From: Gammaproteobacteria bacterium
GTDB lineage: Bacteria; Pseudomonadota; Gammaproteobacteria; Steroidobacterales; Woeseiaceae
Assembly: GCA_029884455.1 (NCBI GenBank)
Contig: JAOUHU010000012.1
Coordinates: forward strand, 1-64,000
Direction of reading: 5' to 3'
DNA: 64,000 nucleotides
The notes below the pieces were generated by a model. It was not told the DNA's origin. It was given only the letters and a program-made list of their open reading frames with translations, and ran no database searches. Positions 1-64,000 of the stretch are shown piece by piece. Each line of letters opens with the position of its first letter. Within the stretch, counting starts at the first letter, position 1. The translations under genes and the position numbers were made by a program.

Positions 1-1380
1 GACATAAAACTGCGGTGGCATCGGGTCCGGCTGCAAGGCGCGCAGATGACGCATGATTGCAGAACAGCTGCTCCAGTACAGGCGCTCGATCAACGCGTTT
101 TGCGTCAGCGGGAAATAGCCCATCGAAAACAACGTCGACGCTTCCTGGTGAATATCGACGACATCGTGATACGCCTCGATAAGCGCATCGACATCAATCG
201 CGCCATGCGCAGCTTCTCGCAGGCGCTGCAGAATGTCAGCCAGGTTCTTCACCAGGCGATGCTGTTCGAGCGGCGGCGCGTAACCACTATCCACATTGTC
301 TTTTCGGAACGCGCCGAGCGTCTCGACAACCAGCACCGAGTGATGCGCGGTCATCGCCCGACCGCTTTCCGAGAGCAGAATCGGATGCGGCACGCCGCGC
401 GCATCACATACATCCATGATTGCGTACACTACGGCATTGGCATACTCCTGCTGGCTGTACTGAATACTGCCCTCCTCAAACGCGCCGGTGTAATTCACGC
501 CGAGACCACCACCGATATCGATATAACGTATGGGCAGGCCGAGACTGATCAGCTCCGCATAGATTTGCGTCAATTCCCTGGCAGCTTGTTTCAACTGGTT
601 AATGTGCGAAATCTGGCTGCCAAGGTGAAAATGCAATAGCACGAGCTTGTGACCGGCCTCACTGGCTTGCAGTGCAGCCACAACTTGCATGAGTTCCGGC
701 AGGGAGATGCCGAACTTTGAGTGGTAGCCGCCCGAATCCGCCCATTTGCCGGCCCCTGCGGTTCGCAGGCGGATGCGCACACCAAATTGTGTCGTTGCAC
801 TGGCTGCATCGGCCAGCGCTATCAGATCCTCAAATTCCGCAAATTTTTCCATCACCGGGATGACGTTCTTGCCGAGGCGCTGACTCGACAGGATCAGCGC
901 CAGCATCGACTGGTCCTTCACGCCGTTGCAGATCAACAGGGTATCGTCGGATTCAAGTTGCGCGACGGTAGCCACCAGCTCGGCCTTGGACCCGCACTCA
1001 AGTCCCAGGCCGTACGGTTTGCCAGCATCGAATACTTCCTCGACCACCTCGTGCAGCTGATTGACCTTGATCGGATAAATGGACTGGTAGACGTTCTTGT
1101 AGCCCGCATCGCGAATGGCGTCGGAGAACGCGCTGTTCAGCCGCCGCACGCGCGCGCGCAGTACGTCCTGGAATCGCAGTAATACGGGAAACCGGACCCC
1201 ACGGCCGCGCAGCTCCGCAACCACATCCATGATATCGATGCTCAGGGAATTGTCGTCCAGGGGTTGCACCGCCATGTTGCCGGCGGCATTGACGGCAAAA
1301 AAATCATCGCTCCACGCGGCGATCCGGTAGTGATCGGCTGCGTCTTCGACACTCCAGGTGTTGTCGCTGGGACTGGTCAT
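1..1380 (-). CDS. speA: Biosynthetic arginine decarboxylase (3' part cut by window edge)
   Basis: PLP-dependent arginine decarboxylase, which makes agmatine from arginine as the first step toward putrescine and spermidine. Translating the minus strand from the ATG at 1380 gives 460 open codons running off the left edge. The PLP-lysine motif YPIKVNQ lies near residues 102-108 and the glycine-rich IDIGGGLGVNY stretch follows further on; both are typical of SpeA in the fold III decarboxylases. A full SpeA is about 630 residues, so roughly the last quarter lies outside the window. The gene is downstream of the copper-efflux operon on the same strand with a 58-nt gap. The sequence shows no functional link to copper. 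Confidence 0.93.
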   Translation of the reverse strand, partial: MTSPSDNTWSVEDAADHYRIAAWSDDFFAVNAAGNMAVQPLDDNSLSIDIMDVVAELRGRGVRFPVLLRFQDVLRARVRRLNSAFSDAIRDAGYKNVYQSIYPIKVNQLHEVVEEVFDAGKPYGLGLECGSKAELVATVAQLESDDTLLICNGVKDQSMLALILSSQRLGKNVIPVMEKFAEFEDLIALADAASATTQFGVRIRLRTAGAGKWADSGGYHSKFGISLPELMQVVAALQASEAGHKLVLLHFHLGSQISHINQLKQAARELTQIYAELISLGLPIRYIDIGGGLGVNYTGAFEEGSIQYSQQEYANAVVYAIMDVCDARGVPHPILLSESGRAMTAHHSVLVVETLGAFRKDNVDSGYAPPLEQHRLVKNLADILQRLREAAHGAIDVDALIEAYHDVVDIHQEASTLFSMGYFPLTQNALIERLYWSSCSAIMRHLRALQPDPMPPQFYV

Positions 1381-1438
1381 GCTATTTCGTTCCTGAATTG
1401 GAACGCGCATTAAACCACGGGATGCCGTGCTATCAACA

Positions 1439-3657
<2,219 letters not shown>

Positions 3658-3661
<4 letters not shown>

Positions 3662-6600
3662 GATTGGTTCACCTGTAAACGGTGTTCGCGCCAAAACAGA
3701 AACAGCACGGGAATGACGATCAGCGCCAGCAGCGTCGCGCTGATCATGCCACCGACCATCGGTGCCGCGATGCGGCGCATGACTTCGGAGCCTGTACCTG
3801 TCCCCAGCATGATTGGCAGCAACCCCGCGACGATCGCGGCAACCGTCATCATGACCGGCCGTACCCGCAACACGGCCCCATCGACCACAGCCTGCTGCAC
3901 GTCATCCATGCTTAGCGCGCGTCCCTCCGTCTCCGCAACGCGCTCGTGATGGCCGATAGCCTGATTAAGGTACACAAGCATGACCACGCCGATCTCAACC
4001 GCCACTCCAGCCAGCGCGATAAATCCTACACCCACGGCGACCGATAGTTCGAAGTCGAGCCAGTACAGCAGCCAGAGTCCACCGACGAGTGCCATCGGCA
4101 AAGTGCCGACAATAATCATGACTTCGGCGAAACGCCGGAAATTCAGGTACAGCAGCAAGATGATGATGCCCAAAGTGATCGGTCCGACGACGGACAAACG
4201 TTCCTTCGCACGCACCATGTACTCGTACTGACCGGACCAGGCCAGTGAGTAGCCTGCCGGAAGTTCAATACCTGCGGCGACCACATTTCGTGCTTCCGCA
4301 ACGTAGGAACCGAGATCGCGCCCGGCGATGTCAACGTAGGTCCAGCCATTAAGGCGCGCATTCTCACTCTTGATTGCGGGGGGACCGTCGACGATGCGCA
4401 CGTCGGCGACGTCTGCCAGGGCGATTCGCGCGCCCTGTGGGGTAACGATCGGCAGGAGCTTTAGTTGTTCCACTGAATCCCGATAGCGCTGTGGATAGCG
4501 GACATTCACCGGATAGCGCTCGAGCCCCTCAACCGTTTGCGTGAGGTTCATGCCACCTACCGCGGAGCGCACAACGTCCTGCACGTCATTTATATTGAGC
4601 CCGAATCGCGACGCGCGCTTGCGATCGATGTCGACGTCGACATAACGACCCCCCGCCACACGTTCTGACCAGACTGACGCGGTACCATCAACAGCGGCGA
4701 GAATACGCTCGAGCTCACGGCCGATCATCTCGATGACCTTGAGATCGGGCCCTGTGACCTTGATACCGACTGGTGTCTTGATACCGGTGGCCAGCATATC
4801 GATACGGGTCTTGATTGGCATCACCCAGGCATTGGTCAGGCCCGGGTATTGCACGACCTTATCCAGCTCGCTGCGCAATTCATCCGTGGTCAAACCAGGG
4901 CGCCATTGCGCACGCGGCTTGAGCTGGATTACGGTTTCCATCATGGTCAGGGGCGCAGGATCCGTTGCCGTCTCGGCGCGCCCGATCTTGCCGAATGCGC
5001 TCTGCACCTCCGGAACCGAAAGAATCATTTTGTTGGTGTGCTGCAGAATCTCGCGCGCCTTGTCGATCGACAGCGCCGGGTAGGTGGTCGGCATGTACAT
5101 CAGGTCACCTTCATCGAGCGGCGGCATGAACTCGGAGCCGAGTCTGGTTGCCGGCCACACACCAGCCAGCAGGACCATGCCAGCCAGCACCAGCGTTTGG
5201 CGCGGAAATCGAATGACCAGCTTGATAACCGGTCGGTACGCGGCCATCAGAATACTGTTGATCGGGTTCCTGCGTTCGGGCGTGATGTCGCCGCGAATGA
5301 AGTATCCCATCAGTACGGGCACCAGGGTAATCGACAGGCCAGCCGCCGCGGCCATTGCGTAGGTCTTGGTAAACGCGAGCGGCGCGAACAGGCGACCTTC
5401 CTGCGCTTCAAGCGTGAAGACCGGCAGGAAGCTCAAAGTAATGATCAGGAGCGAGAAAAACAACGGCGGCCCGACTTCAGTTGCGGCGTCGGTGACGATG
5501 CGCCAGCGATTGTGTTCGGTGAGTGCTTCCTTTTCTATGTGCTTGTGTACGTTCTCGACCATGACGATCGCCGCATCGACCATCGCGCCGATCGCAATCG
5601 CAATACCGCCCAGTGACATGATGTTGGCATTGATTCCCTGCGCCCGCATGACGATAAATGCCACGAGTATGCCGACCGGCAGACTCAGGATGATGACAAT
5701 GGAGGATCGCAGGTGGAACAGGAACAGCGCACAAACAAGCGCCACAACGACGAACTCTTCGACCAGCTTGCCTTTAAGCGTCGCGACGGCACGATCGATC
5801 AATCCGGAACGATCATAGGTGGTCACAATCTCGACGCCATCAGGCAAGCTGCGTTGCAACTCTGCCAGCCGTGCCTTTACTGCACGGATCGTCTGCGAGG
5901 CATTCTCACCGCTGCGCATGACAATGACGGCACCGACCACCTCGCCCTCCCCGTTCAGCTCCGCAATACCACGGCGCATCTGCGGCCCGAGCCGGATCTC
6001 TGCGATATCCGACAACAACAGCGGCGTGCCCCGCGCGTTCATGCCCAGCGGTATGTCGCGCAGGTCATCGAGGTTCTGCAGGTAGCCGGTTGCCCGCACC
6101 ATGTATTCTGCCTCGGCCATCTCGATAACAGAGCCGCCGGTTTCCTGGTTGCCTTGCTGTATTGCGGATTTGAGTTTCGCCAATGGAATGCCGAACGCTC
6201 GCAGCTTGTCAGGATCGACGACTACCTGGTATTGCCTGACCATGCCACCGATCGTGGCTACTTCGGCGACACCGGTCACGGTCTGCAGCTCGTACTTGAG
6301 AAACCAGTCCTGCAGGCTGCGCAACTGCGCCAGGTCATGTTGACCGGTCCGATCCAGCAAGGCGTACTCGTAGACCCAGCCCACGCCGGTCGCATCGGGA
6401 CCAAGTGTTGGCTTTGCGCTATCCGGCAATTGACCCGACACCTGGCTCAGGTATTCGAGGACTCGCGATCGCGCCCAGTAAAGATCGGTACCATCTTCGA
6501 AGATGATATAGACGAAAGAATCGCCAAAAAACGAATAGCCGCGAACGGTTACAGCCTTGGGCACGGCGAGCATCGCGGTACTCAGCGGATAGGTTACCTG

Positions 6601-6789
6601 GTCTTCGACAACCTGCGGCGCCTGGCCCGGGAAGGTGGTCTTGATTATGACCTGTACGTCGGAGAGATCAGGCAAAGCGTCAACCGGTGTTTGACGCAGC
6701 GCCGCGATACCGAGGACGGTCAGCATGCTCGTTGCGATCAATACCAGGATCCGGTTCTGAATGGACCAGCGAATCAACGCCGCGATCAT
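3658..6789 (-). CDS. cusA: CusA-type heavy-metal RND efflux transporter
   Basis: Inner-membrane RND pump of the heavy-metal efflux class that drives Cu+/Ag+ through a tripartite complex using proton entry. The length (1043 aa) is normal. N-terminal TM1 is followed by the RND porter region. The transmembrane block with [17 protein letters not shown] carries the acidic proton-relay residue, and the porter stretch near [17 protein letters not shown] is characteristic of CusA/SilA rather than CzcA. It sits between cusB (4-nt ATGA overlap) and the P1B ATPase (4-nt overlap), a strongly coupled operon. Cu/Ag specificity is inferred from this signature and the neighbours. Confidence 0.94.
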
Positions 6790-7997
6790 TCGGCTTCACT
6801 CAGTCGCGACAGCGCCGAATCGATGTTTGACTCCGAGTCGATCAGGAACTGGCCCGAAACGACAACGCGAGCGCCGGCAGCCAGCCCGTTTTCGATGACC
6901 ACGCGATCACCGGACTCGATACCGACCGTGACTGGCTGCGAACGGAACCGACCCTGGCCCAGCGCAACTACCACGCGATCGACCGATCCGCCGCGGATCA
7001 ATGCTGCACGCGGGATATGCACTGCTTCGGCAGTACCTGTGCCGTAAATCGTGACGCGCGCAAACATGTTAGGTCGAAGTGCCTCTGACTCGTTGTCGAA
7101 TCGCAGGCGAATTTTTGCGGTGCGCGTGACAGCATCCAGCTCCGGATACACGTAGTCGACGGTACCGTTCCAGGTCACGCCCGGCAGGTAGTCCAATTCG
7201 ACTTTGGCGGTCTGCCCGGTCGCTACCCAGGCCGATTGGCGCTCGAAAACCTCGGCGAAAATCCAGACGCGATCAAGATTCGCGACCGACATCACCTCGG
7301 TCGACGGTGTGACGAAGACGCCCTCGCTGACTCCCAGGTGCGCAATGACACCATCGGCAGCGGCGTATACCGGAAAACGCTGGCTGGCGCTGCGCTCCCG
7401 ATTGAGCCGATTGATTTCGTCGTTGCCCACACCGAGCGCTGTCAATCGGTCCTTCGACGCGCTCAATAGGACGCTGTTCGCACTGCGCAGGGCCGTCAGG
7501 TACTCCTGTTCGGCATTGACCAATGTTGGTGAATACAGTTCGAACAGGAGCTGCCCTTTCCTGACCGGATCGCCGGTCGACTTGGTTACCAGCTTTTCGA
7601 TCCAGCCATCCACGCGCGTATGCACATGATGCAATGTGTCTTCGTCATAGCCGACATAACCAACTGTTTCGATCTGCCTCGACAAGGTACCGAGTTCTGC
7701 CTCCGCCGTGCGTACGCCGAGGTTATTGACGACCGTCGGATCGATCGAAACCTCGCCAGGCTGAGTGCCTGCCTGGTCCGCATACACCGGTACCAGGTCC
7801 ATTCCCATCGGCGACTTTCCAGGTGCATCACGTCGATAGTTCGGATCCATCGGCGCTACCCAATACAGAATTTCCCGCTCCTCGATGCTGGCGCCAGCAG
7901 CAGTATCGTCCGAACCCCCCGTCCAGTTGCGCCCGATGAGAATGCCAATGACGATAGCGGCAAAAATACCGGCGACATGAGTCCATTTGATTTTCAT
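6786..7997 (-). CDS. cusB: CusB-type periplasmic adaptor subunit with heavy-metal-binding domain
   Basis: Membrane-fusion/adaptor protein linking the CusA pump to the outer-membrane channel. The 403-residue protein has one N-terminal membrane anchor (IFAAIVIGILIGRNW) and then a heavy-metal-binding segment with the APMDP...SPMGMDLVP pattern near residues 45-70; such Met-rich sites bind Cu+/Ag+. Lipoyl/barrel-sandwich and beta-barrel domains follow. It overlaps the TolC-like gene and cusA by 4 nt each. Two operon members (this and the ATPase) carry related metal-binding domains, consistent with metal hand-off between them. Confidence 0.92.
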   Translation of the reverse strand: MKIKWTHVAGIFAAIVIGILIGRNWTGGSDDTAAGASIEEREILYWVAPMDPNYRRDAPGKSPMGMDLVPVYADQAGTQPGEVSIDPTVVNNLGVRTAEAELGTLSRQIETVGYVGYDEDTLHHVHTRVDGWIEKLVTKSTGDPVRKGQLLFELYSPTLVNAEQEYLTALRSANSVLLSASKDRLTALGVGNDEINRLNRERSASQRFPVYAAADGVIAHLGVSEGVFVTPSTEVMSVANLDRVWIFAEVFERQSAWVATGQTAKVELDYLPGVTWNGTVDYVYPELDAVTRTAKIRLRFDNESEALRPNMFARVTIYGTGTAEAVHIPRAALIRGGSVDRVVVALGQGRFRSQPVTVGIESGDRVVIENGLAAGARVVVSGQFLIDSESNIDSALSRLSEAE

Positions 7998-9289
7998 CGT
8001 GGCAGTCCTCCGAGATTGGCAAGCACGGCGTAGCTTTGCGCGCGCTCCACCTGCAATCGAACATAATCGATGCGGGTATTCAGGTCATCGATGCAGGCCC
8101 GCATCACTTCAGCAAAATCACCGCGGTCACTTTGATACGAGAGCATGGACGCTGCGGCGTTACTGCTCGTCTGACCGAGGATGCGCGAGTCGTACAAGTC
8201 CAGGCGCCGTGTCAGGTCCTGCCAGCGAGCATGCTCTGCGCTGAGCTGGCTCTGCAGTTCACGCAGGATTTGCTCACGCCGCGATCTGGCGGCGCTGCGC
8301 TCCTGCAAGGCTGACGTCAGCGAGCCGTCCACCGAGCGCTTGCTGAACATTGGCAGATCGATGCTGACGTTCAGGCTGATCATGTCCGAGCGCGGATCGC
8401 CGGACGGCTCGGTGCCTTCGCGGTAGCTGTAAGCCATATCCAGCGCCCAGCCCGGCTTCGAACGCTGCTGCGCGAGTTCGACGCCTGCGCCGCGCGCGTC
8501 GACCTGCGCATCTGCCGCGCGCAATGCCGGGTGACTCTGCAACGCATTCTGCAAGTCGTCGAATGGCGGCAGCATGCTCCAGCCGGGCAACCCCGGCGCA
8601 ATCGGCCGCGCGGCATCCGCTCCTATCCACTTGCTGAGCGCTGCATGTGACTGCGCGCGCCGCCACTCGATATCAATGAGCCGATCGTCGAGGCGACTCA
8701 ATTCGAGTTCTGCCCGTAATACGTCTTGCTGGCTCTTGCGGCCGACCGCATACAACGACCGCGTAACTGTCACGAGGTCGTCGAAAAACGGCCGCGACTC
8801 CAAGACCAGCTCGTGCACCTTTTCCCATTGATACAGGCTGAGCCATGCGATGCGAACGGCCGTCAGCACGTCCCGTCCTCGTGCATCGGCGTTCTCATGC
8901 ATCTCACTGGCGAGCAGCTCGAGTTGCCTGGCATTGATGGAGCGGGTTGCACCGGCCGGAAATACCTGCCGCACCCCGACGCCGGCGTTGGTCATCGCTT
9001 CCGTCGAAAAGCCACCGGCCTCGATCGGATAATTATTCAGGCCGATTCTTAGAGTCGGGTCCGGAAGTTCGCCGGCAACAACGGCGCGCGCCGTCAGCGC
9101 CGTGGCGCCCGCCTGCATTGCCTGCCGACCCGGCTCGGATGCGAGCGCCAGGTCTTCGGACTCCGACAAGGTCAGCGGAACCGGCAACTCTGCAGAAGCG
9201 GCGCCTGCCAGCAAAGATAGCAGCGGCACCAGCAACAATGTGCCGCAAATTATTGAACGATTGGGCGTGTGCCCGTATTTGAGAATCAC
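7994..9289 (-). CDS. TolC-family outer-membrane efflux channel (CusC-like)
   Basis: Outer-membrane factor of the copper/silver efflux complex. It has 431 residues, an N-terminal signal peptide (LLLVPLLSLLAGAASA) and the long helical TolC repeats, visible as heptad-rich stretches around residues 60-200 and 270-420. No lipobox is seen, unlike E. coli CusC. It overlaps cusB by 4 nt. CusC-like function is inferred from position; the family alone would also fit other RND systems. Confidence 0.85.
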   Translation of the reverse strand: MILKYGHTPNRSIICGTLLLVPLLSLLAGAASAELPVPLTLSESEDLALASEPGRQAMQAGATALTARAVVAGELPDPTLRIGLNNYPIEAGGFSTEAMTNAGVGVRQVFPAGATRSINARQLELLASEMHENADARGRDVLTAVRIAWLSLYQWEKVHELVLESRPFFDDLVTVTRSLYAVGRKSQQDVLRAELELSRLDDRLIDIEWRRAQSHAALSKWIGADAARPIAPGLPGWSMLPPFDDLQNALQSHPALRAADAQVDARGAGVELAQQRSKPGWALDMAYSYREGTEPSGDPRSDMISLNVSIDLPMFSKRSVDGSLTSALQERSAARSRREQILRELQSQLSAEHARWQDLTRRLDLYDSRILGQTSSNAAASMLSYQSDRGDFAEVMRACIDDLNTRIDYVRLQVERAQSYAVLANLGGLPR

Positions 9290-9345
9290 CGGTGCAACTC
9301 CTGGGTAAAAAACCTGACAACAAACGGTTTGTTACGCGGAGCTGG

Positions 9346-9762
9346 CTAATCCAGATAGACGCAGTAAAAGACGTGCAGGCGTGGCGAGTTACTGCAGATG
9401 TCCGGGGCATCGGATGGATGCTGGTGTCGCTGCAGGTCCGGGGCGTTGAGCGTGGTGTGATCGAAAGCAACAAAAGCAGCCGCATTGTCGCTGTGCTTTG
9501 TGTCGAACTTTTGGCCGTTGTCACCGATGGCAAGTACAACAGCGTCACAGCAGTCGAGCTCGGCGACTTGCGTCGGGCAACCTGGCATCTGCGTCGCGCT
9601 GGCGTGGCCATGGTGCGATGCGTCCGTCTGTTCCTGCCGGGCCGGGCCGCCCGGCGAGTCCGCTGCCTGGCCAAGGGCGAGGGCACAAGGCAACATCGTC
9701 AGATTGAGCCATGCGACCAGCAATACGCCCAAGGATCGTCGCGATGTTCGCCTGCTGCTCAT
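9346..9762 (-). CDS. Small secreted Cys/His-containing protein at the head of the copper operon
   Basis: A 138-residue protein I do not assign to a named family. It begins with a basic stretch and a hydrophobic signal segment (SLGVLLVAWLNLTMLPCALA). The mature part has scattered His (SHHGHAS), a CPTQVAELDCC cluster and a C-terminal pair of Cys, suggesting metal binding or disulfides in the periplasm. I prefer the ATG at 9762: it sits 10 nt after the metzincin stop and has an A-rich AAGG ribosome site. The start at 9798 would overlap the upstream gene. It lies 56 nt before the TolC-like gene and probably belongs to the efflux operon. A role as periplasmic copper sink or sensor is only inferred. 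Confidence 0.7.
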   Translation of the reverse strand: MSSRRTSRRSLGVLLVAWLNLTMLPCALALGQAADSPGGPARQEQTDASHHGHASATQMPGCPTQVAELDCCDAVVLAIGDNGQKFDTKHSDNAAAFVAFDHTTLNAPDLQRHQHPSDAPDICSNSPRLHVFYCVYLD

Positions 9763-9772
9763 AGGCCTTTTT

Positions 9773-11746
9773 TTAAACCTTTGCCCCTGTCGGCGCAATC
9801 GGGACTAATGCGTACGGGTACTGCACTCGCCGCCGTCGCCGCGCCAGAGCGCCTGCCAACAATAGCAAAGCCAGCGGTCCGGTGGCGCCACCACCCTCGT
9901 CCCTTTCGTCCTGCGGGGATACGACCTGGACCTCGCTCAGCGCCGAGTTGTTACCCGGGTTTGCGTCCGCTTGCGACGAACTGAGCGACACCGTGACATC
10001 GCGCCGCCCGGCGGTGATACCCGTGGCTGCGATACTCAACGACGAGCTCGACTGTGCCGCAAACGTAGTTGCCTGGCAGTCGATTTGCTGCGCGGCAACC
10101 GTGCAGCTACCGAGCGACCAGCTCGCGGTGTTCGCCTGCAAGCCCGCTTCCAGCGTGACGCTTAGCGTGACGCTGGTCGCATCGAGGATCGACAGGTTAT
10201 TGAGGGTCGCACTGATCACGGTAGCGTCATTAACGAACACGGGTGCCGTCGTCAGCGTCGTGACGACAAGGTCAACCGCCGGGCTCACCGTCAGCAACAG
10301 GTTATCCTGGTTGTTACTAGGCCGTTCGTCGGTATCGCTGGTGCTGACTGCTGCGACCAGCGAGCCGGTGCCAACCGACGCAGGAGTTGCACGCAGCGTA
10401 ATCGTCTGGCTGCTGAGTCCGGCAAGGTCGCCAAGACTGCAGCTTGCCGTTCCGGCACCGCTGGTGCAGCTGCCCGAGGTCGCAGTAACGGAATCCAGTG
10501 TCAGTGTCGCCGGTAATGTGAAGTCCGCAATCACGGCCGACGCACTCAAGGTACCGTTGCTGGTGACCCTGTAGTTGAAATCAGTGACGGCGCCCAGCAA
10601 TACACTGGATCCCGGACCCTGCGGTGCAATACTGACGTCGACGGTTGGCAGGGCGACAACACAGGACGCCGCGGCCGCTTCGGCCTGCATGATGCCGATG
10701 CTGCAAGCAGAAAACTGCTGGCTGCCGTTAATGGAAGGCGACATGATGTATGGCGCAGTGTCCGCGGCGCACGGTGTACCGGCCTCACCGTCATGCTCGG
10801 CGCCAAAATTATGGCCTATTTCGTGGGCGGCAATCAGGCTGTCATTAAGGGCACTGCCTCGGCCCTCGGTCAGGCCGGCACCGAAATAGTTCTGGCACAG
10901 GGTTCCGCGCCATGCGACGCCGACGGTCGTGGTGTCGAAGTTGCGACCGGTATACAAGTGTGTCAATCCTCTCGAGTTGTGCGCCGGCGTTTGTAGCCGG
11001 TATTCCGACAATTCGTCCAGCAGCTCGTCGGAGACCAGGGTGTCGCCGAAAGGATCGTTCGGATCGCTATGCGTTTCGATCAGCTGCACGTTGATTTGCA
11101 CACCGACCTGTTCGCTGAAGAAGCCATCAACGTTGTTCAGCCGTGTCGTGATGGCCGCGACCGCGCCCGCGTCGCCGCCTTTATCATTCGTAAATTCATA
11201 GTCGCCAATGGCGCTCATCGTGATTTCCGAAACAGCACCAGGGGCACGCGCGATGGCTGACTCGCCGGCGGCGGCCAGGCTTTTCCAGACCGCAGCGGTA
11301 TTTCCGGATAGTGATTGCGTACCGCATTGCATGCTGCCCGGTACGATGTACGAATCCGCCAATCGATAGATAACCGCCGTATCGGCGGACAGTTCACCAT
11401 CACCCGGCGCTTCGATCGCGAACATTTCGCGGCCATCCCAGATCAGGCCGCGCGGCATGCCGTCATAAACAACGATGCGTACCCAGGAACCGGGTTTGTT
11501 CGCCAGCTGGCCTCGGTATACACCAATTCCGGCCATTTGGCCGGTGCCGTGGAGGCCAGACAATACGCGATCGTTGGTTTGCAGCTGCAGATCGAAGCTC
11601 AGGCCCAGCGCATCGAAGCGTACCGCGTTCGCGGAGAGTTCGGTCTTTTGCAGAGGCTCGAAATGCGACACGACCACGTCGGCGGCCGAGAGGAGCGGCA
11701 GCAAGGTAAGAATCGACAAGCAAAACACACGATTGAGAGTGTCCAT
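9773..11746 (-). CDS. Secreted metzincin metalloprotease with DUF11-like repeats and C-terminal sorting tail
   Basis: A 657-residue exported zinc protease. The start at 11746 has a GAGGAAG ribosome site and gives a clean signal peptide (MDTLNRVFCLSILTLLPLLSAA); the upstream start at 11842 would bury it. The catalytic zinc motif HEIGHNFGAEH lies near residues 305-315, followed by a Met-turn-like IMSPS, as in reprolysin-type metzincins. After it come two or three beta-sandwich repeats of the DUF11/CARDB kind. The end has GGGATG, a short transmembrane helix and an Arg cluster, resembling GlyGly-CTERM rhombosortase signals, but a further tail of about 16 residues follows the Arg run. It ends 10 nt before the small Cys-rich gene. 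Confidence 0.87.
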   Translation of the reverse strand: MDTLNRVFCLSILTLLPLLSAADVVVSHFEPLQKTELSANAVRFDALGLSFDLQLQTNDRVLSGLHGTGQMAGIGVYRGQLANKPGSWVRIVVYDGMPRGLIWDGREMFAIEAPGDGELSADTAVIYRLADSYIVPGSMQCGTQSLSGNTAAVWKSLAAAGESAIARAPGAVSEITMSAIGDYEFTNDKGGDAGAVAAITTRLNNVDGFFSEQVGVQINVQLIETHSDPNDPFGDTLVSDELLDELSEYRLQTPAHNSRGLTHLYTGRNFDTTTVGVAWRGTLCQNYFGAGLTEGRGSALNDSLIAAHEIGHNFGAEHDGEAGTPCAADTAPYIMSPSINGSQQFSACSIGIMQAEAAAASCVVALPTVDVSIAPQGPGSSVLLGAVTDFNYRVTSNGTLSASAVIADFTLPATLTLDSVTATSGSCTSGAGTASCSLGDLAGLSSQTITLRATPASVGTGSLVAAVSTSDTDERPSNNQDNLLLTVSPAVDLVVTTLTTAPVFVNDATVISATLNNLSILDATSVTLSVTLEAGLQANTASWSLGSCTVAAQQIDCQATTFAAQSSSSLSIAATGITAGRRDVTVSLSSSQADANPGNNSALSEVQVVSPQDERDEGGGATGPLALLLLAGALARRRRRVQYPYALVPIAPTGAKV

Positions 11747-11903
11747 CGGCTTCCTCAGCTGGTGCCTGGAGAAGCCCCAGCTAAGCAAACCATCGCGCCC
11801 GCGACAAGGAATTATCCGTCTCCAATCAACGACATTGGACAATAAAATGTGCGCTGGCTCGCAGTTCCGAGAATTCGCGGCGGTTCGTGATAATGTCTTG
11901 CCG

Positions 11904-12995
11904 ATGAACCCGGACCTTGCGCGTTATCAGCGGCAGATGTTACTCGCCGGCATTGGTGAACACGGACAACGGCGGCTGCTCGAATCCACGGTGATGATTC
12001 CGGGCTGTGGCGCGCTCGGATGCGTAATCGCCGACCTGCTCGCGCGGGCCGGCGTCGGTCACCTCGTCATAGTCGACCGCGACTTTATTGAATTGTCTAA
12101 CTTGCAACGCCAGCCGTTGTTTGACGAGCGCGACGTCGCCGATGCAATTCCGAAAGCAGAAGCCGCCCGGCGGCGTATCGCCCGCATCAATTCTCAAATC
12201 AGGGTCACCGCAATCGTTGACGATCTCAATTTCTCGAATATCGAAGGCTACGCGCGCGGCGTTGACCTGTTCGTCGATGGCCTCGACAACATCGAGACGC
12301 GCTATCTGGTCAATGACCTGGCGGTGAAAACGGGCCGGCCGTACATCTACGGTGCCGCCGTCGGCACGACCGGCATGGCGATGCCAATTCTGCCGCACAC
12401 CTTGCAGGGAGATAGCGCGTGGGAACGAACCGACGATTTCGCAACACCCTGTTTGCGTTGCGTATTCGAGGAAGCCCCGCCACCCGGCAGCAGCGCTACC
12501 TGTGACACGGTCGGAGTCATCGGACCGGCCGTCGGCGTGATCGCCAATTTCCAGGTCGCCGAAGCGCTGAAAATACTCACCGCTAATTTCGACCGCGTGA
12601 GCCGGGTGCTGTTGACCATCGATCTATGGGCGAATGAGATCTTGCAGCTTAAGGTGAGCGGCGCGCGGGAAGACGGCGATTGCCCGTGCTGCAAGCGTCA
12701 AAACTACGAATATCTTGAGGGCGCAACGGGATCGAGTGCCGCATCGCTGTGCGGGCGCAACGCGGTGCAATTGCGCCATCGCCAGACCGCCGGCAGGGTC
12801 GACCTCGCCGCCATGGCGGCGCGCCTTGCAAAACAGGGCACAGTCAAAAGCAACGAGTTCATGTTGCGAACTGAAATCACCGATAATGATCAACCGTACG
12901 AAGTCACGCTGTTTCATGACGGTCGCGCCATCATCAAGGGCACCAACGATGCCGGCGTGGCGCGCAGTATTTATGCAAAATACATAGGGTCTTAA
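11904..12995 (+). CDS. ThiF/MoeB-family E1-like adenylyltransferase
   Basis: ATP-dependent enzyme that adenylates the C-terminus of a ubiquitin-like sulfur carrier. The ATG at 11904 gives 363 residues beginning MNPDLARYQRQM, the classic start of MoeB/ThiF proteins. The nucleotide-binding GCGALG lies at residues 34-39. Zinc ligands are CLRC (about 183-186) and CPCC (about 260-263), and the Cys of CDTVGVIGP (about 200) is in the usual catalytic position. The last 80 residues form a separate domain with the DGRAIIKGT pattern seen in stand-alone ThiF proteins. No thiazole or molybdopterin genes are nearby. The likely partner is the Gly-Gly protein at 14192. It is divergent from the metzincin gene. 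Confidence 0.9.
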   Translation: MNPDLARYQRQMLLAGIGEHGQRRLLESTVMIPGCGALGCVIADLLARAGVGHLVIVDRDFIELSNLQRQPLFDERDVADAIPKAEAARRRIARINSQIRVTAIVDDLNFSNIEGYARGVDLFVDGLDNIETRYLVNDLAVKTGRPYIYGAAVGTTGMAMPILPHTLQGDSAWERTDDFATPCLRCVFEEAPPPGSSATCDTVGVIGPAVGVIANFQVAEALKILTANFDRVSRVLLTIDLWANEILQLKVSGAREDGDCPCCKRQNYEYLEGATGSSAASLCGRNAVQLRHRQTAGRVDLAAMAARLAKQGTVKSNEFMLRTEITDNDQPYEVTLFHDGRAIIKGTNDAGVARSIYAKYIGS

Positions 12996-13010
12996 AGCAG
13001 GAGAAGAATC

Positions 13011-14192
13011 ATGTCAGCTATCCGTGTTTTGGTTGGCACCCGCAAAGGCGCCTTCATCCTGACTTCCGACAGCAAGCGAAAGAAGTGGCGAATCGACGGG
13101 CCGCATTTTGCGGGCTGGGAGATCTACCACATGAACGGGTCGCCTGCGGACCCGGACCGCCTGTATGCGTCGCAGACCTCAAGCTGGTTCGGACAGATCA
13201 TCCAGCGCTCCGACGATGGCGGCAAAACCTGGCTGCAGCCGGGATCCGGCGGCAAACCGGAAGCGACGCAAGACGGCAGGCCGCAAGGTGAGAGCAATAA
13301 ATTCGTCTATGACACGTCCGAGGCAACCGGCAAGCCGCTGACCACGCACCAGTGGTACGACGGCACGCAGCATCCCTGGGAATTCGCGCGCGTATGGCAT
13401 CTCGAGCCCTCGCTGCACGATCCCGACACCTGTTATGCCGGCGTTGAGGACGCAGCACTGTTTCGCACCACGGATGGCGGCGTCACCTGGCACGAACTGG
13501 CGGGTTTGCGGGGCCACGAATCGGGGCCGAACTGGATGCCGGGCGCGGGTGGCATGTGCCTGCATACGATCGCGCTGGATCCGGACAACAGGAATCGAAT
13601 TTTTTGCGCGATTTCCGCGGCGGGGGCATTCCGCTCGGATGACGGCGGCATTACCTGGAAACCGATCAACAAGGGCCTGCACTCGGAATACATTCCCAAT
13701 CCGACAGCCGATGTCGGCCATTGCGTGCACCGCATCGCGGTGCATCCGACGAAACCCAATACACTGTTCATGCAGAAGCACTGGGACGTGATGCGCAGTG
13801 ACGACGGTGGCGATACCTGGCGCGAAGTCAGTGGCAACCTGCCTAGCGATTTCGGTTTCCCGGTCGCCGTACATGCGCACGACCCGGAAACGATTTACGT
13901 CGTCCCCATCCTGAGCGACTCCCTGCACTATCCGCCGGAGGGAAAACTGCGCGTCTATCGCAGCCGCACCGGCGGTGAGGTGTGGGAGGCGCTGACCAAC
14001 GGCCTGCCGCAGGAGCATTGCTACGTCAACATTTTGCGCGACGCCATGGCCGTCGACAAAGCGCAGCCCTGCGGCATTTATTTCGGCACTACGGGCGGCC
14101 AGGTCTATGCATCGAATGATGAGGGCGACAACTGGACAGCGATCGTGCGCGACCTGCCGGCCGTACTGTCGGTCGAGGTGCAGACGATCTGA
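13011..14192 (+). CDS. Asp-box (BNR/sialidase-like) beta-propeller protein
   Basis: A 393-residue protein with at least five Asp boxes: [32 protein letters not shown] and SNDEGDNW, spread over the full length as in sialidase-fold or VPS10-like propellers. There is no signal peptide, so it is probably cytosolic, unlike true sialidases. The start at 13011 has a GCAGGAGAAG ribosome site 15 nt after the E1 gene. The stop overlaps the MoaD-like gene as TGATG. Its position between an E1 and a ubiquitin-like protein suggests it acts with them, perhaps as substrate, sulfur acceptor or scaffold. No enzyme activity can be named from the sequence. Confidence 0.85.
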
Positions 14193-14488
14193 TGATTCGT
14201 ATCACGCTGCCGCATCATTTGCAGACCTTGGCAAATTGCAATCGCGAGGTCGTGGTTGAAGTGGCCGGACCGGTGACACAACGTAGTGTGCTGGATGCGC
14301 TCGAAGCTCGCTACCCGATGTTGCGCGGCACGGTGCGCGAGCACGTGACGCTGCAGCGGCGGCCGCGCGTGCGTTTTTTTGCCGCCGGCGAGGACGTATC
14401 GCACCAGTCCCCGGACGTCGTTCTGCCGGCAAGTATTGCCTGCGGCGCAGAGGCGTTCATGATCGTCGGCGCCATCTCAGGCGGTTAG
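14192..14488 (+). CDS. MoaD/ThiS-family ubiquitin-like sulfur-carrier protein ending in Gly-Gly
   Basis: A 98-residue beta-grasp protein. The beta1 strand [10 protein letters not shown], the [10 protein letters not shown] helix and the C-terminus GAISGG match the MoaD/ThiS pattern. The terminal Gly-Gly at residues 97-98 is the adenylation and thiocarboxylation site used by ThiF/MoeB enzymes, and it is exposed with no extension. The ATG shares one base with the stop of the propeller gene, so translation is coupled. The stop overlaps that of cysNC tail-to-tail (14485-14488). Whether it carries sulfur to a metabolite or becomes linked to protein is unknown. Confidence 0.85.
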
Positions 14489-16407
14489 CGGGAGTCGCCC
14501 AGGTCGAACAACCAGTCGACAATATATTGCGCTGCCTCCTTGGCAGTCTTTTCCGTCGTATTAACGCGGATCTCGGCATTCAGCGGTTCCTCGTAAGGGC
14601 TGTCGATACCGGTAAAGTTTTTCAGCTGTCCCGCCCTGGCTTTCTTGTACAGCCCCTTCACGTCGCGCTGTTCCGCAACGGCCAGTGGCGTATCGACAAA
14701 CACCTCGATGAACTCACCTTCCTTGAGCATCGAGCGCACCATCTGGCGCTCGGCCCGGAACGGCGAAATGAATGCGGTCAGCACGATCAGTCCGGCATCA
14801 GTCATGAGCTTCGCAACCTCACCAATTCGCCGGATATTTTCCACGCGATCCGCATCGGTGAAACCGAGGTCCCGGTTCAGGCCATGGCGAACGTTGTCGC
14901 CATCGAGCAGGAAGGTGTGTCGATTCATGATATGCAGGCGTTTTTCCACCTCGTTCGCAATTGTTGATTTGCCCGAGCCCGACAGGCCGGTAAACCAGAG
15001 TACAAACGGTTTCTGGTTTTTGAGCCGGCTGTGCGCATCGCGGTCGATGTCGACGACCTGCCAATGCACGTTCTTGGCGCGCCGCAAACTGAAATGCAGC
15101 ATGCCCGCGGCAATCGTGGCATTGGTAATCTTGTCGATCAGTATGAAGCCACCCATCTCCCGGTTGGTGCTGTAGGGCTCAAACACAATTGGTTTGTCGG
15201 TCGCTACCTCCGCGACGCCGATATCGTTGAGTTCCAGCGTCTTGGTCGCGAGTTGATCGAGGTTGTTGATGTTGACCCGGTACTTCGGCTGCTGCACGTG
15301 AGCAGCTACCGTCTGCGTACCGATCTTCAACCAGTAACTGCGGCCCGGCAGCAACGGTTCGTCGGCCATCCACACGATGGCGGCCTCGAACTGGTCGGCC
15401 ACTTCCGGCGGATCATCCGCCGCTGCAAGCACATCGCCACGCGAACAATCAATTTCGTCGGCCAGCGTCAAGGTTACGGATTGCCCCGCCACCGCCTGCT
15501 CGAGGTCGCCGTCCATAGTCACAATGCGTTTTATGGTCGAGGTCTTGCCCGAAGGCACCACCCGAATCGGGTCGCCTGGCTTGACGGTACCGCTCGCGAC
15601 CTGGCCGCTGAAGCCGCGAAAATCGAGGTTGGGCCGGTTGACCCACTGTACGGCCATGCGGAAAGGCTTGTCCTGGTCCCGCGTGACGTCGAGTTCCACG
15701 TTTTCCAGGTGCTCGAGCAACGACGGCCCCTTATACCAGGGCGTATTGTCAGATCTCTGTGTAATGTTGTCGCCGGCCAAACCTGAAATCGGAATAGCGA
15801 TAAATTCGTTGATACCAATGCTGTGTGCAAACTTCCTGTAATCCGCAACGATCTGCTCAAAGCGGTTTTGCTCGTAGCCGACCAGGTCCATCTTGTTTAC
15901 GGCCAGCACGATCTCGCGAATGCCGACCAGCTGCGCAAGGTAACTGTGGCGGCGCGTCTGCGTGAGCACACCCTGTCGCGCGTCAATCAGCAGCACCGCG
16001 AGATCTGCCGTGGATGCACCGGTAACCATGTTGCGCGTGTACTGCTCATGTCCCGGTGTATCAGCGACGATGAACTTGCGCTTCTCGGTGGCAAAGAAGC
16101 GGTAGGCAACATCGATCGTGATGCCCTGCTCGCGCTCGGCCGCAAGGCCGTCGACCAGCAATGCGAAATCGATATTCTGCCCTTGCGTGCCGACTTTCTT
16201 GCTATCCGCCTCCAGAGCGGCGAGCTGATCCTCAAAAATCATTTTTGAGTCGTACAGCAACCGTCCGATAAGTGTCGACTTGCCATCGTCAACAGAACCA
16301 CAGGTAATAAAGCGCAACATCGACTTGTGCTGGTGCGCCTCGAGGTATGCCTCGATGTCCGAACCGATCAGCGCATCCGTCTTGTATTTCTGCTCCTTCC
16401 CTTTCAT
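14485..16407 (-). CDS. cysN: Bifunctional sulfate adenylyltransferase subunit 1 / APS kinase
   Basis: A CysN-CysC fusion of 640 residues for sulfate activation. The GTPase half has G1 GSVDDGKST (residues 37-45), DTPGHEQ and NKMDLV; it drives APS synthesis with CysD. The C-terminal half, from about residue 450, is APS kinase with the P-loop GLSGSGKST (about 472-480), making PAPS. E. coli keeps CysN and CysC separate; fusions like this are common in other proteobacteria. The gene overlaps cysD by one base and converges on the MoaD-like gene with a 4-nt stop overlap. Confidence 0.96.
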
Positions 16408-17303
16408 CAGAAATACCCTTCCTGCTTTTTCTTTTCCATGGACGCGGCGGCATCGTGATCGATAGCACGACCCTGGCGCTCCGAGGTCGTTGTCAGCAGC
16501 ATCTCCTGGATGACCTCGGTGAGCGTCGTCGCCTTGCTTTCAACGGCCCCGGTCAGCGGATAGCAGCCCAGGGTTCGAAATCGAATCGACCGTTGCCTGG
16601 GCTTTTCGCCATCGCGCAATGGAAATCGATCGTCGTCGACCATGATGAGCAGGCCATCACGCTCGACAGTTGGCCGCTCCGCCGCCAGATACAGCGGCAC
16701 GATCTCGATTTTTTCCAGGTGAATGTATTGCCAGATATCAAGCTCGGTCCAGTTGGACAGCGGGAAGACGCGGATGCTCTCGCCCTTGGCCTTGCGGGCG
16801 TTGTAGAGCTTCCAGAGTTCGGGTCGCTGGTTCTTGGCGTCCCAGCGATGTTTGGCGCTGCGAAACGAAAACACGCGTTCCTTGGCACGGCTCTTTTCCT
16901 CATCGCGCCGTGCGCCGCCGAGGGCCGCATCGAAACCGTATTGATCCAGCGCCTTCTTCAGGCCCTCGGTTTTCCACAGGTCCGTGTGCAGCGAACCGTG
17001 ATCAAACGGGTTGATGCCGCGCTCCGCTGCCTCGGGATTCTGGTAAACGAGCAGGTTCATGCCCGCGTCCCTGGCCGCCTTGTCACGCAGTGCGTACATA
17101 TCCTGGAACTTCCACGTGGTGTCGACGTGCAACAGCGGGAATGGCGGCACCGATGGGAAGAACGCCTTCCGTGCCAGGTGCAGCATGACCGCCGAGTCCT
17201 TGCCCACGGAATACAGCATGACCGGATTATGCGTCTCAGCGACGACTTCGCGCATGATCTGGATGCTTTCCGCCTCAAGGCGTTGCAGATGGGTCAGTTG
17301 CAT
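16407..17303 (-). CDS. cysD: Sulfate adenylyltransferase subunit 2
   Basis: Catalytic ATP-sulfurylase subunit that forms APS from sulfate and ATP in complex with CysN. The 298-residue protein has the PP-loop motif ([16 protein letters not shown], about residues 31-46), the HVDTTWKF segment and the conserved C-terminal RQGR...M..KKQEGYF tail. Length and order (cysD before cysNC, 1-nt overlap) are standard. No upstream cysH or cysJI is in the window. Its promoter must lie in 17304-17616. Confidence 0.96.
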
Positions 17304-17616
17304 ATGTCAAACTCAAGCGAATTCAGGACGGTAGAGCCGACGCAAGATAGCATTGCGGAGGCTTCGATAACACCCGCCGATTAACTTAAGCTTGTTGCTT
17401 ACTCACTGCTTGACATGTCGTTGTCGAGAGGGAAAGTACCCGGAAGTGTAGCAAGATAGGATTGCATCAGTACTAAGAATCGCCAGCAATATGGACCAGC
17501 AGAAAAGTGGCGAGATAATAACCTCGGCTGGGCGGAGCTCGTCTGGATTACTGGCAGCCGCACAAATGATCGTAATTCCTCTAAGATACGGCCGGTATAT
17601 CCAAGGAGTCGGCACT
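17304..17616. other. Divergent intergenic region between cysD and a secreted-protein gene
   Basis: About 310 nt separating head-to-head genes, so promoters in both directions are expected here. A TTGACA hexamer at 17410-17415 could be a -35 element for the rightward gene, but I see no convincing -10 at the right distance. No conserved small ORF or RNA gene is visible. AAGGAG near 17603-17608 is the ribosome site of the downstream gene. Confidence 0.4.
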
Positions 17617-19245
17617 ATGCAGTTGACCGAAATTGCGCGAAAACGCTGGTCGAAGCTGGCGATTTTTGTAGCAGCTGTCCTGCCACCTGGAATCGTATGG
17701 GCAGTATGTAACTGCGGATTTGGTGACGGCCAGTTCACCCTGGTGTCGATCAACACCGACGGCAATATGGCCGACTGGTTACCCGTTCATGCGGATCTCG
17801 ACAACAATGTCTGTGACGGACCGGCCAACGGCCTTGTGGACCGCGATGCGCCCGTGCAATCGACGGGTCGCGATCTTGCGCACTTTGCCTTTACCTTCGA
17901 TAACTCGAATGTGTACCTGTTCACTGAACGAGCGGGCTCGACGTCGAATGTACAGTCCTTCGCCTATTACGCAGATACTGACAACGATGGCTTGATGGAG
18001 ACCAATGAACCCGTAATCGGTGTGACCTGGAGTGGCAATAACCGCCAGGTCAATGTGTACGTCTTTACCTATGTTGCACAGGCACCAGCCGGCGACCCGA
18101 TGATCGACAACAATGGCTTCGGCGACGGCTACACGCTGCCTGGCTCATTCGCCAACGTTCCTGCCACAGGTAACCCGACACGCTCTGGTGCATGGGGTTC
18201 AACAAGTGGGCAGCAGATGGAATTTTACGTTACCTGGAGTGAACTCGGACTGGCGCCCAACACGCCATTTTCTTTTCACATCGCCAGCTCCAACGCGTCG
18301 CTGGGCGCGAACAGTTTCACGGCTCAGATTGACGACAATCTCGGCGGCTGCGGCGGCGGCCCCGGCACGATGGTGCAGTCAGGCGTGACTTTCACACCAG
18401 ACAGATCATTGACCGGGTTTATCGGGCAAACCGTTGTCGGCGTTCATACCTTGACGAATGACGGCAATGCCAATGACAGTTACGATTTTTCCGCGACCCA
18501 AAGTGGTGACTTCTCGCCAAGCGTCAGTTACTACGAGGACACGGATGGCAGCGGAACATTGACGGCGGCGGATACCTTGCTGACGGATACGGATGGGGAC
18601 GCCTTGCCGAATACGGCGCCGATCGCGCCGGGCGCATCGATAACCGTACTCGTCGCCTATGGTGTTCCAGCAACCGCCGCAGCTGGCGAGAGCGCAACGG
18701 TCGTGAGCACGGCGGCGTCGGATTTTCAGCCACTGGCGAACGATGCGGTGACCGACACGATTGCCGCACTTCCAGGACCTCGCCTGGTGGTGAGCAAGAA
18801 TGTGACGACGCTCTCGGATCCGGTTAATCTGACAACAAACCCCAGGGCGATTCCGGGTAGCGTCGTTGCGTATGCAATCATGGTTGCCAACGAGGGAGCA
18901 GGAACCGTGGATGCGGATGCCGCCGTCATAGTTGATTCCATCCCGAACGATGGCTGCATGATTGTGACCGATATTGCCGGCGCCGGGTCCGGACCGGTCT
19001 CCTTCGTTGACGGGTCGCCGGGAAGCAACCTCAACTATTCGTTCATCTCGCTAGGCAGTTTGCTCGACGACATTGCGTTCTCGAATGACGGCGGACTTAG
19101 CTATAGCTACACACCAACACCAGATGCCTCCGGATGCGATCCATCCGTAACGCATGTTGAGATCAACCCGACCGGCGAATTTGCGGCCAATGCCGGGGCC
19201 GGGTCGCCGTCCGTAACCTTTATTTTCAGGGTGTTAATGCAGTAG
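17617..19245 (+). CDS. Secreted DUF11-type beta-sandwich protein
   Basis: A 542-residue exported protein of unknown function. The ATG at 17617 follows AAGGAG and gives a signal peptide (LAIFVAAVLPPGIVWA); the in-frame ATG at 17491 has no such support. The N-terminal 200 residues include a repeat of Asp-rich loops (DTDNDGLMETNEP) that may bind calcium. The C-terminal region contains KNVTTLSDPVN and PRAIPGSVVAYAI, the signature of DUF11/TIGR01451-type repeats in surface and extracellular proteins. It stands alone with a divergent promoter region. No sorting tail is seen at the C-terminus. Confidence 0.8.
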   Translation: MQLTEIARKRWSKLAIFVAAVLPPGIVWAVCNCGFGDGQFTLVSINTDGNMADWLPVHADLDNNVCDGPANGLVDRDAPVQSTGRDLAHFAFTFDNSNVYLFTERAGSTSNVQSFAYYADTDNDGLMETNEPVIGVTWSGNNRQVNVYVFTYVAQAPAGDPMIDNNGFGDGYTLPGSFANVPATGNPTRSGAWGSTSGQQMEFYVTWSELGLAPNTPFSFHIASSNASLGANSFTAQIDDNLGGCGGGPGTMVQSGVTFTPDRSLTGFIGQTVVGVHTLTNDGNANDSYDFSATQSGDFSPSVSYYEDTDGSGTLTAADTLLTDTDGDALPNTAPIAPGASITVLVAYGVPATAAAGESATVVSTAASDFQPLANDAVTDTIAALPGPRLVVSKNVTTLSDPVNLTTNPRAIPGSVVAYAIMVANEGAGTVDADAAVIVDSIPNDGCMIVTDIAGAGSGPVSFVDGSPGSNLNYSFISLGSLLDDIAFSNDGGLSYSYTPTPDASGCDPSVTHVEINPTGEFAANAGAGSPSVTFIFRVLMQ

Positions 19246-19329
19246 CCATTGCCGCTTCCTGACTTTTTGGACCGGCCGGATTCTGATGCTACTCTTGCCC
19301 ACTCAAGCAACCGCACGAGGAGATGTGCC

Positions 19330-20244
19330 ATGTCATCCAAGGAACGACGCACCGTTCCGCCCGAAGCAATTGGACTCTATAACGACTACATTCACGGCGA
19401 AATCAGCCGCCGGGACTTCCTCGAAGGTGCGAAAAAATATGCGGTCCTGGGTCTGACGGCCGGTACCATCGTGCAGGCACTGATGCCCGATTACGCAATG
19501 GGGCAGCAGATTTCGCGGGACGACGAACGCATCACGGCCAGCTATGTCACGCTGCCGTCACCGCAGGGTCACGGCTTCATCAAGGGCTACCTGGTGCGCC
19601 CGTTCAGTGCCGACAGTCGCAGCGAAACGCCGGCCAAACTTCCGGGCATCGTCGTGGTGCACGAAAATCGCGGCCTCAATCCGCACACTGAAGATGTCGC
19701 CCGCAGGTTCGCGCTGGCCAATTTCATGGCGTTTGCGCCGGACGGGCTCACTTCGGTCGGCGGCTATCCGGCCGACGATTACCAGGGTGGTCAGCTGTTC
19801 AGCCAGCTGGACAGGGCCAAGGTATTTGAAGACATGGTGGCCAGCGCCTTGTGGCTCAAGAATCGGCAGGATTGTAGCGGCAAGATCGGCATTACTGGCT
19901 TTTGCTTCGGTGGCGGCATTTCAAACCAGATGGCCGTACGACTGGGCGAGGAACTCGCTGCCGCAGCACCCTTCTACGGCGGGCCGCCACCAATCGAGGA
20001 CGTGCCAAAGATCAGGGCGGCGGTCCTCGTGCATCATGGAGCACTTGACACCGGACATATCGAAAGATGGCAGGCCTACGACCAGGCGTTGAGGGACGCA
20101 AACGTAACGTACGAGGGCCACATATACGCCAACGCCGTGCACGGCTTTTTCAATGATGCGACGCCTGAACGCTACAACGAGGCGGCAGCGACCGAAGCCT
20201 GGACACGCACCATCGACTGGTTCAACAAGTATGTAAGGGCTTGA
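19330..20244 (+). CDS. Exported dienelactone-hydrolase-family protein
   Basis: An alpha/beta hydrolase of 304 residues. The ATG at 19330 follows a GAGGAG ribosome site. An ISRRDFLEGAKK stretch followed by a hydrophobic segment ending at AMGQQ looks like a Tat signal, so the enzyme is probably periplasmic. The nucleophile elbow GFCFGGG has Cys (about residue 192) as in dienelactone hydrolase, and HGFFND (about 270) supplies the His. The substrate is not evident: the family includes carboxymethylenebutenolidase and many other esterases. Tat export is typical of a subgroup of this family. Confidence 0.88.
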   Translation: MSSKERRTVPPEAIGLYNDYIHGEISRRDFLEGAKKYAVLGLTAGTIVQALMPDYAMGQQISRDDERITASYVTLPSPQGHGFIKGYLVRPFSADSRSETPAKLPGIVVVHENRGLNPHTEDVARRFALANFMAFAPDGLTSVGGYPADDYQGGQLFSQLDRAKVFEDMVASALWLKNRQDCSGKIGITGFCFGGGISNQMAVRLGEELAAAAPFYGGPPPIEDVPKIRAAVLVHHGALDTGHIERWQAYDQALRDANVTYEGHIYANAVHGFFNDATPERYNEAAATEAWTRTIDWFNKYVRA

Positions 20245-20285
20245 CCGAATTCGCCGCAAGCACCGACTTTCTTAGCCAAATCGAC

Positions 20286-20993
20286 ATGCATGTGAAATCA
20301 TGCGGCATGCATAGAATTCTTGTCACTCTCCTGTTGCTCACTGGCCAACAGTGCCTGGCCGCCGAATTTGGCGGCTACCTGGCCCTGGCTACTGACTACG
20401 TGAAACGCGGTGTTTCACAGACTGATGGCGACGGCGCGCTGCAACTGGGTCTGGAACTCAGCTTCGAGAACGGTTTTTATGTTGGCAGCTGGGGCTCGAC
20501 GGTCGATATCAGTAACGGACCCACGCGCCAGCGTGACCTGGAGCTCAATTACTACCTGGGCCGAACATTCGACCTGTCGGACAGGTGGCAAATATCCGCC
20601 AGCGTGGTTGCTTACGACTATCCGGGACAGACGGGGAACTTCAACTACGATTACGTCGAGTATTCATTGGGCGGAAGTTTTGACGATCGAGTCTGGCTGG
20701 ATGTCGCTTATTCTCCGGACCTGTATCACAGCGGTTATTCCACAACAAATATTGATCTTTATGCCGAATTCCCTCTGAACAGCGTCTGGGCCTTCGGCGG
20801 CGGTGCCGGGCATTACGATACATCAAGCCTCACCGGCAGTTCCTACCTGTACTGGCAACTGGGCGTCACCGCCACACTGAAATGGGCGGCGATCGATTTG
20901 CGTGTACACGACAGTAGTACGTGGGTGCCGATCATCAGCACACCGGACAATGCGCAAGCGCGCCTCGTTCTGAAGATACAAATTCCGTTCTAG
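20286..20993 (+). CDS. TIGR02001-like outer-membrane barrel protein
   Basis: A 235-residue protein with a signal peptide (MHRILVTLLLLTGQQCLAAE) and a beta-rich body beginning GGYLALATDYVKRGVSQTDGD. That pattern of a short Tyr-Arg-Gly-Ser motif after the signal is typical of the TIGR02001 family of small outer-membrane barrels. It ends in the aromatic C-terminal residue expected for barrel assembly (IQIPF). Two starts are possible (ATG 20286 or 20307), neither with a strong ribosome site. The spacing to the hydrolase upstream is short, so co-transcription is possible. Function unknown. Confidence 0.75.
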   Translation: MHVKSCGMHRILVTLLLLTGQQCLAAEFGGYLALATDYVKRGVSQTDGDGALQLGLELSFENGFYVGSWGSTVDISNGPTRQRDLELNYYLGRTFDLSDRWQISASVVAYDYPGQTGNFNYDYVEYSLGGSFDDRVWLDVAYSPDLYHSGYSTTNIDLYAEFPLNSVWAFGGGAGHYDTSSLTGSSYLYWQLGVTATLKWAAIDLRVHDSSTWVPIISTPDNAQARLVLKIQIPF

Positions 20994-21002
20994 TCGCTGC
21001 GG

Positions 21003-22256
21003 TCAGTCGTTGCAGTTTTGCGCTGATCCGGTGAGGTAAAGCGCCACACACGCGTTGATGGACACGATTGATCCCGCGGACGTGCTTTGCGATTGCAGCA
21101 AAATACTGCTTATCGCGTCGGACGAGCTATGCGGTGCGACCGCAAGCACCAGCGCAACGACACCGCTCACGTGCGCGGCGGCCAGCGAGCTGCCTGACCG
21201 AAAGTCGTAGCGGTCGCTTGGCAGTGCAACAAGTATGCGATCGCCAGGCGCAAACAGCGTGTCGTTCGATTTGCCGTTGGTCCAGGATTCGGTCGGCGTT
21301 GCATCTACGCCTATTACCTGCTGCATGTTGGACGGAAAGCTGTTTTGCAGGTTAGCGCCGGCCGACCCGGCCGCTATTACCACCACGCCTGCAGCAAAAA
21401 CTTTCTGCAGCAAGCGCTCCAGTAATGGGTCATATGGTCCGGTCAAACTCAGGTTTAGGACATGCGGTGGATTTTCCAACACCGCATCAAGGGCCTTGGA
21501 TAGTGAAAACGTATCGCATATCGCAGCGTTCCCCGTGCCGGCACTCCAGCACGATACATACACCTCCAGCGTTGCCTCCGGTGCTACGCCTACTATTCCC
21601 AAAGAATTATTCGAGCGTGCACCAATAATGCTGGCAACGGCGGTGCCATGGTTTCGGTCCGCCACCTGGCCTTTGCCGGAAAACTCACGAATGCGTTTGA
21701 TCTGGCCTCGCAGGTCCTCGTGATCCCTGTCGGCGTCGCTATCAATGATTACGACGCGAACACCGGCGCCACGTGTGGTCCTGTGTGCTGCAGCAACGTG
21801 CAGAATATCCAACCCATACTGCAGGTTCGCATAAGCATCGTCGTAGGACTGCTCCAACGTGTCCTGCCGCTCAGTGCTGACCTCGAAAATCTGCAGTGGC
21901 TGCGCAGACTCGATGCGAGGGTCAGCATTCAATCTCGCTATGATGCTTTGCCGATCCGTGCCCTCCGGCACGCGGTACACAAAACAGTAAACGGCAAGGG
22001 ACTGAATCGGCCAGTGGTCGATTTCCGTAAGAGAGTATTCTGCCGCGACTGCGGCGGCATCCTGGCGCGCCTGCCGCGAGATTGTGTAGCGCTTGCGACG
22101 CATGTACGGCGGCCCCAACCCGGCACTCGTCGATTCTGCTGCACCGTTACTAAACGTGACCAGTATGTCGCGCGCTGCATCGGGCGTTTGCTCCGGAGCG
22201 GCGATGGCCGCACAGCCGAAGAACATCGTTGCGAGCGCAATGCTGAGCTTCCACAT
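21003..22256 (-). CDS. S8 (subtilisin-family) serine protease of a sigma-factor operon
   Basis: A 417-residue exported subtilase. It has a signal peptide (MWKLSIALATMFFGCAAIAA) and an N-terminal propeptide-like region to about residue 140. The triad is Asp in VVIIDSDADRDHEDL (about 170), His in RNHGTAVAS (about 202) and Ser in GSSLAAAHVSG (about 355). The serine motif differs from the usual GTSxAxPH, with Ser for Thr and Ala for Pro. It lies 5 nt after the anti-sigma gene and is the last gene of the operon. Its co-expression with an anti-sigma factor suggests a role in the envelope response, but the target is not known. Confidence 0.85.
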   Translation of the reverse strand: MWKLSIALATMFFGCAAIAAPEQTPDAARDILVTFSNGAAESTSAGLGPPYMRRKRYTISRQARQDAAAVAAEYSLTEIDHWPIQSLAVYCFVYRVPEGTDRQSIIARLNADPRIESAQPLQIFEVSTERQDTLEQSYDDAYANLQYGLDILHVAAAHRTTRGAGVRVVIIDSDADRDHEDLRGQIKRIREFSGKGQVADRNHGTAVASIIGARSNNSLGIVGVAPEATLEVYVSCWSAGTGNAAICDTFSLSKALDAVLENPPHVLNLSLTGPYDPLLERLLQKVFAAGVVVIAAGSAGANLQNSFPSNMQQVIGVDATPTESWTNGKSNDTLFAPGDRILVALPSDRYDFRSGSSLAAAHVSGVVALVLAVAPHSSSDAISSILLQSQSTSAGSIVSINACVALYLTGSAQNCND

Positions 22257-22261
22257 GATAC

Positions 22262-22909
22262 TTACCTGATCGGTAGCTGGAGCGCTGTGAACTTCGCCGA
22301 TTGTACTCCCCGTATTGTCTCTGCGTGACTCTCATATTCCTGCAAGTCCTGCAACGAGGCCGCGGCAAGTCGCACATGCACCTCGTACGATCCGTTTTCG
22401 TTGACTGTCCACCTCGTCACGCCTGCAAGCTGTGACGTTATTTGTGCGGCGTCGGCAGGGGTCATGCCTGCATCGAGCTGTAGCTGCAAAACGTAGTCTA
22501 TGCCGTCAGACGTACCCGCCGAGGTCGCAGTCTGAAACAACTGGTTGCCAGTCTCTGTGTCTTTTCTCTCGTACAGATGCAGCAACAATGCCAGGCCGAT
22601 AATCGCGACGCTGGCCGCAGCAGCCATGATGCGTAAGGAATGCGTTGGCGAACGGGCCTGTCGGTCGGCGCCAAAGCGCTTGTCAAGGATGGCTTCCGGC
22701 CGGGTTGCCGGTATTATCGGCATTAGCTCCTGACTGCGCACCGCAGCGCACATGTCCGCGTGCAGGTCAAGATCGGCCCGGCATTCGCTACAGTCCCTGA
22801 CATGGTGGAGAATCTCGGCAGCCGCCGGGTTCGACAGCGTACCATTCACATACCACGGAATATTTTCCCGGGTTGCCTTGCAACTCCGGTCTTGAGCAGG
22901 CTTAGTCAT
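22262..22909 (-). CDS. Membrane anti-sigma factor with zinc-finger (zf-HC2) domain
   Basis: A 215-residue regulator that should hold the ECF sigma factor at the membrane. The cytosolic N-terminus has the HVRDCSEC (HxxxCxxC) zinc-binding anti-sigma motif near residues 35-45. A single transmembrane segment (AAAASVAIIGLALLLHL) follows, then a periplasmic domain of about 100 residues. The ATG at 22909 overlaps the sigma gene by 8 nt, a normal coupled arrangement. The periplasmic domain matches no family I recognise; it would be the sensor and the likely target of proteolysis. Confidence 0.85.
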   Translation of the reverse strand: MTKPAQDRSCKATRENIPWYVNGTLSNPAAAEILHHVRDCSECRADLDLHADMCAAVRSQELMPIIPATRPEAILDKRFGADRQARSPTHSLRIMAAAASVAIIGLALLLHLYERKDTETGNQLFQTATSAGTSDGIDYVLQLQLDAGMTPADAAQITSQLAGVTRWTVNENGSYEVHVRLAAASLQDLQEYESHAETIRGVQSAKFTALQLPIR

Positions 22910-23495
22910 TGGTATCGTCCTTTCGCCATTCTGCAGGGACACCGCTTGCGGTCAGAAATTCCTTCATTTTCTTGCGCGCGTGAAACATCCGCGTCTTGAC
23001 CGTACTAAGAGGCACACCACTCACACTTGCGGTCTCTTCGCACGACAGACCCAGGTAGTACACCAGCATCACGGTCAGTTTTTGCTTCGGCGGTAGTGCG
23101 TCAATGCCCTGCCGAACCCAGTCCTCGCGCTCGAACTGCATATCACTCGCGTCAGCCAGGGCGTCATCTTCCCTAATCGAAACCAGCTTCAAGCTGCGCT
23201 TTCTAAGGTGGGTCAGTCCCTGTCGATAGGCGATGCCAAATATCCAGGTCGATACTCTCGATTCGCCGCGGAATCGCCCGGCATCCGTCCAGACTGTCAG
23301 CAAAACATCATTTGCCAGTTCCTCTGCCACGCCGTGCGATCGGGTCAAGCGGAACAGGAATGCAAACACGCGCGGGTAATAATTCTCAAATAGTGTTCCA
23401 AAAGCCTCTCGATCGCCGCCCGCGACGCGCCGCAACAGCGACATTTCCGCGGCGCCCTTGTCGCTTCCGGACTTGATTGTCCTAACCGGGGTCAA
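22902..23495 (-). CDS. ECF-family RNA polymerase sigma factor
   Basis: Sigma-70 family ECF factor of up to 197 residues. Region 2 is LLRRVAGGDREAFGTLFENYYPRVFAFLFR, region 2.4 includes ESRVSTWIFGIAYR, and region 4 carries the helix-turn-helix (LSCEETASVSGVPLSTVKTRMFHARKKM). The longest start is TTG at 23495; the ATG at 23444 (MSLLRRVAGG) would also leave a complete factor, and I cannot decide between them. It is first in the operon with the anti-sigma and subtilase and divergent from the cytochrome-lipoprotein gene, which could be a target. Confidence 0.88.
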   Translation of the reverse strand: MTPVRTIKSGSDKGAAEMSLLRRVAGGDREAFGTLFENYYPRVFAFLFRLTRSHGVAEELANDVLLTVWTDAGRFRGESRVSTWIFGIAYRQGLTHLRKRSLKLVSIREDDALADASDMQFEREDWVRQGIDALPPKQKLTVMLVYYLGLSCEETASVSGVPLSTVKTRMFHARKKMKEFLTASGVPAEWRKDDTND

Positions 23496-23663
23496 ATCTG
23501 CACCAGTCCTGCACCATCTGCCATCGAATCAGCCTGCCAGTATCGGTAGGTGTCGGTATCTGTCGTAAAGGTTCATTTTGCCGCCCGTGAACCTTATGCC
23601 TCGCAAAGCCTACATACCGCTCATATCCGCACGACATGCCATAGCAATCATAGTGAGCCCGAA

Positions 23664-24860
23664 TTGAAGCCATCACAACCCAGCCACAGCAGCTTTGCCC
23701 CTGTGTTCCCGTTCCTCGCGCTGTTCGTCGCTGCTTGCAGCGGCGGCGATGGCAGCGGCCTGCCGCCGATAGCGCCGCCCGGGGCCTTCGATCCGAAATT
23801 CACCGCAATACAGGCAAACGTGTTCACACCCAACTGTGCGACAACCGGATGCCATCTGGGTGCCAGCGCACCCCAGGGATTGCGGCTCGATGGCGCCAAC
23901 AGCTATGGCATGCTCGTTGGCATACCCAGTGCGGAATCCCCTTCGACATTGCGCGTTGCGCCCGGTGACCCGGACAGCAGCTACCTGATCAGGAAGCTGG
24001 AAGGAACCGCCTCGGTCGGCGCACAAATGCCACTGGGCGCGCCGGCGCTGGATCAGGCTTCGATCAATGTCGTGCGTCAGTGGATCAGCGACGGCGCGAT
24101 CGACGACCGGCTCCCGTCGGCGAAACCGATCCGGGTAACGTCGCTGTTGCCTGATCCCGGTTCCACACTCACGGTGGCACCAACCAGCATCGTGGCCATG
24201 TTCGATCGCGAACTCGATGTCTCGACGGTCAGTGACATGACATTCCTGCTCGAGGCGAGCGGCGGCGACACGACGTTCGGTGACGGCAACGAATCCAGCA
24301 TCAATGCGAGCCGTATTACGACCACGGCGACCAGCGCAACGTTGGATTTGACCGGAGTCGCACTGGCCAACGATACCTACCGGGTGCGCCTGCTCGGCTC
24401 GGGGGCATCATTCATCATGGATCTCGATGCCAATGCACTGGATGGCGAGTTTTCCGGAGTGTTGCCATCCGGTAACGACATCGAAGGCGGTGATTTCGAG
24501 GCGCAGTTTTCGGTCGCAGTGCCAATCAGCGCTGCAACGCTGGACGCATTGCAGGCAAGTGTCTTCACGCCAAGCTGCGCCGTGTCCGGATGTCATACCG
24601 GGCCGACCGGCAATACCCTGCCCACCGGCATGGACTTGAGCTCGGCCGACGCCAGTTTTGCGAGCCTGGTTGGCGTTGCGAGCCTGCAGCAGCCTGCGTT
24701 GTCCAGAGTCTCGGCCGGCGACGCGGACAACAGCTACCTGGTGCAGAAGATCGAAGGCACTGCGGCGAGCGGCGCAAGGATGCCACTTGGCGGCGGAATG
24801 CTGGACCAGGCATTGATCAACGACCTGCGCGACTGGATCGCCAATGGAGCGAATCGCTAG
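23664..24860 (+). CDS. Lipoprotein with two cytochrome-like CX4CH domains and an Ig-like domain
   Basis: A 398-residue lipoprotein if started at TTG 23664, placing the lipobox (LFVAAC) Cys at residue 25. A GTG at 23550 would add 38 residues and an over-long signal. Two similar modules each begin with xVFTPxC and hold CATTGCH (58-64) and CAVSGCH (about 305-311), a CX4CH pattern rather than CX2CH. Each ends with a SYLxxKIEGT...WIxxGA stretch like the cytochrome-like domains of secreted oxidases. An Ig-like domain (about 140-290) lies between them. The stop touches the next gene's ATG with no gap. Heme binding is inferred; CX4CH is unusual. Confidence 0.78.
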   Translation: MKPSQPSHSSFAPVFPFLALFVAACSGGDGSGLPPIAPPGAFDPKFTAIQANVFTPNCATTGCHLGASAPQGLRLDGANSYGMLVGIPSAESPSTLRVAPGDPDSSYLIRKLEGTASVGAQMPLGAPALDQASINVVRQWISDGAIDDRLPSAKPIRVTSLLPDPGSTLTVAPTSIVAMFDRELDVSTVSDMTFLLEASGGDTTFGDGNESSINASRITTTATSATLDLTGVALANDTYRVRLLGSGASFIMDLDANALDGEFSGVLPSGNDIEGGDFEAQFSVAVPISAATLDALQASVFTPSCAVSGCHTGPTGNTLPTGMDLSSADASFASLVGVASLQQPALSRVSAGDADNSYLVQKIEGTAASGARMPLGGGMLDQALINDLRDWIANGANR

Positions 24861-25943
24861 ATGAAAGCTGCCAAATTCCTGTCGCTGCTTGTTGCGACAC
24901 TTGCATTGCTCGCGGCTGCAGAGTGCGCACTGGCGGAACCCTACCTGGCCGTGCAAAAAGGTTTGCAGTGTTCAATGTGTCACAGCAATCCCGCCGGTGG
25001 CGGCAAGCGCACCGCATACGGCAATGTATTCGCACAGTCGGAACTGCCTGCCCGCCGACTCGGCGATGGCAAGTTCTGGACCGGTGAACTTGCAAAATGG
25101 CTCTCTGTCGGCGGTGACCTGCGTGCCAGTTTCGAGGACGTCGACATGCCGCAACGCGATAGCACCGCCGACACGGAGTTTGGGCGCGGCACTTTCTATG
25201 TCGAAGCGTTCATCGTGCCCAACAGGCTGTCCATCTACGTCGACGAGCAATTTTCTCCGGACGGTCTCGAGAATCGCGAGCTCTACCTTCGCCTGAACAG
25301 CAAGAACACCAAATGGTTCGTGGCCGGCGGCGAATTCTATCTGCCCTATGGGCTGCGCCTGCAGGACGACACCGCCTTTGTGCGACAGGCATCGGGCATC
25401 AATTTCGCCAACACCGGCCGCGGCGTACAAGGCGGCTATGTTGCCGGGCCCTGGTCCGCAATCGCGTCTGTAACCCGTGGTGACGGTGATGACGCGTCGG
25501 ATCGCCAGGTCAGCCTGGTAACCAGCCATGTGCGGTCAAACTGGCGGGTCGGTGTCAGCGCCAACGTCAATGATGACGATGCCGGAGATCGCGCCATGCT
25601 CGGATTATTCGCCGGTCTGAAAACCGGTCCTGTTGCCTGGCTGGCGGAGATCGACAGAATCAACGATGACATATCCCCCGGCCTGACTATCGACGCGATT
25701 GCAGCTTTCCTGGAAGCGAACTGGTCGCTGCGCGCCGGCAGCAACCTGAAATTCAGCTACGACTATCTCGATCCGGATGGCGATGTCAGGGAAGACCACC
25801 AGGTGCGCTACAGCCTGGTCTGGGAGCACTCGCCTGTGCAGTTTGTCCAGGCAAGAGTGGGCTACCGTCTGTATGACGGCGTACCGCAGTCCGCACCACA
25901 GAACCGACGCGTATTTTTTATCGAGCTGCACGGGTTCTTTTGA
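24861..25943 (+). CDS. Outer-membrane barrel-like protein with N-terminal CxxCH heme motif
   Basis: A 360-residue exported protein. The signal peptide (LLVATLALLAAAECALA) is followed by CSMCH at residues 37-41, a single c-type heme motif, then a long beta-strand-rich region ending with an aromatic terminus (ELHGFF) expected for outer-membrane insertion. Similar barrels with one CxxCH appear beside multiheme cytochromes in extracellular electron-transfer loci, but no multiheme protein is encoded here. It starts on the base after the previous stop, so the two are translated together. Confidence 0.75.
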   Translation: MKAAKFLSLLVATLALLAAAECALAEPYLAVQKGLQCSMCHSNPAGGGKRTAYGNVFAQSELPARRLGDGKFWTGELAKWLSVGGDLRASFEDVDMPQRDSTADTEFGRGTFYVEAFIVPNRLSIYVDEQFSPDGLENRELYLRLNSKNTKWFVAGGEFYLPYGLRLQDDTAFVRQASGINFANTGRGVQGGYVAGPWSAIASVTRGDGDDASDRQVSLVTSHVRSNWRVGVSANVNDDDAGDRAMLGLFAGLKTGPVAWLAEIDRINDDISPGLTIDAIAAFLEANWSLRAGSNLKFSYDYLDPDGDVREDHQVRYSLVWEHSPVQFVQARVGYRLYDGVPQSAPQNRRVFFIELHGFF

Positions 25944-26029
25944 ACCATTTTCCGCGCAACGCTTACTTACCGGGTAAACGAACCTGCGCAATTGCAGCTC
26001 ACAATCCGAAAGCCCCGGGGGATTATCCT

Positions 26030-29000
26030 ATGACCATCCAACGCAGTTTGTCGCATAAAGTACTGGCCGTCTTCACATTGCTCTTGCTGGCGGCTTGTGG
26101 CGGCGGCAACTCCGGCGGTAAGAAGCCGCCAACACCGCCTGTCGACACCACGGCCCCGGTGGTCAACGCGGTGCAGGCGCCTGCTGCCAACGTCAATCGC
26201 ACCGTGACCCTGACCGTAACCGCGACCGACAGCGTTGGCGTGACGGCCGTGCGATTTTTCGTCGACGGAGTGCTGCTCGGCACCGACACCACGGCCCCGT
26301 ACAGCATCGCATGGGACACCTCGGCCGCGACCGAAGGCGATCACACCTTGACTGCCGAGGCGCAAGACGCTGCGGGTAACATCGGCACCTCGGCCGCAGC
26401 GATTGTGACCGTACAGAACGTGCTGGTATTCGCCGTCTCCTTGAGCGGCGACGAAGAGATGCCGGTGTCCGGCTCGACAGCAACCGCGCAGGCTAACCTG
26501 ACCATTAACGTCGCCAGCGGTGCGGTGCAAGGCGCCGTAACCACCAGCGGTATGACCGCGACAGCAGCCCATATCCACAATGCCTTTGCCGGCACGAATG
26601 GCCCGGTGCTGATTCCGCTCGCGCAGGACGCCGTCGACCCGAATTTATTTGCCGTGGCCGGCGGCGCAATGCTGGATGCGGCCGGCGTCGAGCGGCTGCT
26701 GGCCGGTGCCCTGTACGTCAATGTGCACTCGGCCACGTCACCTGCAGGCGAAATCCGCGGCCAGATACTGCCTGACGGTTTCGTGCTGCGCTTTAGCGAT
26801 CTCAATGGCGCAAACAGGGTGCCGCAAATCGATACACTTGCCAGCGGACGAGCCGCAGTGACGCTTGATACGGCAGGCGGCGCGATCGTTGTACACGCCC
26901 AGGTCAACGGGCTAGATGATGCCACCCAGGCGCACGTGCACCAGGCCTACGCCGGCGCAAACGGACCGGTGCTGGTCGGTCTCGTCAAAGATGCGGGCAA
27001 TCCCGGACACTGGTCCGTCGAAGGCGCCGTGCTGAACGCCGCAGGCTTAACAGCCTTTGACAACGGCCAGCTGTACGTCAATGTACACAGCCCGGCCTAC
27101 CCCGGTGGTGAAATTCGTGGGCAGTTGCTGCCCGAGGGGATAGTGGTGCTCTTTGCCGAATTGTCGAGCGCGCAGGAAGTGCCGCGCTTCGATTCGAACG
27201 CCGACGGTCTCGCGACATTGACACTGGATGAAGCGGGCCTGTCACTGACCGTGCATGTGAATACCCGCAACCTCGCTGATGCGTCCGCTGCACACTTGCA
27301 CAGCGCGTTTGGCGGCGTGAACGGACCCGTCGCAATCGGCCTCACCCAGGATGGCGGCAATCCTGCACACTGGTTCGTCGAGCAGCAAGTCCTCAGTGCC
27401 GCACAATTAACGGCGATACTTGCCGGTGGTACGTACATCAATGTGCATAACCCTGCGCACCCGGGCGGCGCGATTCGCGGCCAGGTAATTCCGGAGGGCA
27501 TCGTTTTCGCGACCGGCCTGCTCGACGGCAGCCAGCGAGTACCCGCGATCGCCACATCGGCCAGCGGCACTTACGCCGTCACCGCCGACCCCGCCGCCGG
27601 CACGGTCGTCGCGCACATCAACACCGTCGGTGTCGATGATGCTACCGCGGCCCATTTGCATGACGGCTACGCAGGGACCAATGGCGGCGTCACGATCGGG
27701 CTGACGCAGGATCCTGCCAACGTCGCGCGCTGGTCGGCCGTAAATGCGCCTGTCAACGCAGCACAACTCGCCGCCCTGGGCGCGGGGCAATACTACGTCA
27801 ATGTACATACACCGGCTTATCCGGGCGGCGAAATTCGCGGCCAGGTAATACCGTCGCCGATCGAGGTGCTGTTCACTGGCATGAGCGGCGGCCAGGAAGT
27901 GCCGGCAAACGCCAGCGCTGCAAGTGCGATCGCTGCCAGCACCGTCGATCTTGCAACCGGCACCATCACACTGCACGTCAACGCGACCGGCGTGGACGAT
28001 GCGACGGCATCGCACATTCACCTTGGATTTGCAGGCACCAACGGCGGCGTACAGATTGGGCTGAGCAAAGATGCCGGCAATCCGGGTCACTGGTCGGTTG
28101 TGGGCGCACAACTGGACGCGGCCCGCATGATGAGTTATCAGGACGGGCAGCTCTACGTCAATCTGCACACGCCGGCTTTTCCCGGCGGCGAAATTCGCGG
28201 CCAGATTGCGCCACCACCGGTGGAAGTGTTGTTCACCGGCATGAGCGGCGCCGAGGAAGTGCCGGCAGTCGCGACCGCCGCTACCGGCATCGCCGCGAGT
28301 ACCATGAATCGCGACACGGGCGTGCTGACACTGCACGTTCGGGCGACCGGTGTCGACCAGGCGACCGCATCTCATATTCACACGGCTGCCGCGGGACAGA
28401 ATGGCCCGGTGCTCGTGCCGCTGACACAGGATGCCGGCAATCTCGGCCACTGGTCGGCCAGCGCAGCGCTCGATGCAGCCTCCCTTGGCGACTACAAGGC
28501 CGGTGGGCTGTACGTCAATGTACACACACCGACGAATCCGGGCGGCGAAATCCGCGGCCAGATCATTCCGCCCGACGCGGCCGATTTCGATAATATCGAG
28601 CCCACCGTTACCCTGGCCTCGCCCGGCTCCCCCGTGAGCGGCACAGTAACGCTGACGGCCGATGCCAGCGATAACCAGGGTGTGAGCCTGGTGCGCTTCC
28701 TGGTCAATGGCGCAGTCATCGGCAGCGATTCAACCGCTCCATATTCGCTCGACTGGGTCACGACCACAGCCGCCAACGGTGACGTTACCTTGACCGCCGA
28801 AGCCGAGGACGCAACAGGCAATATTGGCGTGTCCGCCGATGTCATTGTAACGGTGCAAAATGCGGCGGCCGTCACCCTGGCGCAGATTCAGGCCAGTGTT
28901 TTCACCCCGGTTTGCTCAGGCTGCCACTCCGGCCCAACAGGCAATGTGCTGCCGTCAGGCATGAATCTGTCGAACGCCAACGCCAGTTTCAACGCACTCG

Positions 29001-29194
29001 TGAACGTTGCGAGCCTGCAGGTGGCGCTCGATCGTGTGGAGCCAGGTAATCCGGATAACAGCTACCTGATTCGCAAGCTCGAGGGCGGACCAAATATCGT
29101 GTTAAATCGTATGCCACAAGGCGGACCATTCCTCGATCAGGCAACCATCGACATGGTTCGGCAGTGGATCAGTGACGGTGCGCCGAACAACTAG
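26030..29194 (+). CDS. Lipoprotein with six CHRD repeats, two Ig-like domains and a C-terminal cytochrome-like domain
   Basis: A 1054-residue surface lipoprotein. The ATG at 26030 follows GGGGGA and places the lipobox Cys (LLAAC) at residue 23. Order: Ig-like domain (DTTAPVV...GTSAAAI), six CHRD domains each ending in a GxIRGQ motif, a second Ig-like domain, then CSGCH (about 962-966) in a VFTPVCSGCHSGPTGN module like those in the upstream lipoprotein. CHRD domains were named from chordin and their bacterial role is not known; each carries conserved HxHxxxxGxNGPV motifs that could bind metal. The shared cytochrome-like module links this gene to its neighbours. Confidence 0.85.
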   Translation: MTIQRSLSHKVLAVFTLLLLAACGGGNSGGKKPPTPPVDTTAPVVNAVQAPAANVNRTVTLTVTATDSVGVTAVRFFVDGVLLGTDTTAPYSIAWDTSAATEGDHTLTAEAQDAAGNIGTSAAAIVTVQNVLVFAVSLSGDEEMPVSGSTATAQANLTINVASGAVQGAVTTSGMTATAAHIHNAFAGTNGPVLIPLAQDAVDPNLFAVAGGAMLDAAGVERLLAGALYVNVHSATSPAGEIRGQILPDGFVLRFSDLNGANRVPQIDTLASGRAAVTLDTAGGAIVVHAQVNGLDDATQAHVHQAYAGANGPVLVGLVKDAGNPGHWSVEGAVLNAAGLTAFDNGQLYVNVHSPAYPGGEIRGQLLPEGIVVLFAELSSAQEVPRFDSNADGLATLTLDEAGLSLTVHVNTRNLADASAAHLHSAFGGVNGPVAIGLTQDGGNPAHWFVEQQVLSAAQLTAILAGGTYINVHNPAHPGGAIRGQVIPEGIVFATGLLDGSQRVPAIATSASGTYAVTADPAAGTVVAHINTVGVDDATAAHLHDGYAGTNGGVTIGLTQDPANVARWSAVNAPVNAAQLAALGAGQYYVNVHTPAYPGGEIRGQVIPSPIEVLFTGMSGGQEVPANASAASAIAASTVDLATGTITLHVNATGVDDATASHIHLGFAGTNGGVQIGLSKDAGNPGHWSVVGAQLDAARMMSYQDGQLYVNLHTPAFPGGEIRGQIAPPPVEVLFTGMSGAEEVPAVATAATGIAASTMNRDTGVLTLHVRATGVDQATASHIHTAAAGQNGPVLVPLTQDAGNLGHWSASAALDAASLGDYKAGGLYVNVHTPTNPGGEIRGQIIPPDAADFDNIEPTVTLASPGSPVSGTVTLTADASDNQGVSLVRFLVNGAVIGSDSTAPYSLDWVTTTAANGDVTLTAEAEDATGNIGVSADVIVTVQNAAAVTLAQIQASVFTPVCSGCHSGPTGNVLPSGMNLSNANASFNALVNVASLQVALDRVEPGNPDNSYLIRKLEGGPNIVLNRMPQGGPFLDQATIDMVRQWISDGAPNN
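26430..28570 (+). repeat. Six tandem CHRD-encoding repeats of about 360 nt
   Basis: Within the lipoprotein gene the same coding unit recurs six times. The GGCGAAATNCGCGG-like ends fall near 26760, 27120, 27480, 27840, 28200 and 28557: four gaps of exactly 360 nt and one of 357. Units 5 and 6 are the most alike (both start EVLFTGMSG...EVP), suggesting recent duplication. Copy number may vary between strains. Confidence 0.85.
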
Positions 29195-29234
29195 TGCGGC
29201 GCGAATCACAAGCCATTGCTCGACAGTTGCTGTG

Positions 29235-29271
29235 AAAGAAAAAACAGCTGGCGCTTGATGCGCCAGCTGTT
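29235..29271 (-). terminator. Rho-independent terminator for the leftward DUF1080 gene
   Basis: A perfect 12-bp stem (29243-29254 with 29260-29271, 5-nt loop) adjoins an A-rich run on the plus strand (29235-29244). Read leftward this is stem plus T-run, a classic intrinsic terminator after the gene ending at 29388. The stem can also halt rightward transcripts leaving the CHRD gene, though without a strong U-run. Confidence 0.8.
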
Positions 29272-29387
29272 ATTGACTCCGGAATCTTTCGCCGAAGCTT
29301 GGATGCCTGCTGCAAATGGAACTGCAGCCGAAATCACCGTAATACCGATGGCCGCTGCAGTCGTCCGGTATTCGAGCGTTGTAACGC

Positions 29388-30674
29388 CTACGGATAGTTC
29401 TCTCGAATCTCGATGTTCCGATACTCGACCGTTTCTCGCTCGCACTGGATGCCAAAGTAACCCTCCAGCGGAGCGACGTCGTCGGCCTGGCTCAGCAGGA
29501 ATCCGTTGACCCAAACAGTGATGCGGGATCCTTTGGCCTGAACTTCGTAGTTGACCCAATCTTCAGTCCAGTCCGCCGTTGCCGCATAGGCAAGACGCGC
29601 AGCGCGGTAGTCAAACATCGTGTTGCCCTGCTGAACCTCTCCGCCACGCATGAGGATGCCGTTCCAGGGCAAAAGCTTATCTTCCATGGCCCGCGTCTCC
29701 ACCTGGTTCCACCCGGGGCCGCTGCCCGGGTAAGGACTGCGTACGAAAAATCCACCAACCGAAGCGTTGGTTTCGAACCGCGCCTGGTAGCGTAGCGTGA
29801 AGTCGCCATAGGCCTTATCGGTCCAGAGCCCACCACTGCAATTCTGCTCGCCGCGCTCTCCTTCCGATGGGCGACCGCGGACTACGATTGCACCGCCTGC
29901 AACGTCAAATCCGGCGCCCGCGGGATTCTCCATCCTCCAGCCATTCAGAGTTGCGCCATCGAACAGCGGAATGAAACCGTTCGAGCCAGAACTCGACAAG
30001 CCCTCGACGCCCTCATTGATGTCGATTGATCGAAATTCGATGCCGCCGGTTTCAGCCTGGATGCCGATGTAGCCTTCGCTACTGCCGCCCGCTGATGCAA
30101 CACCCAGGTAGTGGTCGTTGAGTGTCACGTGCACGGCATCGCCAATGGCCTGAATTTCCAGAGTCTGCCATGCGCCGGTCGGGCCATATGCCTGCAATGC
30201 AGTGCCGGTGTCAAAAGACGTCGGCCCGCCCGGATTTCCGTGGCGCAGCACTGCCCCTCCCCAGCGCGCGTCCCCGGGAATGGCCGGGCGGTGGCCCTGC
30301 CGATTCGCCAGCTGCACTTCTAGGCTGTTGTCCGGCCACCCGGAGTCGTAGCTGGAATCTGCAGGAGTCCGCAAAAAGATTCCGCTCACACCCACGCGAC
30401 CTCGACCCGGATCTTCCGTCAGGTAGCGAAATTCCATGCGCAATGTGAAATCAGTGTACTTTCTTGCCGATCGCAACCAACCGCCTTCCCCTTCCACGTG
30501 CAACAGCCCATCGCGCACCGAAAAATTCGCGGCATACCGGGCGTCATCGACTGACCAGTTCTGCAGGGTGCGGCCATCGAACAGGGAGGCGAATCCGCGT
30601 GTCGGCGATTCCTGTGCGCAGGCAACCATGCTGATCAACGTCGTGACCCAAATGTATCCGGACGGGTTTCGCAT
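29388..30674 (-). CDS. Exported tandem DUF1080 (3-keto-disaccharide hydrolase family) protein
   Basis: A 428-residue probable lipoprotein (ISMVAC, Cys 19) with two DUF1080/LamG-like jellyroll domains. The first spans about residues 30-215 (FDGRTLQNWSVDD, GGWLRSARKYTDFTL) and the second about 230-425 (FDGATLNGWRMEN, ADWTEDWVNYEV). Characterised members of this family cleave 3-keto-glycosides by an elimination-type route. A similar pair is encoded on the plus strand at 31879. Substrate and which domain is catalytic are not evident. Confidence 0.85.
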   Translation of the reverse strand: MRNPSGYIWVTTLISMVACAQESPTRGFASLFDGRTLQNWSVDDARYAANFSVRDGLLHVEGEGGWLRSARKYTDFTLRMEFRYLTEDPGRGRVGVSGIFLRTPADSSYDSGWPDNSLEVQLANRQGHRPAIPGDARWGGAVLRHGNPGGPTSFDTGTALQAYGPTGAWQTLEIQAIGDAVHVTLNDHYLGVASAGGSSEGYIGIQAETGGIEFRSIDINEGVEGLSSSGSNGFIPLFDGATLNGWRMENPAGAGFDVAGGAIVVRGRPSEGERGEQNCSGGLWTDKAYGDFTLRYQARFETNASVGGFFVRSPYPGSGPGWNQVETRAMEDKLLPWNGILMRGGEVQQGNTMFDYRAARLAYAATADWTEDWVNYEVQAKGSRITVWVNGFLLSQADDVAPLEGYFGIQCERETVEYRNIEIRENYP

Positions 30675-30695
30675 GATGCGGTTCCTCTGCTCTTG

Positions 30696-31709
30696 TTATC
30701 GACCCAGGTATGCTGCGTACTCATCCGGCATGAGGGTAGCGGCGGCAGCGCATTCGTGGGCGACGGTCAGGTAATCCTCTACAACCTGGTTGCCGACGAC
30801 GTAAGGATTGGGATCGCCGCTCCTGCGCTTTTTAACCAGCGGTAACTTGACGTCCGAGTTGTCCAGCTGAGGATGCGTCGAGAGGATGACGTCGGCGCCA
30901 GCCTCGGCGACGATGCCGCGAAAGCGTGCCGCCTGCTTGCTGTACTCCGCCGCATCGTATTGCATCCCTGTGCCTCCCCACAAAGCGGCGAGATGCGGAG
31001 TACCGTTGTCCGTCACAGGAATCAGCAAGGAAATTGTGCCTGGCGTATGTCCGGGCGTCAGAAAGATCGAAATCGTGGTATCGCCGAGTGTGAGCTTCTG
31101 GCCATCGACTGCCGACGCGTCGCGCGCAGGCTTTGGCCCCCTGAAGCGCTCACTTTGCTCCATCTGGTCCCAGTCAGGGCCTCCCATGATCACTTTCGGA
31201 TGGTAGTTTTCCTGCAGGTACCTGGCGCCGCCCACATGATCGGAGTGCCCGTGTGTGAGAAGAATGGTCTTGATGTCCGCCGGGTCGAGACCCAGTTTTT
31301 CGAATCCGCCGAGAATGAGGTCATGCATAGAATCCTCGAACATGGTGTCGATGAGGATAATCCCTTCCGACGTGACCACGGCCCAGGCCGACGGCGTGGC
31401 ACCCCACTGCAACTTTTCGCCCACGTAGTACAGGTTGTCGAACACTCTCACAGGATCCGTTTTGTAATTGGCAGGATCCCTGTCGTCGATGGGTCGCGGA
31501 ATCCGGCCGAACGGCAAATCTGCACCGACAAGCAGTCGCGCACAGGTGTGGTCAAAGAGGACCGCATTGTCATACTTGGCGGCGTGCCTGGCGGCCTCGA
31601 TGTGGGCCAGGCCCGCGGCTCGTTGTGATTGGCCGGGAGCCGGTGCCGCAGCAAGCATGACTCCGGCAGCGAGCACCATTCCGATTATCGTGTTCAAATT
31701 TCGTGACAT
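30696..31709 (-). CDS. Exported metallo-beta-lactamase-fold hydrolase (B3-like)
   Basis: A 337-residue MBL-fold enzyme with a signal peptide (MVLAAGVMLAAAPAPGQS). The zinc-binding HGHSDHVGG, TPGHTPGT and STHPQLDN segments match the order of His/Asp ligands in the subclass B3 group. It is 21 nt upstream of the DUF1080 gene and probably co-transcribed, which argues for a catabolic lactonase or esterase role rather than antibiotic resistance. A B3 resistance enzyme cannot be excluded from sequence alone. Confidence 0.85.
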   Translation of the reverse strand: MSRNLNTIIGMVLAAGVMLAAAPAPGQSQRAAGLAHIEAARHAAKYDNAVLFDHTCARLLVGADLPFGRIPRPIDDRDPANYKTDPVRVFDNLYYVGEKLQWGATPSAWAVVTSEGIILIDTMFEDSMHDLILGGFEKLGLDPADIKTILLTHGHSDHVGGARYLQENYHPKVIMGGPDWDQMEQSERFRGPKPARDASAVDGQKLTLGDTTISIFLTPGHTPGTISLLIPVTDNGTPHLAALWGGTGMQYDAAEYSKQAARFRGIVAEAGADVILSTHPQLDNSDVKLPLVKKRRSGDPNPYVVGNQVVEDYLTVAHECAAAATLMPDEYAAYLGR

Positions 31710-31806
31710 GACTACACCTCGATTTCGAGCGACTGGTTTTGGAATGCAAACAGCCGGCCTGGAGCAAAACGTGGCGGCGCCGGCGCTGTTTGCACTACAC
31801 TAACCA

Positions 31807-31820
31807 GTCAGTACACTGAC
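31807..31820. promoter_or_regulatory. Short inverted repeat in the divergent promoter region
   Basis: GTCAG-TACA-CTGAC, a small perfect inverted repeat between the MBL/DUF1080 operon and the rightward cluster. Such a symmetric site could bind a dimeric repressor controlling both directions. No regulator gene is in the cluster, and 5-bp arms can occur by chance. Confidence 0.3.
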
Positions 31821-31878
31821 ATGGCACGTATGATAGGAGGCGCGGCCCCATCGCGGCAAGCGCCAGAAAGGAGCAGTA

Positions 31879-33222
31879 ATGGGGCAAGTCACCGATAGTC
31901 GTCAATGCAACCAGGCACCAATCGATCAGCACATTACACGCTGGCGCGCCACAACACTTCCGGGCGCCGTGATCTTGCTTGCCGCAGTGTCTGTGGCAGC
32001 ACTGGCTCAGGAGCCGGCCGCCGATCATTGGCGAGTCCTGTTCCCGGGCGACGGACTGGTTGTCGATCCGGGAAGCCAGTCCGAATACGTGCAGATACAC
32101 GATGACGTAGTGCGGATTTTCGGCTCCACGGACGGTGGCTGGCTACGCACCGACCGCAAGTACGCGGACTTTACGATTCAGTTTGAAATCCGTTTTCTCG
32201 CCAATGATGAGATGTACGGGCGCAGTCCCGCGGCCAATAACGGCTTGATTCTTCGCAGTCCGGAAGTATCAATTTCTGGTCGGAACTGGCCCGGGCGCGG
32301 TTTCGAGATGGAACTGTGGGACCAGGTTCGCAGAGGCGGTTTCGCCAAGAACGGCGCCGTCCTGGCGCTTCAGCCCGGAGCACCGGCCGGAAAATTTCGT
32401 TTCGACATCGGGGCGGCACAGCGCGCCTATCGAACGACCGGTGAGTGGAACTCGGTCACGGTCATCGCTCATGGCAACCGAATCTGGACAAAACTCAACG
32501 GCGAGTGGCTGAGCACAGCCTACAACGTTGCGCATCCGGACGGGCATGTAGGCTTCCAGATCGAGGACGGCATCACTGAGATCCGCAACGTCCGAATCAT
32601 GGAACATGCAAAGGACACCTGGACGCCAAATACGATTGTGCCGCTGTTCAAAGACGGTGAGCTTGGCGAATTGAGTCTGGCCGATCCTGCATACGCCGAC
32701 AACATGACCATTCACGACGGACTGCTTCGACTCCAGGGAAGCGGTGGTTGGCTGAGAACCGAACACATGTATACCAGCTACACCCTGAGTGCCGAGTTTC
32801 GCTTTCCGGAAGGCAGTGCGGACTCTGGCGTGTTCCTCAGGGCGTATGGTGATACGACCGACGCGTCGGGATGGCCGCAGAATACCGATGAGGCACAGAT
32901 ACTTTCCCAGCGCGTGCCGCCACCGACAGGGGCAGCCGGAGATCCTCGCTGGTTTGGTACGCTACTGAGCCACGGGACAGCGGGTGGGCGAGCTAGTGTC
33001 GATACCGGCATGGTGCTCGACGCCTACCGCGGCGACAGGGAGTGGCAGACCGTCGTCGTTGATGTTGACGGAGGCCGCGTCGGCGTAACGCTCAATGGCG
33101 TGCTCGTGGCCGAAGGAGACAATGTCGCCAACCTGGAAAGCGGTGGCTATGTCGGGTTGCAGATCGGTTCCGGCGTTACCGAATTCCGTACCATCGAAAT
33201 TCACGGCCTCCGCAAAGACTAA
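31879..33222 (+). CDS. Exported tandem DUF1080 (3-keto-disaccharide hydrolase family) protein
   Basis: A 447-residue protein with two DUF1080 domains (about residues 45-240 and 255-440), each with a GGWLRT...Y..YTL/FTI core (GGWLRTDRKYADFTI, GGWLRTEHMYTSYTL). The N-terminus has a signal-like segment after about 25 residues (PGAVILLAAVSVAALAQ), so it is exported. A downstream start is possible. It begins the rightward cluster and is 6 nt from the transporter. It pairs with the DUF1080 protein on the other strand; the two may act on alternative linkages. Confidence 0.85.
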   Translation: MGQVTDSRQCNQAPIDQHITRWRATTLPGAVILLAAVSVAALAQEPAADHWRVLFPGDGLVVDPGSQSEYVQIHDDVVRIFGSTDGGWLRTDRKYADFTIQFEIRFLANDEMYGRSPAANNGLILRSPEVSISGRNWPGRGFEMELWDQVRRGGFAKNGAVLALQPGAPAGKFRFDIGAAQRAYRTTGEWNSVTVIAHGNRIWTKLNGEWLSTAYNVAHPDGHVGFQIEDGITEIRNVRIMEHAKDTWTPNTIVPLFKDGELGELSLADPAYADNMTIHDGLLRLQGSGGWLRTEHMYTSYTLSAEFRFPEGSADSGVFLRAYGDTTDASGWPQNTDEAQILSQRVPPPTGAAGDPRWFGTLLSHGTAGGRASVDTGMVLDAYRGDREWQTVVVDVDGGRVGVTLNGVLVAEGDNVANLESGGYVGLQIGSGVTEFRTIEIHGLRKD

Positions 33223-33228
33223 CGATTC

Positions 33229-34572
33229 GTGAGCAACGCGGCGACCGGCGTCCATTCGCGGACGGCAAACGATGCAGGCCATCCGGAGCACCTGCCGGTA
33301 CTTCTTAATCGCTGGTCGCGCACCCAGCTGATCGTCGTCGGCTTATGCTGCGTCGTGAACATGATCGACGGCATGGACGTTCTACTTATGTCCTACATAG
33401 CGCCGGCGTTGCAGCAAGACTGGGGAATCCGGTCGGATCAGCTGGGCGTCGTGTTCAGCATCAGCATACTCGGTATGGCAGTGGGCGGCATTGGCCTGGC
33501 CCAACTGGCTGACTACTTCGGTCGACGTCGCATCATTATTGCAGCGCTAGCTACGTCCACGGCCGCAATGCTATTGAGCGGCCTGGTTGCCAACATTCCG
33601 CAGCTGATGACATTGCGCTTTCTCGTCGGTCTCGGGATTGGAACCGTACTGGCGAGTATGGCGGCACTGGTCGCTGAATTTGCCCCGCCGAAATACCGAA
33701 ACTTCGCTGTGGGCCTGCTGTACGCCGGTTATCCGCTGGGCGCAATCATCACGGGCTTTATTTCCGCCTGGTCCATTCCCCAGTTCGGCTGGAAAGCGAC
33801 GCTGGCGGGAGCGGGCGGAATTTCCGCCACCATGCTGCCAATACTCTGGTTTTATTTGCCCGAGTCGATGCAATTTCTTACAAAACGACGGCCGCACAAC
33901 GCGTTGCAACGACTGAACGCAATTTTGGTTCGCCTGAATCGTCCACCTGTCACCGTATTACCGGAGCCCGACAAGGCGCCTTCGGCGCTTGGCGTTGCCG
34001 GCCTTTTCGTCGACGGGCGGGCGATGAGCACGGTGTTGCTTTGGCTCGCGATGGTTTTCGGTTACGCCGCACTCTGGTTCACGATAAGCTGGATTCCCAA
34101 GCTGGCGTCGATGGCCGGCCACGATTCGACCGCCGCAATTTATGTGGGAACAGTTTTCAACGCTGGCGCATTCGTGGGCACGGTCTCTCTCGGACTGATC
34201 ACCGCCCGTCTCAGGTTGCAACCGACGATCCTGACATTCCTGGTCGCTGCAGCGGCAGCCATGGTGTTCTATGGGGTATTTCGTTTCAGCCTGCCGATCA
34301 CCTTGCTGGTCGCCTTCATCATCGGCTTTTTGCAAATGGGCGGATTTAACGGCATCTATCCGCTTGCAACACAGCTTTATCCGGCCGAGGTGCGGAGCAC
34401 GGGAGTCGGCTGGGCCATGGGCGTGGGCCGTGCCGGAGCAGTACTCGGCCCGCTCGCCGGGGGCGTGTTAATTGAGGCAGATTTTCCATTGTCCGTCATT
34501 TTCCTGGTGTTTGCGGTACCCACTGTGCTCGGCGCCGTCTGCGCATTCCTGGTGAAAGCGGATGTCGGCTAG
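33229..34572 (+). CDS. MFS transporter of the AAHS (aromatic acid/H+ symporter) type
   Basis: A 447-residue inner-membrane carrier with 12 predicted helices. The loop 2-3 motif LADYFGRRR is the major-facilitator signature, and the layout resembles the AAHS (benzoate/hydroxybenzoate) family. The GTG start at 33229 is 6 nt after the DUF1080 stop. In this locus the substrate is more likely a sugar-derived acid or ketosugar released in the periplasm than an aromatic acid; that is inference. It overlaps the next gene by 11 nt. Confidence 0.85.
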   Translation: MSNAATGVHSRTANDAGHPEHLPVLLNRWSRTQLIVVGLCCVVNMIDGMDVLLMSYIAPALQQDWGIRSDQLGVVFSISILGMAVGGIGLAQLADYFGRRRIIIAALATSTAAMLLSGLVANIPQLMTLRFLVGLGIGTVLASMAALVAEFAPPKYRNFAVGLLYAGYPLGAIITGFISAWSIPQFGWKATLAGAGGISATMLPILWFYLPESMQFLTKRRPHNALQRLNAILVRLNRPPVTVLPEPDKAPSALGVAGLFVDGRAMSTVLLWLAMVFGYAALWFTISWIPKLASMAGHDSTAAIYVGTVFNAGAFVGTVSLGLITARLRLQPTILTFLVAAAAAMVFYGVFRFSLPITLLVAFIIGFLQMGGFNGIYPLATQLYPAEVRSTGVGWAMGVGRAGAVLGPLAGGVLIEADFPLSVIFLVFAVPTVLGAVCAFLVKADVG

Positions 34573-35413
34573 CTCTGTGCTCGTTGCGGCCAATACCGCA
34601 ACCTTTTCCGCGCCCCTGCCAATGATTGCAAATGCGGCGCGCATGGCCGGCTTTGTCGGACTGGAAGTGTGGAATGCGGACATCGAGAACCTGCCGGGCG
34701 GAGCAGCAGCTGCGGCATCAATGCTTGCGCAGGCCGGCTTGCAGGTACCGACGTTTCAGCTGTTGCGTGATTTCGAGGGCAGTGGTGCGGCCAGGCAGGC
34801 GAAGATGGACGAAGCGGCCAGCCTGATGGATGTCATGCAGGTGCTTGGCGCTCCGACTTTGCTGTTATGCGCCAACACCAATCCCGGCAGTTCGGGGGTT
34901 TGGGCTGCGCAAATCGACGATCTTCGACAGCTCGCGGATCTCGCAGAATCCAGGAACATACGGGTGGGATTCGAACCGCTCGCATGGAGTCAATGGATCA
35001 ATGACTATGCCGCGGCGTGTAAACTGGTAAATGCCGTCGATCACGCCGGCTTCGGGATTGTTCTGGACGTGTTTCACTTATTCAGCCGGCGTACACCGCT
35101 CGACGTACTCGACGATATCCCGATCGACAAGCTGTTGCTGGTGCAGTTGAGCAACGCCATCGCGATGCCGTTGCCGCCCATCGAGATTGCCAGGCACCAC
35201 AGGCTTTTCCCCGCTGACGGAGAATGGCCGGTTGCGGATGTCGTTCGGCGACTTACCGATCGCGGCTACACGGGCTATTTCAGCATCGAAGTTTTCAATG
35301 ACGAGTATAAACTGCAGGACCCGGCGGCCGTGGCCGCCGCGGCCATGCAGTCCTTCCACGCGTTGTTTGCCTGCGGCGCGGGCGCAGAGACGGCGACCAA
35401 CGTAGAGAACTGA
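34562..35413 (+). CDS. Cytosolic TIM-barrel isomerase/epimerase-like protein (AP endonuclease 2 fold)
   Basis: A 283-residue protein of the sugar phosphate isomerase/epimerase (xylose isomerase-like TIM barrel) family. Strand-helix repeats carry the metal ligands and substrate residues (LEVWNADIE, GFGIVLDVFH, FSIEVFND). No signal peptide, so it acts on whatever the MFS carrier imports. It overlaps that gene by 11 nt. Related proteins act in 3-ketosugar and inositol catabolism. Which isomerisation it performs is unknown. Confidence 0.85.
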   Translation: MSASSVLVAANTATFSAPLPMIANAARMAGFVGLEVWNADIENLPGGAAAAASMLAQAGLQVPTFQLLRDFEGSGAARQAKMDEAASLMDVMQVLGAPTLLLCANTNPGSSGVWAAQIDDLRQLADLAESRNIRVGFEPLAWSQWINDYAAACKLVNAVDHAGFGIVLDVFHLFSRRTPLDVLDDIPIDKLLLVQLSNAIAMPLPPIEIARHHRLFPADGEWPVADVVRRLTDRGYTGYFSIEVFNDEYKLQDPAAVAAAAMQSFHALFACGAGAETATNVEN

Positions 35414-35452
35414 AACCAGCTCATGTGCAATTATTCGAATAACGGGGAATGC

Positions 35453-36520
35453 ATGAACACCAGGACTGCTATGCAACAGACAAAGAACGTGTCGCACAGC
35501 GCTGCTCCATTCTTTGATGCCGTATCACGACGAACCGTGTTGCAGGCCATGGCGGCCGCGCCGGCTGCGCTCGCCACTGCAGGCTCCAGGGCGCAACAAG
35601 AACGCACGCATCGAGCGTATCTCGCGATCGTTTCGAGGCACCTGCAGTGGACCGGTTGGCAGGAGGGCATCGAAGTTGCAATAGAGACCGGGTATCCCGG
35701 AATTATCTGGTCGGTGCGTGGCGGCGCCCACGTTGAGCCACAAAACGTTGCTCGCGAACTGCCCGCTATCGTGTCGGCCACCCGCGAGGCGGGCCTGGCA
35801 GTGCCTATGATCATCACTCGAATCGGTGATGCAGGCGAGCCGCATATCGAACCGATGCTCGAGACCTTCGCATCACTTGGCATAGGCCGCTACCGCGCGG
35901 GGACACCGCGCTACGATTACTCACGGAGTTTTGCCGACCAGTTTGACGAGTTTCGGCAGAACCTCGATGCGCTTCAGGAACTGAACGCGAGATACGACGT
36001 TACGGCTTGTTTCCACACTCATTCCAGCCCGGGAAGTCTTGGCGGGGTGGGTTGGGATCTGTGGATGTTGATGCGCGACTGCGATCCCCGCTACATCGGC
36101 ATCAATTTCGACATTGGTCATATCATGGCCCGAACCGGAGTCGGCTGGCGCGATATCGCTCGTGCGGCCCGGGAGTACATCCAGTCACTTTCCCTGAAGG
36201 ATGTGGTGGCGTGGCGCAGAGATGAATCTGGCGGACGCGGCGGGTGGCCCTGGGACAGGCAATTCGTGCCGCCGGGCGACGGCATGGTTCCTTTTGCCGA
36301 TGTGTTCGATTTTTTTTACGACACGAACTTCACCGGGCCGATGGAGGTATACCACGAGTATGCGGCGCCGATACCCGGATCCGAGGATAGACTCAACATG
36401 CTCGGCACTAATTACGGCAAATGGCAACTTGAAGTGCCACGGGACTATTTCATTTCACTACTGGCGCGTGACGTCAGGTTTTACAAGACTGCGTTGCGCA
36501 ATGCGGGGTTTGAGATATGA
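35453..36520 (+). CDS. Tat-exported TIM-barrel isomerase/epimerase-like protein
   Basis: A 355-residue relative of the preceding protein but with an N-terminal SRRTVLQAMAAAPAALATAG twin-arginine signal, so it should work in the periplasm. The barrel carries TACFHTHSSPG, GINFDIGHIM and MEVYHEY, supplying His/Glu/Asp ligands. I prefer the ATG at 35453 (GGGGAA just upstream) over 35423. Its stop overlaps the first PQQ dehydrogenase (ATGA). A periplasmic isomerase next to a periplasmic dehydrogenase fits an extracytoplasmic sugar pathway. The exact reaction is unknown. Confidence 0.83.
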   Translation: MNTRTAMQQTKNVSHSAAPFFDAVSRRTVLQAMAAAPAALATAGSRAQQERTHRAYLAIVSRHLQWTGWQEGIEVAIETGYPGIIWSVRGGAHVEPQNVARELPAIVSATREAGLAVPMIITRIGDAGEPHIEPMLETFASLGIGRYRAGTPRYDYSRSFADQFDEFRQNLDALQELNARYDVTACFHTHSSPGSLGGVGWDLWMLMRDCDPRYIGINFDIGHIMARTGVGWRDIARAAREYIQSLSLKDVVAWRRDESGGRGGWPWDRQFVPPGDGMVPFADVFDFFYDTNFTGPMEVYHEYAAPIPGSEDRLNMLGTNYGKWQLEVPRDYFISLLARDVRFYKTALRNAGFEI

Positions 36521-38484
36521 GGACTGTCATCGCTCACCAGGACCGCTGGCACAAGGTTGTTGCAACTGCAGTCGTGGTCATCGTACTGGCCGCATGCCAA
36601 GGCGGGGACACAGGAGTGGCCTCCACCGGACCGGACCGAACGACTTTGGGCATCCCCGAAGGGCAATGGCCGACTTACGGTGGCGGGCCATACAACCAGA
36701 ATTTCTCCCCGCTCGTCCAGATCGACAAGAACAATGTCGCTGATTTGAGCGTTGCCTGGGTATTCAACTACGGAACCGGGGAACACGATCTGGGCGACCT
36801 CGGGCTCGATTACCGCTTCGAAGTCACACCGTTGCTGGTCGGCGGCGTGATGTACCTTTCGACGCCGAGTTCCCCGAATGCCCCGGGCGTGCCATCCACG
36901 ATTACCGCGCTGGTGCCGGAGACCGGCGCGGTTCTCTGGCGCTACGCATCCCCCTACAATATCCATGGTCGCGGCATCGCCTACTGGCCGGGCGACGAGC
37001 AAACTGCCCCGCGAATCTTCTTCGCAACCGATGGCGGACTCATCCTGGCTATCGATGCTACCACCGGGGAACCCGCCGCCGACTTCGGCCTGCAGGGCCG
37101 GATCGATGCCTACATCGGCGTGGTATCCGAGGTGGTCGGCAACTCGCGGCGCAGCACATACACGATCCCGAATCCGGTAACCATCTATAAAGACCTCGTG
37201 ATTACGGGTGCTCGCCCCGGCGAAGCCGGCCCTCCCGGTCCGCGGGGAGACATCCGGGCCTTCAGTGCTCGCACCGGCCGCCTGCAATGGACCTTCCATA
37301 CGCTGCCGCGCCCCGGTGAGCCGAACGCCAGCGAATTACAGCCGGCCGGAGTCCCCGATCTGACAGGCGCCAACGTCTGGTCGACGATGACACTGGATCC
37401 TGAAAACGGGCTGCTTTATGCGACGACCGGCGACATCAACGGACCGCGTCGCGGCACGCCGGTCGACGGCCCGGAGCCGTTTGCCAATACGCTGCTCGCG
37501 CTCCTCGCCGACACGGGCGAACTGGCCTGGTACCGCAAGATCACGATCAAGGACCTGTGGGACTGGGATCTGCCAACACCGACCGTACTGTTCGACCTCG
37601 ACATCGATGGCAACACCGTGCCCGCCATCCTGTTGACCGGCAAACAGGGCCTCGTGTTCATGTTCAATCGGCTGACCGGAGAATCACTGAACGGCTACGA
37701 ATTGAGACAGGTACCCGGCACCGACGTGCCGGACCTGGACTACTGGCCGGTGCAGCCCTTCCCGGCAGCCCCGGAACCTGTGGCCCGGACCACCATGAGG
37801 CGTGACGAGATTCCCGATCTCGTGCCAGGCATGAAAGAAAATTGCGAAATGCTCTGGGACCGGTACGATCCGATCAATCCAGGCTTGTACGGCCTGCCGC
37901 AAACCGATCGCGCCATCATTCGCGTGCCCGGTTCGACGGGCGGCCCGAACTGGGGCGGCGGTTCCTACAATCCGAACCTGGGTTATTACTTCATCAACGT
38001 CCAGGAAGGGGTGCGCATCCAGGGGCCGGTGCGCAGCGGCAACGAACGCGACCGGACCAGTTTCGATTTCACGATGCCGGACGGTACGACGCTCAGTTGT
38101 GGCGCGTTGCCCTGGGGCGCGCTGGTCGCGGTCGACGTGCGTAACCAGAAGATCGCCTGGAAGGCGCCGCTCGGTGTGACACCGAAGCTCGGAGCAGCCG
38201 GAATGCAAACCGGCGCCAGGAACCTCGGCGGAAACATCAGCACCGCATCGGGCCTGGTCTTCATTGCCGCCAGTAACGACGCCCATTTTCGTGCCTACGA
38301 CGGCCAGACGGGCACCGTCCTCTGGGATACCATCTTGCCTGCCGGGGGACACGCGACGCCAGTGAGTTACATGGGCGCCGACGGCAAACAGTATGTTGTC
38401 ATCGCAGCGGGTGGCGGTACTTCAGTGGGCCGGGCCGATGCGCCGCACATGTCGGACAGCCTCGTGGCGTTTCGCCTGCCCTGA
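36517..38484 (+). CDS. PQQ-dependent dehydrogenase lipoprotein without cytochrome domain
   Basis: A 655-residue quinoprotein propeller. The lipobox LAAC puts the modified Cys at 27, so it is a periplasm-facing lipoprotein. Typical blocks are WPTYGGGPYNQNFSPL, GRGIAYWPGDE, PGEAGPPGPRGD and GLVFMFNRLTGES. Unlike its neighbour it has no CxxCH, so electrons must go to a separate carrier, perhaps the cytochrome domain next door or ubiquinone. It overlaps the Tat isomerase by 4 nt and lies 22 nt before the paralogue. The substrate (alcohol or sugar) cannot be read from the sequence. Confidence 0.9.
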   Translation: MRTVIAHQDRWHKVVATAVVVIVLAACQGGDTGVASTGPDRTTLGIPEGQWPTYGGGPYNQNFSPLVQIDKNNVADLSVAWVFNYGTGEHDLGDLGLDYRFEVTPLLVGGVMYLSTPSSPNAPGVPSTITALVPETGAVLWRYASPYNIHGRGIAYWPGDEQTAPRIFFATDGGLILAIDATTGEPAADFGLQGRIDAYIGVVSEVVGNSRRSTYTIPNPVTIYKDLVITGARPGEAGPPGPRGDIRAFSARTGRLQWTFHTLPRPGEPNASELQPAGVPDLTGANVWSTMTLDPENGLLYATTGDINGPRRGTPVDGPEPFANTLLALLADTGELAWYRKITIKDLWDWDLPTPTVLFDLDIDGNTVPAILLTGKQGLVFMFNRLTGESLNGYELRQVPGTDVPDLDYWPVQPFPAAPEPVARTTMRRDEIPDLVPGMKENCEMLWDRYDPINPGLYGLPQTDRAIIRVPGSTGGPNWGGGSYNPNLGYYFINVQEGVRIQGPVRSGNERDRTSFDFTMPDGTTLSCGALPWGALVAVDVRNQKIAWKAPLGVTPKLGAAGMQTGARNLGGNISTASGLVFIAASNDAHFRAYDGQTGTVLWDTILPAGGHATPVSYMGADGKQYVVIAAGGGTSVGRADAPHMSDSLVAFRLP

Positions 38485-38506
38485 AAATAACGACCCGGAA
38501 TCGACA

Positions 38507-40789
38507 ATGAGCACTGACATGCACATGCCCAAGTTAGCTTATCTCCTTGCAGCTCTGGCTGCAGCAGCCGTCAATTCTGCAGGCGCGCAGGATGTCAACG
38601 TCTTGTTGCCGGACGCTGAGGGCAAAGAAATTGTGACCAGCACCTGTGGTAACTGTCATTCACTCGGGCTTGTTATTGCCACCGGTCGATCCGCTGACGA
38701 TTGGTCGCAAACGATCGACAGAATGCGCGGACTCGGCGCCTACATCGCGGGTGACGACGGCACGACCATTCAACGCTACCTTGCCGAACATTTTCCGCCG
38801 CGACAGGACCCGATGGATTTTGCAACTGTGATGGCCGGTACCCCGGTGGGCGGCGAACCGAAGTATGCGCGGCCGAACGGCGCATCGCAGTGGCCCGGTT
38901 ACGGTGGCGGACCCCTGAACCAGAATTTTTCGCCACTGACCCAGATCAACCCGGATAATGTCGGCGGTCTGGAGCTCGCCTGGGCGTATCGTTACGGCAC
39001 CGGTGAGCATGACATGGGCGACCAGGGCATCGACTATCGCTTTGAAGTGACGCCCCTGCTGATAGGCGATGTCATGTACTTTTCCACGCCAGCTTCCCCG
39101 GCAGCTGCGGGCGTGCGCGCAACGATTACCGCATTGAAACCCGAAACCGGCGAGCTGGTCTGGAAGTTCGAATCCCCCTACAACATACACGGCCGGGGTA
39201 TTGCATATTGGCCCGGCGACCAGGAAACCGCTCCGCGCATAATATTTGCGACCGCCGGCGGCTACATCATGGCCGTGGACGTCACCACGGGTGCACTGGC
39301 ACCAGGGTTCGGTCGCGACGGCGTGATCGATGCCTATGTCGGGGTCGCGTCCGAGATCGTGGGAGAGAGTCGCCGCGACCAGTACACCGTGCCGAATCCG
39401 GTGACCATTTTCGGTGACCTGTTCATTGCCGGGGCCCGCCCCGGCGAGGCCGGTCCGCCCGGCCCGCGCGGCGACGTGCGTGCCTTCAGCGCGCGCGACG
39501 GGCGTCTCGCATGGACTTTCCACACGGCACCGCAGCCAGGAGAGCCGCACGCCGACCTGGTACCCGACCCGGCAGAAAACTACGACGTGACTGGCGCCAA
39601 TGTATGGACCACGATGACGCTGGACCCGGTCAATGGCATCGTGTACGCGCCGCTCGGTGATCTCAATGCGCGCAACCGCGGTCCGGAACTCTTTTCCGGC
39701 AGCATCGTCGCACTGAAAGCCACCACGGGTGAGCTGATGTGGTATCAGCAAATCACGCACAAGGACATGTGGGACTGGGACGCGCCGACGCCAGCGGTGC
39801 TCATGGACCTCGAGCGTGACGGCAACGCAGTACCTGCCCTCTTGTTGACCGGCAAGCACGGCCTCGTGTTCCTGTTCAATCGCCTGACCGGTGAATCGCT
39901 GAATGGCCTGGAAGAACGTCCAACCCCTCGCAGCAACATTCCGGGAGTGGAGCCGTGGCCGAGCCAACCGTTCCCTGCAGCGCCCGAACCGGTCGCGCGC
40001 AACAGCATGACCCGCGACGAAATTCCGGACATGGTGCCCGGCATGAAAGAGCATTGCCAGGCGATCTGGGACGAGTACAAGCCGCTGACGCCAGGACTTT
40101 ATGCGTTGCCGCTCAGCGATCGCGCCGTTGTATCCGGGCCGGGGGCCACAGGCGGTCCCAACTGGGGTGGCGGGTCCTACAACTCCGCGATGGGTTACTT
40201 TTTCATCAACACGCAGAATCAGCTGCGCTTCAGTCTGCCAACCACGTCGCCCGGCGAATTCGTCACCCGGTCACGGATTCCGGACAATGCGCGGCCATTG
40301 GACGCAGCGCCCGGGGCAATGGCGCAACCGACGCGCGGATCCGGCGGCGGGCAACGATTTTCCTTCAGCTTCGACTACGAGGGCGATCGCCTGCCGTGTG
40401 TAGCAGGCCCATGGGGTGAACTGGTCGCCGTCGACGTGCGCAAGCTGGAAATTGCGTGGCGAGTCCCCTTGGGCTTCCGCGAGGATCTTGGCGACATTGC
40501 AAGGAACATGGGTACTCGCAATCTTGGTGGCAACCTGGCGACTGCCTCGGGCCTTGTGTTTATCGCGGCGACCAACGATCGGCGTTTCAGGGCCTTTGAT
40601 GCACGTAACGGCGATGTATTGTGGGAGGCTGAGTTGCCTGCCGGTGGTCATGCAACGCCAATTAGCTACCAGGGAAGTGACGGCAGGCAATACGTAGTTA
40701 TTGCCGCCGGGGGCGGCACGTCGATAGGGCGGGCGCCCGAAGCACCAAGAATGTCCGACAGTGTCGTGGCTTTCAGATTACCGGATTGA
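38507..40789 (+). CDS. PQQ-dependent dehydrogenase with N-terminal cytochrome c domain
   Basis: A 760-residue paralogue of the upstream quinoprotein. The ATG at 38507 gives a signal peptide ending near SAGA. The CxxCH motif is at residues 47-51 (CGNCH), then a cytochrome c-like domain and the propeller from about residue 120 with the same blocks (WPGYGGGPLNQNFSPL, GRGIAYWPGDQ, PGEAGPPGPRGD, TGESLNG). This gives an intramolecular electron path from PQQ to heme. The tandem pair suggests duplication, with one copy gaining or losing the cytochrome. It is 55 nt from the ThuA-like gene. Confidence 0.92.
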   Translation: MSTDMHMPKLAYLLAALAAAAVNSAGAQDVNVLLPDAEGKEIVTSTCGNCHSLGLVIATGRSADDWSQTIDRMRGLGAYIAGDDGTTIQRYLAEHFPPRQDPMDFATVMAGTPVGGEPKYARPNGASQWPGYGGGPLNQNFSPLTQINPDNVGGLELAWAYRYGTGEHDMGDQGIDYRFEVTPLLIGDVMYFSTPASPAAAGVRATITALKPETGELVWKFESPYNIHGRGIAYWPGDQETAPRIIFATAGGYIMAVDVTTGALAPGFGRDGVIDAYVGVASEIVGESRRDQYTVPNPVTIFGDLFIAGARPGEAGPPGPRGDVRAFSARDGRLAWTFHTAPQPGEPHADLVPDPAENYDVTGANVWTTMTLDPVNGIVYAPLGDLNARNRGPELFSGSIVALKATTGELMWYQQITHKDMWDWDAPTPAVLMDLERDGNAVPALLLTGKHGLVFLFNRLTGESLNGLEERPTPRSNIPGVEPWPSQPFPAAPEPVARNSMTRDEIPDMVPGMKEHCQAIWDEYKPLTPGLYALPLSDRAVVSGPGATGGPNWGGGSYNSAMGYFFINTQNQLRFSLPTTSPGEFVTRSRIPDNARPLDAAPGAMAQPTRGSGGGQRFSFSFDYEGDRLPCVAGPWGELVAVDVRKLEIAWRVPLGFREDLGDIARNMGTRNLGGNLATASGLVFIAATNDRRFRAFDARNGDVLWEAELPAGGHATPISYQGSDGRQYVVIAAGGGTSIGRAPEAPRMSDSVVAFRLPD

Positions 40790-40844
40790 TAAACAATCAG
40801 ATGCCCGGCTGGTTTCCAGGCCGGCGAGCAGAAGGAGAATGACG

Positions 40845-41711
40845 ATGAAACTGATGCACATGCTGGCGATGGGCCTGGCAATCACGCCGCTGTTGATTCC
40901 AATAGCTCAGGCACAGAATCAGGGCGGCGACCCCTGGCCGGACATGAAGAAGTTGCTGGTCATTGCTGATGTCCAGACCGGCTTTCATCACGACTCCATC
41001 AATCACGCGATGGGTGTGATCGAGCAACTCGGCAGAGAGTCCGGGGCTTGGGTAACGATCCTGCGCACGGATTCACAATTGATCACCAAAGAAGAAATCC
41101 TGGGCCAGGGCAGTCGCTATAGCGGCCGGCGCGTCAACGCCAGAAACCTGAACTACTTTGACGGAGTTTTCGTTCTTGCCAGCGGCGAAGGCACTCTGAA
41201 CGAAGAACAGAAGAGCGCACTGTTGTCCTTTGTCCACGACGATGGCAAGGCAATCATTCTGGGTCATGCCGCCAGCGTGGCCTGGTATGACTGGCAGGAC
41301 TACCTCGACATGATTGGCTCATTCATGGCCAGTGAATACCGGACCGGCGAATTTCAGTTCATACGCGAGTCGTCCACATTCCCGGGTGCGAATGCGTTTG
41401 CCGAGCATTTCGTGCTCAACGACCAGCCCGCCGTTTGGCTGGATCATTTCAGCAGCGACGATGCCGAGGTGATTTTGCGCATGGATCCCGCCGGGATGAC
41501 GGAGGAACAACTGGCAACGCGCGCGGACCATGATTTCCCAGAAGTGTTTGCCAAGTATTATGGCAAGGGTCGCGTGTTCAATAATGCCATCGGCCATCGC
41601 GAAGAAGTCTGGGATGATCCCCGTTTTCGCGAGCTCATGACCGAGGGCATCAAGTGGGCACTCGGTGTTACTCAATATGATCTGACATACCCGAACAAGC
41701 ACGAGCAATAA
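40845..41711 (+). CDS. Exported ThuA-like (trehalose utilisation) protein
   Basis: A 288-residue protein of the ThuA/GATase1-like family. The ATG at 40845 sits 7 nt after GAAGGAG and gives a signal peptide (MLAMGLAITPLLIPIAQA). The core has KKLLVIADVQTGFHHDSI, VFVLASGEGT and a WYDWQDYL segment. ThuA proteins participate in the catabolism of 3-keto disaccharides, in line with the DUF1080 proteins. It is last in the cluster. Confidence 0.85.
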   Translation: MKLMHMLAMGLAITPLLIPIAQAQNQGGDPWPDMKKLLVIADVQTGFHHDSINHAMGVIEQLGRESGAWVTILRTDSQLITKEEILGQGSRYSGRRVNARNLNYFDGVFVLASGEGTLNEEQKSALLSFVHDDGKAIILGHAASVAWYDWQDYLDMIGSFMASEYRTGEFQFIRESSTFPGANAFAEHFVLNDQPAVWLDHFSSDDAEVILRMDPAGMTEEQLATRADHDFPEVFAKYYGKGRVFNNAIGHREEVWDDPRFRELMTEGIKWALGVTQYDLTYPNKHEQ

Positions 41712-41732
41712 GAGCTTATTGATTTGCACTGA

Positions 41733-41862
41733 AGTTTGACCCAGGAACGCCTATTACTTGCATCGAGAACTGACCCGCCTGCCACAGGCTCAATTCTTTA
41801 ATAGCCTGCCATCCCCAGTACCTGAGTCGGGTCATTTGTAAGATGCAATAAGTGGGTCAACT
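41733..41862. repeat. Possible remnant of a small mobile element
   Basis: A non-coding stretch with two facing motif pairs: AGTTTGACCC (41733-41742) against GGGTCAACT (41854-41862), and an internal ACTGACCCG against CGGGTCA pair. The pairs are imperfect and resemble the ends of IS21/MITE-like elements, but no transposase is present. It lies just before a Sel1-like gene that seems truncated at its 5' end. Confidence 0.3.
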
Positions 41863-41880
41863 CAGCATGCAAATCAACAA

Positions 41881-42255
41881 ATGCACTTCTACGACGACCT
41901 CTCCCAGGGTGCAGTGGGTGATCGCGCAGACGCGTGGGCCGCTGTTATGAGCGGGACACCAGGCTCATCCGCAACGGCATTCTGGTTGTTCTTACCCTTG
42001 GCGGAGCAGGGATATGGGGACGCCCAGTTTATTGTTGGCACCTATTTCAGCAACGGCATAGCCGGAGTCGTTCCGCAGGACCGTGAGCAGGCCTACCTGT
42101 GGTACGCCCTCGCTGCCGAGCATTTCGAAGACGAGTACTGGCGCAAGACGGCGGCGAGAAACAGAGACCTCGTGGCCGCGAAAATGACCGACGAGCAGGT
42201 TGCGGAGGCACGGAGACTGGCGCGTGAATGGAAGCCCGAACCCGCAAAACCCTAG
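41881..42255 (+). CDS. Sel1-like repeat protein, apparently N-terminally truncated
   Basis: A 124-residue fragment with one clear Sel1/TPR-like repeat (LAEQGYGDAQFIVGTYFSNGIAGVVPQDREQAYLWYALAAE) presented here only by its ends: LAEQGYGDAQ to YALAAE. The tail RDLVAAKMTDEQVAEARRLA is the usual end of larger Sel1 proteins. No signal peptide or ribosome site is visible at the ATG, whereas family members normally begin with a signal and several repeats. It may be a decayed gene whose first part was lost with the adjacent possible mobile-element remnant. Confidence 0.55.
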   Translation: MHFYDDLSQGAVGDRADAWAAVMSGTPGSSATAFWLFLPLAEQGYGDAQFIVGTYFSNGIAGVVPQDREQAYLWYALAAEHFEDEYWRKTAARNRDLVAAKMTDEQVAEARRLAREWKPEPAKP

Positions 42256-42455
42256 CGGCACCTGACTGGCGCGACCATCGCCTGGCCCGGCGCCTGCAAT
42301 GCGCTAGGTAGAAATCCTGATGGCGCACCAGGCGCGTCGGTTCAATATCTATTATGAGGGTCCACCGGTCGCGACGGCGTAAAGGGGGATGTCTCACATT
42401 TGGCGCAGCCTCCGTCGTGGCGCTCCGATCGGTGGGCCTGAAGGAGGGTTTCTGC

Positions 42456-43007
42456 ATGTCGAATGCAGCTCAACATCGCGTTGTTTCCCTGCTCTTGCCC
42501 CTTGTCCTGGTATTCATGCCGTGGACGAGTATCCACGCAGAAGGCGTTACCTGGGATTTCAGTGCAAACAGCAAATTCAGCGACATCATGTTCGGTGAAA
42601 CAGCGGATCCGATTGTCTACACCGAGGACAAAACGCCAGCGTACGTTCTGACTCGTTTCGTCATTGAGGGTGAGTCGGCGGATGATTGGATCGAGGCTTT
42701 TGAAGTTCTCGATACGCTCCGGAAGAGCTCTCCGAAAACACTGGAAGGTTGGTACGAGCAATTTCGGGAGCAGGGCGAGCAGAACTGTCCTGGCGGTGAG
42801 TGGCATGTCATCGCTCAATCGGACAATTCGCTGACCTTTGAACGGCGCACGTCGGATTGCGAGCCCTTTGAGGGTCAGCATGCGCTGTATCGGGTCCTGT
42901 ACGGGAAAAAGGAGATCTTTACGCTGATAGCAACGCGCAAAGGTGCTATGGACGAAGCAACTCGCTCCGACTGGCTGGATGTGCTCGAGTCAGCGGTTAT
43001 TCGGTGA
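42456..43007 (+). CDS. Exported hypothetical protein, first of a three-gene operon
   Basis: A 183-residue secreted or periplasmic protein of unrecognised family. The ATG at 42456 follows AAGGAGG at a good distance and gives a signal peptide (VVSLLLPLVLVFMPWTSIHAEG). The longer frame from 42354 lacks support. The mature protein has two Cys (about 115 and 140) that could pair. It overlaps the next gene (GTGA). Confidence 0.7.
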   Translation: MSNAAQHRVVSLLLPLVLVFMPWTSIHAEGVTWDFSANSKFSDIMFGETADPIVYTEDKTPAYVLTRFVIEGESADDWIEAFEVLDTLRKSSPKTLEGWYEQFREQGEQNCPGGEWHVIAQSDNSLTFERRTSDCEPFEGQHALYRVLYGKKEIFTLIATRKGAMDEATRSDWLDVLESAVIR

Positions 43008-43561
43008 GGCCGGTGCAAGACGCTGTGAACCTGGCGTCTGTTTTGGCTCGCATATCGCTGGCCGTGCTGTGTTTCGGGGCGCTGATGCCGGTTCCTGCGG
43101 AGGAGTCGCCAAGCGGAATCGAGGAGCTTGCTGCAGAACTCCGCGGCCGCCCCGGACTGGAGGTTGAGATCGTCCCGGGATTGCCGTCGGGTTTCCAGGG
43201 TCCCATAAATGTGATCGGCCGCTACGATCGGGTCAAAGACAAGTGGGAGCGCTTCGACGCAGCACAGCATTACGGGGAAATCACAGCGGAGACTATCGAA
43301 TTTCTCGGCCATCAGTTCGGTGAAGAGGGGTTCGTGCTCGTGCATTATCGGAACATTACTGACCGGGAAGTTGTCACCTGTGCCAGTATCACGACGGACC
43401 GCCGCATGGTTCTGTACATCATGGATGACGAGGCATTTTCCGATGGCATGGTACTTACAGTCGGCATCGGACCGGAGATGATGCGCTATCTGCTCGAGCG
43501 TCAGGAGAACAGTGCATCGAGGGCAGACCGGGCGCCGCGAATTGATCAAGGTTCCCGATGA
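43004..43561 (+). CDS. Exported hypothetical protein, second of the operon
   Basis: A 185-residue protein of unrecognised family starting at GTG (overlap GTGA with the previous stop). It has a signal-like N-terminus (LARISLAVLCFGALMPVPAEE). No enzyme motif is visible. Its start and stop both overlap neighbours, so the three genes form one tightly coupled unit. Confidence 0.65.
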   Translation: MRPVQDAVNLASVLARISLAVLCFGALMPVPAEESPSGIEELAAELRGRPGLEVEIVPGLPSGFQGPINVIGRYDRVKDKWERFDAAQHYGEITAETIEFLGHQFGEEGFVLVHYRNITDREVVTCASITTDRRMVLYIMDDEAFSDGMVLTVGIGPEMMRYLLERQENSASRADRAPRIDQGSR

Positions 43562-44298
43562 TCCGGCGCCTGTCAATTCGTCAGGCGGTCAGTATGGTTA
43601 CCATTGCACTCTTACTGCAGGCGTGTGTGACGATCACGCGTCCGGAAACTGGCAAGCCACTCCCTGTCAATGATGGCTTCGGCATCGTCGTCGGCCGGAT
43701 TCGAATGCTTGATCAAAGAGAAGAACAGTATCCATGGGATACCGACTGGGTCATGGGCCGCTCGTCAAGTCTGATCCAGGCGCGGCCACCGCCCTTGAAG
43801 CGCCCATTACTGGCTGTCCTGGCTGTGGACTCGAACGAGCGAAATATCGCACCGGCACCCGATGCTGACGGCTGGTTTTGCTGGGAATTACCGGCGGGCA
43901 GGTACCTGCTGTATGTCAGCGACAATATGTACGGTGGCGAGGGCAGTGAGGCAGGACTTGCGACACCTGCATCGATGCGGGTTCTGGCGGCATTCATGGT
44001 TAGCGATGCCGCGCTACCTCACTACATTGGTGAGCTTCTCGTTGAGATAAAAGCCGACTGGCTGATCGGCGATGAATTCGCCTCCTATTCCGTGACCGGC
44101 CTGTTCGTTCAATCCGCCCCGGTAGATGCACAGCGTTGGCTATCCCGGCGTTACCCGGGAAGTAGTCTCGATATCAATACGCAAAGATTTGTCGTCGCAG
44201 CATCGCTGGACGATGTGCTCGTTGATTATTCGAAAGCGCGCACCATCCGCATCCTGGAAAGCCTTGGAATTCGCGATCCACGAGCAGGTCTGCCGTGA
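43558..44298 (+). CDS. Hypothetical lipoprotein, third of the operon
   Basis: A 246-residue probable lipoprotein: the TIALLLQAC lipobox puts the modified Cys at residue 23. The start overlaps the previous stop (ATGA). The body contains a LPAGRYLLYVSDN stretch like carboxypeptidase-regulatory or Ig-type beta folds. Family not recognised. Coupling with the two preceding exported proteins suggests a shared envelope role. Confidence 0.7.
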   Translation: MIRRLSIRQAVSMVTIALLLQACVTITRPETGKPLPVNDGFGIVVGRIRMLDQREEQYPWDTDWVMGRSSSLIQARPPPLKRPLLAVLAVDSNERNIAPAPDADGWFCWELPAGRYLLYVSDNMYGGEGSEAGLATPASMRVLAAFMVSDAALPHYIGELLVEIKADWLIGDEFASYSVTGLFVQSAPVDAQRWLSRRYPGSSLDINTQRFVVAASLDDVLVDYSKARTIRILESLGIRDPRAGLP

Positions 44299-44426
44299 TT
44301 TGTAGCGCCTGGCAGCAAACCTCTCGGCAGTAGAATTATCGATGCCGCGATGTTGCGGGGCGACTATTTCTCTTTTCGCCTTCGTAGAAGTACGAGGGCC
44401 AGGCTGATAAACCATATCTGGTAGGC

Positions 44427-44981
44427 TTACCAGTAAATACGCTCCTCGACGCCAACCCAGGGGGTAGAGAGGCCTGCTTCGATGCGAGGAATGTCTGTCG
44501 CGCTCCATGCACCGAATATCAGCATCACCGCGACGGTGGCAATTGTATAGAGTCGAAAAGCTCGCCACAGTGCGATCGCTGCGCATCCCATTGCAGCAAG
44601 CAGAATGAGCATTTCCACCGCACCTTCGATCAAATGCAGTGCTCCGGCTATTCCCTGTTCGAAGCCCCGGGGATACATGGCAACAAACGGGCCGGTCGTG
44701 ATCGCGATGCTGCCAAAGAGGACCAGTAAACCGGCCGCAATCCGCAAATTTCTCCAGCCAAAGGCCGCGCGCCATACACCCACGCCAAACGCAATGAACA
44801 GCAGGTAGGTCGGAACGAGCAATATCGAGAAGAGTGCTTGCGTGGGAGCGCCAATGGCGCCCAGCTCACTGATGGTCTGATCCTTGAAGCTGTAGTCCGA
44901 CCATTGCATTCCGGCAAGCAAGTCGGAAGCAGCATACAAGACAGGCGAAAGTACACCGCAAACCAGCAAAGCGTGTGTCAA
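44427..44981 (-). CDS. DUF998-family membrane protein
   Basis: A membrane protein of the DUF998 type with about six helices (PVLYAASDLLAG, FSILLVPTYLLFIAFGVG, MLILLAAMGCAAIALW and others). The typical QTISELGA motif follows the first helix. The frame is open to 45242, but the first 87 codons are hydrophilic, Cys-rich and overlap the upstream gene. A TTG at 44981, 18 nt after the upstream stop, gives 184 aa, close to family length; its ribosome site is weak. Function unknown. Confidence 0.65.
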   Translation of the reverse strand: MTHALLVCGVLSPVLYAASDLLAGMQWSDYSFKDQTISELGAIGAPTQALFSILLVPTYLLFIAFGVGVWRAAFGWRNLRIAAGLLVLFGSIAITTGPFVAMYPRGFEQGIAGALHLIEGAVEMLILLAAMGCAAIALWRAFRLYTIATVAVMLIFGAWSATDIPRIEAGLSTPWVGVEERIYW

Positions 44982-44998
44982 AGTGGATTGATTGTCGT

Positions 44999-45313
44999 TT
45001 ACTCGGATACCAGCGTAACCCTGAAGCTCTCTGGAACTGACGGTAAGGACGACCTTGCGTACGACTTGCCTATGACACTCTTGACCGCGAACAGGAAGCC
45101 CAGCGCAATGGCTGCAAACCACAGGACTCGCAGAAGATACCAAGCTGCAACGAGCAACAGAACATGCCCCTCGAAGGGGCTGCCGAAGGATACAAGACCA
45201 AGTACTACTGCCGCAGCCAGCAAGTTCACCGGTATCAGCCACAGCAGGAACCGCCAGGCAATGCTCCAGGCAATCTTGATTGCTCCGCCCCAGGTCAGGC
45301 TTATTTCCCTCAT
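44999..45313 (-). CDS. Small hypothetical membrane protein
   Basis: A 104-residue protein with two to three hydrophobic segments (WRFLLWLIPVNLLAAAVVLGLV and LLLVAAWYLLRVLWFAAIALGFLF, shown here only as LLLVAAWYLLRV). It is just upstream of the DUF998 gene on the same strand. No family recognised. Confidence 0.55.
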   Translation of the reverse strand: MREISLTWGGAIKIAWSIAWRFLLWLIPVNLLAAAVVLGLVSFGSPFEGHVLLLVAAWYLLRVLWFAAIALGFLFAVKSVIGKSYARSSLPSVPESFRVTLVSE

Positions 45314-45574
45314 CGTCAGAACTCCGAATGACCTGTCAATAGGCCCGGCATTCGTCCGAATCTATGCTATCTAGTTCGACTTTGTGCTTGCGTCAGCGAA
45401 TCGTCAAGTAGCAGATATACGTAACCCCGGACACAAAATCCTTGTGCTTGAGGTTCACTTCTGGCTAGAGAAATGCATCGGTAGCATTTCAAGCTGAGTA
45501 CATCGGTACGATTCCTGTCACCCATTCCAATTTATTGCGTGCTCGATAGTGGGCTCCCGCGTCGATGTTGTGCG

Positions 45575-46960
45575 TCACTCCTCTCTGTGATGCAAGAGTG
45601 TATAAAGCAGATTGTCTTGAAAGCTGAAATTTGCGGTTAAGGTTTGGTGTGACTCGCAAAGAAAGACGGAATGCGATAGCGCGAGCGGTTTGACATTTTC
45701 GAGCTCGCCAGGTCGAGGAAGGCCCATCAGCGAAGACCTGGTCACGACGGTGTCGCCAGGCTCGTTGATCAATGCCTTGTAATCCATGCCAGGTATCGGG
45801 TTGCGTATGTCCTGCGCACGTTCGTGGCCGTGATACATCTGCCCGTCACGCTCAATGACGAGCCGTGAGATGGTCGGTTCACAGTCCCCCCCGAATACAT
45901 AGGGGCGTGGCTCGTCAGGCCGCGCGGTTGCAGAGAGAGATTCGTGAAACAGTCGGCCGCGTTCGAGACTGCGGGCGAGAAACGCCTGTAGAACTTCTTT
46001 GTGCGCTTCGGCTGCCCGGCGGCTGCCGCTGTACCGTGCGATTCTGTTCGCCGCCTCGTCACTGAAAATCGACCAGCGTAGCTGGCGCCAGGTTTCGATA
46101 TCGTAAACGTCGAGTTCGATCGGTTCTCCGCGAAGATTGACGAGCCAATTTTGGCCCGGGTGCGGCATCAGCTGAGGCACGCCGGGGCAAGTTGCGACGA
46201 CCTCAACTGGAATGTGACGCAGACCAATCTCTTCTCCCCTGACATGGGACAGCACGGCCTGCATCGATCCAAGATTCGGTGTCCCGACAAGTAATAAGCG
46301 CCGGATTCGGCTGCTGCCACCGAGACTTGATACCACCGGCTGGGTAGTGAGCACGTCCTGTGTACCGTAACGGGCATAGTAACGAGCCAGGAGTCCCCCG
46401 TTCGAGTGCGCAAGGATGTCCACTTGCAAGCCCGGGTCATGGCGGATCTCTGCAATACCCTCGATGAATTCGTGCAGGCCGCGGGCGATCGCCACATTGC
46501 CGAGACGCCAGTCGTAGTCGTATATATAGTACGTCCGATCATATGAGTCTGGCGGATTTTGCAGTGATCCGAGACGATATCCTCCAATATTCTCGAGCGT
46601 GCGCAAAATCGCACCGTAAAAATCACGTCCTAATCCTTGAACGAAGAGGCCCGAAGGTTCCACATCGCCGACGACGGGTTCCAGAGTCCGTGGATCGATC
46701 TTGAGCTCGATGTCCCGATAGTTGTCAAATATCAGCGATAGATTGGATCCTGGCCAAATTTCCTCGCCTGTGGTCCTATGGCGGAGACGCGACCCGAAAG
46801 CCCCAGGTATCACGATAAGTACGGGTGTCGATTCGGGCGGTGCAACGTCTCGGTAGAGCTCCGCCAGCGGCGGAACGTGGCGCTGCTGCGCGCAACCCCC
46901 TACTGCCAGCATACCAAGCAACATTTCTCGTCTAGTTAGGCCTGATCGTTGGCTGTTCAT
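45575..46960 (-). CDS. Exported lipase/acyltransferase of the LCAT (lecithin-cholesterol acyltransferase) family
   Basis: A 461-residue alpha/beta hydrolase. The N-terminus combines LTRREMLLGM with a lipobox-like LAVGGC (Cys 23), i.e. a Tat-type or Sec lipoprotein signal. The VIVIPGAFGSRL oxyanion region, the nucleophile elbow AHSNGG (Ser near residue 184) and a late NEPGDTVV and SHS segment fit the Ser-Asp-His triad of LCAT-like phospholipases. It is isolated from other genes. Lipid substrate inferred from family. Confidence 0.82.
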   Translation of the reverse strand: MNSQRSGLTRREMLLGMLAVGGCAQQRHVPPLAELYRDVAPPESTPVLIVIPGAFGSRLRHRTTGEEIWPGSNLSLIFDNYRDIELKIDPRTLEPVVGDVEPSGLFVQGLGRDFYGAILRTLENIGGYRLGSLQNPPDSYDRTYYIYDYDWRLGNVAIARGLHEFIEGIAEIRHDPGLQVDILAHSNGGLLARYYARYGTQDVLTTQPVVSSLGGSSRIRRLLLVGTPNLGSMQAVLSHVRGEEIGLRHIPVEVVATCPGVPQLMPHPGQNWLVNLRGEPIELDVYDIETWRQLRWSIFSDEAANRIARYSGSRRAAEAHKEVLQAFLARSLERGRLFHESLSATARPDEPRPYVFGGDCEPTISRLVIERDGQMYHGHERAQDIRNPIPGMDYKALINEPGDTVVTRSSLMGLPRPGELENVKPLALSHSVFLCESHQTLTANFSFQDNLLYTLLHHREE

Positions 46961-47865
46961 AAGTACTTAGTGAACCGGAAAAAATTCCCGACTGTTTTTC
47001 ATATCACAAAGGACCGACTGGACGTATTTCGGGATGCGCGTATTTGAACAACAGGACGACACTTTTTAACCGACATAGCCTTAACCATCGATTTCAGCTG
47101 AGCTTAGCGCGATTTGCCGTTTTTCAGATCTGGTTCAATAGCAGAACAGCAACGTCCAAAGCTGACAACATACTCGGCTATTGGAAACAACTCAGTCGTA
47201 GTCCGAGCTTGATTGACCGCATCTGGCCGGATTCGGCCGCCCAGGCTGTATCTGCTACGATGACAGCTGATGATCCCCCGGCTGTAGGTCAGGACCAGCG
47301 GCATTGCGTCGGCTATAGCGCGATGGGAAGGGTCAGCCCTGCTTGCTGGATACTTCATTTATGTTTACGCGATCTGGCCCTGATTAGCCGCGCGACACGT
47401 GCCGGCAAGCCCATCGGGTCGAGCGCCTGCTAATCGAAGCCACCGAGCATCCGGAAGCAATTGGCCCTGCGGTGGTAAAGTCGTCATTTCAAAGGGAAGT
47501 TGCGCTGATTGCGCGGCAATTTGGGCAGCAACCGCCATGAGGCGGTCATTCGCCTGCGCCTGGACGAGAGGCTGGATTTGGCCGCAAGCGAGCATTCAGT
47601 CGTAAAGAAAACCAATCCTGCCATCGGCGCGTGCGCGCCCCAGGCAGTCGACGGCCAGTTCGAAACCTGGAAACTCCACGCTGTGACCGTTCGAAAATCC
47701 TGCAGAGTCGAGAGCTCGGCTGACGTAGGCTGCCCTTCGTTGGATCGAATAGCGCCAGCGTACCCGGGTTGATGCATGAGATCGGTGAATAGACCGCCTC
47801 GGCGATTTACGTCGACCCCAAGTATTGGCTAAGCGAACAATCAATGACTTAGGCCACCTTGTGTG
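46961..47865. other. Non-coding stretch, probably decayed DNA
   Basis: About 900 nt between the lipase gene and the palindrome with no convincing gene. Open frames on both strands (for example 47044-47433 plus, 47596-47868 minus) show no family motif, and the minus-strand frame runs through a stop into a second frame (47365-47595), which would suit a decayed gene. I could not identify its former product. Confidence 0.5.
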
Positions 47866-47912
47866 CAAATAGTGAGCTGATGATTACCCGGTAATCATCA
47901 GCTCACTATTTG
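47866..47912. repeat. 47-nt near-perfect palindrome (23-bp arms, 1-nt centre)
   Basis: Positions 47866-47888 are the exact reverse complement of 47890-47912, with only base 47889 between. Every pair checked by eye matches. There is no adjacent T-run, so it is not an ordinary terminator. It touches the 5' end of the recombinase remnant. Confidence 0.9.
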
Positions 47913-48140
47913 AGCATTGCCCATGATCTGAAACACACGTTTGGGCGACGGCTTCGAGCAGCGGGAGTCTCGTTTGAGGATCGGCAGGACCTGTTAGGAC
48001 ACCGATCGGGACGCATAACGAGCCACTACTCTGCGGCCGAACTCGGCAACCTCATCGAGGCGGTTGACAAGGTTGCAGGTCAGGGGTCCCGCAAAAGTCC
48101 CGCACTGTTGGTATTAAAGAAAAAAGCAGCTAGCGCATAG
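47910..48140 (+). pseudogene. Tyrosine recombinase (phage integrase) C-terminal remnant
   Basis: A 76-codon fragment beginning just inside the palindrome. HDLKHTFGRRLRAAGVS matches the box II HxLRHTF motif and RQDLLGHRSGRITSHYS the LLGH and catalytic Tyr region of tyrosine recombinases. The catalytic Arg box I and the whole N-terminal DNA-binding part are missing, so it is inactive. The stop is the loop of the tRNA-Arg terminator. Integrase remnants at tRNA 3' ends usually mark old integrative elements. Confidence 0.85.
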
Positions 48141-48153
48141 TGCACTAACTGCT
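48118..48153 (-). terminator. Rho-independent terminator of the tRNA transcript
   Basis: A 13-bp stem (48141-48153 with 48125-48137, two G-U pairs, 3-nt loop) followed on the minus strand by a run of T (plus-strand A at 48120-48125). It is about 20 nt past the tRNA-Arg 3' end and overlaps the last codons of the integrase remnant. Confidence 0.85.
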
Positions 48154-48172
48154 TGATCTGATTACGAAAAAA

Positions 48173-48249
48173 TGGCGCGCCCGGAGAGATTCGAACTCCC
48201 GACCGCCTGGTTCGTAGCCAGGTACTCTATCCAACTGAGCTACGGGCGC
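48173..48249 (-). tRNA. tRNA-Arg (anticodon ACG)
   Basis: 77 nt including an encoded CCA (48173-48175). Acceptor stem GCGCCCG/CGGGCGC, D-arm TAGCTCAGTTGGAT, anticodon loop CTACGAA (ACG), and T-loop GTTCGAATC all form. The ACG tRNA (inosine-modified) reads CGU/CGC/CGA. It follows tRNA-Ser on the same strand. The integrase remnant lies at its 3' side. Confidence 0.96.
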
Positions 48250-48268
48250 GTGTTTTTTCTGAAAACAT

Positions 48269-48361
48269 TGGCGGAGAGAGAGGGATTCGAACCCTCGGTA
48301 CAGCTTTTGACCGTACAACGGTTTAGCAAACCGCCGCTTTCGACCACTCAGCCATCTCTCC
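48269..48361 (-). tRNA. tRNA-Ser (anticodon GCT)
   Basis: 93 nt with encoded CCA, acceptor stem GGAGAGA/TCTCTCC, anticodon loop TTGCTAA (GCT) and a long variable arm, all as in class II serine tRNAs. It reads AGC/AGU. It is 19 nt before tRNA-Arg and downstream of csrA on the same strand. Confidence 0.96.
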
Positions 48362-48462
48362 ACGCGGTCTTGCCAACTGCCCCTGCGGGGGCAATCGCGG
48401 GGGCCGCCATCTTACTGACAGTGTTACATGAGGTAAAGCCCGAATCGGGCGCAAAGCAACCG

Positions 48463-48657
48463 TCAGCCGGGCTGGCTAGCCTCGCCGTCGGCTTTTTCAC
48501 TCTGGATTCGCTCGTAGATCTCTTCGCGGTGCACAGCTACGTCTTTCGGGGCATTGATCCCGATCCGTACCTGATTCCCCTTGACCCCCAAAACGGTAAT
48601 TGTCACGTCGCTCCCGATCATCACCGTTTCACCAGCGCGTCGCGTCAGAATAAGCAT
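48463..48657 (-). CDS. csrA: Carbon storage regulator, RNA-binding protein
   Basis: A 64-residue CsrA/RsmA. It starts [15 protein letters not shown] and carries the [18 protein letters not shown]-binding region, both invariant in the family. It binds GGA motifs in mRNA leaders and controls central metabolism, motility and biofilm. It lies between alaS and the tRNAs, as in many gammaproteobacteria. Confidence 0.97.
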
Positions 48658-48660
48658 GAC

Positions 48661-48671
48661 TTCCTACTCCT
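48661..48671 (-). promoter_or_regulatory. csrA ribosome site with two GGA motifs
   Basis: The minus strand reads AGGAGTAGGAA just before the csrA ATG. This is the ribosome site and also contains two GGA trinucleotides, the core CsrA target. That would allow CsrA to repress its own translation, as known in E. coli. The autoregulation here is inferred. Confidence 0.55.
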
Positions 48672-48800
48672 GCCGGGGCTCCGCCCCTTCGCTTCCCTTT
48701 GTGCGCGTCATACGTCTGTAAACCGCTGTAATACTAGTCTATTTCCGGTCCGGCTGCCTATTATGTAATAAAGATGATGTAGCTAATCTGGACCAGTTGG

Positions 48801-51407
48801 TCAGCGTAGCTGCCTGGCCACCCAGGCCGCGACCGATCCCAGGGCTGCATCCAGCGCCTCCGGGTTATTGCCGCCCGCCTGCGCGAAGTCGGGACGACCG
48901 CCGCCCTTGCCGCCGACCTGCTCGGCAATCGGCTTAATAAGGTCGCCGGCCTTAATCCGGTCCGCGTTGTCCCTGGTGACGCCCGCGGCCAGTCGCACTA
49001 CGCCATTGTCGACCGAGCCTAGTACCACGATGGCGCTTTCGAGTTTGTCCTTGTAGCGGTCCACCGCATCCCTGAGGGTCCTGGCGTCGGCACCGTCGAT
49101 GCGGGACACCAGCAGCCTGGTGCCGGCAATTTCCTGAACATGGTCGGACCGATCGCTGTGACTGCCGGTCACCAGCGCCTGTTTCGCTGCAGCCAGTTCT
49201 TTTTCGAGTTCCTTGTTGCGCTTCAACAGCTGCTCGACTTTGACGCCGAGCTGGTCCGGCTGGCTTTTCAGCAATGCACCGACGTGTTGCAGTATCTGCA
49301 AATGACCGCTTAACCAGTCGAGTGCACCCTTACCCGTGACAGCCTCAATTCGGCGTACGCCCGAGGCAACACCGCCTTCGGAAACGATCTTGAACAGGCC
49401 GATGTCGCCCGTCCTTTCCACGTGCGTACCGCCGCAAAGCTCTACGGAAAACTCGCCGAAATTCAATACCCGGACCCGGTCGCCGTATTTTTCACCGAAC
49501 AGCGCCACCGCACCGGAACCGATCGCATCGTCGTAGCTCATTACCCTGGTGACCGCAGCGACATTGCTGCGAATCTGCTCATTGACCAGCTCTTCAATGG
49601 CCTGTAACTCGGAAGCGGACACGGCTTCGAGATGTGAAAAATCAAAACGCAGTTTTTCCGCGGTAACCAGTGAACCCTTCTGTTGCACATGTGCGCCCAG
49701 GACTGTGCGCAGTGCCGCATGCATCAGGTGCGTCGCCGAGTGATTCAGCCGGGTCGCCTGTCGACGCTCGGCGTCCACAATGGCTTCAAGGTGATCGCCG
49801 ACACAGAGTTCGCCCGCCTCAACCAGCCCGTAGTGCACGATCGCCTTGCCGCTTTTTTGCGTATCACTGACGTTAAACAGCTTGCCCGCGTCAGCAAGGA
49901 TTCCAGCATCACCGATCTGGCCACCGCTTTCGGCATAGAACGGCGTCGCCGCAAGCACTACTGCGCCTTCGTCGCCGGCGGCAAGCTTGTCGACGGCTGC
50001 GCCGTCTTGGTACAAGGCCACGATCGTGCTCGCGCCATCGGTGCCTGCGTAACCGAGAAATTCGGATTCGGCATCGCTACTGATCGAATCAGCATTGCTT
50101 GCGGCAAATTTGCTGGCAGCCCTGGCGCGATCGCGCTGCCCCGACATGGCTTGCTCAAAACCGCGCTGATCAACGGACAGGCCACGCTCACGGGCAATGT
50201 CCGCGGTGAGATCAAGCGGAAAACCGTAAGTGTCGTAAAGTTTGAATGCGACCTCGCCTGGAATTTCCTTGCCGCGCATGCCGGCGATCGCCGCCTCGAG
50301 AATTTCCATACCCTGGTCAAGCGTCTCGGCAAAGCGCCGCTCTTCCTTATGCAATACCTTCTCAATGTGCGCCCTGGACTTCTTCAGCTCCGGATAAGCC
50401 TCGCCCATTTCCCTGGCCAGTGGCGCCACGAGCTTGTAAAAAAAAGCATCGCCTGCGCCGAGTTTTTTGCCATGCCGAATGGCGCGCCGGATGATACGGC
50501 GCAGCACGTAACCCCGTCCTTCATTGCCCGGCAGCACGCCGTCGCAAACCAGGAAAGCGCAGGCACGGATATGATCGGCAATGACATTGAGCGAACTCGA
50601 GCCAACTTGCGGCACGCCAAGCAACTTCGCCGCGGCGTCGATGAGCTCGCGGAACAGGTCAGTCTGGTAATTGCTGTGTACGCCCTGCATCACCGCGGCA
50701 ATGCGTTCCAGGCCCATGCCGGTATCGACCGACGGTTTTGGCAGTGGCGTCATTTTTCCGTCGGCAGCGCGGTCAAACTGCATGAACACCAGGTTCCAGA
50801 TCTCGACGTAGCGGTCGCCGTCGTCATGCGGCGAACCCGGCGGGCCGCCGGGTATGTCGGCACCGTGATCGAAGAAGATCTCGCTGCAGGGGCCGCACGG
50901 CCCGGTATCACCCATTGACCAGAAGTTATCTTTCTCGCCCAGGCGCGAAAACCGCGCCGGGTCGACCTTGATCTCCTTGAGCCAGATGTCGGCGGCCTCG
51001 TCATCATCCTTGAAGACTGTGACCCACAAGCGCTCGGGTGGCAGACCCAGGGTGCCGGTCAAGAACTCCCAGGCATACTGAATCGCCTCGCGCTTGAAGT
51101 AGTCGCCGAAACTGAAATTACCCAGCATCTCGAAGAAAGTATGGTGGCGAGCTGTATAGCCGACATTCTCCAGGTCGTTATGCTTGCCGCCGGCACGCAC
51201 GCAGCGCTGCGACGTGACGGCACGGGTGTAGCTGCGCGGGTCCGTGCCGAGGAACACGTCCTTGAACTGCACCATACCGGCATTGGTAAACAGCAGGGTC
51301 GGGTCGTTGCCTGGCACCAATGGCGAACTGGCGACGACTTCGTGCTGTCGATCGCGAAAAAACGCCAGGAAAGACTGGCGCAGCTGATTGCTGGTCATGG
51401 ATTTCAT
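48801..51407 (-). CDS. alaS: Alanyl-tRNA synthetase
   Basis: An 868-residue class II synthetase charging tRNA-Ala, with an editing domain. The [18 protein letters not shown] motif lies near residue 68. The zinc-binding editing site [11 protein letters not shown] and [13 protein letters not shown] and the C-terminal [12 protein letters not shown] are all present. ATGs at 51407 and 51398 are both possible. It is 15 nt after recX on the same strand. Confidence 0.97.
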
Positions 51408-51422
51408 CGGGGGATTCTAAGC

Positions 51423-51902
51423 TTAATCGCTAGATGCTGAAACAGCTGCCTGGATTTGATCAGTGTCGAATCCACGCGATTGCAGAAAACGCATCTGGCG
51501 CGCCTTGTCTGCAAAATCAACGGGGCGACGAGCACCGAATTTTTTTCGCCGCACTTCAATCGCCGCCGCTTGCCAGTCGTGACTGGTGGCTTCCAGCCCG
51601 GTCGTGATCTCGGCATCAGCGATGCCCCGCTCGTGCAGGTCCGCTCGAATTCGCAAAGGTCCCTTGCCCTGGCTGATGCGCGAAGTAATAAATGCTTCGA
51701 CAAACCGCGCATCGCTTTGCAGCCGGTCACCCACCAGCCGGGCCACCGCTGTGTCCGCTACCCCGGGCTCAAAACCAGCGCGAAGCAGTTTGTTGATCAA
51801 CTCCTCGCAGCCGTACTCGCGACGCGCGAGGTAGTCCATCGCCTTCTTGCGAGCTTCGATGAGCATGTCGCCGGCATCGCCGCTTGCCACAGATTTCTCC
51901 AA
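51423..51902 (-). CDS. recX: Regulatory protein RecX
   Basis: A 159-residue RecA modulator. It shows the helical RecX repeats (MDYLARREYGCEELINKLLRAG; ALxYLxxREx pattern, with SRISQGKGPLRIRADL as the second). The TTG start at 51902 directly follows the recA stop and uses an AGGAAG site inside the end of recA; the ATG at 51866 has none. It limits RecA filament growth after damage. Confidence 0.93.
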   Translation of the reverse strand: MEKSVASGDAGDMLIEARKKAMDYLARREYGCEELINKLLRAGFEPGVADTAVARLVGDRLQSDARFVEAFITSRISQGKGPLRIRADLHERGIADAEITTGLEATSHDWQAAAIEVRRKKFGARRPVDFADKARQMRFLQSRGFDTDQIQAAVSASSD

Positions 51903-52952
51903 TCAGGCTTCCTGCGCGAGGTCCTCGGCATCGTCATCCGCGGCAACAAACGCTGCGGATGTTCCCGGCAATAGTGAAGCACGAATCTTGGTCTCAATCT
52001 CGGCCGCCGTGGCCGGGTTCGCCTTCAGGTAGTCACGCGCATTTTCCTTGCCCTGGCCGATACGATCTGAGCCATAGCTGTACCAGGATCCGGCCTTGTC
52101 TATCAGGCCATGCTGCACGCCGAGATCAATTATCTCTCCCTCGCGCGAAATGCCCATGCCGTAGAGAATTTCAAACTCGGCCATCTTGAACGGCGGTGCC
52201 ACCTTGTTCTTGACCACCTTGACACGAGTCTGGTTGCCAATGACTTCCTCGCCCTTTTTGATGGCGCCGATACGGCGAATGTCCAGCCGCACCGAGGAAT
52301 AGAACTTCAATGCATTGCCGCCCGTGGTGGTTTCCGGGCTGCCAAACATCACTCCAATCTTCATGCGAATCTGGTTGATGAAAATGACCATCGCATTGGA
52401 TCGCTTGATGTTGCCAGTCAGTTTGCGCAACGCCTGTGACATCAGGCGAGCCTGCAAACCCATGTGTGAATCGCCCATCTCGCCTTCGATTTCGGCCTTC
52501 GGCGTCAGTGCGGCAACCGAGTCGACGATGATGACGTCGACGGCGCCGGAACGAACCAGCATGTCAGTGATTTCCAGTGCCTGCTCGCCGGTATCCGGTT
52601 GCGATACGAGCAGTTCATCGACGTTCACGCCGAGCTTTTCCGCATAACTCGGATCCAGCGCGTGCTCGGCGTCGACGAACGCGGCCGTGCCGCCCGCCTT
52701 TTGCGCTTCGGCCACAATCTGCAGCGTCAGCGTGGTCTTGCCGGACGCTTCAGGCCCGTAGATCTCAATGACACGCCCCTTGGGCACGCCACCGACACCG
52801 AGCGCGATGTCGAGCCCGATCGAGCCGGTGGAAACGACGTCGACATCACGCGACATGGGGTTGTCGCCGAGGCGCATGACGGAGCCCTTGCCGAACTGCT
52901 TTTCGATCTGTCCTAGGGCTGCAGCGAGTGCTTTCTTGCGGTTGTCATCCAT
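51903..52952 (-). CDS. recA: Recombinase RecA
   Basis: A 349-residue RecA. Walker [10 protein letters not shown], the Walker B region [14 protein letters not shown], the L2-region [14 protein letters not shown] and the acidic C-terminus ([12 protein letters not shown]) are all typical. It directs strand exchange and LexA self-cleavage. recX follows without a gap and a LexA-type box lies upstream. Confidence 0.98.
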
Positions 52953-52996
52953 TATCTGAGGCCATCCTGTGGTAATAAGGCGGGGATCCGGAACTA

Positions 52997-53012
52997 CTGT
53001 TTAAATGAACAG
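52997..53012 (-). promoter_or_regulatory. LexA (SOS) box upstream of recA
   Basis: CTGT-N8-ACAG, with flanking bases giving TACTGTTTAAATGAACAGTG; this matches the gammaproteobacterial LexA consensus. It is 45 nt upstream of the recA start, the right place for repression. lexA itself is not in the window. Confidence 0.88.
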
Positions 53013-53091
53013 TGATTATTCCACAAACACTTTGTTTCGTCAGCCTTTTATTCAGGCCAATTTTGCCAGTATTTGAACAAACGTGAGGTAT

Positions 53092-53610
53092 TCAGCCGAA
53101 GTCCTTGAGCAGCGGGCGGTAAGTCGTACTGCCACGGTCCCGCAGCACCTCAAGCAATTCGAAACTCGACCAGTCCGTCGTCGCAGACTGCGGCAGGCGC
53201 TCGGTTTCGAAGGCCCTTGCATTGCGCACCACCGTGACGTGCGGCCGGTAGATGCGCTGCTGGGTTTCGACGCCCGCCGCAAACACGATGCCACTGAGAT
53301 CCTCAACCAGTTTTTCGAGTTCCACCGGGACGGCAGGCGGCACCATCGCGGCAATTTTTGGCCGCGGCCAGAACTCCATGCGGTCCAGCCGCAGCCGGAA
53401 CGGATCGAAGCGGATCGCCTCTGCCGCAGCCCGGAGTTCCGGGATGTAACGCTCGTCAAGCTCGCCGATATAGACCAGCGTGACATGCCATTCGCGCCGA
53501 TCGACGGCGCGCCCTTCAACAAGCTTGGTCACGGGCACAATGAAATCCCGCATGCGGTCGCGCTGCCGATCGTCAGGCCACAAGGCGAATAGCAGGGTCC
53601 GCGAGCTCAT
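53092..53610 (-). CDS. thpR: RNA 2',3'-cyclic phosphodiesterase
   Basis: A 172-residue 2H-family protein (2'-5' RNA ligase/ThpR). The two HxTx catalytic motifs are WHVTLVYIG (about residue 42) and YRPHVTVVR (about 121). Length is standard. It overlaps the CinA-type gene by 4 nt. The in vivo substrate of the family remains uncertain. Confidence 0.92.
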   Translation of the reverse strand: MSSRTLLFALWPDDRQRDRMRDFIVPVTKLVEGRAVDRREWHVTLVYIGELDERYIPELRAAAEAIRFDPFRLRLDRMEFWPRPKIAAMVPPAVPVELEKLVEDLSGIVFAAGVETQQRIYRPHVTVVRNARAFETERLPQSATTDWSSFELLEVLRDRGSTTYRPLLKDFG

Positions 53611-54110
53611 CTGGCAATACGCTCGCGGACACCCTGCAAGGCGTGCACCACGGTCAACTCACGAATAAGGTCACGATCACCCTCAAAATGCATACGGCTG
53701 GTGGTCGATCGCAACTTGGAACCATCGCGAACCGTCCAGGCAAACCAGACCAGTCCGACCGGTTTTTCCTCGCTGCCACCGGTCGGGCCGGCGATGCCGC
53801 TGACCGCGACGGCGATATCTGAACCACTCAGGTTCAGCACCCCTTCTGCCATCTCGATGACAACCGCTTCGCTGACGGCACCGTGTTGTTCCAGCGTTTC
53901 ATTGTGAACGCCAAGCAGCGATTCCTTGGCGCCGTTCGAGTAGCTCACGATGCCGTAGTGAAATACCGCGGAGCTGCCCGAAATATCGGTGATCGCCTTG
54001 GCCACCCAGCCACCGGAACAGGATTCCGCGGTTGACACGGCCTTGCCGGCCGCCGTCAGTTCCTCGACCAGCGCCCGTGCGAGTTTTTCGATCGCGTCAT
54101 GATCAGCCAT
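53607..54110 (-). CDS. pncC: Nicotinamide-nucleotide amidase, CinA C-terminal family
   Basis: A 167-residue stand-alone CinA-C domain deamidating NMN to NaMN. Typical features are AVSTAESCSGGWVAKAITDISGSS, VSYSNGAKESLLGV and VSGIAGPTGGSEEKPVG (written as separate short blocks). The ATG at 54110 overlaps the glycosyltransferase stop by 8 nt; the longer frame to 54257 is unlikely. In many genomes it sits next to recA, as here. Confidence 0.92.
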   Translation of the reverse strand: MADHDAIEKLARALVEELTAAGKAVSTAESCSGGWVAKAITDISGSSAVFHYGIVSYSNGAKESLLGVHNETLEQHGAVSEAVVIEMAEGVLNLSGSDIAVAVSGIAGPTGGSEEKPVGLVWFAWTVRDGSKLRSTTSRMHFEGDRDLIRELTVVHALQGVRERIAR

Positions 54111-55197
54111 GCAGAACCGCCTCGTAAAGTGCAATGTGCTTATCGGCCATCGTAGCGATCGAGAACTCGTTTTGCATCCGCTCGCGACCGGCTTCGCCCA
54201 TTTTCCGGCGCAGCGACTTGTTCTGCAGCAAGGTCGCAATCGCAACCTTGAGCGCAACAGCGTCCGCAGTGCTCACGAGAATGCCGCTGACACCATCGAG
54301 CACTGCTTCGGGTAGTCCACCGGCGTTGAAGCCGACGACCGGCACGCCCGCGGCAGCGGCTTTGAGCGTGACCACGCCGAGGCCCTCGGACAGCGCCGGG
54401 TGCACAAAGATATCGAAGCAACCCATGAAATCATCGAGATCGTCGCGGAAACCAGCGAACTGCACCACGTCCCCCAGCGACAGAGCTGCTGCCTGGGCGC
54501 GCAGCTGGTTATTCAGGTAACCCTCGCCAAAAATGACGAGCCGGATATTGCCATGCGTGTGCCGCAGATCCGCGACCGCCTCCAGCAGGTAACGATGGCC
54601 CTTACGCGGGATGAGTTGCCCGGCTGCACCCAGGATCAGGGCATCGCGGGGAATACCGAACTCGCTACGAAACGCGTGGCGGTTCGGCGGCGCTTCGAAG
54701 CGGGCCGTATCCACGGCGCTGCGGATGACTGCGATGCGCTCCGGCGCGACCGCGCGCTCACGCAACACTGCCGCGATCGCCTCCGAGATCGCGATGATCT
54801 TGCGAAATGGCCGGTAACGCAGCGCTGCCAGGGCGCGCATCTCCGTATTGTCGACGCGCCGCGACACCACCGCCGGCACAGCCGCGAAACTGGCCGCGAG
54901 GCCACCCAGCATGTCTGCACCGCGGCGACTGTGGCAATGCAACAGGTCTGGAGTCGTCGCTTGCAGGTATTGGGTCAGGCGATAGGCAAACGGCAAGTCG
55001 AGGTCGCCGGCGCAAAACAGGTTACGCACCGGGATGCTGGCAGCACGGGCCGCGGAATCCACGCCGGTATCCGGCGGGCACAGTAGCGTGCAGTCGAGCC
55101 CGCGCTGCCGCAACGCCGATACCAGGTAGACGGCCTGTTGCGGCCCGCCGTAAAGATGGCGCCCGGTTTCCACATGCAGTATTTTCATCAGCCGCAT
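54103..55197 (-). CDS. Family 4 glycosyltransferase
   Basis: A 364-residue GT-B enzyme transferring a sugar from an activated donor to an unknown acceptor. ETGRHLYGGPQQ is the N-terminal loop; FVHPALSEGLGVVTLKAAAAGVPVV contains the EGLGVVTLKAAA donor-binding motif (usual EGFGLVxLEAMA form). ATG at 55197 or 55188 are both possible. It is divergent from mutS across a hairpin. The acceptor could be an envelope glycan. Confidence 0.88.
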   Translation of the reverse strand: MRLMKILHVETGRHLYGGPQQAVYLVSALRQRGLDCTLLCPPDTGVDSAARAASIPVRNLFCAGDLDLPFAYRLTQYLQATTPDLLHCHSRRGADMLGGLAASFAAVPAVVSRRVDNTEMRALAALRYRPFRKIIAISEAIAAVLRERAVAPERIAVIRSAVDTARFEAPPNRHAFRSEFGIPRDALILGAAGQLIPRKGHRYLLEAVADLRHTHGNIRLVIFGEGYLNNQLRAQAAALSLGDVVQFAGFRDDLDDFMGCFDIFVHPALSEGLGVVTLKAAAAGVPVVGFNAGGLPEAVLDGVSGILVSTADAVALKVAIATLLQNKSLRRKMGEAGRERMQNEFSIATMADKHIALYEAVLHG

Positions 55198-55211
55198 TAT
55201 ATTGTCAGACA

Positions 55212-55279
55212 GGGGTCAGAGCCCTTTTTTTCCCAGATACGGCAAGATCTGTATCTGGGAAAAAAAGGGCTCTGACCCC
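55212..55279. repeat. REP-like hairpin, left copy flanking mutS
   Basis: Perfect 29-bp inverted repeat (55212-55240 and 55251-55279, 10-nt loop) with the GGGGTCAGAGCCC end and a run of seven T then seven A in the arms. It lies between the divergent glycosyltransferase and mutS genes, 14 nt from the mutS ATG. The same 28-nt arm recurs after mutS. GGGGTCAGAGCCC motifs are known from REP-type elements mobilised by RAYT-like transposases, from memory. Confidence 0.9.
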
Positions 55280-55293
55280 AAACAGAAAAAACC

Positions 55294-57852
55294 ATGACCG
55301 CCGACATTGCCGCAGTCCACACGCCGATGATGCGCCAGTACCTGGCCATCAAAGCCGAGTATCCCGACATGCTCGTGCTGTATCGCATGGGCGACTTTTA
55401 CGAGCTGTTTTACGACGACGCACGCCGTGCCGCACGCCTGCTCGACATCACGCTGACCGCACGTGGCAAGTCCGGGGGCAACGCCATACCGATGGCGGGG
55501 GTGCCGTATCACGCGCTCGAGGCGCATCTCGCGAGGCTCGTGCGCAAGGGTGAGTCGGTCGCTATCTGTGAACAGATCGGCGATCCGGCGAGCAACAAAG
55601 GTCCTGTCGAACGCATGGTAACGAGGATCGTGACGCCGGGAACGCTGACCGATGAAGCACTGTTGGCCGAATCCCGCGACAACCTGGTGGCCGCCATTTA
55701 TGCGGACAAGGACGGCTTTGGTATAGCCTGGCTGGATCTGGCCGGCGGGCGCTTTCGCATGACTGATGTACGCGACGTCGAGGCCCTTGCGGGTGAAGTC
55801 GAACGGCTGCGCCCGGCCGAGCTCGTGGTCGACGAAGAATTTCACCTCGTCGACTCACTCGCAGCCGGAATTCGGCTGACACGGCGTCCGCCCTGGCATT
55901 TCGACCTCGAGAGTGCGAGCCGCCTGCTGTGCGCGCAGTTTGCGACGCGTGACCTCAGCGGCTTTGGCTGCTCGGACCTGCCGCGCGGCATCGCCGCCGC
56001 CGGCGCCTTGCTGCAATACGTACAGGACACGCAAAAGGCCAGCCTGCCGCACCTGCAGTCGATTGCGGTCGAAAGACACGACGACGCTGTAATCATGGAT
56101 GCTGCAACGCGGCGTAATCTGGAAATCGAGCAGTCACTTGGCGGCAACAACGAGCACACGCTCGCGGGCATCATGGACCGCTGCAAGAGTCCGATGGGGT
56201 CGAGATTGCTGCGGCGCTGGTTGCAGCGGCCGCTGCGTGACGCGACCACGCGGCTGGCGCGCTACCAGGCGGTGGAGACACTGCAGGCCGGTGGCAACTT
56301 CGAGGCCGTGCAGGCATCCATCGATGGTATTGGCGACGTCGAGCGCATTCTGGCGCGCGTTGCACTGCGATCCGCCCGGCCGCGCGATTTGCGGGCGCTC
56401 GGTGAGGCCGTGTCGCGCCTGCCGGCGCTGTGCCGGCAGATCAGCACACTGAACTCGCCAGCGCTTGGCGCATTGCGTGCGCAAATTGGCGAACACCGGC
56501 GACAATGCAATCTATTGCAAAGGGCGATAATCGACAACCCACCGATGCTGCTGCGCGACGGTGGCGTTATCGCACATGGCTACGACCAGCAACTGGATGA
56601 GCTGCGCGCGATTGCTGGCAACGCGGACCAGTACCTGCTTGATCTCGAGGCCCGCGAAAAAGCCCGTACCGGGATTGCCTCACTCAAACTCGGTTACAAC
56701 CGTGTGCACGGCTACTACATCGAAATCAGCCGCGCGCAGGCGGACAAAGCACCGATCGAATACGTACGCCGACAGACGCTGAAAGGCGCCGAACGCTACG
56801 TCATGCCGGAACTGAAAGAATTTGAAGACAAGGTGCTTGGCGCACGGGAACGGGCACTGTCACGCGAAAAGCTGCTGTACGAAGAACTGCTCGACCAGCT
56901 CAACGGCGAACTTCAGGCTCTGCAGCAGACGGCATTTGCGATCGCAGAACTCGATGTACTGGCCTGTTTTGCAGAGCGCGCCGGGTCCCTGAGTTTGTGC
57001 AAACCCGAAATCTCCGATACGCCCTGCATCGAAATCGTGGCCGGTCGCCACCTCGTCGTCGAACAGGTCATTGATGCGCCATTCGTTGCCAACGACCTCA
57101 CCTTGAACGATGCGCAGCGGCTGCTCGTGATTACCGGCCCGAACATGGGCGGCAAATCGACCTTCATGCGACAGACCGCACTGATCGCGATCCTCGCCCA
57201 TATCGGCAGTTTCGTGCCGGCGGAACGACTCTGTATCGGGCCGATCGATCGCATTTTCACGCGTATTGGTGCGTCCGACGATCTGGCCGGCGGTCGGTCG
57301 ACCTTCATGGTCGAAATGACTGAGACAGCCACGATCCTGCATAACGCAACGCCGCAAAGCCTGGTACTGATGGACGAAATCGGCCGCGGTACAAGCACCT
57401 TCGACGGGCTGTCGCTGGCCTGGGCTGCCGCGCATTACATGGGCGAGACGTGCCGCGCGTTTACCTTGTTCGCGACACATTACTTCGAGCTGACGGCGCT
57501 TGCCGATGAATTGACCGCCTGTCGCAACGTGCATCTCGATGCGACCGAACACAAAGGAGAACTGGTCTTCCTGCACGCCGTAAAACCCGGCCCGGCGAAC
57601 CAGAGTTATGGTCTGCAGGTAGCGGCTCTCGCCGGTGTGCCGAAACCGGTTATCCAGAGAGCCAAGAAATACCTGGCCCGGCTCGAGGCCACGCGTGCTG
57701 GCGACAGCGGTCCGCAAGGCCAGCTATGGTTCGATGCCCCCGATGCGCCGCCAGAGCCCGACGCCGTGCACGAAGTCCTTGCCGAGGTTGATCCGGACAC
57801 GCTGACACCGCGCGCCGCGCTCGCACTGATCTACAGACTCAAGTCCCTCTAA
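55294..57852 (+). CDS. mutS: DNA mismatch repair protein
   Basis: An 852-residue MutS. N-terminal mismatch motif [15 protein letters not shown] contains the Phe-x-Glu (residues around 36-38), and the ATPase domain has [13 protein letters not shown] (about 615-625), [13 protein letters not shown] and the signature region. It recognises mismatches and recruits MutL. No obvious ribosome site is visible, as the left hairpin lies directly upstream. Both ends are bordered by the same hairpin element. Confidence 0.98.
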
Positions 57853-57925
57853 CAGGGGTCAGAGCCCTTTTTTTCCCAGATATGACAGCAACCATATCTG
57901 GGAAAAAAAGGGCTCTGACCCCTGT
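57852..57925. repeat. REP-like hairpin, right copy flanking mutS (bidirectional terminator)
   Basis: 33-bp arms (57852-57884 and 57893-57925) with 8-nt loop and the same GGGGTCAGAGCCC...CCCAGATA sequence as the left copy. It starts on the last base of the mutS stop and ends on the first base of the converging hydrolase stop, so it fills the gap exactly. The T-run gives intrinsic-terminator features in both directions. Confidence 0.9.
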
Positions 57926-58581
57926 CAAATGTCGCGCAGGAATGCACCGCGCCGCAGGAAAGCAGCAGCCTGATCGACAACGCGGCTGGAGAGCAACATG
58001 CCATAGTGGCTGACCGACATCACCAGGTGATCGCGAATACCCGGCAGCTGCGTCTCCGAAACACTCACGGTGCCGTCATTCTCTTCGTCGAAATGCGCCA
58101 GCAACTGGCCAAGCCCTATGGGCGAATTACCGGCGATCACACCAACCTCGCGCAGCGCACAAACATGCATGGCCCAGCTGCTCGCCGGCTCGTCGATTAC
58201 GCCCTTCGGCAACGAGTGCCCGAGGATCGGCTCGGCCCAGTCCTGTCGGCCAAGAATATGCGCCGCGCGTGATCCGGTCAGTGGCGAACCAAGACAGACG
58301 AGACGGCCAGGCGGTAAATCGGCATGCCTCGCCAGCATACGCAGTGCCACGACACCGCCAAGGCTGTGGCCGATGATGTGTGCGCCGTCGCAGCCTTGTC
58401 GCGAGATGAAACTAGCCAGCGCAGCCGCGTTCTCGTCCAATGTGCCGCGCACCGACGGGTAATTGAACAGCGGCGCACGCATACCATACTCGTTTTCAAG
58501 GCGCCGCTTGATCAGGTACATGCCGGCGCCATGCGACCAGAAGCCGTGCACGCAGATAACCGTGTCGATACCACTCAGCAT
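57925..58581 (-). CDS. Alpha/beta hydrolase (lipase/esterase-like)
   Basis: A 218-residue hydrolase without signal peptide. CVHGFWSHGAGM is the oxyanion region, GHSLGGVVALRML the nucleophile elbow (Ser about 73), and SVSHYGML near residue 196 may provide the His. It overlaps nudB by 7 nt and is last in the operon. The substrate is unknown. Confidence 0.85.
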   Translation of the reverse strand: MLSGIDTVICVHGFWSHGAGMYLIKRRLENEYGMRAPLFNYPSVRGTLDENAAALASFISRQGCDGAHIIGHSLGGVVALRMLARHADLPPGRLVCLGSPLTGSRAAHILGRQDWAEPILGHSLPKGVIDEPASSWAMHVCALREVGVIAGNSPIGLGQLLAHFDEENDGTVSVSETQLPGIRDHLVMSVSHYGMLLSSRVVDQAAAFLRRGAFLRDI

Positions 58582-59012
58582 CGCAGGTTCACGAGCGCAT
58601 CGCGATTGGTCCAGGACCAGACCCGTTGCGCAGCTGCGGCGATTGGCAACCAGCAGTACTCTGAGTGCTCGCTATTGCAGATGCGAATATTTGTCGGCGC
58701 GGGCAGCCGATAGTGCCACTCGAACTCAACGTTCTCTACGACTCCCGGTGCAAATTTGTGCCGCCAGCGAGGGTCGATAACGAATTGCCGACTCACTCCC
58801 GAGTAACAGAGCCTGCCGGCATCGCACAAGCCGGTTTCCTCGAACAATTCGCGGCCTGCTGCCTCGGCGTGGCTCTCACCAGTGCGCAAACTGCCAGTGA
58901 CGGACTGCCAGAATTCGAACGGTTTTACACGCCGCAGCAACAGCGCCTGGCCATCGTCAGAGTAAATGACAACAAGAACCGAAACTGGCGTGCGGAACTC
59001 CGTCGCCGACAT
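58575..59012 (-). CDS. nudB: Dihydroneopterin triphosphate diphosphatase
   Basis: A 145-residue Nudix hydrolase of folate synthesis. The Nudix box GSLRTGESHAEAAGRELFEETG is split here as GSLRTGESHAEA and GRELFEETG (about residues 41-62). The ATG at 59012 lies 10 nt after the aspS stop; the longer frame to 59096 overlaps aspS. The aspS-nudB order is common in gammaproteobacteria and supports the assignment. Confidence 0.92.
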   Translation of the reverse strand: MSATEFRTPVSVLVVIYSDDGQALLLRRVKPFEFWQSVTGSLRTGESHAEAAGRELFEETGLCDAGRLCYSGVSRQFVIDPRWRHKFAPGVVENVEFEWHYRLPAPTNIRICNSEHSEYCWLPIAAAAQRVWSWTNRDALVNLRC

Positions 59013-59022
59013 GACGTGATGG

Positions 59023-60801
<1,779 letters not shown>

Positions 60802-60870
60802 TTTCGTATTTATTTGGCTGAAAAAGAGGCGGAATCTTACGGCCTGCCCGGTGAATATACAACCGCGCCT

Positions 60871-60955
60871 GCAGCCGTAAGCCGGGTGTTTTTCGACCGA
60901 AGTTAAGCGCAGCGGAGCGAGCCATGAGGGAGAGAAATTCCCGGCTTACGGCTGC
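60871..60955. repeat. Inverted repeat element between aspS and DUF502
   Basis: A perfect 16-bp inverted repeat (60871-60886 with 60940-60955) framing 53 nt. The right arm overlaps the last codons of the DUF502 gene. The layout is like an interspersed non-coding element rather than a terminator since no T-run follows. Confidence 0.7.
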
Positions 60956-61599
60956 TCTCCGGGTAATTTCAGCGGCAATTCCGCGGTCCGCTCTTTCGAC
61001 CACGTCGGCACGACGACGCCCAGCGACATGATAAGCCTGGCGGCCTCGTCGACGGTCATGTCGAGCTCGATGACGTCGTTCTTTGGCACCACAATAATGA
61101 ACCCGGAAGTGGGGTTCGGCGTGGTCGGCACAAAGCAGCAGATTACGTCCTCACCGGTTCTGCCCTGTACTTCACCGAGCTCGCTGGCGGTTAGAAACGC
61201 GAGCGAATAGATTCCCTTGCGGGGATATTCGACCAGCAGCACATTCTTGAAGGCTTTGCCCGAATCGGAAAACACTATTTCCGTGAAATTCTTTGCTGCC
61301 GAATAAATCGAACGCGCGATGGGAATACGATCCAGCAAAGACTCCCAGCCGCCGAGGAACTTGCGTCCGACGATGTTGGCCGTGAGCATACCCGTAAGCA
61401 GCAGCACCAGGATCGTCAGGATGACGCCAAGGCCGGGAACCTGCATACCGAGCAACACTTCCGGATGGTATTTCTGTGGCAGCAGTACCAGCGACCTGTC
61501 CATCAGGGCGAGCACCAGGCGAAACAGGAATATCGTAATGCCAAGCGGCAGCCAGACCAGCAAGCCGGCCACCAGGTAGCGACGCAGCCGCTTCATCAT
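60946..61599 (-). CDS. DUF502 family membrane protein
   Basis: A 217-residue inner-membrane protein with two N-terminal helices (YLVAGLLVWLPLGITIFLF and LGVILTILVLLLTGMLTAN) and a conserved cytosolic core (RIPIARSIYSAAKNF, EYPRKGIYSLAFLT, TPNPTSGFI). The ATG at 61599 or 61596 overlaps the FmdB stop (ATGATGA). The gene order FmdB-DUF502-aspS is conserved in many proteobacteria; function unknown. Confidence 0.9.
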   Translation of the reverse strand: MMKRLRRYLVAGLLVWLPLGITIFLFRLVLALMDRSLVLLPQKYHPEVLLGMQVPGLGVILTILVLLLTGMLTANIVGRKFLGGWESLLDRIPIARSIYSAAKNFTEIVFSDSGKAFKNVLLVEYPRKGIYSLAFLTASELGEVQGRTGEDVICCFVPTTPNPTSGFIIVVPKNDVIELDMTVDEAARLIMSLGVVVPTWSKERTAELPLKLPGEQP

Positions 61600-61928
61600 G
61601 AGGAACTCTTCGTATCGACTTTGCTGCTGCTGGCTGCCGGCGCCTGCGTATCCACTTTGCTGCCCGAATCGGCTGAGGCCTTGGCGTCCGGTTTGCCGGC
61701 GTCGGCCTTCGCGGGCTCTTTTTCGCCTGCAATATTGCGCTGCTTGTCCGTTTTGAAGTCGGTCTCGTACCAGCCCTGGCCTTTCAGGCGAAAACGTGGC
61801 GCGGACAACAAACGCTGCAGGCCCGGCTCGCCACAGGACGGGCAGTCCCGCAGCGCGGCATCGGACACTTTTTGCAGCGCGTCCATGCGATGGTCGCATG
61901 CGCTGCATGCATATTCATATATTGGCAA
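61596..61928 (-). CDS. FmdB-family zinc-ribbon protein
   Basis: A 110-residue protein. The zinc ribbon is MPIYEYACSACDHR and DCPSCGEPGLQRLLSAP, with CxxC pairs at about residues 8-11 and 29-32. The remainder is a low-complexity Ala/Lys/Asp/Ser tail, longer than the core. It overlaps DUF502 by 4 nt and is 26 nt from clpB. Confidence 0.92.
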   Translation of the reverse strand: MPIYEYACSACDHRMDALQKVSDAALRDCPSCGEPGLQRLLSAPRFRLKGQGWYETDFKTDKQRNIAGEKEPAKADAGKPDAKASADSGSKVDTQAPAASSSKVDTKSSS

Positions 61929-61954
61929 GCGTACGGCTCCTCAGGTTCGGCGCA

Positions 61955-64000
61955 TTATGCCGCATTCTGGAATGCAAGGCGGCCATCAGCTACGCCAACC
62001 TCGATTACATCGCCCGGCCGGAATTTGCCGGCGAGGATTTCGTTCGCCAGCGGATTCTCGATCTGCTGTTGGATGGCACGTTTTAGCGGCCTTGCGCCAT
62101 AGACGGGGTCAAACCCGGCATCGGCCAGGCGGTCTCTCGCGGCATCACTCAGATGAATGCGCATATCCCTCTCCGCCAGCCGCTCGTGTAAGTAACCAAG
62201 CTGGATATCGACGATCCTGCGAATGTGTTCGCGGCTAAGCGGATGGAATACCACGACGTCGTCGACGCGGTTAATAAATTCGGGCCTGAAGTGTGTGCCG
62301 ACGATTTCCATGACCGCGGACTTCATTGCCGCATAATTTTCCTCGCCGGTCATTTCCTGAATCACATTCGAGCCGAGGTTCGACGTCATGACGATCACCG
62401 TGTTGCGAAAATCGACGGTCCGGCCCTGGCCATCGGTCAGGCGGCCATCGTCGAGGACCTGTAGCAGTACGTTGAAAACATCGGCATGCGCCTTCTCGAC
62501 CTCGTCGAGCAGAATGACCGAATAGGGGCGCCGCCGCACGGCCTCGGTCAGGTAACCACCCTGGTCGTAACCGATATATCCCGGGGGCGCACCGATTAGC
62601 CTTGCGACCGAGTGTTTTTCCATGAACTCGGACATGTCTAGTCGCACCATCGCATCGTCGGTGTCGAACATGAAGTTTGCCAAAGCCTTGCTAAGCTCGG
62701 TTTTGCCCACGCCGGTCGGTCCAAGAAACAGGAACGAGCCTATAGGACGCTTGGGATCGGACAGCCCGGCGCGTGAACGGCGAATCGCGTTGGCCACCGC
62801 CGTCACGGCTTCATGCTGACCGACGACGCGGCTCTGCAACGCCAACTCCATCTGCAACAGCTTTTCCTTTTCGCCTTCGAGCATTTTCGATACCGGGATG
62901 CCGGTCCACTTGGAGACGATTTCGGCAACTTCCTCGTCGGTGACGTTGTTTCGCAACAGCGTCGTCGTCGCGTGCTCCTGTTGCGCCGCACTGGCGAGCA
63001 GTTTTTCAAGCTCCGGAATACGGCCGTATTGCAACTCGGACATACGCGCCAGGTCGTTGGCCCGATGCGCCGTCTCAAATTCAAGCCGGGCACGCTCGAT
63101 CTCCTCCTTGATGTGCGTGGTGCCCTGCATAGCGGCTTTTTCCGATTTCCAGATCTCTTCAAGATCCGAAAATTCCTTCTCCAGCTCGCCCAGCTGCACG
63201 TCGAGATCTCCAAGTCGTTTGCGCGAGGCGTCATCCGATTCCTTCTTCAGTGCTTCACGCTCGATCTTCAACTGGATGATGCGACGCTCCAGCCGATCCA
63301 TCTCTTCGGGCTTGGAATCGATCTCGATGCGAATTCGTGATGCGGCCTCGTCGATGAGATCGATCGCTTTATCCGGCAGCTGACGGTCACTGATATACCG
63401 ATGCGACAACGTCGCGGCTGCGACGATGGCCGGGTCGGTAATCTCAACGCCATGATGAACTTCGTAGCGCTCCTTGAGGCCGCGCAGAATGGCAATCGTG
63501 TCTTCTACGGTCGGCTCGCCAACCAGTACTTTCTGGAAACGACGCTCGAGGGCCGCGTCTTTCTCCAGATGTTGGCGGTACTCGTCAAGGGTGGTCGCGC
63601 CCACGCAGTGCAGTTCGCCGCGCGCCAGCGCCGGTTTCAGCATGTTGCCGGCGTCCATCGAACCCTCGGCCTTGCCGGCGCCCACCATGGTGTGCAGCTC
63701 GTCAATAAACAGGATGATCTGTCCTTCCTGTTTTGCAAGGTCGCTGAGCACAGCCTTCAGCCGTTCCTCGAATTCACCGCGAAATTTCGCGCCGGCGATG
63801 AGCGCGCCCATGTCGAGCGAGAGGATGCGCTTGCCGCGCAAGCCTTCCGGGACCTCGTTATTCACGATGCGCTGTGCGAGGCCTTCGATAATAGCGGTCT
63901 TGCCAACACCCGGTTCACCGATCAGCACCGGGTTGTTCTTGGTACGCCGCTGCAGGATCTGAATGGTGCGGCGAATCTCATCGTCGCGGCCGATAATCGG
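61955..64000 (-). CDS. clpB: ATP-dependent disaggregase ClpB (5' part cut by window edge)
   Basis: The C-terminal 681 codons of ClpB, continuous in frame to the right edge. It includes the end of the first AAA+ domain (Walker [11 protein letters not shown], Walker B LFIDELHT), the coiled-coil middle domain (about 63090-63320) and the second AAA+ domain ([20 protein letters not shown]). A complete protein is about 860 residues, so the N-terminal domain is missing. It is a heat-shock disaggregase acting with DnaK. Confidence 0.96.

Follow-up and report, generated by a model that had tools for sequence, protein, structure and literature searches.

What compound does a locus attack when it places two quinoprotein dehydrogenases beside exported DUF1080 proteins, an MFS carrier and two PF01261 barrels? 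The locus lies in a 64,000-nucleotide stretch of DNA from a gammaproteobacterium of the Woeseiaceae, and the whole of this stretch is called the window here. A sequence-only reading had named a glycoside. The gene set that it described (tandem DUF1080 proteins in both orientations, an MBL enzyme, an MFS carrier, two barrels, two PQQ dehydrogenases and ThuA) is all present by Pfam. Nine open reading frames were located at or near their expected positions, and Pfam backed every family assignment.

29388..30674, minus strand: DUF1080A, exported, with two DUF1080 (3keto-disac_hyd) domains; PF06439 in 2 stretches, 187.7 bits
30696..31709, minus strand: MBL-fold hydrolase, exported; PF00753, 71.1 bits
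31879..33222, plus strand: DUF1080B, exported, two-domain; PF06439 in 2 stretches, 148.2 bits; first gene of the probable operon, conserved core
33229..34572, plus strand: MFS carrier, nearest to the aromatic-acid/H+ symport family; TIGR00895, 350.5 bits; conserved core
34562..35413, plus strand: TIMcyt, a PF01261 barrel, predicted stand-alone cytosolic 3-dehydroshikimate dehydratase of the QuiC/QsuB N-domain type; conserved core
35423..36520, plus strand: TIMtat, a Tat-exported PF01261 barrel; PF01261, 67.7 bits; weak IolE similarity
36517..38484, plus strand: PQQ1, a soluble, probably lipid-anchored quinoprotein dehydrogenase; PF01011, 469.6 bits; conserved core
38393..40789, plus strand: PQQ2, an exported quinoprotein whose N-terminal segment carries CxxCH; PF01011, 515.5 bits; conserved core
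40761..41711, plus strand: ThuA-family exported protein; PF06283, 86.9 bits; last gene of the probable operon

The order on the plus strand is DUF1080 (tandem), MFS, TIM barrel, Tat TIM barrel, PQQ, PQQ and ThuA, with a divergent DUF1080-MBL pair. The run from DUF1080B to ThuA is probably one operon, because its intergenic gaps are only -11 to +49 bp. For TIMtat, PQQ2 and ThuA, the gaps are counted from likely internal start sites; the true starts are probably the ATG at 35453, the ATG at 38507 and position 40839, respectively. A promoter and terminator scan returned about as many sites as shuffled sequences did. Export signals were called by a simple scan, not a trained predictor. They were present in DUF1080A (with a borderline lipobox, MVAC), DUF1080B, the MBL enzyme, PQQ1 (lipobox LAAC), PQQ2, ThuA and TIMtat (Tat motif SRRTVL), and the scan found none in TIMcyt. 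These calls match the earlier assignment of an exported MBL enzyme, one cytosolic barrel and one Tat-exported barrel.

The cluster is not a mere chance assembly, because the order of its core recurs in a second genome. This second locus, L001, keeps DUF1080-MFS-TIM-PQQ-PQQ at 54-75% identity (75% for DUF1080B, 73% for the carrier and 71% for PQQ2). Its genome appears to be G064, a member of another family. The conserved core comprises DUF1080B, the carrier, TIMcyt, PQQ1 and PQQ2. By tblastn, DUF1080A had no counterpart in L001, where it matched only the DUF1080B gene, and TIMtat had no match. ThuA was not found in L001 by tblastn with the window protein, a search that could miss a ThuA as diverged as the copy on C91, another contig of the host genome. 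With that C91 copy as the query, the window and 13 loci gave matches only in L002-L005 and L020.

The core occurs in no more than two of the searched genomes. At E<=1e-20, DUF1080B was matched in the host and in the genome of L001 and in no other of the 246 from the order. A search at class/phylum level matched only its own genome, of 398, and a plasmid search gave two distant matches. For PQQ1, no further clear orthologue was found at class/phylum level (own genome only, of 369), and a second search of 398 gave the own genome and one 38% match. The PQQ match on a plasmid, L031, had no recognised qui-type neighbours. In the set of 11 loci, the flanking genes of six were examined (L001, L002, L003, L005, L007 and L009). 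The others (L004, L006, L008, L010 and L011) were compared by tblastn only, with L004, L008 and L010 also in the PQQ alignment.

On the basis of its active site, sequence and fold, TIMcyt is predicted to be a QuiC-type 3-dehydroshikimate dehydratase. Among solved proteins, QuiC1 is nearest to it in sequence (5hmq, E 1.9e-44), well ahead of IolI (2.7e-09). Its predicted model also matches 5hmq best (Z 29.2 over 264 residues at 3.1 A), followed by IolI (Z 27.6) and YcjR (Z 23.2). Its identity with QuiC barrels from within the order is 30-35%. At E<=1e-30 it matched 6 of the 246 genomes of the order, namely the host, G064 and four others whose frames are as long as QuiC-HPPD. Against NF042435 it scored 169.7 bits, below the cut-off of 1200; this model spans a fused HPPD-like second domain, and two full-length QuiC fusions scored only 631 and 655. 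According to the accessible part of PMC7442255, the N-domain of QsuB is active by itself.

The active-site set of QuiC1/QsuB, as given in that part of PMC7442255, is R64, L97, E134, L136, D165, H168, Q191, S206, R210 and E239. We found that nine of the ten are kept in both TIMcyt and the L001 barrel, with Ala for S206 in both. Controls kept fewer: 6 in E. coli YcjR, 3 in UlaE, 4 in TIMtat, and 3, 5, 7 and 3 in four other barrel proteins of the host genome. The barrel with 7 is an uncharacterised C91 protein. The residue set is an imperfect marker, because this barrel keeps 7 of 10 and yet the QuiC proteins of C91 and of genome G091 keep only 4; C91 may serve another substrate.

The carrier is nearest to aromatic-acid/H+ symporters and not to sugar porters by profile score. 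TIGR00895 was the top NCBIfam model for the window and L001 proteins (350.5 and 335.6 bits, both below the cut-off of 418.55), whereas the sugar porter model TIGR00879 gave 53.5 bits for the window carrier. Dehydroshikimate passes through the inner membrane of Acinetobacter, a step for which VanK/PcaK is the authors' suggestion (PMC4213383, in part).

Gene context also points to quinate. L001 has a divergent TetR gene whose product is 46-55% identical to TetRs adjoining quiC in genomes G118, G215 and G091; a control TetR reached 35% over 55 aa. The window has no relative of the L001 TetR. In G118, a PQQ gene (38%) and a ThuA gene (41%) sit between an AroE-like gene and an AroQ-QuiC-TetR-PcaC-like run. 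The host's own C91 carries TetR, AroE-like, QuiC-HPPD, AroQ and AroQ-like genes, then PQQ and ThuA, MBL, and PQQ with a Tat barrel. Genes for downstream protocatechuate cleavage are present on host contig C135: LigA (185 bits; cut-off 108.6), a LigB-type protein (523; 317) and oxalomesaconate tautomerase (530; 440). The sphingomonad relatives nearest to the PQQ enzymes differ, with QuiC, AroQ, AroE and LigA all absent from the examined flanks.

PQQ1 and PQQ2 both have the PF01011 propeller and the equivalents of Asp466, Lys493 and Trp404 of E. coli Gcd, as expected of PQQ dehydrogenases. The PQQ2 translation has a CxxCH motif (CGNCH) upstream of the propeller, and PQQ2 is likely a quinohaemoprotein. 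The top NCBIfam model for both enzymes was TIGR03074, which includes dehydrogenases of glucose and of quinate/shikimate. The scores (348.2 and 381.7 bits) lie below its cut-off of 832.65, and the matches start at profile positions 139 and 150. Both enzymes have a signal or lipobox in place of the N-terminal membrane domain. In a tree that left out G118 C14, G064 C7b, G215 C3 and G215 C2, they fell in a clade apart from the membrane Gcd/QuiA group. On the TIGR03074 scores and the separate clade, PQQ1 and PQQ2 were rejected as QuiA orthologues. In the 89% complete host MAG, pqqC was not found and pqqE gave nothing above the cut-off. Therefore, the PQQ supply would be external or encoded on a missing contig. 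Both genes were found in G064.

To our knowledge, DUF1080 comes from carbohydrate chemistry only. The predicted model of DUF1080B has low confidence (pLDDT 59.7); its N-domain matches 9fbe, 8rr2, 8v31 and 8tda, which are solved DUF1080 eliminase/hydratases by their structure titles. A profile search also linked DUF1080B to the solved structures, and its alignment keeps the family skeleton. The quinate reading leaves a gap at 3-dehydroquinate dehydratase. None was found among the cluster genes by Pfam and NCBIfam, and tblastn searches of L001 with a pair of type II AroQ queries gave none either; AroQ is present on C91. DUF1080 may replace this enzyme, given a chemically analogous β-elimination. 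The specific proposal that the exported tandem DUF1080 protein is a 3-dehydroquinate dehydratase unrelated to AroD/AroQ, taking the C1 hydroxyl by β-elimination beside the C3 ketone, is a doubtful one drawn from this analogy. The quinate-type cluster of G118 has AroQ, and that genome has no DUF1080B match at E<=1e-20. Were the proposal true, the window and L001 would each hold a self-contained soluble-quinoprotein quinate pathway, with DUF1080 in place of QuiB/AroQ. The proposed reaction is a carbocyclic version of the family's 3-keto-glycoside 1,2-elimination.

The remaining genes have relatives in similar settings. In six further loci (L002-L005, L020 and C91), a ThuA gene accompanies a PQQ gene. 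A homologue of the MBL protein (43.6% identical) adjoins the PQQ and ThuA pair on C91, and a TIMtat homologue (29%) adjoins a PQQ gene there. TIMtat itself matched IolE (3cny) weakly, at E 2.8e-08. A role as inosose dehydratase or keto-acid dehydratase would draw on this match, and TIMtat is missing from L001. The MBL protein was considered as a B3 β-lactamase; it fell below the cut-offs of the 25 NCBIfam models listed of 44 (112.6 bits against 240 for the B3 equivalog, and 83.2 against 100 for the class B core domain).

Taken together, we favour with moderate confidence an operon that begins by oxidising an alicyclic hydroxy acid, quinate or shikimate in kind, in the periplasm by means of PQQ enzymes and goes on to import of a 3-keto acid and formation of protocatechuate. 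In this scheme, periplasmic oxidation at the C3 hydroxyl of quinate or shikimate would fall to PQQ1 and PQQ2, a diverged soluble pair of which one is a lipoprotein and the other has a haem c motif. With quinate as the substrate, 3-dehydroquinate would next lose water to give 3-dehydroshikimate, for which DUF1080 or the Tat barrel is a weak periplasmic candidate; otherwise a cytosolic AroQ could act. The 3-keto acid would enter through the aromatic-acid-type carrier, and TIMcyt, by its predicted activity, would convert 3-dehydroshikimate to protocatechuate in the cytosol. Protocatechuate could then pass to the 4,5-cleavage route, whose genes are present on C135. Counted against the quinate reading are the position of the PQQ enzymes, whose substrate is putative, outside the Gcd/QuiA group; the dehydroquinate dehydratase gap; the PQQ supply; the sphingomonad relatives, with GH43 beside three of them and no quinate genes in the examined flanks; the Ala for Ser206 and the low NF042435 score of TIMcyt; the imperfect residue marker; the missing TetR relative in the window; the carbohydrate background of DUF1080; and the small number of genomes with the core.

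The earlier proposal had PQQ enzymes making a 3-keto intermediate, cleavage of it in the periplasm and import of the product by the carrier. Spelled out, a disaccharide or glycoside would be oxidised at C3, DUF1080 would cleave it together with ThuA and the Tat barrel, and TIMcyt would add a cytosolic isomerase or hydratase step. The periplasmic oxidise-first logic is reasonable, with an exported PQQ oxidant, exported DUF1080 and an importing carrier. As the default substrate the glycoside does not hold up: the residues of TIMcyt, the regulator of L001 and the gene context in G118 all point to quinate. We consider the glycoside scheme unlikely, although DUF1080 is a 3-keto-glycoside eliminase/hydratase family matched by the DUF1080B model and TIGR03074 extends to glucose dehydrogenases. 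PF01261 barrels also carry out β-elimination and hydration of 3-keto-levoglucosan, in the sections seen of PMC7676230 and PMC10066097, and a GH43 glycosidase adjoins the PQQ-ThuA relative in three of the four sphingomonad loci (L002-L004, not L005). However, the characterised control barrels lack the residue set of TIMcyt, the carrier is of the aromatic-acid type, and Pfam and NCBIfam showed no cluster gene for a sugar kinase, a glycosidase or a 3-keto-sugar reductase. Of a 3-keto-glycoside pathway, the cluster has the eliminase/hydratase families (PF06439 and PF01261) and lacks a GFO/IDH 3-dehydrogenase. The earlier claim of no GFO/IDH gene was borne out among the cluster genes by Pfam, and in the window and L001 by tblastn with five GFO/IDH proteins of the host genome and E. 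coli YcjS; one GMC oxidoreductase query likewise found none in either. This absence is valid for the locus only, as PF01408 occurs at six places elsewhere in the host genome. The premise that DUF1080 works only with NAD-dependent GFO/IDH enzymes proved too narrow, since a periplasmic LacABC with DUF1080 is proposed for lactose in the portion seen of PMC9007349, a precedent that favours the glycoside scheme.

A conjugate, such as a glycoside of a quinate/shikimate-type acid, would reconcile the two substrates: the PQQ pair would oxidise the sugar and/or the ring, DUF1080 would remove the sugar in the periplasm by 3-keto elimination and TIMcyt would aromatise the imported acid. This gives known chemistry to every conserved-core gene and explains why two diverged dehydrogenases are kept side by side in both genomes. 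However, a glycoside-specific uptake gene is missing from the cluster by Pfam, and we regard the idea as improbable. We give very little weight to the view that PQQ1 and PQQ2 act on alcohols or aldoses like any common dehydrogenase, among neighbours of separate functions. Their propellers do match alcohol-dehydrogenase models and structures as well, but the core order in the second genome and the tight spacing argue for a single pathway.

If the quinate/shikimate reading is true, periplasmic PQQ oxidation of these acids extends to soluble, lipid-anchored and haem-linked enzymes, and DUF1080 and ThuA, filed under sugar metabolism, take a place in plant ring-acid breakdown. A DUF1080 label alone would be poor ground for inferring a glycoside substrate. 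No open-licence paper was found to join 3-keto, PQQ and glucoside 3-dehydrogenase, which does not prove the link unpublished. Among the open-licence matches listed for combinations of DUF1080, ThuA, quinate and PQQ, none had DUF1080; that link may still be published.

Compared with the Acinetobacter QuiA-QuiB-QuiC system, as far as covered by the text seen of PMC4213383, the locus shares PQQ oxidation of a ring alcohol in the periplasm as the first step, with the product heading toward protocatechuate. However, its quinoproteins are soluble or lipid-anchored and doubled, one with CxxCH. No QuiB was found, the predicted dehydratase is a cytosolic TIM barrel whereas Acinetobacter QuiC is periplasmic, and DUF1080 is added, in the window together with ThuA and the Tat barrel. 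With the two-domain QuiC1/QsuB dehydratase (5hmq; PMC7442255, in part), TIMcyt has in common the fold and nine of ten active-site residues, but it stands alone without the HPPD-like second domain and has Ala for Ser206. The Caulobacter LacABC and DUF1080 lactose pathway (PMC9007349, in part) likewise oxidises in the periplasm and then uses an exported DUF1080 protein; here PQQ enzymes replace LacABC and a barrel of the dehydroshikimate dehydratase type is present. The levoglucosan and 3-keto-glycoside pathways, which use GFO/IDH or flavoprotein dehydrogenases with TIM-barrel eliminases (PMC7676230, PMC10066097 and PMC10628242, each in part), proceed by β-elimination beside a C3 ketone, chemistry also assigned to the solved DUF1080 proteins. 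The locus shares PF01261 with the levoglucosan route, but it has no cluster GFO/IDH, and its cytosolic barrel carries the dehydratase residues.

ORF and Pfam calls bore out the gene list that the sequence-only reading had given for the cluster. The features of the window are as follows.

29388-31709, minus strand: two genes, one for DUF1080A and one for a protein of the MBL fold
31879-41711, plus strand: DUF1080B, an MFS carrier, TIMcyt and TIMtat (a cytosolic and a Tat-exported PF01261 barrel), PQQ1 and PQQ2 (PF01011 quinoproteins), and ThuA
25940-29194, just upstream of the cluster: a protein of 1084 aa that resembles a lipoprotein, in which six stretches match the CHRD domain and two match bacterial Ig-like domains
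1439-9289: a metal-efflux-type run of a P-type ATPase, an RND pump, an HlyD-like adaptor with a heavy-metal-binding domain, and an outer-membrane efflux protein

The gaps within the plus-strand run are -11 to +49 bp, assuming likely internal starts. In a simple N-terminal scan, all cluster proteins carried export signals except the MFS carrier (membrane) and TIMcyt (cytosolic). The signal of DUF1080A was borderline, PQQ1 had a lipobox, and TIMtat had a twin-arginine motif. A CxxCH motif precedes the propeller in PQQ2.

A second locus, L001, comes from a Gammaproteobacteria MAG that, judged by its identical match places, appears to be G064, a genome from another family. L001 shares the gene order of the core, DUF1080B–MFS–TIM–PQQ1–PQQ2, with identities of 75, 73, 55, 75, and 71%. 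A TetR gene is divergent from this core, and the L001 stretch compared contained no TIMtat, ThuA, DUF1080A, or MBL gene. The earlier statement that GFO/IDH genes are missing held for the locus: tblastn with six GFO/IDH proteins gave 0 matches in the window and in L001; one GMC oxidoreductase query likewise matched neither. When 246 genomes of the order were searched, PQQ1 matched four at E<=1e-100 (the host, G064 at 76%, and two at 40-41%), and DUF1080B matched two at E<=1e-20 (the host and G064). TIMcyt matched six at E<=1e-30: the host, G064 (55%), and four at 31-35% whose frames of 628-638 aa have the length of a QuiC–HPPD fusion. With the host counted, PQQ1 matched 1 of 369 genomes in a class sample and 2 of 398 in a phylum sample; DUF1080B matched 1 of 398 genomes, the host itself. 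Therefore, the core is rare, and the linkage of its genes is based on two genomes.

The reading of the operon hinges on TIMcyt, which is likely a 3-dehydroshikimate dehydratase. Its best NCBIfam model is QuiC, the family of that enzyme (169.7 bits; runner-up, 26.6), and its closest solved structure by sequence is QuiC1 (5hmq, E 1.9e-44), followed by IolI (2.7e-09). Ten active-site residues of QuiC1/QsuB are listed in an excerpt of PMC7442255. TIMcyt and its L001 counterpart each keep 9/10, and the QuiC proteins of three other genomes (G118, G215, and G237) keep 10/10. The controls YcjR, UlaE, and TIMtat keep 6/10, 3/10, and 4/10, and four other barrel proteins of the host keep 3, 5, 7, and 3. 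The site is not retained in all QuiC-like fusions: those in G091 and on host contig C91 keep 4/10 each. An AlphaFold model of TIMcyt, built from a two-sequence alignment (pLDDT 77.7), matched 5hmq best among the aligned chains (Z 29.2, 264 residues, 3.1 Å), versus Z of 27.6 for IolI, 23.9 for AsbF, and 23.2 for YcjR.

The top family of the MFS carrier is the aromatic acid/H+ symporters, at a score below the cut-off. For Acinetobacter baylyi, an excerpt of PMC4213383 has periplasm-made dehydroshikimate passing the inner membrane, with VanK/PcaK suggested by its authors. The L001 TetR is 50, 46, and 55% identical to the TetRs adjoining quiC in G118, G215, and G091, and its alignment to a control TetR covers just 55 residues. 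The window holds no relative of it. Host contig C135 encodes LigA, a LigB-type subunit, and 4-oxalomesaconate tautomerase, each above the cut-off; judged from its position next to LigB, a GFO/IDH gene there is probably LigC.

The propellers of PQQ1 and PQQ2 keep the equivalents of E. coli Gcd Asp466, Lys493, Trp404, Asn607, and Asp730, and differ at, e.g., His262, Asp354, and His775. In the tree, the window and L001 enzymes pair as PQQ1 (support 1.0) and PQQ2 (0.92), and all four are sister to sphingomonad enzymes (1.0). They fall in a group of soluble enzymes that includes neither E. coli Gcd nor the membrane enzymes. An Acinetobacter QuiA fragment also fell outside the soluble group, in a half-length tree with weakly supported deeper nodes. 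PQQ1 and PQQ2 are therefore not QuiA. In an A. baumannii record (L079, 6875-8284), a quiA-like frame beside qui/pca-like genes covers about the first 434 of 783 model positions, so the gene looks interrupted there. We found no pqqC in the host or in four sphingomonad genomes, and no pqqE above the cut-off in the host, two sphingomonads, or G118; G064 and P. syringae have both. Because the host MAG is 88.9% complete, their absence from it is unproven. E. coli Gcd is a precedent for the use of externally supplied PQQ.

In G118, TonB receptor–PQQ–ThuA (the receptor assigned by relatedness to that of sphingomonad locus L002) is flanked by an AroE-like gene and MFS–AroQ–QuiC/HPPD–TetR–PcaC-like–aromatic-acid MFS. 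Host C91 has TetR, AroE-like, QuiC/HPPD, AroQ, AroQ-like (below cut-off), and citryl-CoA lyase genes, along with PQQ+ThuA, a homologue of MBL (44%), and a PQQ gene paired with a Tat barrel. These genes belong to a large catabolic region (34000-80000; L080, L029, L081), which has several PQQ genes in all and also encodes an acetolactate-synthase-like enzyme. Besides the window, L002-L005, L020, and C91 each have a ThuA gene next to one for a soluble PQQ enzyme; tblastn with the window and C91 ThuA found none with PQQ in L001, L007-L010, L021, or L022. The balance tips slightly toward an operon serving quinate/shikimate-type substrates. The analysis shows which genes are present, their order, the conserved core, the active-site residues, and the downstream genes; what the PQQ enzymes oxidize, which way the carrier transports, and what DUF1080, ThuA, TIMtat, and MBL do are inferred. 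The sequence-only reading had PQQ enzymes oxidizing a glycoside at C3 in the periplasm, DUF1080 cleaving it, and the carrier importing the product, which we consider unlikely for this operon. A sugar context is possible for the sphingomonad PQQ–ThuA branch, because QuiC, AroQ, AroE, and LigA were not found in the stretches compared and L002-L004 have a GH43 gene. The Novosphingobium/Sphingobium PQQ–ThuA pairs are accompanied by a TonB receptor, and the MFS carriers of L002, L003, and L005 are 55-61% identical to the carriers encoded in the quinate-type clusters of G118 and G215. The PQQ dehydrogenases of L002-L005 are soluble, with a CxxCH segment.

A low-confidence model of DUF1080B matches 9fbe and 8rr2 (titled 3-keto-glycoside eliminase/hydratase) and 8v31 and 8tda (3-keto-2-hydroxy-glucal hydratase). 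A profile search supports these matches (two-domain 4jqt first, E 3.6e-12; 9fbe, E 4.1e-05). Going by titles, the solved enzymes act at C1–C2 next to a C3 ketone, either by elimination or by hydration. The reaction of 3-dehydroquinate dehydratase is the carbocyclic counterpart, in which the ring loses its C1 hydroxyl and a C2-H beside the ketone at C3. We found no such enzyme in the operon, nor in L001 by tblastn with two type II AroQ proteins, whereas G118 has AroQ and no DUF1080B match at E<=1e-20. This contrast is suggestive only, and we doubt, while entertaining it, that DUF1080B is the 3-dehydroquinate dehydratase. The step could instead fall to the cytosolic AroQ encoded on C91; with shikimate as substrate, no dehydroquinate-dehydration step would be needed, and with a sugar conjugate, DUF1080B would keep its usual job. 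The host also has a carbohydrate DUF1080 locus (C22, 1-18000, L023), where a ThuA-DUF1080 fusion lies near xylose isomerase, next to a gene of similar length with a second DUF1080 match. On C83 (4341-7065, L025), a DUF1080 protein is divergent from a GMC oxidoreductase, of which the GMC domains alone were checked. By those domains alone, the pair is reminiscent of the LacABC+DUF1080 arrangement.
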